From: Lampris incognitus | Lineage: Eukaryota > Chordata > Actinopteri > Lampriformes > Lampridae | Direction: 5' to 3' | Assembly (NCBI RefSeq): GCF_029633865.1 | Contig: NC_079219.1 | Span: 59,599,284-59,663,283 of the forward strand | DNA length: 64,000 nt | Shown: piece by piece, positions 1-64,000 of the stretch | Position numbering within the stretch: position 1 is the stretch's first letter | Layout: each line of letters opens with the position of its first letter | Notes under the pieces: model-generated | The model's database searches: none | Told to the model about the DNA's origin: nothing | Seen by the model: the letters and a program-made list of their open reading frames with translations, nothing else | Position numbers and translations under genes: made by a program

Positions 1-176
1 CTCCTTCCTTGTCCCGTCACTACCTGCCTCTCGGCTCCTTCCTTGTCCCGTCACTACCTGCCTCTCGGCTCCTGGCTTGTCCCGTCACTACCTGCCTCTC
101 GGCTCCTTCCTTGTCCCGTCACTACCTGCCTCTCGGCTCCTGGCTTGTCCCGTCACTACCTGCCTCTCGGCTCCTG
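1..176. repeat. 34-bp minisatellite at left edge
   Basis: Five tandem copies of a 34-bp unit (core cccgtcactacctgcctctcgg split over two reading blocks) run from the window edge. Two variants differ at four bases (tcctt versus ggctt) and occur in the order A A B A B. The array probably continues to the left. The open reading frame across it is a by-product of the repeat. Confidence 0.9.
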
Positions 177-460
177 CTGGTATGGAGGTCGCGGCTGAGC
201 GATGATAAATGACAGGTTTAATACTGTGGCATCTCCCATCTGTACACTTCTAAAACCCTCTGTCCTCCGTCTGTCCTGCTTCGGTTCCCCCAAAACCACG
301 ATTACGAAATGAACAGAAATTAAAAATTGGTGGCGTGAAATTTTTGATATCATTCCACATTACTCGTGCCAACCCCTTTTCTGCCCGAGTTGTCGGAGCT
401 GTTCCGTACTTCTTAGTAAAATAAATATGCGTTTCACATTTCAGCCATCCCTACAGTTTT

Positions 461-802
461 GTCTCCCCCCCTCCCCCCTCTCTTTTCCTCCTCAATTGTA
501 CCCGGCCAGTCACCCCGCTCTTCTTAGCCGTCCCGGTCTCTGCTCCACCTCCTCTGCTGATCTGGGGAGGGCTGCAGACTACCACATGCCTCCTCCCATA
601 TACATGTGGAGTCACCAGCTGCTTCTTTTCACCTGACAGTGAGGAGTTTCACCAGGGGGACGTAGCGCGTGGGAGGATCACGCTATTCCCCCCAGTTCCC
701 CCTTTCCCCTGAACAGGCGCCCCAACCCACCAGAGGAGGCGCAAGTGCAGCGACCAGGACACACCCACATCCAGCTTCCCATCCCCAAACACGCGGTCCT
801 GT
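461..802 (-). mobile_element. tRNA-derived SINE, family A, 5'-truncated copy
   Basis: This is one of about eleven copies in the window of a roughly 430-bp SINE (called family A here). Full copies start with a tRNA-like head holding an A-box-like TAGCGTAGCGG and an exact B box GGTTCGAATCC. A conserved body follows, and the copy ends in a tail like caattggggagaaaaagggg. This copy lies in reverse, keeps tail and body and has lost the tRNA-like head. Confidence 0.85.
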
Positions 803-875
803 AGTCAATGAGAGAAATTGTCCGTCTCTACTTTCCTGCAGTTTCCACATTGGACAGTTTCTCTCATTGACTACA
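802..875. repeat. 23-bp inverted repeat (stem-loop)
   Basis: gtagtcaatgagagaaa at 802 is matched by its near-perfect reverse complement ending at 875, with about 27 bases between the arms. It abuts the broken end of the family A SINE. It may be a MITE remnant; no function is apparent. Confidence 0.7.
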
Positions 876-1109
876 CGAACGCATGTGTCATTTATTCTTC
901 TGTACAAAATCTCAACAAGAGCAACATGGTGCTGCGCCACTAATCATAGGCGTAACTCCACTCTGTCAACCCGGAAACACCTTCTTTTAAAGGGCCTGTG
1001 TCTACCTAACACAGAACGCCAACCGATTATGGTGAATTATGCCCGTACAGTCCGCTACAACAGGCTGTTGTGTTACGAAGACTATCGGACATTCACACAC
1101 ATCACGTTT

Positions 1110-3236
1110 TTTGTCGGGCATCACATAGGCTTAAATTTCAAATTATATTTGGGGCTAAACTCAAAACAGGCAAAATGACCTGGCGACGCCGATGCTCTGA
1201 CATGTTTGGGGAGGGGGTTCCAGAGCGAGGGGGCAGCTATGGAGAAGGTTCTGTTGCCCCAGGTCCGGTGCTTGGTCCTGTGTGGTGGAGACAGGAAGTT
1301 GGCATCAGAGGAGCGAAGGCTGTGGGAAGGAGTATGGTAGTGGAGCAGGTCAGTGATGTAGGAGGGGGTCTGGTTATGGAGGGCTTTGTGAGTGAGGAGA
1401 AGGGCTTTCAGTTGGATCCATTGTGGGACAGGGAGCCAGTGGAGGTTCTGGAGGACAGGGGTGATGTGGTCACAGGATTGGGAGCGGGTGAGCAGGCAGG
1501 CAGCAGAGTTCTGGATGTACTGGAGTTTTCTTTAGATGATGAGCCCTAGAGAATGCTGTTGCAGTCGTCAATTCTGGATGCGATGAAGGTATGGATCAAT
1601 GTCTGTGAATGTTCTCATTCATCCAGGTCATGGTTATCCAAAGGAGTTGAATCAAGTACAACTGGACTTGGTATATATCCGTGAAGACGTTTCGCCTCTC
1701 ATCCAAGAGGCTTCCTCAGTTCCTGCCTTTCTGACTAGACCAAGCTGGTCTGACTGGCTGGTGATGAGACTCAGAATTTATCCTGTAGAAGTCGTTGTCA
1801 GAGCTATAGATGTCCATGGCTCTTTTGTGTACCGATGTTTGGCCACGCCCGTCGTTATCGGAGCTATTGATATGCGTGGCTCTCCTGTGCTCCGATGTCC
1901 AGCATTTGTTTAGCAGCGATGGTCATTGGGGGTGTTAGTGTCGACTTCATTATTCAGTGGTCATGAGAGTCGTTGGAGCCGTTAGTGACCGACTGTTGTT
2001 CTTGGAGACTAGAGCCACGCATATCAATAGCTCTGACAACGACTCCTAGAGGATAAATTCTGAGTCTCATCACCAGCCAGTCAGACTAGCTTGGTCTAGT
2101 CAGAAAGGCACGAACTGAGGAAGATATGGATCAATGTTTCAGCAGCAGAGAAGGACAGTGATGGGCAACGATTTGCTGTTTCTAGGTGGGAAAAGGCAGT
2201 TCTTGTGATTTGATCGACGTGGTGTTCAAAGGAGAGGTTGCTGTCGAAAATGATTCTGAGGTTTCGGATGTGTGGGGAGGGAGAGGGTGCAATAATTCAT
2301 GGTGAGGCAGAAGTTACGAGTGGTTTTGGTAAGAGATTTGGGAGTGATGATGATCATATCAGATTTATCCCAGTTTAGTTTGAGGAATTTGGCTTGCAGC
2401 CATGATTTAATTTCAGTGAGGCAGTTGGTCAGACAGAAGTAAGTTGTAGTGGTGATGGATTTTGTGGAGATGTAGAGCTGGACATCATCAGCGTAGCAGT
2501 GGAAGTGGAGACCATGACGATGTATGACATTACTAAGTGGGGAGCATGTAAAGGCTGAACAGGAGAGGACCAAAGACTGAACCCTGGGGGACGCCTTGGG
2601 ACAGAGGCGCGGTTAAGTAGGTGTAGTTTTTGATGCTGATGAACTGCTGTCTGTTTGTGAGATATGGCTTTAGCCAGGAGAGGGCAGTACTGGTGATGTT
2701 GAGGGAGGATTCAAGACAGGAGAGAATGGTGTGGTTGGTGATGTCAAAAGCTGCAGTGAGGTCGAGGAGGATGAGAATGGTGTGGTGGCCAGAGTCTGTG
2801 GAGAGGAGGAGGTCATTGGTGACTTACTTTAAGGAGGGCTGTTTCTGTGCTGTGCTGTGAGTGGAGACCAGATTGGAATAGTTTGAACAAGTCGTTGGTG
2901 ATGAGGTGAGCTCTGCAGTGGGAGGCGACAACACGTTCCAGTATTTTTGACAGAAAGGAGAGATTGGAGATGGGCTGGAAGTTGCTTATGATATCAGGGT
3001 TGAGTCTAGGTTTTTTGAGGGTGGGGATGACAGCAGCCAGTTTAACTGTATGGGGGACTGAACCACAGCTGAAGGAGGAGTTAATGATTTCTGTGATGAG
3101 TGAGGGGATAGCTGGGAGACCGTTCTTAACAAGATCAGATGGGATGGGATCCAGAACACAAGTGGAGCTTCTCATTCCTATCATAAAGTTGGACAGCTCC
3201 ATTGCAGACACAGGGGTGAACTTTGATAGGGGTTAA
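1110..3236 (-). mobile_element. LINE, L2-like, 5'-truncated, split by a later insertion
   Basis: Read on the minus strand, 3211-2226 encodes reverse-transcriptase landmarks typical of the fish L2/CR1 group: DPIPSDLVK, ISNFQPISNLSFLSKILE, FQSGLHSQHSTETALLKV and, further on, HCYADDVQLYIS (the YADD catalytic box). About 1570-1120 encodes the C-terminal tail, with HITPVLQNLHWLPV and LWNPLP-like blocks. The frame is interrupted several times, so it is dead. A 522-bp element splits it at 1603-2124. The 5' half (endonuclease) is missing. Confidence 0.85.
1603..2124. mobile_element. Penelope-like element terminal fragment inserted in the L2-like LINE
   Basis: The insertion is bounded by a 13-bp direct repeat, tatggatcaatgt, at 1590-1602 and 2125-2137. 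It carries the fish Penelope-like terminal sequence; read in reverse it includes ggatgagaggcgaaacgtc. About 95 bp at 1711-1808 returns as an inverted copy at 2027-2123. Inverted or tandem terminal repeats are usual for this retroelement class. The gatgag...cgaaac string resembles a hammerhead ribozyme core, as reported for Penelope-like ends. Confidence 0.65.
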
Positions 3237-3239
3237 GTT

Positions 3240-3790
3240 GTAAAAGGGGGGGGGCATGATGAAACATTTCTATCCTGATGGGAGTGGTCTCTTCCAGGAT
3301 GACAGTGCCCCCATCGGCAGGGCACGAGGGGTCACTGAATGGTTTGATGAGTATGAAGATGATGTAAATCATATGCTATGGCCTTCACAGTCACCAGATC
3401 TCAACCCAACTGAACACTTATGGGAGATTTCGGACCGACATGTTAGACCTGTGTCCTATTAAGGGAAACAGGTGGAGAACGTCCAGGAGCTAAAAACAAT
3501 CACGAAAGAGCAGGATAGTTGGAAATGCCACGTGGAAGCAGTTATGGGGCATCCTGACGAACGACCTAGGTGAGGTGAGGTGAGGTGAGGTGAGGTGTTA
3601 GACAGCGCTCTCCACCACCATCATCAAAACACCAAGTGAGGGAAGATCCTTTGGAAGAATGGTGTCCGTCCCTCCAGTAGAGTTCAGAGACTTGTAGAAT
3701 CTATGACAGGGCGCATTGAAGCTGTCTGGAGGCTCGTGGTGGACCAACACCTTATTAAGACACTTCCTTTAATTTGACACCCATCTGTAC
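3240..3790 (+). mobile_element. Tc1/mariner transposon, 3' half
   Basis: The plus strand encodes the C-terminal part of a Tc1-type DDE transposase: DGSGLFQDDSAPI, RARGVTEWFDEYEDDVNH, then SQSPDLNPTEHLWEI, where the E is the third catalytic acid. After a nested insertion at 3449-3595 the same protein resumes at about 3604 (RQRSPPPSSKHQ-like) and runs to about 3700. The 5' half is missing and the frame is cut by the insertion, so it is not functional. Confidence 0.85.
3449..3595 (+). mobile_element. Short retroposed insertion with (GTGAG)n tail inside the Tc1 remnant
   Basis: A 147-bp insertion is flanked by the 8-bp direct repeat tgttagac (3441-3448 and 3596-3603). It ends in about five units of ggtga. 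Target duplication plus a simple-repeat tail fits a 5'-truncated LINE or its SINE partner. The family is not recognised. Confidence 0.6.
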
Positions 3791-3900
3791 ATATACTATA
3801 TATACACACATATATAAATATATATACACACATACGTATATGTATATATATATGTGTGTGTGTGTGTGCAGCCACATATGAGTATATGTGTATTTAAGTG
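3785..3900. repeat. Low-complexity TA/CA-rich tract
   Basis: Alternating tatata, cacaca and tgtgtg stretches just after the Tc1 remnant. It looks like a degenerate microsatellite. Confidence 0.7.
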
Positions 3901-4411
3901 AGGTAACTGGAACCACAAGATACCCTCCAATTTTCGAGGAGCCCCCTAATTCGGTTCAACAGGAGGGAGCATAACCCCCCTGGGGGAATGTGGTTTTGTG
4001 TCGAGTCCGTGTATGTAGATGTGCCCGTGTGTGCGTGTGCATGTGTGGGCGTATTTGATGAGGGGCGGTAATGGGGTAACCTCATGAGCCCTCCCTCCAG
4101 CCTCGAGCAATATGGGTGGGGAGGGGAGAGGGTTGTTTAAAAGGTTTGGGTGGTGGGACTAAGACAAGAGAAGAAGAAGCATGGACAAAAAAAAGCACGG
4201 AAGGAGAGGAGGGAGAAGAGAGAGAGATGGGAGAGGATAAGGACATTTGGTTTAAGGCGGCAGTGTTCTGTTTTCATGGAGGGATGGGCCAAAGGAAGAA
4301 GGAAGGGGCAAGTGAGGGAGAGGGAGTTAGGTGGATGTTATCAGGGAGGGAGGCAGTCACAGATTAAAGCGTTCTTTTATGACCGCAGTTATGTAATTAG
4401 CATTGTTTTAA
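3901..4411. other. No gene seen
   Basis: Purine-rich, low-complexity DNA. Open frames here lack any recognisable domain and have no convincing splice context. Confidence 0.5.
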
Positions 4412-4541
4412 CCTTCCTTCCATCCATCCATTATCCGAACTGCTTATCCTGCTCTGAGGGTGGCGGGGATGCTGGAGCCTATCCCAGCAGTCACAGGGCG
4501 GCAGGCGGGGAGACACCCTGGACAGGCCGCCACAGGGCCTT
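4412..4541 (-). mobile_element. V-SINE, 3' part
   Basis: ccatccatccattatccgaa followed by tatcccagcagtcacagggc, reading in reverse, is the 3' end of the tRNA-derived V-SINE that is seen in full at 58688-59052. The tRNA head and the V domain are missing. Confidence 0.8.
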
Positions 4542-4730
4542 TGTTTTAACCAATTGGAGATCAATATGTGCAATGTTTATGTTGTGGTATGACTTCAATT
4601 CTACAGCATTCTCTCTCTCTTTGTGTATATGTACACGTAAGTTAGTATATGAGGTAAAATCCTGCATAGGAGTTCCCAGTTCTCCTCTATTATTTACAAC
4701 CCTCTTTGCCCCCTTCCTGCAATTACCCTA

Positions 4731-4733
<3 letters not shown>

Positions 4734-4806
<73 letters not shown>
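4734..4806. repeat. (CT)n microsatellite
   Basis: About 36 uninterrupted CT dinucleotides, then a short tgtgtctctgtctc edge. Confidence 0.97.
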
Positions 4807-4810
<4 letters not shown>

Positions 4811-5513
4811 CTCTGTCTCATCTACTAGACCACCATCGCTGCCCAGTTTGGCATTTAACCTCGACAGTTCCTTTGTATCGACCTGCTTTTCCTTATCCAG
4901 CCTGTTTGTGCCTCCGCGCTCAACATGTCTGCCGGTGGGTGGGTGAGCTTGTTGCATGACTGCATCTGGTGTTTACCTGCCATTCACCTACCTGTGTTTC
5001 TGTTTGCCCTCTCGTCCCAACCTGTTAACACGTTACACCTCAGACGTTCGGGGGGACGTTCTCCCCGGGGCCGTCTGGCTGGCGCGCAGCAGAGGACGCA
5101 GTGTCAGCCTGACACCTGCTGGTCGGAAGTGCAAACTGCAGCCTTACGCCGGCCCTGAATGGAGGCCAGCTGGCAACGGGGGGATTTTTCCTCAAGTGTG
5201 CTGAGTGAGGGAAGAATGCGCTGTCAAAATATGCAGGTGCTCGTCCTCTCAGCGTGGAATTTCTGCCTGATGGCTTAATGATTTCTGCAAAAGCAAAGCA
5301 AGCCAAACTCTACTCGCGGGGTATCGTGTGAGTTGTTGGTTACGTTGCAACTGTGGGTCTAGACTGTTTTTGAGGAATGTCTACCCATCTGTTGTGGTTT
5401 GTTTTGATGCTATGGTGTGTTCTCCAGTCACACAGATACTTTCTCGGAGCTTGTTATTTATTTAATTATTGTATATAGAGGCACTGGATGAAGCTGAAGA
5501 GAAGAGAGAGTAA

Positions 5514-5546
<33 letters not shown>

Positions 5547-6378
5547 GGGGGGGATATGAGCAATTACTCACATGAGCAAAGGGAGGCAGAGAGGGAGAGG
5601 GTAATAAAGATAAGAAAGGAAGGTTGAACAAGAGATTGATTGGGGGAATGAAGAGGAAAAAATTGAATTGATAAAGAGAGAGAGTGAGAGAGAGCCAGCA
5701 AGCATACAAAAGAAGGTATAGGAGGAAGGAGGGGAACTGTTTATTCCCGGGTCTGGCAGCATTCCACGCTGTCTGGCTCTGATTCTGACGGCCTGCTATG
5801 TTTTTTTAGCCCTACCTCCAGACTGGCTATGGGACCCCAGAGCTGCCCTCTTCTTGCCTTCTCCACTGCTTGCCAAACTCTTTTCACCATGCCACCCACC
5901 GTCTGCGCCTGGCTGACAGGACAAAAAGGGACTCCAATGTCATTTTAAACTCTTCACTTCAACTTGACCCTCTTCTGTTCCACAGAAAAAAGGTCATGGT
6001 GTTGTTTTTTGTTGTTGTTCGTTTGTGTGGAATTAGTGACATCTGTCTTGACCTTGCTTGAATGTGTGGACTGCTTGGGCAACACCTTTTCACGACACAG
6101 TGCCGGTGTTTCAGCGGGAAGCTGTGTCTGGTAATTCTGCTTTCTTTTCCCACTGGAAGTGGAAAGAGACTGGAAACATTCCACCAGGGACAATAGGCCA
6201 TCAGACCCCAGACCACTCCCTGTCATGAATGAACCTGAATTCAGGAGCTCCAGGTTACACAATAACAACCGCCTGAGCACAAGAACCCTTCTTATAATGG
6301 TCTGCATAACCTGTGTGGAAATTTAGATATCGTGAATTTTAAAAGAAAGCTACTGCCTCGTACGACAGCCTGATTTAT
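4807..6378. other. Gene-free stretch
   Basis: A short (TG)n run lies at about 5515-5535, followed by a GA-rich tract to 5700. No coding exon, RNA gene or recognisable transposon protein was found. It may hold upstream regulatory DNA, but nothing in the sequence shows it. Confidence 0.45.
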
Positions 6379-7120
6379 GCTACGTTCACACGACAACGGT
6401 CTTGCTAAAAACGTAAAAGTTTTTCCTTTACGTTTTAAAAAAGTTCCGCGTTCATTCATCCTTTTGAATACGATACGCAAAAAAACGACTGAAAACGCTG
6501 TAGTGTGCATGCCCGGCCAGTAGTTGGCGGTGACGATTTGTAGTAAAACGTGTACCATGCGCGTTTCCGGTGGGCCCCAATAACACCTTGCGCCTGCGCA
6601 CAAACGCTTTCGTCTCAGCGCGTTGAGTAAACCCCAGATATGTATACGGAGTAAACAAACAGTCGATGGCGAGTGTACGCTGGAAAACAGAGCATTTCGG
6701 CGACGTATGGGTGGGCTGAGAGTTTGGCGCATGTAAATAAAGCGTCTCCGCTGATCCCAGTAATGGCGCCGCAAATCTACACTTTGCCGGAGGAGCGTTA
6801 ATAAACTCAGCAGAGATAAACGGCGCAAGCAGCGCGGTAATCCGCTATTGTCCATGTTGGCTTCTTGCGCATGGCTATTTGACTGAAAACGTAATACGCA
6901 TGTGCGAAGTGGAGCCGTGACGTCACCGTTCTCACAGGAACCGGTTTTGATGAGCGGTTTGGATAACGGATGGAGTTGCGTTTTCAAAAGGGTTCACTGG
7001 AACCCGGGCTCAAAGGTTTGCGTTTTCGGGCCCCCCAAAACGCCGCTGTCGTGTGAACGAACGCCCAAAACGCAACAGTACTTTACCGTTTTATGCTGAA
7101 AACGTTGCCGTGTAAACTGG
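6379..7120. mobile_element. Non-autonomous DNA transposon (MITE-like) with terminal inverted repeats
   Basis: acgttcacacgacaacgg near 6382 is mirrored by ccgctgtcgtgtgaacg at 7043-7059, and a second mirrored piece (cgttgccgtgtaaac) follows near 7105. The interior has many aaaacg and cgtttt motifs. The minus-strand ORF of 231 codons has no recognised domain. The superfamily is uncertain. Confidence 0.55.
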
Positions 7121-7224
7121 TTAAATACAGCCTCGTTATCGTGCTGTCGCCTGGACAGCATCTGATGAGTAAGATCGTATGATACATAAAATGAATGATC
7201 CCCAAGGATGTGGGCAGCATGACT

Positions 7225-7276
7225 AGTGTGTGTGTGTGTGTGTGCGTGCGTGTGTGTGCGTGTGTGTGCGTGCGCA
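7225..7276. repeat. (TG)n/(TGCG)n microsatellite
   Basis: Alternating purine-pyrimidine tract of tgtg with interspersed tgcg and cgtg, about 50 bp long. Confidence 0.9.
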
Positions 7277-8314
7277 CATGCGTGTGCGCTAGAGAGAGAT
7301 AGAAAGCTAGAGAACAGACAGAGTGCGAGAAAGACTAAAAGGGAAGGGAAATTATATCATCGAGGTGGCAGATGTGCAGGATGAGAGGCGTCGTATTCGG
7401 AGTCAAATTAAGCTGTGAAAAGTCACATCCTCATTTTTCAGGATGAACAACAGCGAGACTTGGAAATGTGTCATAAAAGTTACGGCCACATATCAAATCC
7501 CCCGTGCTGATGATTCCCTGAATCACATGTGCAGAGAAACAGTCAAGCATTCTTAAGTTCCTGCATGTTTGTTTCTATGCCAAGGAAATAATGACTGCAG
7601 CACACTGGCAACTAAGACGAAGTAATGCCTTTCACATCTGGTCGTTAACATCACTTGTTGAAACAAGTGAAAGAAAAAAGTCTTAACCCGATCTAAATAA
7701 AATGCTTTCGCTAGAGAGGGGTTTACAGTAAACAAACAGCCAACTATTTTGCAGGCCGCTGCCGCTTCAACATTTTTGCGACCACAAAGCTGTGGCTTTA
7801 GTCTTTCCTTGTGCTTCTACCCTGACCACGTTTAGTGTCTGTATCTAATCAGGCTTCTAGCTCCATTATCTCTCCCTCCCTCTCTCCCTCATTCCCTCGC
7901 TCTGACCTTACAAGGAAAGGCAGCAGGGTTGATGTCATAGAATGAAGAATGTTGCAAGAATCCACTGAGAGGGTTAGACAGAAAGGAACAGAGGAGGAGG
8001 AGGAGAAGGAGGAGGAGGGGGGGTCCGACTGGACAGTTTATGAACACACAGACAGAGAGAGGGGGGATACTGAGAGAGGGGGGGGGGGGAGAGGTGTTTA
8101 CATAGTAACACACACGTTCTGCACAAGAGTCAAACGAGAAAGAACTTGTTTGGAAGGATGGTGTCATTCCTTTTCCAGAGACAGAGGGACAGGGGGAGGG
8201 TCTAACAGCTGGAGAGGAACTGAGAGGGGGAGAAAGAGAGAGGTTACCATTAGAGATAACTCTGACTCGATTTGGATCTAGAGGAAAGAACGCTCGAAGC
8301 GAGTGAAAAGGGGG
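7277..8314. other. Gene-free stretch upstream of zyx
   Basis: Contains GA-rich low-complexity DNA at about 7975-8100. No exon recognised. Confidence 0.4.
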
Positions 8315-9034
8315 CTAATTAAATTTCTTCAAGCGGTGGAATTTGCAAGCGGGGTAAGGATCCTCTGGTTCTATGTGATAGGAGTTAGAGCAGTTGGAAG
8401 CCAGCCCACTGATGTACACAGGCTTGCTTTTACCTCGTCGGGTAGACCACTCTGAACACGTAAAGAAGTCATAATCCCGGATAGCGCGGATTCGCCGATT
8501 AATCGGTGTAGGTTTGAAGTTCTCTCTCCAGGAAAAGTCGTCTTTTGTCTCTGGGTGGTGTAACGTGCACCCTGTGAACGTGCACGGCAAATGGGCTGCA
8601 TTGCAATGCGTTACATGGAAATAAGAGACTATAGCCTTTAAATTAAAAAAATAACACAACCGAAAGCCTGCTCGTATCCAGGACGATCTCGTCTTTTGCC
8701 GAACTCTGCAGCCCCTCCGTAAAACCCGGACGGACCTCTTAGCGCGTGCCACACGTTGTACGCCAATTGATGGGCAGGGTAGATAATGCTCGGCACGGAA
8801 AATGCGGAAGCTCGGACCGGAAGTCCGGCTAAAAGTCGTCAGCGCGGCGGCGACGGTCCCCGGACACTTCGGAAGACTGCGCGATAGAACGCGTTGACAA
8901 CACCGCCGGAAGAGTGTGGTTGTCCCGCTGTATGGGGCTGAAGACGAGGCGGTAGACCTGGGCGTAGTCCCGTCCGTCAGAAGGGGACCTGACGGGAGCC
9001 CTGGGAGGGGGTAGCGGGTCCGTTGCCCGACCAC
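8315..9034 (-). CDS. Uncharacterised 239-codon ORF, divergent from zyx (doubtful)
   Basis: The open frame runs on the minus strand away from the zyx promoter. The first half translates CpG-rich promoter DNA and looks like chance coding. The last part (about 8600-8315) is less biased and contains strings such as DDFSWRENFKPTP and RIRAIRDYDFF. A possible acceptor (gcaatgcag) precedes this part, so it could be the last exon of a divergent gene. No family is recognised and no start context or paralogue can be shown. It could equally be noise in a CpG island or a transposon piece. Confidence 0.2.
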   Translation of the reverse strand: MVGQRTRYPLPGLPSGPLLTDGTTPRSTASSSAPYSGTTTLFRRCCQRVLSRSLPKCPGTVAAALTTFSRTSGPSFRIFRAEHYLPCPSIGVQRVARAKRSVRVLRRGCRVRQKTRSSWIRAGFRLCYFFNLKAIVSYFHVTHCNAAHLPCTFTGCTLHHPETKDDFSWRENFKPTPINRRIRAIRDYDFFTCSEWSTRRGKSKPVYISGLASNCSNSYHIEPEDPYPACKFHRLKKFN

Positions 9035-9180
9035 ACGTTAGCTTCCCCGCCCCCGGCGGCTCATACAAAGCGATACCAAGTGAGCCGGCTAACGCTAGCC
9101 CGGAAGCTAACGGCTAGCCCGGAAGCTAGCGGCTAGCCCCCCCACACAGACTGGCTGGCTGGTTAGACTCGCAGGTGAGT
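8690..9180 (+). promoter_or_regulatory. zyx: CpG-rich promoter of zyx
   Basis: GC content and CpG density rise sharply over about 500 bp (many cg in 8700-9140), unlike the AT-rich flanks. The stretch ends at a good 5' splice site, cag|gtgagt, at 9174/9175. A short tandem duplication of ggctagcccggaagcta lies at about 9093-9140. No TATA box is evident. The transcription start is inferred, not seen. Confidence 0.55.
9080..9174 (+). other. zyx: zyx 5' non-coding exon (predicted)
   Basis: The exon ends at gactcgcag|gtgagt. The next exon with a coding start is at 16142, so this would be the untranslated first exon with a roughly 7-kb intron 1. Only the splice donor is seen. The 5' boundary is a guess. 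Confidence 0.45.
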
Positions 9181-9840
9181 TTCAGCTTCCGTCTTTTCGC
9201 CAGAAACCGTTGCTCGGCGTCGAGATACGGTTGTTTTCTACACGCGGTAGCCGAGCCGAATGGTCTGAGCTGAAAACCGGGATGGAGAAACACCAGCCGT
9301 GGGCCGCCACCTTCGCTCCGTTGAATGTGTGTTATTGGGGTGATCTGCCCTGCTCTCTACCAGCTAGCGCCCGCTGGGGTCCCGCTAGCCTCCTATCTCA
9401 GCGTGTATGGGCATGGGCTAAATAACGGCTGTGCAGCTTATGGCTCTCACAATTCCTCATCTATGTGGGGGTTTTATTAAACTGTGTACTCTGACATTAT
9501 CTGTGTCACGGTTACGCACCTTAGATGTCATAGTGCTGTACTACGTGTGCACGCTTTGTGTATGTACTCTGTGTTTACCATAAGGGCTGTCCACGCGCTG
9601 GTCGGTGGCTGGCTACAACGTATCCGTAAGCGTTTTATGTAACGAGAGGTGTGTTCCAGGATAGAGGTGTGTTCCAGAATATTGTTCCAGGAGGTGGGTG
9701 TGGCGTGGTCGTGTTTTCCGTTCATCGTCCAGGTTGATGCACTTCTATATTCTCCATCGAGTGCCGTGTCACCAAGAGCGTTGTGTGGGAGGTGTGTTGG
9801 TTCTTCTTCTTTCTTAGTGCAAGGACCGTGTAGTGTAGAG

Positions 9841-10932
9841 CAGTGGTTCTCGACCTTTTTGGGGTCCTGGACCCCCTGCGTATTATTGATCTACCCTGAG
9901 GACCCCTCCACCTGATCTTGGGGGAGGGGGGGGTTGCAATTTGATAGAAACAGTAGAAACTGCATTTTAAATTGCATTATAGCATTTATTCACTCTTTGG
10001 GGCAAAAATAAGAGCTTTCAGTTGTAACTTAGATATGGTTAACAAAACAGAATTCTTATGCAGTAACTTTCAGATATATGTAACAAAACAGAATATGTAT
10101 TCAGTAACTTTCAGATATATGTAACAAAACAGAATATGTATTCAGTAACTTTCAGATATATGTAACAACACAGAATATGTATTCAGTAACTTTCAGATAT
10201 ATGTAACAACACAGAATATGTATTCAGTAACTTTCAGATATATGTAACAAAACAGAATATGTATTCAGTAACTTTCAGATATATGTAACAACAGAATATG
10301 TATTCAGTAACTTTCAGATATATGTAACAACAGAATATGTATTCAGTAACTTTCAGATATATGTAACAACACAATATGTATTCAGTAACTTTCAGATATA
10401 TGTAACAAAACAGAATATGTATTCAGTAACTTTCAGATATATGTAACAAAACAGAATATGTATTCAGTAACTTTCAGATATATGTAACAACACAGAATAT
10501 GTATTCAGTAACTTTCAGATATATGTAACAAAACAGAATATGTATTCAGTAACTTTCAGATAAATGTAACAAAACAGAATATGTATTCAGTAACTTTCAG
10601 ATATGTGTAACAAAACAGAATATGTATTCAGTAACTTTCAGATATATGTAACAACAGAATTTTTATGCAGTAACTTTTAACAATGCAAACGGGAGCGAGA
10701 TCTCTTATTAAAATACAATAAATTACACTTGTGAAACAGATGTAATTAGAGAAAAAAGTCCTGCTACCCTTTATAGTTTAGGTAGATAAAGGTCTCAGTC
10801 ACATTTGAGTAAAATAATCCTATTTCTATAAATGTCATAGGATCTTTTTTTAAGATATTTTATTTCCACGCACCCCTTGCAATTACACCACGGACCACTA
10901 GGGGTCCGCGGACCCCCGGTTGAGAAACACTG
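9841..10932. mobile_element. hAT-type non-autonomous transposon in zyx intron 1
   Basis: The element begins cagtggttctcgacc and ends ggttgagaaacactg, an imperfect 15-bp terminal inverted repeat of the common hAT cagtggttctcaacc type. ggtcctggaccccc near the 5' end is mirrored by ggggtccgcggaccccc near the 3' end. No clear 8-bp target duplication remains. No transposase coding is seen. The interior is dominated by a minisatellite. Confidence 0.75.
10035..10665. repeat. 41-bp minisatellite within the hAT element
   Basis: About 15 copies of a unit containing aacagaatatgtattcagta and actttcagatatatgtaac. Small indels sit in the (a)n stretch after gtaac. Copies are highly alike, so the expansion is recent compared with the host element. 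Confidence 0.92.
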
Positions 10933-13856
10933 GTCGGGTGGTTGTAGGGGGGGGTAGGTAGCCCCCTGGTTGCCTACATTTTAGTTACTTACTGGATGCT
11001 CCGCTAAATCTGGTAGCACGTTTCGCACAGTTTCACGCTGTGTTGGTTTTAACTAAGAAACGCTCACAGCCTGGGCGCCTTAGTTAAGGTCGTAGGAATG
11101 TGAGATTTGTGTGATTCTGGGAGTGAATCCAGACTCTTGTGCAGCGCGTTTCCAATTTGTTTTACACTTGATGCTGTCGCGGCCCATTTTAACTATGACC
11201 CACTTTTCAGAATAACTTTGTACCGAGAATGTTTTGCTAAGTTTCACATGGGGTTAGGGTGGTTCTGGGTTCGAGGTTATGAGGTTATAATAGTGGGGTT
11301 ATGTCCCTCAGCTTCGCTGACGCCTAATTAAATAGGAGAGTCAGGTTAAGGTCTAAATGGGTATTTGCTGCATGTTATGACTGGAGTGACCGAGTCCTCT
11401 CCCAGTTCAGCTTCCATAAGGCTAGGCTAGTACACACTATTTTCAAGCATCCCTTTCTCCCTGTTTCTCAGATCACTAAATGCTTCCAAGTGTTGCTTAT
11501 TTTGGCCTCTTATTTTCTTGACATATTTCATTGGCCTACATAAATTGTGGTCTGAGAGTGCAGGCAAGACTATATCATAGAACAGTGGGCTAATTGCGCC
11601 AAATTAGGGCCAACTATGAGATGTTCCCATTCAGTTACTCTGTGTCACTGTTGGGAGTGTTAGGCCAGTGCTCAATGAATGGCCAGTGACCTGTAAGATT
11701 GCACTCTGTTTAGACTGTTTGTCTCTGGATGAGTAGTCCCCCGGTCTAGACAGACACGCTTTCTTAGGAAGTGGGTGTGTCATTAACATATTAACAATAG
11801 AGACTTATCAACAGTAAACTAGGAGGATGGAAGAATTGACTATGCCAGCCAGGAGTTAATGGCAGTTTTGCGGTAAGCCAGCAGTTGGAGTACAAGCCCT
11901 CTAGCTATTCATGTTGAACTAGTTCAGTCAATGGCACCTGATCTGGAGTTAGTCTTCGCTGATTTAGAGTAGACTGTGTATATGGAGGCCTGCTACTGGA
12001 CACGCTAAAGGTAACTCAACACTGCATTGGACTTTTTAACTTTTTATTGGTGTTGATTTTATCAGAGATCCCTTTCAGTGGAAAGGGTCTGTTTAATCAC
12101 ACTGTAAAACTGTAACAAGAAAAATTACAAAATATCCTTTGAAACAGATGGACAATAAAGTAGACCTTACTTCACTTCTTTGCAGGATGTATGCTACTTT
12201 ATGGAGCCATTACTTTTTGAAGGAGCACTTGAACTGCTTATTGTGTCTTCACCACCAAGTGAATAACAGGAAAGATCAGTGTTTCGGAGCAGAAGCTAAG
12301 TGGCACCATGTGACAATACATATGTCACTTTAAGAACGAGTCTTTACAGCATCAAAATGTACAAAACAAATCAAAGGGGCTCTGTTGAGTGCCAGCGAGC
12401 AGCTTTTCACAAGTGCGGCGCTGTAATGCCTTTTTTTACACCATGTATTCTGTGTTGTCCCTGTCAGAGAAGGTTGGATGTTTGTGGTGAACTGCCAAAA
12501 CTCTCAGACAAGACAGACATGGTTAAGGACACCCTGTACCACAACTAAAGCTGTATTTTATTTTGCGTTCTTTCTCCCAGTCAAATTGTGTATACGCGAT
12601 TAAGCAGATATTTTTCTTGAGTCCTTGACAGTCCGCTCTCTCAAAGTAACCTCCTCTAGTGTGTGCAAGTTGCTCAGCCATATGGAATTCATAACACACT
12701 TAATAAGCTATGAAGTATTATTTACAGTACATGATTTATGCGGGGGCCCTATCTATAGGCTTCAAGATGCCATTGCCCATCACAGCTGTGAAGAAGAACA
12801 GATGAAATGCAGGCCTGGGTGATGTCATTCAGCTAAAGAGGAAGAAAGGAGATGAATGAGAGTTGGAATAGTGAGCAAGAATAAAAGAGATAAAGGCTTT
12901 ACGGTTGGCTTGCTGTACCCTCATCAAGGAGTGCCCACCCAGAAACATAAGCCCTGATTCCGATTGTGAAAGTTGGCCAGAACCTCAGCGATTCAAAGTG
13001 GGCAGCATGAGGCTAGTGAAAAATGAGGAAGAGGAACTACCCAGAGAAAAGAGAGAACAGATTGGAGAGAAAAAAAGCCAAGCCAGGTGATGTCATCTTG
13101 CTGCGGTGCCAAATATGCTCATCGGCAGAGGGTCTCTCATCCCCTGGATCAGGTTTCATATGGTTTTGCAGGGGGACTGTTGGGGTTGTGTCTATAGCTG
13201 ATCTCACCAGATTAAATCCCCAGGACTGGATCAAGAAACAGATGGAATTGGACCACAAGTTATTATCATTGATAAATAATTGAAGACGATTGCGTGTCAA
13301 CGCTTAGAAGCCAGCTCTCTTGGTAGCTTGCAGAATATCCTCTATAATTAAAGGTTTATGAGATCGCAGTAATAAATAGACAAGATCAAGTTTTTTTTTC
13401 TTTTTTCCAACCCACTGTTGTCAAGTACAGACTCTAGAAAGCCGTCATAGATCAAAGTGGTCCATCTGGAGCACTCAGTGTATGTTCAATATTGCAGACG
13501 TTATTAAAAAAACGTTAAAACATTAATCTCCACCACGTCTAGTAAAATTCTTCCTCTACTGAGAGTTCACCTCAGACAGACTTACATAGGCCTTCCCCGT
13601 ATATAATGTCACGCCCACGTATGTCTCTCTCTTCACTAGGTTGCATCTTTGTTTGTTTTCCCTCTGTGACAAACCTCAGCCTGGCAAAATCTGCTGGTGT
13701 GTCCGCAGCAAATGCAGCAAGCAGATTAATTCTCATCTCCACTCAGTTCTGGTTGTCCCCCTTTCTAACATTTTGTCCTAGCTTCCCCCTTTTTTTTGGG
13801 GGGGGGGGATTATTTACATTTACAAAGATAGCATAGTTAAAATTGCAGGGTGCGGG
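10933..13856. other. zyx intron 1, no further feature seen
   Basis: AT-rich unique-looking DNA. Short open frames carry no recognised domains. Conserved intronic enhancers cannot be judged without comparison. Confidence 0.4.
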
Positions 13857-14300
13857 GGCTTCCGGGTAGCGTAGCCGTCTCTTCCATTGCCTACCAACAC
13901 GGGGATCGCCGGTTCGAATCCCCGTGTTACCTCCGGCTTGGTTGGGCAGCCCTACAGACACAATTGGCCGTGTCTGTGGGTGGGAAGCTGGATGTGGGTA
14001 TGTGTCCTGGTCGCCACACTAGCGCCTCCTCTGGTCAGTCGGAGTGCCTGTTCGGGGAGGAGGGGGAACTGGGGGGGAATAGCGTGATCCTCCCACGTGC
14101 TACGTCCCCCTGGTGAAACTCCTCACTGTCAGGTGAAAAGAAGCAGCTGGTGACTCCACGTGTATGGGAGGAGGCATGTGGTAGTCTGCAGCCCTCCCCG
14201 GATCAGCAGAGGGGGTGGAGCAGCGACCAGGACGGCTTGGAAGAGCGGGGTAATTGGACAATTGGGGTGAAAAGGAGTGGGGAAAGCCACAAAAAAAGAA
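13857..14300 (+). mobile_element. SINE family A, full-length copy
   Basis: It has the tRNA-like head with B box ggttcgaatcc at about 13912, the full body and the tail ttggggtgaaaagg. It lies in zyx intron 1. Confidence 0.9.
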
Positions 14301-15231
14301 GGCTCCAGGGCTGCAGTATTGGATTGGAGTGTAAACTTGTCAGCTTCTCTTGCCCTGCTGTCAGCGAGGTGTGGCAACATGTCCCGCATAATAACTTTCC
14401 ATGGTCCATTAAGAGATTCATGTTAAAAAAGCAGAAGAGACCAGTTGACATTTGGTTTTTTTGAGCAGGTCGAGGTTATGTCACTGGCACATCAGCAATA
14501 CTTTCACCCGCCCCGGGCGTTATTTCCTGTCAGAACTTGGAAACCGCGGCTCTGCGAGAGGAATGAGGAAACACTAAAACACTACAGACTTCAGTTGATT
14601 AGTCCAGCCTGTACAGTAGGAGAGGCCTATACCGTCTACTTTCAAAGGCTACATGAAACTCAGCCCTTTTACAAGTGGCTTCCCCAAACGAGGGCAAACT
14701 CCCCATTTCTACAGAGGCTCGGTTAGCCACAGCTCTAGTGAGGTCTGCAAGGCGTGGAGAAAAAAAGTTTGAGGGGAAAAAAATGCACCAACCTCCTAAA
14801 GGCAAAACCACTCTCAGCCGTAATGTAAAGAAAAGCAAACTGAAAGTCGCAGTAGGCAGTGGGAAAATATGAGGAAACGTTATTTATTTCTATAGGAAAC
14901 AAGAAATCTGAGCTAGAAACGCTGAGGTAACGCCAGCGTGTTAACCACCGGTGGGTAAAGTAAATAGACGTATGTGGCGTGACCCTTGAGGCGTTTCACG
15001 CTGGTGTTCTGATAGTTCCTACCACTCCTGGCTTATACTGCTCCCTCCCTAGAAAACCATAGTGGTTTATTGTTTCATGTAAGCCACTTATCCTGAACAG
15101 TCAGGTGTTTAGTTGGCTAAATTATCTCTGGCATCTGTTGGTGCCACTATGGTACGTCTGCTCTTTATACACAGCCTGAGGAGAGCTCACACACATCCCT
15201 GTTAGCAGAACTTTTGCCAAGGTTTTTGGAT

Positions 15232-15688
15232 ATTTTTTTTGGACACCCCCCACCCCACCCCACCCCACCCAATTGTATCCAGCCAGTTACCCCACTCTTC
15301 CTAGCCGTCCCGGTCTCTGCTCCACCCCCTCTGCCGACTGCAGAGGAGTCAGCAGGGCTGCAGACTACCACATGCCTCCTCTCATACATGTGGAGTCACC
15401 AGCCGCTTCTTTTCACCTGACAGTGAGGAGTTTCACCAGGGGGACGTAGCACGTGGGAGGATCACGCTATTACTCCCCCCCCCCCCCCCGGAACAGGCAC
15501 CCCGACCGACCAGAGGAGGTGCTAGTGCAGCGACCAGGACACATACCCACATCCGGCTTCCACCCGCAGACACGGCCAGTTGTGTCTGTAGGGACGCCCG
15601 ACCAAGCCGGAGGTAACGTGGGATTCGAACCGGTGATCCCCGTGTTGGTAGGCAACAGAATAGACCGCCGTGCTACCCGGACGCCCGG
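15232..15688 (-). mobile_element. SINE family A, full-length copy
   Basis: Reverse orientation. The tail expands into (caccc)n at 15243-15270 and the head (ggattcgaaccgg) is near 15630. A C-run of about 13 lies at 15476-15489. It lies in zyx intron 1. Confidence 0.9.
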
Positions 15689-16153
15689 TTTTTGGAACTG
15701 TTTTGAGTGCGTTTGATGGAGTTGTGTTTCACAGCATATGCTCTGGGCTTAGATGCTGTTTTTTTTTCTTTTTACTGCTGCTGCACTAAAGCCAGATATA
15801 GCCTGGGCCCAGCCACGGTTTAAGAAACTGCGGGCAACAAAAAGTCCTCCTTTTAATTAGTTGACTGAGATTACATCATGCAAGATGTTTTGTTGATGCA
15901 TCACCACCGCTAATGCACTGACGAAGGACATGCTGACAACATTTGTCAGTAGATAAACGTTTCGTTTCTTTGTGTGGCGTGCGAGAACACGACTGAATGT
16001 CAGACTTCGTTAGTGTTTGAGCTCTGTGACTTACTCTGTGTTACATCGTTCTTATCAAATTCAAACAGTTGACTGCTCATAACCACATTGGCATGTTCAC
16101 TGGCTAATTTTTGCCTGCTGTTTCTGGTTGTTTTTCCTCAGTTCGAAAAAAAG

Positions 16154-24331
<8,178 letters not shown>

Positions 24332-25255
24332 TTTGTGCAAACATCTGCCGCTCAGTCAAACTATGAACCAAATCCAAAAAGCACAGAATTCATTCAGCTA
24401 CCATTTTGCCTTTGCAACAGGGCTTTACATGTGTGCAGGCGTGAGTGAGTGAGCATGAAAGTGCCGTTGTGAATGTGTGTATTTGCATGCAGACAGAGTG
24501 CAGCGTTTCTTCCCCTCGGCTTCTCTTTTCTTCAGTGCAGAGGTAATGTACTGCACCGAAATTGACTTCTTGTGTTTTATTCCCGATCTCCTGTCCTCTG
24601 ATCTACCGCTAGCCTTCTGTGTGTGCCAGAGTATGAGATCATGGCCCTTCTATGTTTACGCTAAAACTCTCAGCATAACTTGCACAAGAACAGCTTGGTC
24701 AAAAGGAGCAGTTCCATCGATCTGAAGTCACCTACCTTTTTTAATTTCTCTCCTAATTTTCAAAAGCCTCGTTTGCAAATAGCCGTGTATTGATCCTAAA
24801 CTATCTCTGGCCACCCTACCGCTCTTGGACTGATTTGAAAAAGAAAAGGGATTGGTGATAACAGTTTTATTCTCTAATCTATCATCGAGACACTTTAACC
24901 ATAGCAGGAGGAATGTCCGACTCCTCCCGTATGTTCGACTTCTCCCTTGAGCCCAACTGGTTGGCTGCTTTTACGCTACACTCATAGCACATAGGCAGTT
25001 GTAGTGCCTGCAAGCATGTAGCTGTCCTGCCTAGACGGTGCTTTCTCGTCAGCCGCTCCACTCTCCTAGCATCTGTAGCTTTTGTAGGGCTCTAATCTGA
25101 CTGCAAAAAAACACAACTAAATGTTGTTATTGTGAGTTTTCCTGTGTTTTAATTTTCTTGTTTTATAGGCATGCGTTGTTAACAGATGACTCTTAGTTGC
25201 TCTGCTCATCGGGCCGTACTACTCGTAATAAAGGTGAAATAAGATCAAATTTGGG
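24332..25255 (+). other. zyx: zyx 3' untranslated region with polyadenylation signal
   Basis: No further exon follows the stop codon at 24329-24331. A canonical AATAAA lies at 25227-25232, about 900 bp downstream, with no strong earlier signal noted. The 3' end is therefore expected about 15-30 bases later. The exact cleavage site is inferred. Confidence 0.6.
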
Positions 25256-26286
25256 GATTTCTCTTAAAGAAATCCGTTCTTAGCTGACTTCAGCTTGTTA
25301 AGTATTATTAGATGCACACTGTCGCAGATTGTAAACACAGTGGCGGTTTGCTCAGCACATAATCCATTCCGGTGATCCTTATCCTTGTTTGGAAATGTCA
25401 GCGGCACAGCTGGAAGCGGGAGCTGTTGTGTGGTCGTTGCACAGCTCCGTGATGTTGCCTTTTTGAGGGAGTAACGTATGGAAACAAACTCCCCCGTAGT
25501 CTCACTATGACTCGCGAGGCTCAGCGCTCGATACGGCTGCTCAAGAGCACACATTCGAGAAACACAGTCGTGACACTTGAGAAGCTGTGCGGACCTTTAC
25601 ATCACATGTCAAGGCTGCACACCACAGCAGGGTAAGAGAAACACCGCAGCTTTGAGCGCTGGTCCGGCAGACAAGACGGTTACTTGATTGTAGCACATTT
25701 TGACAAAATACTTCAGAGTAGTAACTTTCGTACACATTCGACGGGGTTTCATTGCCTAATTTGTGGCATTCACTTACATCCTTTGTATTATTTGTAAGGT
25801 TGTTGGTTTTGTGCACAGTATGTGGGTCTTGTTCTTTCCCAATATAACGGTGAATACCACTATTCTCCCCAGTATTCATCTATTGTACTTGTGCGTGTTG
25901 ATATCAGTTATAAAGTACTTTATCCTTCCTGTAATCTTACTGTATTTTGTCTCATTGATAAATACTTCCATTCCTTTTTGTTTGGTGTTGAGCCCGGCAG
26001 TGTGCCTTCCCCACACTTCTGTTCTTCCCAAAGTGAGCCTGGCTTGCCTCTGTGGTGATTCATTCCTCGAAACAGGCGTTATTCCTAGTTCTGCTTCTGT
26101 TAGGCCTGGCGTGGTTAGACAGCATTCTGGAGGGCTAGACTAGCGTCCCAGTTACACGACAAAATGTGATCCAGCTCTGCATGCGAACTGCGGGTGGCGG
26201 TGGCGAGCCACCGTCTTGTAGTATTCTATCACAGTGGCTTTAATTTGCACAGCCATGTCCACCCTGTGAGTGACCCTGCCGGTCTT
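25256..26286. other. zyx-kel intergenic DNA, no gene seen
   Basis: Two short minus-strand ORFs (25264-25554 and 25541-25879) have no recognised domain or splice support and are not called as genes. Confidence 0.4.
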
Positions 26287-26833
26287 CATCGTCACGTGTG
26301 ATCACGTGACAATGAGCTTTCTTCGTCATCACGTGATTGACGAGCTTTCTTCATCACGTGTGATCACGTGACGATGAGTGTTCATCATCACGATGTGATC
26401 ATGTGACGATGAGCTTTCTTCATCATCACGTGATCACGTGACGAGTGTTCATCATCACATGTGATGATGAGCTTTCTTCATCATCACAGTGTGATCATGT
26501 GACGATGAGCTTTCTTCATCATCACGTGATTGACGAGCTTTCTTCATCATCACGTGATCACGTGACGAGTGCTCATCATCACATGATGATGAGCTTTCTT
26601 CATCATCACAGTGTGATCATGTGACGATGAGCTTTCTTCATCATCACAGTGTGATCGTGTGACGATGAGCTTTCTTCATCATCACGTGTCATCATGTGAC
26701 GATGAGCTTTCTTCATCATCACATGATGATGAGCTTTCTTCATCATCACAGTGTGATCACGTGACGATGAGCTTTCTTCATCACATGATGATGAGCTTTC
26801 TTCATCATCACAGTGTGATCATGTGACGATGAG
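26287..26833. repeat. Minisatellite rich in CACGTG palindromes
   Basis: A tandem array of variable 25-40 bp units built from gatgagctttcttcatcatc and tcacgtgatcacgtgac. Many units contain the perfect E-box palindrome CACGTG inside tgatcacgtgac, and others have the decayed form catgtgac. It lies between zyx and kel, about 1 kb upstream of the kel start. Confidence 0.93.
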
Positions 26834-27900
26834 CTCGCAGCTGCATTATTTAATGTCCTGTTGTCCTGCGGTATTATATGATGATGGCCTTGTCTTTTTC
26901 ATATAAATCCTTTTTTTTTTTTTTATTCCCATTATATTTGTGTGAATGTGTATATGTTTACGATTATACTTGCCAGCATTCATTACCAGCACCCTGCTCC
27001 CCACTTTCATTTTGCTGTATTAAAAAAACAAAGAATACAAGTAAAACTAACTGCTAAACGCCAAACTATCTGGTCTGTGTTTATTGTTTTCTTCACACTC
27101 ACACGGTCAGCTTGTCGAAGAACAGAGTGCTATGTGAGCTAGACAGACTGAGGTACAAGTTGCATAAAGGGGGGGGGGGGTGTTGTGTTGTGTCGGCGTG
27201 ATGTTTTCTTCCTGTCCCTCCTTGTGACATCAGTGAGACGTGTTGACTCCCACACCGTCCGCCATGTGCTGGGCTGTTAGACGGCCCGGGACGCCCGCCT
27301 GCCCTATCAGCCCGCTGCAGGCGTGTGCGGGCCCGATAGTGACGCCAGTAGACGTGTGTGTGTGCGTGTGTGTGTGTGTTAGTAGGAAGTGGTGGCCCTC
27401 ATTCGGTGTGCTGTAATGCAACATTGTGTTAGCAAAATATGTGTTTACCAGAAGGTCCTCACATCTCTGACACCACATAGGACAACACAGTACCTGAAGT
27501 CTTTTATTTAAACATTTTAGTTCTGTCTTCTTCTTAAGTTCTTCTTCATCTTTGGTTCTTCTTCCTCTTCTTCTTTAGTTGTGTCTTTTAGTTCTGTTCT
27601 CTCGCACATCAAACCGATCCCCTCACGTGTCCCACGGTGGAACTGTGGTATTTGCTTGATTATCTTGGATGTGGAGGAGAAGGTTGTGACGTGGCCGGCC
27701 GAGTCCTCTTTTATCAGAACGTCAGATGAAGAGAGAAGTGAGTGATGAGGAGAGATAGAGAGCTGAGGTGACAGCTGGCTGATGGAGGGATAGAGAGGGA
27801 CAGGAGGAGGAGGCTGAACATATGAAACGCCAACGGTGAAAAGACTTGCGAGGATGCCAGAAGCTGGAGAAATGGAGTCCTGAGCTCCCCAACCACTGAC
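26834..27900. other. kel upstream region
   Basis: Includes a G-run at 27169-27180 and a (TG)n at about 27354-27380. The kel promoter must lie here or just upstream, but no core promoter element is clear. A GA-rich stretch at 27725-27830 probably belongs to the kel 5' untranslated region. Confidence 0.4.
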
Positions 27901-27903
27901 AAC

Positions 27904-30900
27904 ATGAGTGAGAACCGACAGCAGCCCGAGGTAGGACCCTCAGACACGGGGCAGAGGGAGCACTTGGTGGAGCGGGAGTCTGTTGTGCAGCTGTGTGACC
28001 ACGTTCACGCAGCAAGAGGGTAGATGTGGAACCAACAAGTCAGACTGTACGATCTGAACACTTGGTCTCTCAGATGTAGAATTGGAAATGAATTAGAGAG
28101 TTGGTTCCAGGTATGCTGCCAAGATGCAAGGGGACATTATTGTTAACTGACAGACATGCATTCAGACCGCTGTGCAGCAACAGACGTGTTGCAACAAGGG
28201 AGGCATTTTTTTAAACAGAACTTTGGTCACATCACCGTGGATACAACAACATCGTTTAAGCAGAAATGATGCATGCCTGATCTCAGGACATCAAACAGAA
28301 ACGGTACATTTGTGCACAAGTGCACGCTGGCCTTTACATGCAAACCATTCACGAGGGGAAATGTGCAAGAGGCTCGCTCAGGAGTGCTCCAGTTTAGTGC
28401 ACTCCTTCCTCTTTTGGTTAGGTCTTCCTAGATCAATGGTTCTCAATCAGGTCCAGTACTGCTGGTTTTCTGTCCTGCCACATAATGAATTACCTGTTGT
28501 TTCAGGTGTAAAACCTCCATGAAGTACTCGACACAATAGGTGAATGTAATTAAGTACCCGATAGAGTAGAAAACCGGCAGTACTTGTGGTATCTGAAGAC
28601 CTGATTGAGAACCACTGCCCAAATCATTACGTAAGTGAATTATCAGTGGCTGCCATACTCAAGGCCGTGAAAATGAAGCTCTTCTCCTTCCCTTTTAACA
28701 TAGCATTGAACCCTTCCATAGGAAATACCTCAAGAGATTTCCCCACACCATTCTGTTATGGTAGGGAGGGTTTCTCGGGTCCGGTTAAACTGGATTTTTA
28801 TTAAAATGAAATAGAATAGCTCTTTATATAGTTTTAATATATATTTATATATAGTTTATATATTATAGTTTGTGGTATTCATGGACCGGATCTCAAGGCA
28901 CAGCCAAGGTGAGGAGTGTGTCCGTTTTGGGAACCTCAGAATTGCATCTCTGCTCTTCTCAGATGATGTGGTTTTGTTGGCTTCATCAGATCGTGACCTC
29001 CAGTTCGCACTGGGGCGGTTTGCAGCCGAGTGTGAAATGGCCGGGATGAGAGTCAGCACCTCCAGGTCTGAGGCCATGGTTCTCTACCGGAAAATGGTGG
29101 GTTGCTCCCTCTGGGTTGGGGATGAGCTGTTGCCTCAAGTGAAGGAGTTCAAGTATCTCGGGGTCTTGTTCAGGAGTGAGGGTAGGATGGAGCAGGAGAT
29201 TGACAGGTGGATTGGTGCAGCATCAGCAGTAATGCGGATGCTGTACCGGATCGTTGTGGTGAAGAGGGAGCTGAGCCGGAAGGCAAAGCTCTCAATTTAC
29301 CAGTCAGTCTTGGTTCCACCCCTCACCTATGGTCACGAGCTTTGGGTAGTGACAGAAAGGGTGAGATCATGGATACAAGCGGCTGAATTGAGTTTCCTCC
29401 GTAGGGTGTCTGGGCCCACCCTTAGAGATAGGGTGAGGAGCTCAGACATCCGGAGGGAGCTCGGAGTAGAGTCACTGCTCCTTCATGTCGAAAGGAGCCA
29501 GTTGAGAGGGTTCAGGCATTTGATCAGGATGCCTCCTGGACACCTTCCTTTGGAGGTTTTCTGGGCACATCCAACTGGGAGGAGACCCCGGGGTAGACCC
29601 AGAACTCACTGGAGGGACTACATGTCCAGTCTGGCCCGGGAACGTCTTGGGATCCCCCAGGGGGAGCTGGAGGGTGTTGCTTAGCTTGCTGCCACCGTGA
29701 CCCGACCCCGGAGAAGTGGCTGATGATGAAATGAGATGGGATGAGATGGGATGGGATGGGATGGGAGAGAATAGCTGTGAAGTTCAGTGAACTGATATTC
29801 TAAGCAGATATGAAGTAACCTAGATCAACAGCCATGAAAAAAGTGTTTTGTTCTGATGTAATGTTGAGACGCTTCAATAATCTTCCTTTTGCTCACTGCC
29901 AGCCTCAGCCATCCCCCAAGTCATCATTACAGCCAGAATCTGAAAGAGGGTCTCGGCTCTCAAACTCCACCCACCTGCATCCCCAACTAGACACCCTCCA
30001 CCAGGCGCAAACCCCCCCCCACCTCCAGACACAGGTCCATGTCTTTACCCAACATGGGTCGGAACCCCCTGTACCACCCTGCTCCCCACCTCAGCCCCAG
30101 TCCGACCCCCAACACCAGCCCCAAACGTCGCCTGGCGAGGAGGCCAAGCCCCGATGGACAAGCCCCCGTAAACTTCTTATCCTCCTTCTCTTGGGCTCCT
30201 CCATCTGCGCCTCCATCCTGGGCCTGCTTTACTACAAGCAGCAGAATCGCCATTCGAAGAGCGTGCAGAGCGAACAGGCCGGAAAAGGTACGGCAGAAGA
30301 CCGACTCAACACAACCACAGGACCACAAATCATGACATAACTAATCCGTACCGCTGCTTTTCTGACTGACCTTTCTCCTCAATATTTCCTTCAGTCACTC
30401 CATGTCTCTCCCCTGCCTGTCTGAGGGCCTCAGCCCGTCTGTCCCTCTCTGTCGATCCCTTCACCCAGCCCTGTGACTACTTCTTGTTCACCTGTGGCTC
30501 CGACAGACCCTCGCCGGGCACCAGGGAGACACAAAGAGGCAGGGGCCTTCCTGGGGAGCCACAGAGCCGAGGGAGGAGAGGGACGCGGTCGGACAGAAGG
30601 AAGAGAGAAAGTGGTCCAGTCAGAGGTTTGAGTGACAGGGAAGCTACCCTGCTGCAGTATCTGAGGGAAATTTTGGGTGAGTATCCACTCAAACACTTCT
30701 TTGAAGAAGAAAAAAGTAAAAGAAAAAGAACTGACTGCCTAATTTCTTATGATTAAAGGCTGTTGCAAGCAGACATTCATTCCCAAGTGTGTGAATGTGG
30801 ACTCAGAGTTTCAGCAAGAGTTGCAATATTGTTTTTTCCGACTCAGATTTTTTTATTATGATTTTTTTCGAAGATTGTCTGGGTAGCGTAGGGGTCTATT

Positions 30901-32009
30901 CTGTTGCCTACCAACACAGGGATCGCCGGTTCGAATCCCCGTGTTACCTCTGTTTTTGTCAGGCGTCCCCACAGACACAATTGGCCGTGTCTGCAGGTGG
31001 GAAGCCAGATGTGCGTATGTGTCCTGGTCGCTGCACTAGCGCCTCCTCTGGTCGGTCGGGGCACCTATTCAGGGGGGAGGGGGAACTGGGGGGAGTAGCG
31101 TGATTCTCCCACGCGCTACGTCCCCCTGGTGAAACTCCTCACTGTCAGGTGAAAAGAAGCGGCTGGTGACTCCACATGTATGGGAGGAGGCCTGTGGTAG
31201 TCTGCAGCCCTCCTGGATCAGCAGAGGGGGTGGAGCAGAGACCGGGACGGCTCGGAAGGGTGGGGTAACAGGCCAAGTACAACTGGGGAGAACAGGAAAA
31301 ATCCAAAAAATAAATTACAGAACATTCAACACGTGCATGGACACACAAAAATATACACACAACGCTCCACCCAGTACAGAGGAGAGGAAGGATGCAGCAG
31401 TCACATCGTGGGTGCTGCGGTGGGGGTGTCGAGTATTAAAACACCGCTTATGCCACAGCACACACTGACGGAGGAGGCTGCCATGCAAGGCACCAACCTG
31501 CTCATCAGGAGCAGTTAGGAGTTCAGTGTTTTGCTCAAGGACACTTCGACACGCTGTCTGGAGGAGCCGGGGGTCAAACCAGCCACCTTCCATTTACTAG
31601 ACCACCCGCTCTGTCTCCTGAACCGTGCCGGCCCAAACGTGAACGAGTAATGGTGCAGTTCTGTAATACCGTAGCCCAAAGACGGGACCGGTATGAGGAA
31701 CAGTTCTTATCCCGGACCGGAATAAGTTGTTGGTCAATAATCAACAACCATGACATCGCCGGGTACGGTGTTAGTATCAAGAATAGCCCTGCAGCACCAC
31801 GCTTCACACGAGGGACTGTAATATAAGCGATTGAGAGTTAACAACGTTAACGACGCCGTGTTAACATGCTGGGTCGTTTTGCAGAATCGGAGCCGTCTGG
31901 CTCGGCAGGGCGGAAGGCCCGAGCTTTTTACCTCTCCTGTTTGGACACCAACTCCATAGAGGCTGCTGGAGAAGAACCGTTCCTCACACTCATCCAGAAG
32001 GTGAGAGGC

Positions 32010-32053
<44 letters not shown>

Positions 32054-35000
32054 CAGAGGTGTGGACTCGGCACATGACTTGGGCTCAAGTCAGAGTCGAG
32101 TCACAAATTTGATGACTTTAAGATTTGACTTGACAAAACCAAAAAAGACTTGCAGCTCGATTTAACTTTGGTACCAGTGATTCATGACTTCACAGTGGGT
32201 AGCATGGTCGCCTCACAGCGAGGAGGTCGTGGGTTCGAGCCCCGGGGTAGTCCAACCTCGGGGGTCGTCCTGTGTGTGGAGTTTGCATGTTCTCCCCGTG
32301 TCTGCGTGGGTTTCCTCCCACAGTCCAAAGACCTGCAGGTCAGGTGACCCAGGTGTGACTGTGTGGGCCCTGTAATGGCCTGGCGGCCTGCCCCGGGTGT
32401 TTCCCCGCCTGCCGGCCAGCGGCTGCTGGGATGCGCTCCAGCATCCCGACACCCTGATTCGGATAAGCCGTTCAGATAGTGGATGGGTGGACTGGAGCCT
32501 TTTGACTTGAAAGACTCGATACCTTCTGCAAGCCCAAAGATAAACTGCTTTTACAGATCGTGTGGCCGGTCCACTCTTCATTTCCATGATTATAGATCCG
32601 CTCTGAATCAAGCCGCGATGAATCCAAATGTTAAAAAGCATTCATGTGAATTTCATATACCATTTACTGTTGGGACATTTTGAAGCTACATTAAATCTGA
32701 TGGAGAGCAAATCACGACTTGTTTATGACTCAAGAATAAAAGTTGTGGACTTGAACTTGACTTGGGACTTGAGTGCCAAGACCTGATACTTACTTATGAC
32801 TTGGAAAACACAGACTTGGTCCCACATCAGTGATTCTCCTCCAGTGCCCATGCACCCTGTCCCCCCCCCCCTGTGTTGGTGACCCCTCTTGTCGATGTGT
32901 CGCGGTCCCCTGTCTGCAGCTGGGCGGCTGGGCGGTGTCTGGGCAGTGGAACAAGACCGACTTCAACTCCACGCTGAGCCTCCTCATGAGACAGTACTCC
33001 ACCTTCCCGTTCTTCAAGCTCTACGTCGGCCGGGATCCGAACGAGACGGCCCGTGGGCCCACGAGGAAATACATACAGGCCAGTATCACGGAAGAGGGCT
33101 TCAGTCCTGACCCGGGGACCCGGGGACCCGAGGACCCGGGGACCCGGCGCTGTGTGCTGGTTTGAATACAGGTGTTTCCTGACATGGCTTGAATTAGTCT
33201 CTTTGCCAACAGATCGATCAGCCGGACCTGTTGATCCCAATCGAGTGGAACAACAAGACACAGAAATCTCTATCTAACGCCCAGGTATACCAGTAAAAAC
33301 CCCTCTTTTTGATTGCCCCTGTACGCTGAACATGTCTGTTCTTTCTGGCTTGTGGCAGTGTGACTCTGCTCGACTCCCCCGTCCCACACCTCTTAACCCC
33401 CCTACGGCTGTTTTCAATATAGTTCTTTTAACAGGAACCGAACTCAGTGCAACATCAGCACAAGAACCCACTCCTCTTTGTGTTCACAATGTAAGTGGAC
33501 TCGGTTCTCTTTCTGGTCCACTTCAGCACAAATGAGATCTTAGACCACTTCTTGTTCATACCAAATCTGATTTGGAATAATTGATAATAATCCAGCCGCT
33601 ATCCAAACCGCTTATCCTGCTCTCAGGGTCCCGGGGATGGTGGACGCTATCCCAGCAGTCACTGGGCGGCAGGCAGGGAGACGTCCTGGACAGGCCGCCA
33701 GGCCGCCATCACAGGCCCACACACACACACACACACACCTAGGGGCAATGTAGTACGGCCGAGTCACCTGACCTGCGTGTGTTTGGACAGACACGGGGAG
33801 AACATGCAAACTCCACACAGAGGACGACCCGGGACGACCCCCAAGGCTCAAACCCGGGACCCCTCTGGCTGTGAGGCGACAGCACTAACCCCTGCGCCAC
33901 CGTGCCGCCCCAATTAATAATAATAATGGATTAATACAGCGCTTTATCTCGAAAGCGCCTCGCAGTGAAACACACCTCAGCCCCCACCAGTGTGTAGCAC
34001 CACCTGGGTGGTGCACGGCAGCCATGTTGCACCAGAACGCTCACCACACATCAGCTTGAGGTGGAGAGGGAGGACTCATTGAGCGAGTTGCACGGGGGAT
34101 GATGAGGTGGCCAGATGGAGAGAGCCAGGCTGGGAATGTTGCCGGGACACCGGGGACCCCCTACTCTTTGTGATAAGTACCATGGGATCTTTAATGACCA
34201 CAGGGAGTCGGGACCTCGGCTTAACGTCTCATCTGAAACATGGCATCGCCTACAGCACAGTGTCCCTGTCACAGCATGGGGATTGTCTTTGTTAGGACCA
34301 GAGGGCGGCACGGTGGTGCAGTGATTAGTGCTGTCACCTCACAGCAAGAAGGTCCTGGGTTTGAACCCCGGGGTAGTCCAACCTTGGGGTCATCCCAGGT
34401 CGTCCTCTGTGTGGAGTTTGCATGTTCTCCCCATGTCTGCAGTGGGTTTTCTCTGGGGGCTCCGGTTTCCTCCACCATCAGAAAGACATGCATGTTAGGG
34501 TTAATACTCCTGCCTGTGCCCCTGAGCAAGGCATGGCGAGACGTGCTGGAGCCGGTCCCCGGGCGCTGCCCACTGCTCCTAGCTACACAGCTGGGATGGG
34601 TTACATGCAGCGTGTAATTTCCCTACGGGGGTCATTAAAGTATATCATATCAGAGAGAAGACTGCCCCCTACTGGCCAACCAACACACATTGAGTTCTCC
34701 TTGGAGGTCTCCCATCCAAGCACTAGCCAAGCCCATACCTGCATAGCTGCCATCATTCGGCAAAGTCGGCATACATGTTGCTATGGCTGCCGGCAATTAT
34801 GCAGCACAACCCAACTAAGCGCCCCCTCCGCTACTTGTTAAGACACGACCTGTGTTCAGAAGCAGGGCACGTCATCCACAGTGGACGCCTGGACAGCAGC
34901 GGATGCTGCCACGGGCTTCCGGGGCGTCCTATCTGTCCACAGCTCTCCAGACCTCTGGTCCGCTGTCCTCCGCAGCCCGTCTCACGGCCAGCTGCTCCAC

Positions 35001-37325
35001 AGCTGTCCTTTTAGTGGCCCTCACTCCAGATGAGGGGCAACTTGGCAACTTCCCAGTAGTTTCATCCTCCGGCCAGACAATCCAGTGACCACCCGCAGAA
35101 GGACGCTTGTTTGTTGCTTCATTTTAGTTTACTTATTTATCAGGAGACGATTTTATGTAACAAAGCTGCAACACAATTTTAACATACATTTACATATTCT
35201 GGAACAGACTTTGTGTGGAAATCAAAAAATACATAAAAAATGAATGAGATAGGCGTCCGGGTGGCGTGGCGGTGTATTCTGTTGCCTACCAACACGGGGA
35301 TCGCTGGTTCGAATCCCCGTGTTGCCTCCAGCTTGGTCGGGCGTCCCTACAGACACAACTGGCCGTGTCTGCAGGTGGGAAGCTGGATGTGGGTATGTGT
35401 CCTGGTCGCTGCACTAGCGCCTCCTCTGGTCGGCTGGGACACCTGTTTGGGGGGGGAATAGCGTGATCCCCCCACGTGCTACGTCCCCCTGGTGAAACTC
35501 CTCACTGTCAGGTGAAAAGAAGCGGCTGGTGACTCCACATGTATGGGAGGAGGCATGTGGTAGTCTGCAGCCCTCCCTGGGTCAGCAGAGGGGGTGGAGC
35601 AGAGACCGGGACGGCTCAGAGGAGGGGGGTAGTGGGCCAGATACAGTTGAGGAGAAAAAGGGGTCAAACCCCCCCCCCAAAAAAAGGGAGGAGGGGGGGA
35701 GAAACAAATAAGCTAAAAAAGACAAATGAGAGCGACAGAACAGAAGCTGGACTGCAGGTCTCATACCTGTGTTGTGTGTGTGACGCTCGGTACACCTGTC
35801 AAAGCTCCCCCTGCTTGGTTCAAGCCAGCTGATCAATAATCAAATTCCCACTGAAAGAGGGAGGTGGTTGGTTTTCTTTCGCCCATTTACATTTATGGAT
35901 GTAGTGTTTGGCATAAATCACGAGGTTACTGTAAAAGGTCCTTGTGATTGGATTATCACCGTCAGAATGAAGTGAGACATTTCCCCCTCAGCTTAACTCC
36001 AGCACAGCCCTGAAGTCATGGTCACGGACCCGAGGCGGCACCGCCACACACAGCCAAAAGATAAATCAGTCACTGCTGCTTTCCCACTCTTTTCTTTGCC
36101 TCAATTTTTCCCCCCAATTGTATCCAGCCAATTACCCCCCTCTGCTGATCCGTCCCGGTCTCTGCTCCACCCCCTCTGCTGATCCGTCCCGGTCTCTGCT
36201 CCACCCCCTCTGCTGGTCCGGGGAGGGCTGCAGACTACCACATGTCTCCTCCCATACATGTGGAGTCACCAGCCGTTTCTTTTCACCTGACAGTGAGGAG
36301 TTTCACCAGGGGGACGTAGCGCGTGGGAGGATCACGCTATTCCCCCCCGACCAGGCAGCCCGACCGACCAGAGGAGGCGCTAGTGTAGCGGCCAGGACAC
36401 ATACCCACATCCGGCTTCCCACCCGCAGACACGGCCAGTTGTGTCTGTAGGGACGCCTGACCAAGCCGGAGGCAACACGGGGATTCGAACCGGCGGGCCC
36501 CGTGTTGGTAGACTGCCACGCACGCCACCCGGATGCCCTCTTCTTCACTGTAAATGCCAAACAGAGCTTTGTCATCAGCACAAAGTCTGCAGCCGCTGAT
36601 TTCTGTCTGTGTGGCGGAGCTGCAGCAAGCCGCGAGGGGGGAAACTGGGAATCCTTCGGGTTTAAAGGCAACGCGTAGCGCAGTGTAACCCTGAAACGAG
36701 CCTTACATGAACCCGGCTTCTGCATAAAACTGTCTGCTAAATGCTTAAATATCATCATAATGACTTATCACTACCCCCCCACCCCCCCCACACACCCCCC
36801 TCTCCTCCGTGTCTTTTCTTCCAGACCATACGTCCATTTCTGGCATCGTGTCAGAGGTACCTGAAGCTGCTCGGGGCGCCGTCTGCTAGCATCAGCATCC
36901 ACGTTGGCGGCTTCCTCTCTCTTTCCTCTGAGCTGGCTGTTGCTGCGGCCCCTCTGTCCTATCGCCTGCTGAGGGGCCAGCTCCACCAACGCATGACCAT
37001 CAAGGAGCTGCAGGTATGCATCTGGGTGGTGCGGCCGTCTATTCTGTTGCCTACCAACACGGGGCTCGCCGGTTCGAATCCCCATGTTGCCTCCGGCTTG
37101 GTCGGGCGTCCCTACAGACGCAATTGGCCGTGTCTGCGGGTGGGAAGCCGGATGTGGGTATGTGTCCTGGCCGCTACACTAGCGCCTCCTCTGGTTGGTT
37201 GGGGCGCCTGAGGGGGTGAAGCAGCGACCGGGACGGCTCGGTAGAGTGGGGTAATTGGCCGAGTACAGTTGGGGAGAAAAAGGGGCAAAATATCCCCAAA
37301 AAAAAGAGCTGCAGGTATTGTGGCT

Positions 37326-37382
<57 letters not shown>

Positions 37383-38129
37383 ACACACAGACACACACAC
37401 TCCGCTGCTGTAAATGTACAAATATTCCCCATGTCATCGTGTGCACAGGACCAGGCCCCTGTCATCGACTGGCTGGGCTCTCTGCAGGCCACTTTCCACC
37501 CTCACCCCGTCGGCCCAGAGGACCAGGTCCTCCTGCACAACCTCCCCTACATGGTGCAGATGTCACGCGTCATTGGCAAATGGCTGAACAACCACGAGCT
37601 GAGCAGCAGGTAGTGTAACGCGCCCCAACACAACGCACAATCCAGCGGCGCTCGACCCTTTCGCCGCATCCGAGTGCAACTAAACGCCGCCCCGCTCTTT
37701 TCCCCCCTCAGTGGTCCACTTCACACCTACATGGTCCTCAATCTACTGCACACCTTCATACCCGCGCTGGATTCCAGATTCGCCCAGACACAGAGGGACT
37801 TGTATGTGGCTCTGGGGGACACCGAGAGGGTAAAGGGGCATCTTTCACTGCTTCCAACACAATGGGTAAATTCTGTGGGTTCAGATGGTTTGAAAGTGTA
37901 TTGAGGCGGCACGGTGGAGTGGTGGTGGTTAGCACGGTGGCCTCACAGCAACAAGGTCCTGGGTTCGAGCCCCGGGGTAGTCCAACCTCAGGGGTCGTCC
38001 CGGGTCGTCCTCTGTGTGGAGTTTGCATGTTCTCCCTGTGTCTGCCTGGGTTTCCTCCGGGGGCTCTGGTTTCCTCCCACAGTCCAAAGACATGTAGGTC
38101 AGGTGACTCGGCCTTACTGAACTGTCCAT

Positions 38130-38202
<73 letters not shown>

Positions 38203-38334
38203 CGGGCCCTGTCTGGCGGCCTGACGGCCTGTCCAGGGTGTCTGCCTGGGTTTCCTCCGGGGGCTCTGGTTTCCTCCCACAGTCCAAAGACATGTAGGTC
38301 AGGTGACTCGGCCTTACTGAACTGTCCATAGTTT

Positions 38335-38366
<32 letters not shown>

Positions 38367-41300
38367 GGGGGGGCGGCCTGACGGCCTGTCCAGGGTGTCT
38401 GCCTGCCTGCTGCCCAGTGACTGGGGGGGTAGGCTCCAGCATCCCCGCGACCCAGAGGGCAGGATCAGCGGTTCCGATGACGGAGGGGTGGTGAGTGTAT
38501 TGATTTGCCATGATAGCGGTCGTTCACTGTGGGGCCGGGGGGTCTTCGGGTCTTCACCAGGTCCTACCTCGATGGATGCAATGTGTCTCCGAGACTGAAA
38601 GAGGATTTGACAAGGTTCTCAAGCACCTTCTCCGTGAGAAGAGCGCACACAGGGAGGAGGTGAGGTATTGGGCATGGAGGCCTCGGGCTGGAAGTGAATC
38701 CTTGAACTTGACAGTTAGCTCCGATGCTGAGGTGCAGTGATGTACATAGAGGACTTGTTCTGTTCAACAGGCCCAGGAGATGGTTCAGCGTGTCTTTTCC
38801 TCGTTGAAATCCAAGTTGGTTGATCTGAGGTGGAGGGATGAAAGTTCCCGCCAGCGGGTTATGAACAAGGTAAAACCTGAAAAAGTAAAACGCAGCAGAA
38901 CTGCTCAGCTTTCTGTCACAGGCTCTGCATTAGCAAAGTGGTGTTCACCCCCCATCTCCCTGCAGGTCCACGCTCTCACGCCCAGACTCTGGAGAGACAC
39001 CGAGATCCCAAGTGAGGCTGAACTCGACCAGCTTTACTCTGAGGTAGTGTGCCATCGCTGTACGTAGATGGTGGGCCTCCGATGTGTCATCGCCGGGGAT
39101 ACGACGGCAGATAAGAGCTCCCAAACCCATGGGGCTCACCCTTCTTTCTGCTTATGAAATAGTTGTCATCACCTGTCTGGAGCTGTCGTAAGGCTTCGTG
39201 ATGGCGAGCGGGATCATAACGCTCATACAGGACCGCTTTGAAAGTAGACACCATGTTTTCACTAGGAAAACTAAAGGATGGCAGGTGGAGGATGACAGGT
39301 GGTGAATGGCAGGTGGTGAGTGACAGGTGGTGAATGGCAGGTGGTGTGATGGTTCTGAGAATTTGTGTGATGGGTGGTGAGTGACAGGTGGTGGATGACA
39401 GGTGGTGTGATGGTTCTGAGAACTTGTGTGACGGGTGGTGAATGACAGGTGGTGAGTGACAGGTGGTGTGATGGTTCTGAGAACTTGTGTGGTGGGTGGT
39501 GAGTGACAGGTGGTGAATGACAGGTGGTGTGATGGTTCTGAGAACTTGTGTGATGGGTGGTGAGTGACAGGTGGTGAGTGACAGGTGGTGTGATGGTTCT
39601 GAGAACTTGTGTGATGGGTGGTGAGTGACAGGTGGTGAGTGACAGGTGGTGTGATGGTGCTGAGAACTTGTGTGATGGGTGGTGAGTGACAGGTGGTGAA
39701 TGGCAGGTGGTGAGATGGTTCTGAGAACTTGTGTGATGGGTGGTGAATGACAGGTGGTGAGTGACAGGTGGTGAATGGCAGGTGGTGAGTGACAGGTGGT
39801 GGATGACAGGTGGTGTGATGGTTCTGAGAACTTGTGTGATGGGTGGTGAATGACAGGTGGTGAATGGCAGGTGGTGAGTGACAGGTGGTGGATGACAGGT
39901 GGTGTGATGGTTCTGAGAACTTGTGTGGTGGGTGGTGAGTGACAGGTGGTGAGTGACAGGTGGTGGATGACAGGTGGTGTGATGGTTCTGAGAACTTGTG
40001 TGATGGGTGGTGAGTGACAGGTGGTGGATGACAGGTGGTGTGATGGCAGGTGGTGAGTGACAGGTGGTGTGATGGTTCTGAGAACTTGTGTGATGGGTGG
40101 TGAATGACAGGTGGTGAATGGCAGGTGGTGAGTGACAGGTGGTGGATGACAGGTGGTGTGATGGTTCTGAGAACTTGTGTGGTGGGTGGTGAGTGACAGG
40201 TGGTGAGTGACAGGTGGTGGATGACAGGTGGTGTGATGGTTCTGAGAACTTGTGTGATGGGTGGTGAGTGACAGGTGGTGAATGACAGGTGGTGAGTGAC
40301 AGGTGGTGAGTGACGGGTGGTGTGATGGTTCTGAGAACTTGTGTGATGGGTGGTGAGTGACAGGTGGTGAATGACAGGTGGTGAGTGACAGGTGGTGAGT
40401 GACAGGTGGTGTGATGGTTCTGAGAACTTGTGTGATGGATGGCTGCTTGTTTTATCCTCACCTGAACCGGAGCTCATAGTTTTCTCATGTTTCATTTACC
40501 ACTTAATTTATGGTTATTGCACATCCCAAAATGTAAATCTTCCAATTTTCCGGGGCGTCCAGGTGGCGTGGCGGTCTATTCCGTTGCCTACCAACACGAG
40601 GATCGCCGGTTCGAATCCCCGTGTTACCTCCGGCTTAGTCGGGCGTCCCTACACACACAATTGGCCGTGTCTGCGGGTGGGAAGCTGGATGTGGGTATGT
40701 GTCCTGGTCGCTGCACTAGCGCCCCCTCTGGTGGGTCGGGGCGCCTGTTCGGGGGGGAGGGGGAACTGGGGGGAATAGCGTGATCCTCCCACGTGCTACG
40801 TCCCCCTGGTGAAACTCCTCACTGTCAGGTGAAAAGAAGCGGCTGGTGACTCCACATGTATGGGAGGAGGCATGTGGTAGTCTGCAGCCCTCCCCGGCTC
40901 AGCTGAGGGGGTGGAGCAGAGACCGGGACGGCTCAGAGGAGTGGGGTAATTGGCCAATTACAATTTGGGAGAAAATGGGAGAAAAAAAATCCGAAAAAAA
41001 AAACCCCACTTCCTTTGTCAGCCTTCAGTTGTGGAAGAGGCAAGGGAGGATGTGCATGCACTTGGTCAGTTGCAGCAGTGCCGGTACCCGAGGAGCTGAA
41101 CGAATGTTGTGATCTGCCTGATTTTAGGCCAGAACCAGCACATGTGACTATTTCGCCAACTACATCCAACTACTGTCCCTGCAGCATAAGAGGCGCAACC
41201 AACAGTTCGGTGAGAAGGAGGAGGCCGACGTGTAAGTGCTCTTTGTTTTCTTGTTTGAATCGGGGGAAGGAGGTCTGTGGATGCCTTCGTTTCACACCGG

Positions 41301-44300
41301 GGGGCTTCAGCAAACACTGGTCAACAACCGGCCCTGCCGGCTGGCATCAGGGCACATATAAAGCCGTTGTAGCCTTGGCGGTGGTGCTGTGTAGCTGGTG
41401 CGGTGCTGTTCCCAGCCTGGACAACATGGCAGCAGACACTGCGTGAACCAATAAATCCTCTGCTGCATCTGAACAGGGACTCGTATCGTCAGCTAACGTA
41501 CTCGTACACTTTGCTGCTTTCTTTCAGTCTGTCCGTCAGGCCCTTCGTCCTGGGTAACGAGCTCATCATTCCCATGGGAATGTTTGTTCCTCCGCTCTTC
41601 CATCCGACCTATCCCAGGTAACCCACTTACAGAAGCCATCAGTAATAACCGATGATTCGCCTGAAGTTGCACCCCTTGGCATGGGACACTTCCTGTTTCT
41701 GTGTTATTCAACTTGGCATGTTCTGGGACACACGTGGGACCTCACAGGGTGGATGTCGGGGTTCCTGTGCAAAGCTGCAGCATCCGGACGTGTACAGAAA
41801 AAGAATTTGGAAAACTGAATCCTAAAGCTTAGAAATTGCAGAAAAGTTTGGAAAATGATGGAACTACATAGTTGGGCGGTGTCAGCACGCTGTACGGTCA
41901 CATCACATGTCTGCATGGTTTCAGACCTTAAGTCATCTCAGATACTGCAGTGTCTCTTATCATGAAGAGTAACTCTCTAGAGTAACACAACATGTTTACT
42001 GTCGACATAAATAACACCGAACACCCACCAGAACCCTCACATCTAGTGAGCAGACTTAAGACCCGGGGGAGGTGAATACAGAATATATCTGAGCTGCTGA
42101 AATAGGGCCCTGCGATGGCCAGGTGGCCTGTCCAGGGTGTCTCCCCGCCTGCCGCCCGGTGACTGCTGGGATAGGCTCCAGCACCCCTCGCCACCCCGAC
42201 TGGGGTAAGCAGCTTGGATAATGGATGGATGGATAGCATGGGACAGAGAATATTCAATGCTTGCTTTCTTTTTCTCTTTTTTTAAACAGGGCTATGAATT
42301 ATGGTGTTTTGGGCTTCCTGATTGCCAAAGATATCCTCCATCTTCTTCTGCCGGACAGTAAGCGAAGCAAACACAAGACATTCATCTAAATACCCTGCGT
42401 GGTGTAACTGTACAGAGATCATCGATCATTCAATTCAATTCAATTTATTGTCATTAAAACCAATGTGCAGGCACATGTTAAAAATGAAATGAGGGCTGTG
42501 GCTTCACCAAACAGTGCAAGACAGACACACACAAACACAGCAAACACAGTATAAGATATACACACATGAAGACCAAAAGCTAAAAATAACTTAAAAGAGC
42601 TGAAGTATAAAATATTTAAAAATATCTACAGACATTCAGTGGGTAGCCAGGTTCAGGTGGGCAACAGCTTGTGGAAAGAAGCTGTTTTTGAGCCTGGTAG
42701 TTCGGGCTCTGAGGCTCCTGTAGCGCCTCCCAGAGCACAGGGGGGAGAACAGTCCATGGTTGGGGTGGGTGGGATCTCTGCTGATGCTCAGACCCCTTCG
42801 AAGGCAGCGTTTGTGATAAATGTCTTTTATGGCTGGGAGCTGGGTACTGGTGATATGCTGGGCCACCTTGACGACCCGCTGCAGAGCTTTCTGGTCTACT
42901 GAGGTGCAGTTGCCGTACCACACTGAGATGCAGATGGTCAGGATGCTCTCTATGGTGCAGTGGTAGAAGTTGGTGAGAATTTTGGGGGGTAGACGGGCGC
43001 TCCTCAGCCTCCTCAGGAGATGCAGGTGTTGTTGGGCCTTTTTCACAAGGGCCTGGGTGTTTAATGTCCACGAAAGGTCCTCGCTGATGCGGACTCCAAG
43101 GAATTTAAAGCTGGAAACACGCTCCACTTCCACCCCATTGATGTGTATGGGGGAGTGGCTGCAAATTCTAGACCTCCTGAAGTCCACAGTCAGCTCCTTT
43201 GTCTTCTGCACATTAAGGACAAGATTATTGGTAGTACACCATGATGTGAGGTGCTGAATCTCGTCTCTGTAGGCCATCTTGTCATTGTTGGTGATACGGC
43301 CAATGACTGTGGTGTCATCTGCAAACTTAACTATAACATTTGAAGGGTGAGTTGGCAGGCAGTCATGGGTAAAGTGGGAGAAAAGGAGGGGGCTCCGAAC
43401 ACAGCCTTGAGGGGCACCTGTGCATATCTGCGATATGTTGAATATTGTGTTTTAATCCAGTCTCAGAATGTGCTGGGCCTCAGTATTGTGACCTCAGCGT
43501 TGAATATTGTGTTTTTATCCAGTCCCAGAACGTGCTGGGCCTCAGTGTTGTGACCTCAGTGTTGAATATTGTGTTTTTATCCAGTCCCAGAATGTGCTGG
43601 GCCTCAGTGTTGTGACCTCAGTGTTGAATATTGTGTTTTTATCCAGTCCCAGAATGTGCTGGGCCTCAGTATTGTGACCTCAGTGTTGAATATTGTGTTT
43701 TTATCCAGTCCCAGAAAGTGCTGGGCCTCAGTGTTGTGACCTCAGTGTTGAATATTGTGTTTTAATCCAGTCCCAGAATGTGCTGGGCCTCAGTGTTGTG
43801 ACCTCAGTGTTGAATATTGTGTTTTATCCAGTCCCAGAATGTGCTGGGCCTCAGTGTTGTGACCTCAGCGTTGAATATTGTGTTTTTATCCAGTCCCAGA
43901 ATGTGCTGGGCCTCAGTGTTGTGACCTCAGCGTTGAATATTGTGTTTTAATCCAGTCCCAGAATGTGCTGGGCCTCAGTGTTGTGACCTCAGTGTTGAAT
44001 ATTGTGTTTTATCCAGTCCCAGAATGTGCTGGGCCTCAGTGTTGTGACCTCAGTGTTGAATATTGTGTTTTTATCCAGTCCCAGAATGTGCTGGGCCTCA
44101 GTGTTGTGACCTCAGTGTTGAATATTGTGTTTTATCCAGTCCCAGAATGTGCTGGGCCTCAGTGTTGTGACCTCAGTGTTGAATATTGTGTTTTAATCCA
44201 GTCCCAGAATGTGCTGGGCCTCAGTATTGTGACCTCAGTGTTGAATACTGTGTTTTAATCCAGTCTCAGAATGTGCTGGGCCTCAGTGTTGTGACCTCAG

Positions 44301-45745
44301 TGTTGAATATTGTGTTTTAATCCAGTCCCAGAATGTGCTGGGCCTCAGTGTTGTGACCTCAGTGTTGAATATTGTGTTTTTATCCAGTCTCAGAATGTGC
44401 TGGGCCTCAGTGTTGTGACCTCAGTGTTGAATATTGTGTTTTTATCCAGTCTCAGAATGTGCTGGGCCTCAGTATTGTGACCTCAGTGTTGAATACTGTG
44501 TTTTAATCCAGTCTCAGAATGTGCTGGGCCTCAGTGTTGTGACCTCAGTGTTGAATATTATGTTTTTATCCAGTCTCAGAATGTGCTGGGCCTCAGTGTT
44601 GTGACCTCAGTGTTGAATATTGTGTTTTTATCCAGTCTCAGAATGTGCTGGGCCTCAGTGTTGTGACCTCAGTGTTGAAAATTGTGTTTTTATCCAGTCC
44701 CAGAATGTGCTGGGCCTCAGTGTTGTGACCTCAGTGTTGAATATTGTGTTTTTATCCAGTCCCAGAATGTGCTGGGCCTCAGTGTTGTGACCTCAGTGTT
44801 GAATACTGTGTTTTAATCCAGTCCCAGAAAGTGCTGGGCCTCAGTGTTGTGACCTCAGTGTTGAATATTGTGTTTTTATCCAGTCCCAGAATGTGCTGGG
44901 CCTCAGTGTTGTGACCTCAGTGTTGAATATTGTGTTTTATCCAGTCCCAGAATGTGCTGGGCCTCAGTGTTGTGACCTCAGTGTTGAATATTGTGTTTTT
45001 ATCCAGTCCCAGAACGTGCTGGGCCTCAGTGTTGTGACCTCAGTGTTGAATATTGTGTTTTTATCCAGTCTCAGAATGTGCTGGGCCTCAGTGTTGTGAC
45101 CTCAGTGTTGAATATTGTGTTTTTATCCAGTCCCAGAATGTGCTGGGCCTCAGTATTGTGACCTCAGTGTTGAAAATTGTGTTTTTATCCAGTCCCAGAA
45201 TGTGCTGGGCCTCAGTGTTGTGACCTCAGTGTTGAAAATTGTGTTTTTATCCAGTCCCAGAATGTGCTGGGCCTCAGTGTTGTGACCTCAGTGTTGTGAC
45301 CTCAGTGTTGTGACCTCAGTGTTGTGACCAGCCGCTCTCTGTTCTCCCAGTTCACAGGCAGAGTGAGGCGGTGCAGGCGGTGGGCGAGTGTGTATGGTCT
45401 CATTACCTCACTGTCGTAGAAAACCCAAGCAGAGATGGAGAACTGTCCCTCTCGGCTGCACAGCAGCAAGAGGTGTGGGTGCAGCACACTGCGCTGCAGG
45501 TGGCGCTACAGGTCAGTAATTGGGATTTCTGCACTTGTGTTTTTGATTTTACCCAGGGACAGAAAAGTGAATCTCGTGGTAATTTCTATTCCTCTGCCTC
45601 AGGCTTATCATCACAGTCTGAAGAGTAAGCCGGACGACGCCTCCCTCTCAGGACTGTCTCGTACTCACCTGCTCTTGTCTTCCTTTTCACAGGTATGTAT
45701 GTATGTATGTATGTATGTATGTATGTATGTATGTATGTATGTATG

Positions 45746-45776
<31 letters not shown>

Positions 45777-45980
45777 GTATGTATCATGTATGTAAGTATG
45801 TATGTATGTATGTATGTAAGTAAGTAAGTAAGTATGTATGTATGTAAGTATGTATGTATGTAAGTATGTAAGTATGTATGTATGTAAGTATGTATGTATG
45901 TAAGTATGTAAGTATGTATGTAAGTATGTATGTATGTATGTATGTAAGTATGTATGTATGTATGTAAGTATGTATGTATG

Positions 45981-46011
<31 letters not shown>

Positions 46012-47180
46012 GTATGTATGTATGTATGTATGTATGTAAGTATGTATGTATGTATGTATGTATGTAAGTATGTATGTAAGTATGTATGTATGTATGTATG
46101 TAAGTATGTATGTATGTATGTATGTAAGTATGTATGTAAGTATGTATGTATGTATGTATGTATGTATGTATGTATGTATGTATGTATGTATGTATGTATG
46201 TATGTATGCTATTTCAGCTCTTGTTAAGAATAACATGTATCCGGGCAGCGTAGCGGTCTATTCCGTTGCCTACCAACACAGGGGTCGCTGGTTCGAATCC
46301 CCGTGTTACCTCTGGCTTGGTGGGGTGTCCCTGCAGACACAATTTGTTGTGTCTGCAGGTGGGAAGCCGGACGTGGGTGTGTGTCCTGGTTGCTGCACTA
46401 GCACCTCCTCTGGTCAGTTGGGGCGCCAGTTTGGGGAGGAGGGGGGACTGGGGGGATAGCGTGATCCTCCCCCGCGCTGCGTCCCCCTGGTGAAACTCCT
46501 CACTGTCAGGTAAAAGAAGTGGCTGGTGACTCCACATGTATGGGAGGAGGCATGTGGTAGTCTGCAGCCCTCCTGGATCAGCAGAGGGGGTGGAGCAGAG
46601 ACCGGGACGGCTCGGGGGAGTGGGGTAATTGGCCGGGTACAATCCCCCAAAAATAATAACAATAATAACATGCATAGTGAACATCAGTGGAGGTTGCTGA
46701 GCGGTCCTGACCGACACCAGGTAAACTGGCTCCCAGGACTTCTGTGTACACATGTGCAGCGTCCCTGGATGATGCCTCCTCCCATACATGTGGAGTCACC
46801 AGCCGGAGGTAACTCGGGGATTCGAACCGGCGATCCCCGTGTCGGCAGGCAACGGTACAGACCGCCACGCCACCCGGACGCCCTTTTCGTCGTGGTCTTG
46901 ACGTTGCCTGACACGTCGTCCTTATGACACGTAACGAATGTGACCCGTAGCCACACGCGGGGGGAACCTCCACCTCCACCTCACCAGCTGCTGCCTTCCA
47001 CACCTCCACTCATCCGAGTTCCTTACCTTGCAGGTCAGCTGTGACACCGATCCGTATGACAAGTTCATGCCGTTCGAGCCCTCCTTCCTGGTTACGGTCA
47101 TCTGTGCTGAACCTGCGCTGTGTCCCACCACCATGACGTGTCCTACAGGAGCCCGGCAGCACCAGTTACACACATGCTGA
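27904..47180 (+). CDS. kel: Kell-like M13 (neprilysin family) type II membrane protein, predicted catalytically dead
   Basis: Exons: 27904-27930, 29903-30287, 30395-30676, 31885-32000, 32920-33078, 33213-33284, 36825-37013, 37449-37609, 37712-37829, 38561-38659, 38771-38869, 38966-39043, 41128-41231, 41528-41617, 42290-42357, 45351-45511, 45603-45692, 47034-47180. Phases join throughout, giving 814 codons (human KEL 732). Order: proline/glutamine-rich cytoplasmic tail, one membrane segment (KLLILLLLGSSICASILGLL, about residues 108-127), then the M13 ectodomain. KEL-like blocks include FYLSCLDTNSIEAAG, STFPFFKLYVG, APVIDWLGSLQATF, PRWMQCVSETE, FHPTYPRAMNYG and VALQAY. Human Kell cleaves big endothelin-3 and is bound to XK on red cells. 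Here the zinc motif HExxH reads KDILH (42327-42341) and the ENxxD motif reads EVWVQ, so peptidase activity is not expected. The intron after 33078 has a GC donor. Position next to zyx supports orthology. Confidence 0.9.
28433..28618. mobile_element. hAT-type MITE in kel intron 1
   Basis: A 186-bp element with terminal inverted repeats: caatggttctcaatcaggtc at the left and gacctgattgagaaccactg at the right. It has no coding capacity. The target duplication is not clear. Confidence 0.8.
28862..29768 (+). mobile_element. LINE, Rex3/RTE-like, 5'-truncated, in kel intron 1
   Basis: The plus strand has one long open frame (about 270 codons, 28872-29684) covering the C-terminal part of an RTE-clade reverse transcriptase. 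It shows the FSDDVVLLAS catalytic box, then EFKYLGVLFRSEG, YQSVLVPPLTYGHELW, RSSDIRRELGVESLLLHVER and GRRPRGRPRTHWRDY. It ends in tandem gatgg/gatga units at 29728-29766, the typical Rex3 tail. The frame is nearly intact over the retained part, so insertion was fairly recent. The endonuclease and N-terminal RT are missing. Confidence 0.9.
30873..31300 (+). mobile_element. SINE family A, full-length copy
   Basis: Head tctgggtagcgtaggggtct and B box ggttcgaatcc at about 30928. The tail ends near gggagaacagg. It lies in kel intron 3. Confidence 0.9.
31400..31640 (-). mobile_element. tRNA-derived SINE of a second type
   Basis: Read in reverse, the head contains an A/B-box arrangement around 31560-31625 (ggtttgacccccggctcct). 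It is followed by the phrase gtgtccttgagcaaaacact that is common in fish SINEs. It differs from family A and from the V-SINE. Confidence 0.6.
32011..32053. repeat. (GAT)n microsatellite
   Basis: About 14 gat units, 10 bases after the donor of the kel exon that ends at 32000. Confidence 0.95.
32054..32830. mobile_element. hAT-like non-autonomous element split by a V-SINE, in kel intron 4
   Basis: The ends match as inverted repeats: agaggtgtggactcgg near 32055 and, in reverse, gatgtgggaccaagtc near 32828. The interior repeats gacttgactt-type words, as in a common fish MITE. The V-SINE at 32188-32490 interrupts it. No protein coding is seen. Confidence 0.6.
32188..32490 (+). mobile_element. V-SINE, near full length
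   Basis: The tRNA-like head has B box gggttcgagccc at about 32230. The conserved V domain (tttgcatgttctccccgtgt and cacagtccaaagacctg) follows. The 3' end is tggatgggtgg. Confidence 0.9.
33589..33912 (-). mobile_element. V-SINE, full length, with short CA run
   Basis: Reverse orientation. The 3' tail end is at about 33589 and the head (gcggcacggtggcgc in reverse) is at 33912. An internal (CA)n lies at 33719-33738. It lies in the kel intron between 33284 and 36825. Confidence 0.9.
33925..34820 (-). mobile_element. 5S-rRNA-derived SINE3-like repeat, split by another SINE
   Basis: Read in reverse, about 34745-34705 (gatgggagacctccaagg) matches the internal promoter end of 5S rRNA. The body has cgttaagccgaggtcccgac and ccatggtacttatc words of a widespread fish SINE3-like repeat. 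The 3' end is near 33930. A V-SINE variant at 34305-34650 separates the two parts. Confidence 0.6.
34305..34650 (+). mobile_element. V-SINE variant with L2-type 3' end
   Basis: The head ggcggcacggtggtgcagtg, B box gggtttgaaccc and V domain are clear. The 3' half differs from the other V-SINEs: it has cctgagcaaggcatggcgag and ends tcattaaagtatatcatatc. It is inserted inside the 5S-derived repeat. Confidence 0.8.
35252..35695 (+). mobile_element. SINE family A, full-length copy
   Basis: Head gcgtccgggtggcgtggcgg at about 35252 and B box ggttcgaatcc at 35307. The tail is c-rich and a-rich. It lies in the kel intron between 33284 and 36825. Confidence 0.9.
36103..36537 (-). mobile_element. SINE family A with an internal tandem duplication
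   Basis: Reverse orientation. About 34 bp around ctgatccgtcccggtctctg occurs twice at 36142-36209. The head lies near 36490-36537. Same kel intron as the previous copy. Confidence 0.9.
37005..37318 (+). mobile_element. SINE family A inserted across a kel exon-intron border, with target duplication
   Basis: The element spans 37018-37305 and is flanked by the 13-bp direct repeat gagctgcaggtat (37005-37017 and 37306-37318). That repeat holds the last nine bases of the exon and the first four of the intron, so the insertion duplicated the 5' splice site. The copy lacks part of the body near the tail. The upstream donor (after 37013) keeps the frame. Confidence 0.92.
37328..37400. repeat. (CA)n microsatellite in kel intron
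   Basis: About 25 CA units, then interrupted acagacacac units, about 50 bases before the acceptor of the exon at 37449. Confidence 0.95.
37903..38490 (+). mobile_element. V-SINE with internal duplication and simple-repeat expansions
   Basis: Head cggcacggtggagtgg and B box gggttcgagccc are followed by the V domain. About 100 bp of the V domain and its flank occurs twice (38042-38140 and 38242-38340). The copies are separated by (GT)n at 38136-38200 and followed by (GT)n plus a G homopolymer of about 24 at 38350-38373. It lies in the kel intron between 37829 and 38561. Confidence 0.85.
39270..40445. repeat. Higher-order minisatellite in kel intron (1.2 kb)
   Basis: Short 11-12 bp units (gtgacaggtggt, gaatgacaggtg) are grouped into blocks, each ended by gtgatggttctgagaacttg. 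About 20 blocks are present. The long minus-strand open frames through it (HHTTCHSPPVTH type) are repeat by-products. It lies between exons 38966-39043 and 41128-41231. Confidence 0.95.
40551..41005 (+). mobile_element. SINE family A, full-length copy
   Basis: Head gcgtccaggtggcgtggcgg and B box ggttcgaatcc at about 40607. The tail is gggagaaaatgggagaaaaa. It lies about 120 bp before the kel exon at 41128. Confidence 0.9.
42105..42235 (+). mobile_element. V-SINE, 3' half
   Basis: ctgcgatggccaggtggcct and tgggataggctccagcaccc, then tggataatggatggatgg. The head is missing. It ends about 55 bp before the kel exon at 42290. Confidence 0.85.
42428..43440 (-). mobile_element. LINE, Rex1/CR1-like 3' end, in kel intron
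   Basis: Read in reverse: KFADDTTVIGRITNN (RT catalytic FADD box) near 43320, then YRDEIQHLTSWCTTNNL, INGVEVERVSSFKFLGV, TIESILTICISVWYGNC and CLRRGLSI. The last part after a frame change still reads PSGRRY-like blocks. The element ends in attgaattgaattgaat repeats at 42428-42446. It is 5'-truncated and its left border merges with the minisatellite that starts at 43441. Confidence 0.85.
43441..45330. repeat. 62-bp minisatellite in kel intron (about 30 copies)
   Basis: The unit of 61-62 bp contains tgtttttatccagtcccaga and atgtgctgggcctcagtgtt. The variants mostly sit in the t-run (ttttta, ttttaa, tttta) and at cag(t/c)ccc versus cagtctc. Short gacctcagtgttgt repeats end the array about 30 bases before the acceptor of the exon at 45351. 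Open frames across the array are by-products. Confidence 0.96.
45693..46209. repeat. (GTAT)n array starting at a kel splice donor
   Basis: About 515 bp of gtat units with scattered gtaa variants. The first unit is the donor itself: ttttcacag|gtatgtatgt after 45692. The purest run is at the 5' end, with interrupted runs in the middle. Confidence 0.97.
46233..46660 (+). mobile_element. SINE family A, full-length copy
   Basis: Head tccgggcagcgtagcggtct and B box ggttcgaatcc at about 46290. The tail ends in (aat)n. It directly follows the GTAT array in the last kel intron. Confidence 0.9.
46773..46884 (-). mobile_element. SINE family A, internally deleted fragment
   Basis: A body piece (cctcccatacatgtggagtc) is fused directly to the reverse-oriented head (ggattcgaaccggcgatccc ... 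ccacccggacgccc). About 250 bp between them is gone. Confidence 0.8.
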
Positions 47181-47506
47181 GCAGGAATCCCCGCTCCTCA
47201 CACTCCTCCGGGGCAAACAAATCCCCTGGATTATCACACAACCTGCCACTCGCTGATTAAACTGCATCTGCAAACGATCTGCCGGGATGCCCACGGTGTA
47301 AAGTTCCCCCACTGCCCGAGGAGTCGCCCTCGAGCACCACAGCTCCTCCCTCTGACAGTACCACAACCAGCAACACTTCCTGTGTCGTCCCACTTCATGC
47401 AGCTGTGGGCATGAAGTGGGACGACATGCCGGGACCCCAGCCCACAGCACCGCAACACACAGACACACACACACACACACAGCAAAGCACCACAGCAACA
47501 CACATA
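47181..47506. other. kel: kel 3' flank
   Basis: Follows the kel stop codon. No AATAAA was found close by. gtgggcatgaagtgggacga repeats in inverted form around 47400 (tcccacttcatgcagctgtg / cacagctgcatgaagtgggac), a small hairpin. It probably includes the kel 3' untranslated region. Confidence 0.4.
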
Positions 47507-48010
47507 GCGGGTGTAGCGGTCTAGGCCTCGGCTTTGTGTCGACGCAGTTGCCCACCGGGGACCGGGGTCCACGACCCGGTCTCGTCAGATCCGACTATGG
47601 CCGGACTCGGTGAAGCAGCGATCACTGGCAGCGCCGTCTTGGGGAGGGGGCGGAGGGGGCTTGTGTTCGTCACACGAAGGCGTCTCTGTGTGTGGGGCAA
47701 GGCAGTGGTTCGGCAGCCTGGAGTCGCCTTGTCACGGAAGTGGGGAGGCGACTCTCCTTCCAGACTGCCGGCCGGGGAGACGCAGCTGGTGAACACATGA
47801 TGCAGTACGAGGGTGGAGTTTGATCTAGAATAGTTTGATCTAGAATAGTTTGATCTAGAATAGTTTGATCTAGAATAGTTTGATCTAGAATAGTTTGATC
47901 TAGAATAGTTTGATCTAGAATAGTTTGATCTAGAATAGTTTGATCTAGAATAGTTTGATCTAGAATAGGGAGCGACTGGCCACTAAATTGGGAGAAAGAA
48001 GGGAAAAATC
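47507..48010 (+). mobile_element. SINE-like element related to family A, carrying a 15-bp tandem array
   Basis: The start (gcgggtgtagcggtctaggc) and the end (ctggccactaaattgggaga, then agaaggg) resemble the head and tail of family A SINEs, but the body is different. Ten copies of tttgatctagaatag (15 bp) are inserted before the tail at about 47819-47968. Confidence 0.5.
47819..47968. repeat. 15-bp tandem array, ten near-identical copies
   Basis: Unit tttgatctagaatag. No variation between copies is visible, so the amplification is recent. Confidence 0.97.
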
Positions 48011-48042
48011 AGACATACATTTTTTTTTAAAATCTGAAAAAG

Positions 48043-49470
48043 AACACACATACCCACACTAACACACATACCCACACTAACACACATACCCACACTAACA
48101 CACATACCCACACTAACACACATACCCACACTAACACACATACCCACACTGACACACATATCCACACTAACACACATACCCACACTAACACACATACCCA
48201 CACTAACACACATACCCACACTAACACACATATCCAGACTAACACACATATCCACACTAACACACATATCCACACTAACACACATATCCAGACTAACACA
48301 CATACCCACACTAACACACATATCCACACTAACACACATATCCAGACTAACACACATATCCAGACTAACACACATATCCAGACTAACACACATACCCACA
48401 CTAACACACATACCCACACTAACACACATACCCACACTGACACACATACCCACACTGACACACATACCCACACTAACATACATACCCACACTAACGAACA
48501 TACCCACACTAACACACATACCCACACTAACACACATATCCAGACTAACACACATACCCACACTAACACACATACCCACACTAACACACATATCCACACT
48601 AACACACATATCCACACTAACATACATACCCACACTAACATACATACCCACACTAACACACATATCCACACTAACACACATACCCACACTAACACACATA
48701 TCCAGACTAACACACATATCCACACTAACACACATATCCAGACTAACACACATACCCACACTAACACACATACCCACACTAACACACATACCCACACTAA
48801 CACACATATCCAGACTAACACACATACCCACACTAACACACATACCCACACTAACACACATACCCACACTAACACACATATCCAGACTAACACACATACC
48901 CACACTAACACACATATCCAGACTAACACACATATCCACACTAGCACACATACCCACACTAACACACATATCCAGACTAACACACATACCCACACTAACA
49001 CACATATCCAGACTAACACACATACCCAAACTAACACACATATCCAGACTAACACACATATCCAGACTAACACACATATCCAGACTAACACACATATCCA
49101 CACTAACACACATATCCACACTAACACACATACCCACACTAACACACATACCCACACTAACACACATACCCATACTAACACACATACCCACACTAACACA
49201 CATATCCACACTAACACACATACCCACACTAACACACACACCCACACTAACACACATACCCACACTAACACACATACCCACACTAACACACATACCCACA
49301 CTAACACACATATCCACACTAACACACATATCCAGACTAACACACATACCCACACTAACACACATACCCACACTAACACACATACCCACACTAACACACA
49401 CACCCACACTAACACACATACCCACACTAACACACATACCCACACTAACACACACACCCAAACTAAACAA
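48043..49470. repeat. 18-bp minisatellite, about 79 copies
   Basis: Unit aacacacatacccacact with common variants cc/tc at bases 10-11 and ca/ga near the end. Because 18 is a multiple of three, two minus-strand frames stay open for nearly 500 codons (MCVSVG and VCVLVW repeats). These are by-products. Confidence 0.97.
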
Positions 49471-50341
49471 AAGTCACCATCCAAGGGAATGGACGCCAGC
49501 CAGGATGACTGTGGAACCGCCGGTCAGCATGGGTTAGCAGTTAGCTTAGCCCGCCCCGCTTCCGTGTCCTGTCAGACCGCCCTTGGCGTTTCCTCCTCGG
49601 GTGCAGCTCCAGGCAGGGGCCGTGGTCCCCGGGCCCACCGGACGCAGCAGACCAGGCTCTCCCAGCCGATCCAGCCCAGCTCTCCCAGCCAGACACCCTC
49701 CACACACCTCCCCGCACTCCTCATGACGACATCAAAAACACCACCGTCAACACCAGGCGAGGCCGCCGCCACACCGCCCTCGGTGTTACCAGAACCGCCA
49801 GTCTGCATGGGCTAGCAGCTAGCTTAGCCTGGCCCGCTCTCCCAGCAGATCCAGCGCCAGCTCTCCCAGCCACCAAACGAAGACACAACTTAGACGCAGG
49901 CGTGGACAAAGACGCTGCATGGACGGTGCTGGGTGAGGCCGCCACAAATGTGAATTGGTGCCGCCATCTTCCCACACCGGAAGCAGAATGTTGTAAAACA
50001 GTGTTAACATTTTCCAAATGTCACCATAAAGGAAGTTCTGTTATTATAAACAGAACTTCAGCGTCTCTCGTAAAACAAGAGAAAAAAGATAAAGATGCTC
50101 AAGCCGAGAAAGAAAGGACAGACAAAGGCATACGTGGTAATTATGCGCACCATCTTTAAATACTATTTTTGGTATTTCTGTAAATAAAGATAATCAAAAT
50201 GGAACCCAGCATGTTGTGTTTTTCTTATCAAAACGAGGTTAGACTGGGACACGTGGTCTTACAGGAGGCGAATGAGTGCAGCTAGTTGTCCAACAACGAT
50301 AACCAAGTCCCTCAGGAAGTGTTACTTGTTATTTTTCAGGG
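49471..50341. other. Unrecognised repeat-like DNA, no gene called
   Basis: A partial tandem duplication is visible: gttagcagttagcttagccc at 49532 is echoed by gctagcagctagcttagcct at 49811. ctctcccag..gatccag..ccagctctcccagcc likewise occurs at 49658 and 49838. Short proline- or alanine-rich open frames have no recognised domain. It may be an unclassified non-autonomous element. Confidence 0.4.
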
Positions 50342-50520
50342 CGCCACTTTACAATAAGACGACCCTTATGAAGGGTTCACGAATGGTTCATAATTAGTTT
50401 ATTAATTAGGCTGTGAACACTTGATAAATCATTAACAAGCTGGGCAACCATGACCTGCTGCTTGCCAAATAGTGAGCCCCCATTTATGTGTACCGTTAAC
50501 CCTCAGATCTCATTGGTTAC
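50342..50520 (+). mobile_element. Half of a palindromic MITE
   Basis: ccactttacaataagacgac through ccctcagatctcattggtta matches the right arm of the element at 59536-60412 (in reverse). The mate arm is absent. Confidence 0.7.
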
Positions 50521-50684
50521 TCAGCTAGCAGCTAGCAAGCGCTGCGTCGGTAAGTAAACCAGGAGGCTTCCAGAGGAGGAACCGCATGGCTGCAGTGGGA
50601 GGTGGAGGAGGCTCGGTTGTGTGTCGGGGCTGCTGTGCTGCACCTGGACGTACCGCCCAGTGTCTCGGTAGCAGGTCATGGGTC

Positions 50685-51215
50685 CTCCGACAGGAGAAGG
50701 ACCCAACACACACAGCTAAAAGCACCCAGGAATGGATCAGAACAAAACCCTGGACTATTGTGAAGTGGCCCTCTGCGAGTCCTGATCTGAATCCTATCGA
50801 CCATGGATCAGAACAAAACCCTGGACTATTGTGAAGTGGCCTTCTGTGAGTCCTGATCTGAATCCTATCCACCATGGATCAGAACAAAACCCTGGACTAT
50901 TGTGAAGTGGCCTTCTGCGAGTCCTGATCTGAATCCTATCCACCATGGATGGGGAGAGCTGAAAGGTGCAGTCTGGAGGAGGCCCCCATCGCTCTGAGAC
51001 AGCAGCAGCGGTTTGCTCAGGAGTGGGCCAACACACCTGTTACCAGCTGCCGCCCGCCACCACCTCCTCCGCCTCCTCATGAGCGCTACAGGGATCAGGG
51101 CACTGCAGCGAGGCCTCTGAAGGTTGAGCAGCAGTATATGAGGGGAGGGGGCCCATCACTTTCGTCCACGCCATTTTCATTGTTTTATTATTTACAATGT
51201 TATGTTGAATAAAAA
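50685..51215 (+). mobile_element. Tc1-like transposase remnant with a 71-bp triplication
   Basis: The plus strand reads KDPTHTAKSTQEWIRTK, then WTIVKWPSASPDLNPIDH, which resembles the Tc1 D..H...SPDLNPIE catalytic block, and later GELKGAV..RRPPS..., FAQEWANTPV. The segment 50732-50944 consists of three copies of a 71-bp unit covering the SPDLNP block. Frames change, so it is dead. Confidence 0.8.
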
Positions 51216-51539
51216 CTTCCCAAGCAACGTCTGACCTCTATGAAACATGGAGTGAGTAACGCTGGACGCCACTTACTGTTGTCACTTTCAGCTTCATTCA
51301 GAGGAAACTGCACATTTGTAGGGACCTGCCAGCAGGTCAGACGTTCACCATGTGGACCAGAGACGGCCCCTTTAAGACAGCGGGTTCAGGGGTTAGCAGG
51401 GGGGATTGTGGGTAGACACAAGGCTTAGTTGGGATGGTTGTAAACTGTTCACTTGAAGTGTGTTGGAGGAAATACAGGACGCCATGGCTGCGTGGGCGAA
51501 GGAGAAGCGGCGGCGTCGCCTTTCTATCATCCTCCACAC

Positions 51540-53128
51540 GTTCTTCATGTATTGGGGGGGTTCTTCATGTATTGGGGGGTTCTTCATGTATGGGGGGTTC
51601 TTCATGTATTGGGGGGGTTCTTCATGTATTGGGGGGTTCTTCATGTATGGGGGGTTCTTCATGTATTGGGGGGTTTCTTCATGTACTGGGGGGTTCTTCA
51701 TGTATTGGGGGGTTCTTCATGTATTGGGGGGGTTCTTCATGTATTGGGGGGGTCTTCATGTATTGGGGGGTTCTTCATGTATTGGGGGGGTTCTTCATGT
51801 ATTGGGGGGTTTCTTCATGTACTGGGGGGTTCTTCATGTATTGGGGGGGTTCTTCATGTATTGGAGGGGTTCTTCATGTATTGGGGGGTTTCTTCATGTA
51901 CTGGGGGGTTCTTCATGTACTGGGGGGTTCTTCATGTATTGGGGGGGTTCTTCATGTATGGGGGGTTCTTCATGTACTGGGGGGTTCTTCATGTATTGGG
52001 GGGTTTCTTCATGTACTGGGGGGTTCTTCATGTACTGGGGGGTTCTTCATGTATTGGGGGGTTCTTCATGTATGGGGGGTTCTTCATGTACTGGGGGGTT
52101 CTTCATGTATTGGGGGTTTCTTCATGTACTGGGGGGTTCTTCATGTACTGGGGGGTTCTTCATGTATTGGGGGGGTTCTTCATGTATGGGGGGTTCTTCA
52201 TGTACTGGGGGGTTCTTCATGTATGGGGGGGTTTCTTCATGTACTGGGGGGTTCTTCATGTACTGGGGGGTTCTTCATGTATTGGGGGGTTCTTCATGTA
52301 TGGGGGGTTCTTCATGTACTGGGGGGTTCTTCATGTATTGGGGAGGTTCTTCATGTATGGGGGGTTCTTCATGTACTGGGGGGTTCTTCATGTATTGGGG
52401 AGGTTCTTCATGTATTGGGGGGTTTCTTCATGTACTGGGGGGTTCTTCATGTATTGGGGGGGTTCTTCATGTATGGGGGGTTCTTCATGTACTGGGGGGT
52501 TCTTCATGTATTGGGGGGGTTCTTCATGTATTGGGGGGTTTCTTCATGTATGGGGGGTTCTTCATGTATTGGGGGGGTTCTTCATGTATTCGGGGGGTTC
52601 TTCATGTATTGGGGGGTGTTCTTCATGTATGGGGGTTCTTCATGTATTGGGGGGTTCTTCATGTATTTGGGGGGTTCTTCATGTATGGGGGGTTCTTCAT
52701 GTATTGGGGGGTTCTTCATGTATTGGGGGTGTTCTTCATGTATGGGGGGGTGTTCTTCATGTATGGGGGTGTTCTTCATGTATTGGGGGTGTTCTTCATG
52801 TATTGGGGGGGTTCTTCATGTATTGGGGGGTTCTTCATGTATTGGGGGGGTTCTTCATGTATGGGGGGGTTCTTCATGTATTGGGGGGGTTCTTCATGTA
52901 TTGGGGGGGTCTTCATGTATTGGGAGGGTTCTTCATGTATTGGGGGGTTCTTCATGTATTTGGGGGGGTTCTTCATGTATTGGGGGGGTTCTTCATGTAT
53001 TGGGGGGGTTCTTCATGTATTGGGGGGTTCTTCATGTATTGGGGGGGTTCTTCGTGTATTGGGGGGTTCTTCGTGTATTGGAGGGGTTCTTCGTGTATTG
53101 GAGGGGTTCTTCATGTATTGGGGGGGGG
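51540..53128. repeat. G-run minisatellite, about 85 copies of a 17-20 bp unit
   Basis: Unit ttcttcatgtattgggggg with variants in the g-run length (5-7) and atg/act. The unit holds no stop codon in any plus frame, so all three plus frames stay open for about 570 codons. These are by-products. Regular G5-G7 runs on the plus strand could fold as G-quadruplexes. Confidence 0.97.
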
Positions 53129-53726
53129 ACGTGACCATGTCTGTACATACCTCCACTTCCCGGAGATCATCCTCCTGATCATCCTGTAGAGTGCCCCTCC
53201 ACCACAGGACCTCTGGCCCGTTCCGCAGAGCAGTGGGAACGGGTGTAGGCATCATGGGGAAGCGGGCCCCTCCCCTACCGTGTTTTCTCCATGTTTGTGG
53301 CGGGAAAAGTCAAACAAGTTTGACGCATTAACACAACCTGCACACACTTGCAAGAAAAAGGCGCTAGAGTTTCAGCTTCCTCTTCTTCCTCTTCTTCTTC
53401 CTCTTCGTCGTCATCATCATTATGAGAATTTGAGGCGGTGAACTATGACCTTTTGGTAATTGTTCTGTCCCCATGAGGACATTATTTTTTTTGGTCGGTT
53501 TATCGCCCCCTGCTGGCACTTCCTTGACTAACACCAGTTTACGCATTTAAGCGCGTGGCCTTGTGTCACGTGACTCAGTCAGGAAGTGGGTTGTGAGCAG
53601 AACAGCCTCATGGGTTTTGTCTCCATTTGCCTTTTCAAATCCGCTTCAGTCCTCTGCGGTGCATGTGTCTGGTGGCCTTCTGGGTACGTCAGGTGTCTTA
53701 TCACCGACACACTCTTCTCACCTCTG
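53129..53726. other. Spacer between two arrays, nothing recognised
   Basis: Contains a (ctt)n-like run at about 53380-53410. No exon or transposon protein was recognised. Confidence 0.4.
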
Positions 53727-55762
53727 CTGGGCAGTGTGAGTGTTTTACTGGGCAGTGTGGGTGTGTTACTGGGCAGTGTGAGTGTTTTACTGGGCAGTGT
53801 GGGTGTTTTACTGGGCAGTGTGAGTGTTTTACTGGGCAGTGTGGGTGTTTTACTGGGCAGTGTGAGTGTTTTACTGGGCAGTGTGGGTGTTTTACTGGGC
53901 AGTGTGAGTGTTTTACTGGGCAGTGTGGGTGTGTTACTGGGCAGTGTGAGTGTTTTACTGGGCAGTGAGAGTGTTTTACTGGGCAGTGAGAGTGTGTTAC
54001 TGGGCAGTGTGGGTGTGTTACTGGGCAGTGTGAGTGTGTTACTGGGCAGTGTGAGTGTTTTACTGGGCAGTGTGGGTGTTTTACTGGGCAGTGTGGGTGT
54101 TTTACTGGGCAGTGTGAGTGTTTTACTGGGCAGTGTGGGTGTGTTACTGGGCAGTGTGAGTGTTTTACTGGGCAGTGTGAGTGTTTTACTGGGCAGTGTG
54201 GGTGTTTTACTGGGCAGTGTGAGTGTTTTACTGGGCAGGTTCACTGCCTTTACTGGGCAGTGTGAGTGTTTTACTGGGCAGTGTGGGTGTTTTACTGGGC
54301 AGTGTGGGTGTTTTACTGGGCAGTGTGAGTGTTTTACTGGGCAGTGTGGGTGTTTTACTGGGCATTGTGAGTGTTTTACTGGGCAGTGTGAGTGTTTTAC
54401 TGGGCAGTGTGAGTGTGTTACTGGGCAGTGTGAGTGTGTTACTGGGCAGTGTGAGTGTGTTACTGGGCAGTGTGGGTGTGTTACTGGGCAGTGTGAGTGT
54501 TTTACTGGGCAGTGTGAGTGTTTTACTGGGCAGTGTGGGTGTGTTACTGGGCAGTGTGGGTGTTTGATGGGCAGTGTGAGCGTTTGATGGGCAGTGTGGG
54601 TGTTTGATGGGCAGTGTGGGTGTTTGATGGGCAGTGTGAGTGTTTGATGGGCAGTGTGGGTGTGATACTGGGCAGTGTGGGTGTTTGATGGGCAGTGTGA
54701 GTGTTTTACTGGGCAGTGTGGGTGTGTTACTGGGCAGTGTGGGTGTTTGATGGGCAGTGTGGGTGTTTGATGGGCAGTGTGAGTGTTTGATGGGCAGTGT
54801 GAGAGTTTGATGGGCAGTGTGAGAGTTTGATGGGCAGTGTGAGTGTTTGATGGGCAGTGTGGGTGTTTGATGGGCAGTGTGGGTGTTTGATGGGCAGTGT
54901 GAGTGTTTGATGGGCAGTGTGGGTGTGATACTGGGCAGTGTGGGTGTTTGATGGGCAGTGTGAGTGTTTGATGGGCAGTGTGGGTGTTTGATGGGCAGTG
55001 TGGGTGTTTGATGGGCAGTGTGGGTGTTTGATGGGCAGTGTGAGTGTTTGATGGGCAGTGTGGGTGTGATACTGGGCAGTGTGAGAGTTTGATGGGCAGT
55101 GTGAGAGTTTGATGGGCAGTGTGGGTGTTTGATGGGCAGTGTGGGTGTTTGATGGGCAGTGTGAGTGTTTGATGGGCAGTGTGGGTGTGATACTGGGCAG
55201 TGTGGGTGTTTGATGGGCAGTGTGAGTGTTTTACTGGGCAGTGTGGGTGTGTTACTGGGCAGTGTGGGTGTTTGATGGGCAGTGTGGGTGTTTGATGGGC
55301 AGTGTGAGTGTTTGATGGGCAGTGTGAGAGTTTGATGGGCAGTGTGGGTGTTTGATGGGCAGTGTGAGTGTTTGATGGGCAGTGTGAGAGTTTGATGGGC
55401 AGTGTGGGTGTTTGATGGGCAGTGTGAGTGTTTGATGGGCAGTGTGGGTGTTTGATGGGCAGTGTGGGTGTTTGATGGGCAGTGTGAGTGTTTGATGGGC
55501 AGTGTGAGAGTTTGATGGGCAGTGTGAGTGTTTGATGGGCAGTGTGAGAGTTTGATGGGCAGTGTGAGTGTTTGATGGGCAGTGTGAGTGTTTTGATTGG
55601 CAGTGTGAGTGTTTTGATTGGCAGTGTGAGTGTTTTGCTGGGCAGTGTGGATGTTTGATGGGCAGTGTGAGTGTTTGATGGGCAGTGTGAGTGTTTGATG
55701 GGCAGTGTGAGTGTTTGATGGGCAGTGTGAGTGTTTGATGGGCAGTGTGGGTGTTTGATGGC
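53727..55762. repeat. 20-21 bp minisatellite, about 100 copies in two blocks
   Basis: The core gggcagtgtgagtg or gggcagtgtgggtg is joined by ttttact or gttact up to about 54560 (21-bp units). It is then joined mostly by tttgat (20-bp units) to 55762, with a few first-type units mixed in. The reading frame stays open only in the first block. Confidence 0.96.
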
Positions 55763-56334
55763 TGGTGTCAGGGCGGCAGCCTGCTGGTATGTCTCAGTTG
55801 GCTAAGCTGACCTTGTCTTATGCTGTACTATGTAAGTCGAGTTCAGTTCTTTTGCTTTGACAGCCATTGTTGTGTGGTGTTTGTGACTCATCGTCTCTAT
55901 ATTTAAGTGATGTTGATAATTGTTTTATTTCTCTGTTTCACCCCTTTTTCTGCCAGTAAACTGACGTCAGACGCCCCCCAGTCTCCAGTGATGGCTGGGG
56001 GGGAAGGTGTTTAGCTGCTTGTCAGGTTGCACAGGGTGACGTGCATGCGGGACAAGATAGTAATATAAAAATGTAATCTTGAATGAGTAAATCTTGATAT
56101 TCTTAATTTAAATATGTTTATTTTTGTTAACATATAACACTTGCACAAGGCAGGTTATCACAGTCGTGTTAAAGACTTTAATGCATGCAGGGGGAAATAA
56201 GCAGGCTGATGTGGTAGCTGTGGGACGTAGGCTACGGGCAAAAGCCTTTGGTTTAAGCAACAGTGCCACCTGCTGGTCATTCATACTGCGTGGACTGTGA
56301 AGTTGAATCTCTTGAGTCATCGTGCCTTGACGCA
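55763..56334. other. No gene seen
   Basis: AT-rich DNA without a recognised element. Confidence 0.4.
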
Positions 56335-56436
56335 TGCTCAATGATCCAGGTAAGAAAATCCCAGAAAGGTGAGTCAGTTCATCTGGACACAACCTGTAGT
56401 GGGGGAAACGTTTCGTCCCATCATCTCGGCATGTGA
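56335..56436. mobile_element. Penelope-like element terminal fragment
   Basis: tcaatgatccaggtaagaaa, gtcagttcatctggacacaa and gaaacgtttcgtcccatcat form the same terminal block found at 1603-2124 and 60645-60770. The reverse strand reads gatgatgggacgaaacgttt, close to a hammerhead core. Confidence 0.65.
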
Positions 56437-56720
56437 ACTCTACGGTGTGGAGACAAAGCAAGAGAGACGAGACGGAGATGGTGTGGACATGTGTGGAGGA
56501 GAGATGCTGGGTATACTGGGAGAAGGATGCTGAATATGGAGCTGCCAGGGAAGAGGAGAAGAGGAAGGCCAAAGAGGAGGTTTATGGAGGTGGTGAGGGA
56601 GGACATGCAGGTGGCTGGTGTGACAGAGGAAGATGCAGAGGACAGGAAGAGATGGAAACGGATGATCCGCTGTGGCGCCCCCTAACGGGAGCAGCGGAAA
56701 GTAGTAGTAGTAGGTGAGGA
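56437..56720 (+). mobile_element. LINE 3' end, RTE-like
   Basis: A plus frame starting at about 56491 reads MWRRDAGYTGRRMLNMELPG, then KRRRGRPKRRFMEVVREDMQ and KRWKRMIRCGAP before a stop. This is the C-terminal tail of a fish RTE-type LINE. A gtagtagtagta tail follows at about 56702-56715. Confidence 0.8.
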
Positions 56721-57919
56721 GACCAAGCAGTGTCCAGATGCCACCAGTGCGTAGGCTCCTTACCAGAAGTGTACGTGGGCACAAAAGGCGACAGTGGTGT
56801 GCAGCATAGAGAGTACGTACAGGTGTGTACATTCTCCCGTCACTTTGTTTTTACACATCACAGATTTTGTGCGGGAAGTGGCGTACGCCTCTTCTGAGCT
56901 GTTTTGTGTGAACGCAACGGTTATAAATAAGACCCCAAGACCTGGGCCATGTGGCCACCATCACCATGGAGACCTGAGAGGAGGACAGACTGACTACACA
57001 TCTACCCAGGGGAGACCCACATCACAGCATTCACACACACGGGAGAAGAGACGAGAGAAACCCCCTCACATCAGGCCTCGGCGACCTGTACGAGGCGCCC
57101 CGTGTGCCCGACCCTTTTCCGTAGACAGAAGGTCTTTTGTGCTACGAAACGCACAAATTCATTATGAGACCATAAAACACCGCAACGCCTTTTGTCCACC
57201 CAAAACACCAACACGTCAGCTGTGTGTCCACGACTACTGAAGGGAGCGCATACTTTCACACACAGGAACCCGGCCGGTTGATTCCCGTGGTGTCGGGACA
57301 GACCGGGGTGCTTCTCACTTGGTAGACAGACACCCGGCCGGAGGCACTTCGGCACCGTGTGGACAAAATGTGTTAATGCTTCCGGTTTAGTCTAACATGT
57401 GAAAATACTGACTCACTGTGGTGTTGCTGTTGTGTAACACCACTCTGTGTTCTGTATGATCCTGGCTGTATCTGAACACGACTTCCCCTTTAGTGTGTGG
57501 TCTGCTCTCCTCCACCATTTATGGAAAAAAAACCCCACTCATGACTCACTTACCTATTTTAATGTAACTGTACACTGATTTATAATCCAAAGTTCAGCAA
57601 ATAGTAGAAAAAACAAAACTCTGAATTGGTATAAGGAATATTGGGCACAAGTTCTTTGCATATTTCAGGTGGTGCAGGGCAGTGAGGTGGGCATGTCATG
57701 CCACTGTTATCCCAAACACCACCAGCCTTAAGGTGTAGCACTAGCGATGACGACCAAATATCACATCCAAATAACCTTCACCGTCCGCACGGCGTCCCCG
57801 GTGAAACAAACGTTTAGTGCAACGCTGTTGTCACATCTTGTACTTCTCAATACAAAACGTGTCCACACAGTCGGCCACGGCAGCATCCAGACCAGCACCG
57901 CCAGCTTCTTCCCTCATCA
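56721..57919. other. emg1 3' flank, no other gene seen
   Basis: Probably includes the emg1 3' untranslated region on the minus strand next to 57920. No clear minus-strand polyadenylation signal was found close to the stop. Open frames here show no domain. Confidence 0.4.
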
Positions 57920-60900
57920 TCACAACACACCCCAGACTTCCTCAAAGGCAGAGCATATCTTGGCACAGGTGAGCGCCGCAGAGAGGGGATAGTTACTGAT
58001 GGATACAGACTTCTCCGAGTAGTCCACATTCACCTGGTGGTAAAGAAGGACAAGGGAAGTCAACATCGCACACACGACGAGAGAGAGAGAGTCGACGGCA
58101 TCAATCTCCAAGAGCCAGTTCTCACCGAGCCGTGTGCAAATGCTCCGATCACCACTGCTGCAGGGCCGTCGGCGGGCACCACCGTCCGCGGGCAGACGGC
58201 CTCCCCTGCAGAGAAGGAGGTGGTGATGCGGGGGCAGCCCGGCGGGAGATGGTCCGACACCGGGTTCTTTATCATCCTTAGGAGCCGCTGAGGACCATCA
58301 GCTGCCCTAACACTCAGCTTGTGCAGCAGCTGAACTAGGAGGGGAACAGGAAGGTGGGGAGAGGCAGAGGGGATGTAAAAGGAACAATCAGAGATTAAAA
58401 TATACTCAACAGTGCAGGTATTTTTTTTTTAATTTGAACCCATAAAAGGATAAACACACACTGTAAACACATGGTAGAAGTAGGAGGTGATAAAATGCCC
58501 CACAGTCATCTTTTCTTTGAGTCACATTGTGCCCACAGTTTTACTGAGATGGACCAGCTGGCAGAGTTGGCTGAACAGACTGCCGCCCAGGAAGGAACTA
58601 TACAGCCCTGGACTCTTCCTGTAGAACTGTCACTACTTCTAAGTGAGTTCCTTTAACTACTTTTCCTCAGACAGTTTACAAATTAACCATCATCCATCCA
58701 CCCATCCATTATCCGAACCGCTTATCCTGCTCTCAAGGTCGCGGGGATGCTGGAGCCTATCCCAGCAGTCATTGGGCAGCAGGCGGGGAGACACCCTGAC
58801 AGGCCGCCAGGCCATCACAGGGCCGACGTACACACATATTCATACCTAGGGAAAATTTAGTACGGCCGATTCACCTGACCTGCATGTCTTTGGACTGTGG
58901 GAGGAAACCCACGCAGACACGGGGAGAACATGCAAACTCCACACAGAGGACGACCCGGGACGACCCCCAAGGTTGGACTACCCCGGGGCTCGAACCCAGG
59001 ACCTTCTCTTGCTGTGAGGCGACTGCGCTAACCACTGCGCCCCCGTGCTGCCAAAAATTAACCATCATGCTGCTGGTAATTTGGGTCAGCACATCATGAC
59101 ATCCCATCCCAAATAAACTGGAACTAAGAAAAACACAGTGATATTTACTCCGTACTAACACTGCTAATATTGCTATGGCATTATAACAGCGACTGCGTGA
59201 CAACACTGGTGACAAACTAATATAAGGAATAAATGTGACAACGTATCTGCTATGAACGGACCGATGACACGTTAAATGGATGATGCTCAGAATTTAAATG
59301 TTTTGGGTCGACTCCTATGAGCCTAAATGGATAATATGAGAAAAAGCAGTGAATCGGACTTCTCCAACAGAGACATACCCATAAGGCCACAGAAGCGGTT
59401 GAAGGTTCTTGGAATGCGGGTCTGTGGGTTAATCTCTATCAGGGCATTTCTCTCTGTGTGGATGTACACCTGCAGCAGGCCTGCCCTGTTCAGCGGACTG
59501 TCCATTAACATGAGGAGGCTCTGGGGGGCAGAAACAGGTACCACTTTACAATAAGACTGCCTTTATAAAGGATTTATAGATGGTTTATAATTAGTTTGCT
59601 CTTTAGGATGGAAACACTTTATAAATCATTAATAAAAAGTTATAAACACGTTATAACAGTTTCCGTACGTCGATGCGGACTCACTAGTTGGCAAGATCAA
59701 GTTACTGCTGCACTTCTTATCTCTCTATTCTGTTAAATGTGAGACAGATGGACGCCATCTGCTTCAGCCCCTCCCATCAGGTAGGCGCTTCAGATCATTC
59801 CACACATGCACAAAGAGACGGAAAAACGGCTTTTGGAAAAAAGCCGTGGCACCGATGAACTCGGACGTCTCCTCGGTCTGACGAGACTGATGTGCTGCCA
59901 CCACTGGGCACGGGCGATATTTACTCACATGTCACTTTCAGCTACTTCATATCTGTCCACCGCACCTTTACTGCATTTTTGCTGATGATGTTTTTGTACC
60001 TCGTAAGTTGTATTTTATCATTAACTGTATTGTATTTTATACCTTATACTGCGTATATTTTGCACTTAGACTGTGTACATATTTTATATTGTCACTTTTA
60101 TGTGTGCACCGTTTTGAGGTTTGACACAACGGTGATTTCGTTGAGCTTGGCACAATGACAATAAAGTTCTTCTTGAACCCTGAAATCTCAGATCTTGCTG
60201 GCTGCTAGCGAACTAACCAATGAGATCTGAGGGTTAACGGTACAGACAAATGTGGGCTCACTATTTGGCAAGCAACAGGTCACAGTTGCCCTTTTTATCT
60301 AATTGTTGTAACAGCTTATTAATGATTTATAAAGTGTTCACAATCTAATCAATAAACTAATAAACCATTCATAAACTTTTTACAAGGGTAGTCTTATTAT
60401 AAACTGGTACTGAAAAAGTAATGCCAAATGAGGAAACTAAATCGTATTTTCTTGATGAAAGTGCAAATACCTGATGTGTTATGTCGGGTCTGATTTTCCC
60501 CGGATCCCTGCCATTTTTAATAATCACGCTCTTGTGCTGGTCACAGTTAAGCAGCTCAAAAGTTTTGCCAACCTGGAAAACAAAACAGATGTCTTTATTT
60601 GTAATTTGTGATACTGGGCTATACAAATACAATGGACTTGGTTTTATGCATGCTCAAGAACCCACATTAAGAAAGTCACAGAAAGTTGAATCAGTTCATC
60701 TGGACACGTTTAATGAGAGAAACTTTTCATCTCAGTAACCTCTTCAGTCTCACCTGACTGCAGGTATCCCGCCCTTATAAACATGCTGACCGGAAACGAT
60801 CAGTTTCATATGCAAATTGCCGTGACTTTTCAACAACCATGTGTACTATTCACAGAGGCTTGGGAATGGTTGTAATCACAGCATTGTAAGATGCCGACAG

Positions 60901-62303
60901 ATGTACTCTTAGTCCCCCCCCTCAGTTCTGGGACGGTCGTTCCCTCTTCACATAGATGGCCTCTTTGACTCCCCGTTCAAACCAGCGTTCCTCCCTATCA
61001 AGGATGTGCACATCCTCATCCCTGAAAGAGTGGCCACTGGTCTGTAGATGGTGTAGGCTGTGTAGGTGGTGTAGACTGTGTAGATGGTGTAGACTGTGTA
61101 GGTGGTGTAGACTGTGTAGATGGTGTAGGCTGTGTAGGTGGTCTAGACTGTGTAGATGGTGTAGGCTGTGGAGTCCTGGCCTGTAGGTGGTGTAGACTGT
61201 GGAGTCCTGGCCTGACGTGTTAGCTCTCCTGTGTTGTGCCCTCCTCTTGGCCACGGCAGTCCTCCTGGCACTTAACAGCTACACTATGTTGCTCTGTTTG
61301 TGCCGGGGGACCTGGTCCTTGGGGTGGACCACCTTCTGGTGCAGTGTGGTTTGGGGTTTGAAAGCAACTGAGACACGGTGTTTGGAAAATACGTGTCTCA
61401 ACTGTTCCAACACTCCCGCCACATACGGACTCCCCACCGGTTTACTCTGAGGCAACTGTTGACCTGCTCCTGTCTTCGATCAGCTGCTGCACTGTCTGGG
61501 GTCTTCCTGGTTTTGACAAACGCCCAGTTAGGATCACCACACTGAACCAGGACCTGTTTAATGTGGGACTTCTCCCCTTCCCCGGCTGCTGTGTCGGTGG
61601 GGACGTTGTCAGCTCGGTGGTCCAGCGTCCTGATGTCTCCTAGTTTGTGCTCCAGTGGATGATGAGAGTCCAACCTTCAGTACTGACCCGTATGTGTTGG
61701 TTTACAGTAAACCTCAACAATCACATGTCCCCCATCACCAGCTGCAGTGTCACAGTGTAAAAAGGCTACCCTGTCATGTCCACGTCCTCCCTGGTGAACT
61801 TGATGTGGTGTCCACAGAGTTAACGTGGTCGGTGTAACGTGCTGCACCCTGAGATTTAACTTTAACCAGGTGTGGTCCACACACCTGAACCAGTGGCTAG
61901 GTGGTGTCCCTGGACAGGACATCCGAGCCTCTTTCCCACTTCCTCCACATACGAGCTGGCCACTACAGGTGAGACTGGGGATGCCATAGCGCCACCACGC
62001 CTCTGCCGGTAGTACTGCCCCCTGTATGTGGAGTACGTGCACATTATGTAGCACAGTTCACTGAGCACATGAGCTGTGGACGAGCACGCCAGGTTCAGCA
62101 GGGAGGATGCGGAACATGACAGGGTAGCCAGCCTTCTTATGAGGCAACATTACCTTCACGGTTTCTAGCGTCGCGCCCTCCAGGATCACAACCAGCCGCT
62201 TCTCTGCCATGCGGTCGTGAAGGCTGCGCATGAGTCTCGCGTGTTTCGGCTCATAGTCGTCCAAGTGTTCAAGACCACGCTTGTCCGCGCCGCGAGAAGC
62301 CAT
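57920..62303 (-). CDS. emg1: 18S rRNA (pseudouridine-N1) methyltransferase Emg1/Nep1
   Basis: Minus-strand exons: 62303-62154, 60572-60471, 59520-59379, 58334-58126, 58033-57920. All borders are GT-AG, phases join, and the product is 238 codons (human 244). Emg1 is a SPOUT-fold, SAM-dependent enzyme that methylates a pseudouridine of 18S rRNA and is needed for small-subunit assembly in the nucleolus. Visible blocks: [92 protein letters not shown] and the C-terminal knot region [15 protein letters not shown]. The aspartate in RPDITHQ that is mutated in human Bowen-Conradi syndrome (D86G) is conserved. The ATG at 62303 ([10 protein letters not shown]) fits the family better than one 18 codons upstream. 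Introns hold a Penelope-like element, a MITE and a V-SINE. Confidence 0.96.
58688..59052 (-). mobile_element. V-SINE, full length, in emg1 intron 3
   Basis: Reverse orientation. tccatccacccatccattat (3' tail) begins at about 58690. The V domain (agtccaaagacatg in reverse) lies at 58880-58950. The head with B box gggttcgagccc in reverse is at about 58985, and the element ends near 59052. Confidence 0.92.
59536..60412. mobile_element. Palindromic MITE holding a LINE 3' fragment, in emg1 intron 2
   Basis: The left arm (accactttacaataagactg at about 59541 to about 59690) is mirrored by the right arm (60412 back to about 60185). The arms share words such as tttataaatcattaata and ggctcactatttggcaag. 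Between them about 59700-60180 is an unrelated insert. Confidence 0.7.
59700..60180 (+). mobile_element. LINE 3' end (L2/CR1-like) inside the MITE
   Basis: cagcccctcccatcaggtag, then cttcagatc, encodes the PSGRRFR-like tail of CR1/L2-group LINEs. It is followed by an AT-rich 3' untranslated region that ends cacaatgacaataaagttct. It is 5'-truncated and not functional. Confidence 0.6.
60645..62070 (-). mobile_element. Penelope-like retroelement, C-terminal part, in emg1 intron 1
   Basis: Read in reverse, pieces of the fish Penelope-like protein follow in order: [44 protein letters not shown], then [18 protein letters not shown], and [20 protein letters not shown] and [14 protein letters not shown] of the GIY-YIG endonuclease end. 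The terminal block with ttcatctggacacgtttaat lies at 60690. The element is broken in several places and lacks its N-terminal half. It looks old. An 18-bp tandem array (61041-61197) sits inside it. Confidence 0.85.
61041..61197. repeat. 18-bp tandem array inside the Penelope-like element
   Basis: About eight units of gtagactgtgtagatggt and close variants (gtaggctgtgtaggtggt). Read in reverse it gives HLHSLH repeats in frame with the element's protein. Confidence 0.92.
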
Positions 62304-62480
62304 GACGCCTTTTTCTTCTCGTCTTTCGGGTCGTCGCAGAATATGAGCGTCACTCACAGCGCGTGCGCGCGGCTGCTGCTTCCGCTTCTTCTTCTTCGGT
62401 TAGGCTTATTGGCGGTTGGCAAACGACGATTTCGCGCATTACCGCCACCAGCTGGCCTGGAGGGTGGATGATAGCGTCTA
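62304..62480. promoter_or_regulatory. emg1: emg1 upstream region (minus-strand promoter) overlapping a repeat
   Basis: CpG-rich DNA directly upstream of the emg1 start. From about 62383 it runs into a common fish repeat (ggcggttggcaaacgacgat, gcattaccgccaccagctgg). The promoter assignment is positional only. Confidence 0.4.
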
Positions 62481-62587
62481 TTTATTAGAAAAGAAGAAGA
62501 GGCCTCGCGTCTTCTCAGTTGAACTGGTTATTTCTCGGGTTTCTCAGAAGGATTAAAAGCCTCTCTCAGCGGCGGCTGCACACCTTT

Positions 62588-63378
62588 TTTTTCTTCTTTA
62601 TTGAACAAAACATATAAACAAGAAAATACTACATCACAATAGGACAAAAAGTAGTTACAAAAATATAAATTATTTCACAATTAAAATTTACATATCCATA
62701 AAAAAAGACAAAATAAAAAAGCTGGAGATACAGGATTTAAGTTAAATTATATTCTTCACATAGTCTTCTGGTTTTGCTGGCTTTAGGATTCATACATGCT
62801 TTTAAAGATCCTAAATAGGATGAAAGAAGTGCTTTGAATACACTAATGTTTGGACGCTGGTGTGCAAATTTGGTACAATGAATATGAAATTTAGCAAATA
62901 TTAATAGAAGGTTGATAATGTACATTTTTTCTGGACTTATTTCCTCATTTTGTGACAGACCAAATAAAACATGTTGGGTGTTCAGTTTACAAGAAGAGTC
63001 AATTTTGTTATTTATGGGATTATTTAGATCAATCCAAAAAACATGAGAGTAGGTACAATCCCAAAATAAATGACATATGGTTTCATCCACATTGCCACAA
63101 AAGGAAGAACAGAGTGTGTCAATATTACTCTTGTATTTTACCAGAAGGGACTTGACTGGATAACATCTGTGAAGCAGGTTAAATGTAACTTCTCGTACCT
63201 TATTTGTAAGACAATATGTTCGTGATAAAATCCAAGCGTTCCTCCAATCTATGTCATTATAAATATTACACCAGTAGAAAACGGCTGCAGCTTTAGAAAC
63301 AATGTCTCTCTGAATAATATTTCTAACGCATTGATTAGTGGCTTTATCACTTAATAAAGCACTGTACAAATAGTCCAA
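62588..63378 (-). mobile_element. LINE, L1/Tx1-like 3' end
   Basis: A minus-strand open frame of 213 codons (63378-62737) reads the C-terminal region after the reverse transcriptase: RDIVSKAAAVFYWCNIYNDI, TFNLLHRCYPVKSLL, then the zinc-knuckle-like CSSFCGNVDETICHLFWDC and FHIHCTKFAHQRP. The 3' end is a-rich on the minus strand (t-run at 62586). The retained frame is open, so insertion is fairly recent. It is strongly 5'-truncated. Confidence 0.8.
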
Positions 63379-63384
63379 GCTCTG

Positions 63385-63542
63385 CGCGGGCGCGCCTGAG
63401 GAAGCGCGTCACCGGTGATGACGTAGATGTTGTGCGCCGGATGTGTCGCTGCAACGTGTTGGGAGAAGTTCACGTGTGTGAGTTCCATCCGAGTGTTGCT
63501 GGTCGAGTCTTGCTGGTCCCAGTTGTCGGTTTATCGGTGAGT
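63385..63542 (+). promoter_or_regulatory. Possible promoter and first exon of a gene beyond the right edge
   Basis: A CpG-rich stretch (gcgcgggcgcgcctgaggaa) has a CRE-like tgacgtag at about 63418. It ends in a good donor, ggtttatcg|gtgagt, near 63537. No coding exon is seen after it inside the window. The arrangement would be divergent from emg1. Confidence 0.35.
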
Positions 63543-63761
63543 AAACACAGACTTGTGTCGTGTCCTGACTTCGAGACCAAGGAGCCCAGACGACAAGGTT
63601 TTAGCAGCCGTATCCCTGAACACTCGCAAGCTCGACATCCGGGGTCGCTGGGATTAAGCACTGCCTTAAGCAGTAACTTCAATTCCTGTGCGGTGTGCCG
63701 CTGTAAACACCCGTGTACGTGTATCGTTTATTACGGTTAGGTCATTACACTGATAGTAATG

Positions 63762-63842
63762 ACATAGTACTAGTAGTAGTAGTAGTAGTAGATCATTACA
63801 CTGATAGTAATGACGTGGTAGTAGTAATAGTAGTAGATCATT
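63762..63842. repeat. (TAG)n tract with a duplicated 23-bp flank
   Basis: tagtagtag runs alternate with atcattacactgatagtaat copies around 63725-63845. Confidence 0.85.
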
Positions 63843-64000
63843 ACAGCGACACTTTGGTAATTGCCTAATAAGTCATCGGCTGATCAGTCGCAGAGAAATG
63901 CAGTGTGTAATTGATATTGGCAAACTGAGGAACATCAACGTTATTGGATAACAGCTGTTTGATGAATGGTTTGATGGCTGTATATTTAAATCAGTTGTGT

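Follow-up and report, generated by a model that had tools for sequence, protein, structure and literature searches.

Kell of the opah Lampris incognitus lacks the M13 zinc site and is very likely a selected pseudo-peptidase

The opah carries a kel gene with an open reading frame whose product, an M13 membrane protein of 814 amino acids, lacks both HExxH (it reads KDILH) and ExxxD (it reads EVWVQ, with the Glu retained and the Asp gone). Not one of the 184 fish rows informative at that column keeps the first zinc His, and these rows include gar, bowfin, sturgeon and paddlefish. Judged from sequence comparison, fish Kell is very likely a selected pseudo-peptidase, and it is probably useful for something besides peptide cutting. 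The gene lies in a stretch of 64,000 nucleotides of L. incognitus contig NC_079219.1, which is referred to as the window and to which all coordinates refer.

Sequences and alignments

Protein searches gave 120, 87 and 98 rows, which overlap, the first being the best 120 of 239 matches. The alignment was built from the window protein and the returned proteins minus P0001, P0193, P0195 and P0198. It comprised 198 fish rows, counting the window, isoforms and rows assigned to fish by similarity, and 80 mammal rows; P0269 was uncounted. The sample thus covers ray-finned fishes and mammals, and bichirs, lobe-finned fishes (coelacanth, lungfish), amphibians, reptiles, birds and sharks lie outside it.

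Conservation was measured on 140 fish rows with more than 150 aligned residues in the C-terminal part, thinned at 93% identity, with P0002 left out as a copy of the window protein. Before thinning, the coverage filter removed 24 of the 198 rows, sturgeon and paddlefish among them. The cysteine that links Kell to XK was counted by alignment, in rows with the conserved Cys77 only, and 2 mammal and 20 fish rows without Cys77 were set aside. For mammals, 47 of the 80 rows were used, one per species, with two Macaca species (HELLH) omitted.

Gene model and protein layout

The opah kel gene comprises 18 exons at 27904–47180 on the + strand. Every intron has an AG acceptor, and the donor is GT at all except exon 5, where it is GC. 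An earlier reading of the window, made from its letters alone (the sequence-only reading), had described the frame as intact across 18 exons, and the gene model bears this out, with 0 internal stops. The following features come from the gene model, with further evidence in brackets.

27904–27930, + strand: exon 1 (coding part), start codon at 27904 (P0002 has identical first nine residues)
29903–30287, + strand: exon 2, Pro/Gln-rich cytosolic tail and transmembrane helix at about 30173–30235 (helix 33–62 in the P0002 structure model)
30395–30676, + strand: exon 3, first ectodomain cysteines (PCLSPAC), with no Cys72-like XK-linking cysteine ahead of them (cysteine comparison)
31885–32000, + strand: exon 4 (the Pfam M13_N match starts at residue 223, near the exon 3/4 border)
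32920–33078, + strand: exon 5, non-canonical GC donor (protein over the junction agrees with P0002)
33213–33284, + strand: exon 6 (IDQPDLLIP)
36825–37013, + strand: exon 7
37449–37609, + strand: exon 8
37712–37829, + strand: exon 9
38561–38659, + strand: exon 10
38771–38869, + strand: exon 11
38966–39043, + strand: exon 12, 3' junction uncertain by 2 residues (P0002 comparison)
41128–41231, + strand: exon 13
41528–41617, + strand: exon 14, LSVRPFVLG where the VNAYY region would be (alignment)
42290–42357, + strand: exon 15, former zinc helix (alignments)
42327–42341, + strand: KDILH replacing HExxH, with K673, D674 and H677 (alignment, conservation count)
45351–45511, + strand: exon 16, former ENxxD block (alignment)
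45470–45484, + strand: EVWVQ replacing ENAAD, E723 to Q727 (alignment, conservation count)
45603–45692, + strand: exon 17
47034–47180, + strand: exon 18, lacking the catalytic His/Arg loop through shortening; a Cys-rich tail with C790, C796, C802 and C814 stands in for the CxxW end; stop at 47178–47180 (alignment, conservation count)

The protein has a Pro/Gln-rich cytosolic tail, a single transmembrane helix and an M13 ectodomain. Both Pfam domains score above cut-off: Peptidase_M13_N with 181.7 bits (cut-off 32; 3.9e-53) and the C-terminal Peptidase_M13 with 37.9 bits (cut-off 24.5; 1.9e-9). The top match of the window protein in the protein collection was the L. incognitus kell blood group glycoprotein, with 99% identity over the queried part. 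The NCBI opah protein P0002 equals the 18-exon model except in three places: the 5' part of exon 2, which the NCBI model is without, a few residues where exons 2 and 3 meet, and 2 residues where exon 12 joins exon 13.

Loss of the catalytic residues

Exon 15, with an AG acceptor and a GT donor, reads (R)AMNYGVLGFLIAKDILHLLLPD in coding phase. At the former zinc helix the codons are AAA for K (42327–42329), GAT for D (42330–42332) and CAT for H (42339–42341). The active site of human Kell is made up of His581, Glu582, His585, Glu634 and Asp638 (PMC11669894). In the alignment with human KEL (P0215), H581 corresponds to K, E582 to D and H585 to H. Exon 16 reads ..AAQQQEVWVQHTALQ.. in the coding frame, a coding-phase reading also given as ..QQQEVWVQHTALQ.., and in the same alignment E634 is kept, N635 is V and D638 is Q. 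Coding-phase translation and alignment thus confirmed the earlier claim that the first zinc His is K and the catalytic Glu D with the second His kept, and alignment the claim that the ENAAD block reads EVWVQ with the ligand Glu kept and N and D lost. Compared with human KEL, opah Kell is also missing VNAYY, the C-terminal CxxW and the HSPPxLRVHGPL loop, on which the catalytic His and Arg lie. It carries instead a tail with four near-invariant cysteines.

Two technical explanations were considered. A sequencing error at 42327–42341 is very unlikely, because His is missing from the first-ligand column in all 184 informative fish rows. An alternative exon supplying HExxH was rejected, since the sole H[E/D]xxH on the + strand of 27000–48000, at 33060, is out of frame within exon 5.

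The zinc site across ray-finned fishes

Over the 198 fish rows, the first zinc ligand column holds K in 177, R in 4, N in 3 and a gap in 14; the catalytic Glu column holds D in 170, E in 8, N in 3, G in 2, A in 1 and a gap in 14; and the second His column holds H in 177, R in 3, Q in 3, Y in 1, K in 1 and a gap in 13. The 14 rows gapped at the zinc site include gene-model fragments. An HExxH does occur in P0194, a fragment row, within a segment outside the zinc site region.

The site reads AKGILH in gar, ARGAMH in bowfin, ANEFLQ in sturgeon and paddlefish, AKNILH in two bony-tongues, AKEILH in tarpon and AKD(I/L)LH in most clupeocephalan rows. The rows with E at the catalytic Glu column are six from the eel and tarpon group and both from the sturgeon group (KEILH, NEFLQ). 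The sequence-only reading had proposed an alignment of teleosts, gar and tetrapods as a check. In the alignment of fish and mammals, loss of the first His is common to all informative fish rows, and it predates the teleosts, since gar, bowfin, sturgeon and paddlefish are also without it.

VNAYY and the catalytic His/Arg loop are missing by alignment in gar, bowfin and teleosts. In sturgeon and paddlefish a CxLW end is still there, as are the first two residues (VN) of VNAYY, and the C-terminal loop is longer. From this loop the Arg is gone in both and the His is gone in sturgeon (LVRDPHGQV); the loop His may survive in paddlefish (SVHQPHGQV). On these readings their Kell looks intermediate, which suggests stepwise decay after an early loss. 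Both His columns are changed in sturgeons (N and Q), and because sturgeon and paddlefish differ at both, loss in parallel is possible as well as loss in steps.

Nine rows marked 'lgn' (P0017, P0036, P0050, P0089, P0105, P0122, P0131, P0138 and P0142) come from contigs 2,018 to 2,744 bases long, and the two former site blocks in them are AKDI(L/V)H and QQQEVW. Five of them (P0017, P0036, P0050, P0089 and P0138) encode 726 to 793 residues each, so that no more than about 530 bases of contig are left over; these five must be spliced transcripts, because there is no space for the 17 introns of kel. The fish behind these contigs are not known to include the opah. A tenth such row, P0185 (335 residues), has a zinc-site reading identical to that of the other nine, and three more (P0194, P0196 and P0197) leave the zinc site uncovered.

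Conservation and selection

The residues of the altered site are themselves strongly conserved in the non-redundant fish rows: K673 in 135/140, D674 in 129/140, H677 in 136/140 and E723 in 138/140, with W725 in 137/139 and Q727 in 133/138 as further columns of the former site. Block 640–674 is the most conserved of seventeen (mean entropy 0.82 over the 140 rows). The C-terminal part is as conserved as the N-terminal part, with mean entropies of 1.18 and 1.22 in the same rows and mean pairwise identities of 0.633 and 0.623 in 60 sampled fish rows.

Under a simple, substitution-only neutral simulation of the opah coding sequence, the frame stayed open in 1 of 200 runs at 0.90 amino-acid identity and in 0 of 200 at 0.81 and below. 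The 119 non-opah rows among the best 120 of 239 matches have open frames at 57 to 71% identity to the window protein. Conservation and the closing of simulated frames at identities well above those of the real rows together give strong sequence-based evidence for purifying selection on fish kel. The earlier claim of a retained gene for a pseudo-peptidase rather than a pseudogene is accordingly backed by the open frame, the conserved former site across fish and the transcript-like contigs; a pseudogene was rejected on the frame, the site and the simulation.

Orthology and fold

The tree places the Kell rows in a single clade (100/99), separate from ECE-1 and NEP, and the fish rows in a single clade as well (99/93); it holds partial outgroup sequences and, within Kell, mammals and ray-finned fishes only, and the program warns of long branches meeting. 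Certain records from bowfin, sturgeon, croaker and puffer carry the name ECE1 or ECE2. The reading of the fish gene as plain ECE1 or ECE2 was rejected: bowfin and sturgeon fall with Kell in the tree, and the others were matched as Kell. The predicted fold of opah Kell (P0002) is M13-like and resembles ECE-1 and neprilysin. No chain named Kell occurred among 12 PDB sequences at E 0.001.

Upstream of kel lies one further feature.

23720–24222, + strand: exons of a LIM-domain gene (Pfam LIM, 1.4e-13 at 23720–23956; 4.3e-4, just under cut-off, at 23914–24222)

We take this LIM-domain neighbour to be zyxin-like; human KEL presumably adjoins ZYX, an arrangement that the opah neighbour would fit. The opah gene is considered the orthologue of mammalian KEL, and we hold with high confidence that its product is a conserved pseudo-peptidase.

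Opah and mammalian KEL (Kell, CD238), itself an M13 peptidase, share a clade, the IQIDQP and AP.IDWL blocks, one transmembrane helix and the M13 fold. They differ in that human KEL has HELLH, ENAAD, VNAYY, HSPPxLRVHG, CxxW and Cys72 for XK, whereas opah Kell has none of these. Endothelin-converting enzyme 1, unlike opah Kell, has a HELTH zinc site and stands outside the Kell clade.

Possible roles of fish Kell and alternative explanations

With one zinc His, the catalytic Glu, the Asp of ExxxD, VNAYY and the His/Arg loop altered or gone, opah Kell would neither hold zinc nor cleave in the manner of M13 enzymes. The loss of the site would date to an early ray-finned ancestor, and selection would have retained the ectodomain on the cell surface to bind a partner or serve as a scaffold, without catalysis. 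The second His and the ligand Glu persist in most fish rows, an observation that counts against this explanation. Two modes of action seem likeliest, partnering with an XK-family protein and holding a peptide uncut in the dead cleft.

Partnering with an XK-family protein is a plausible role, albeit a doubtful one. Here the transmembrane helix and ectodomain would bind and stabilise an XK-type scramblase, non-covalently in teleosts. Mammalian Kell is joined to XK by a disulphide between Kell Cys72 and XK Cys347 (PMC11371627), and XK acts as a scramblase together with VPS13A (PMC9436381). A cysteine at most 13 residues ahead of Cys77 was found in 75 of 78 mammal rows versus 9 of 178 fish rows. 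Gar, bowfin and paddlefish, which are among the nine, do have the juxtamembrane cysteine and speak for this role; opah Kell has none in the stretch before Cys77. With the cysteine of the linking stretch missing in 169 of 178 fish rows, the mammal-type covalent bond cannot form likewise in most sampled teleosts. The XK-linking cysteine is treated as a trait of mammalian Kell and provides no test of descent. The sequence-only reading had offered partnering with a transporter-like protein, as Kell partners XK, as a possible role, and this proposal is weakened by the missing cysteine (169/178 fish rows vs 3/78 mammal rows).

Somewhat less likely is that a peptide, such as an endothelin precursor, still binds in the cavity between the lobes and is carried, buffered or presented uncut. 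Human Kell converts big endothelin to endothelin-3 (PMC11669894), the predicted M13 fold is intact and the former-site residues are strongly conserved, all of which would suit a peptide holder, but the substrate-binding motif VNAYY is lost.

Hidden paralogy, in which the fish gene would be an ancient duplicate and not the KEL orthologue, so that comparison with human Kell overstates the loss, is improbable. The sampling of mammals and ray-finned fishes only and the long-branch warning leave some room for it; the single Kell clade (100/99) and the single fish clade (99/93) speak against it, as would the LIM-domain neighbour, which presumably fits the surroundings of human KEL and ZYX. A paralogue, too, would be a dead M13 protein.

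It is more improbable still that catalysis persists with rebuilt chemistry, K/D/H/E forming a new site or binding another metal. In its favour, the K, H and E columns are nearly invariant in fish and one His and one Glu ligand are left. Against it, other lineages have E, N, G or A at D674, and gar, bowfin and teleosts are without VNAYY and the catalytic His/Arg loop.

Decay under relaxed selection, a pseudogene in the making, is hardly credible: several motif positions differ among fish groups and 14 of 198 rows, gene-model fragments included, are gapped at the zinc site, yet frames are open at 57–71% identity to the window among the best 120 of 239 matches, the former zinc helix sits in the most conserved block, and simulated neutral change shuts the frame early.

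Comparison with mammalian Kell and other inactive M13 proteins

At least one of H581, E582, H585, E634 and D638 is missing in 17 of the 47 mammal species rows, mostly bats and rodents. Broken catalytic residues occur in 8 of the 9 bat rows and in 5 of the 8 muroid rows. Among bats, RELLH occurs in two Myotis, Eptesicus, Pipistrellus, Pteronotus and Pteropus, LELLR in Rhinolophus and HKLLH in Hipposideros. Elsewhere, Dipodomys has HKLLN, one rodent and Peromyscus maniculatus HKLLH, Jaculus QWLLH, Otolemur RELSQ, and Onychomys, Phodopus, Acomys and aardvark HELLR. These losses require at least 8 changes on the tree, or about 12, counted by eye, if a lost site is never regained.

In the 17 broken rows mean pairwise identity is lower in the C-terminal part (0.740) than in the N-terminal part (0.756), and in the 30 intact rows, from species that differ from the broken set, it is higher (0.802 against 0.787). 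Because this order is reversed in the broken rows, the C-terminal part may have loosened somewhat after site loss in mammals.

Inactive M13 proteins as a kind are already known, having been noted before in insects and as rat Kell. The Drosophila Nepl expansions resemble fish Kell in being expressed M13 proteins without key residues (PMC2259306; see also PMC7822871 and PMC8223033). They are expansions of many genes, whereas fish Kell is the counterpart of a single vertebrate enzyme. A published Kell that, like the fish protein, is without catalytic residues is that of the rat, in which lysine replaces the catalytic Glu and serine the ligand Glu (PMC2259306), a case of a single species and two residues. 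The same study did not find a Kell in Fugu and suggested that the protein is confined to mammals. A work cited in PMC11669894 states in its title that the K1 form of human Kell lacks activity.

Two points appear to be new: the ray-finned fishes sampled all retain Kell in the form of a dead peptidase, and in placental mammals the enzyme has been broken time and again. Searches on fish Kell, teleost kel and Kell as a pseudo-protease, which covered a small part of the matching literature, gave no title or abstract on zinc-site loss in fish, nor any on repeated breakage in placental mammals.

Tentatively, and a little short of an even call, the conserved role of Kell in vertebrates would be non-enzymatic: the zinc site would have been lost near the base of the ray-finned fishes and, independently, on many occasions among placental mammals, with the ectodomain retained and the fish site re-used as a new conserved K/D/H/E/W/Q surface. 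Fish Kell, with its enzyme dismantled, offers a natural experiment that separates the endothelin-3-making role from that of XK partner. Within mammals, the recurrent breakage seen in bats and rodents is in line with this. Fish kel offers a direct way of asking what Kell does, and caution is advised against calling it a metallo-endopeptidase.

One Aotus row, P0270, reads HKLLH and was uncounted; P0222 and P0271, from the same species, read HELLH.

Catalytic residues of Kell in mammals

At least one catalytic residue of Kell (H581, E582, H585, E634 or D638 in the mammalian set) was broken in 17 of the 47 mammal rows, one per species, within P0199-P0282. Among these 47 rows, the residues were broken in eight of nine from bats and in five of eight from muroid rodents, and they were intact in close relatives of the mammals with a broken site.

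Splice sites and repeats of the opah kel region

Exon 5 of kel has a GC splice donor at 33079 in our gene model, and the NCBI protein implies the same donor. Most of the intron preceding exon 16 (45351-45511) is occupied by a minisatellite, and because its consensus contains the acceptor-like TTTTTATCCAG, its copies upstream of the exon may, judged from sequence, form an array of decoy 3' splice sites. The repeats and neighbouring features were as follows:

43436-45296, minisatellite, 62-bp unit, about 30 copies
39312-40411, 45693-46208, 48043-49466, 51540-53125 and 53727-55756, large tandem arrays within and downstream of kel
23720-24222, perhaps starting at 16073, + strand (as kel), LIM-domain gene upstream of kel
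2816-3232 and 62740-63408, both - strand, retrotransposon remnants (RVT_1, below the cut-off; zf-RVT, 8.2e-7)

Units among the five large arrays were 61 to 183 bp, GTAT (129 copies), and 18, 19 and 21 bp. The LIM-domain gene is presumably zyxin-like.

Database names and gene models

Endothelin-converting enzyme 1 or 2 was the database name of Kell proteins P0223, P0262, P0263, P0106 and P0168 (bowfin, paddlefish, sturgeon, croaker and puffer). The Nematolebias entries P0193 and P0195 are probably misjoined gene models. One of these proteins is named kel but has a linker-histone domain as well, and the other contains kel-like sequence under the name NMDA receptor 2D.
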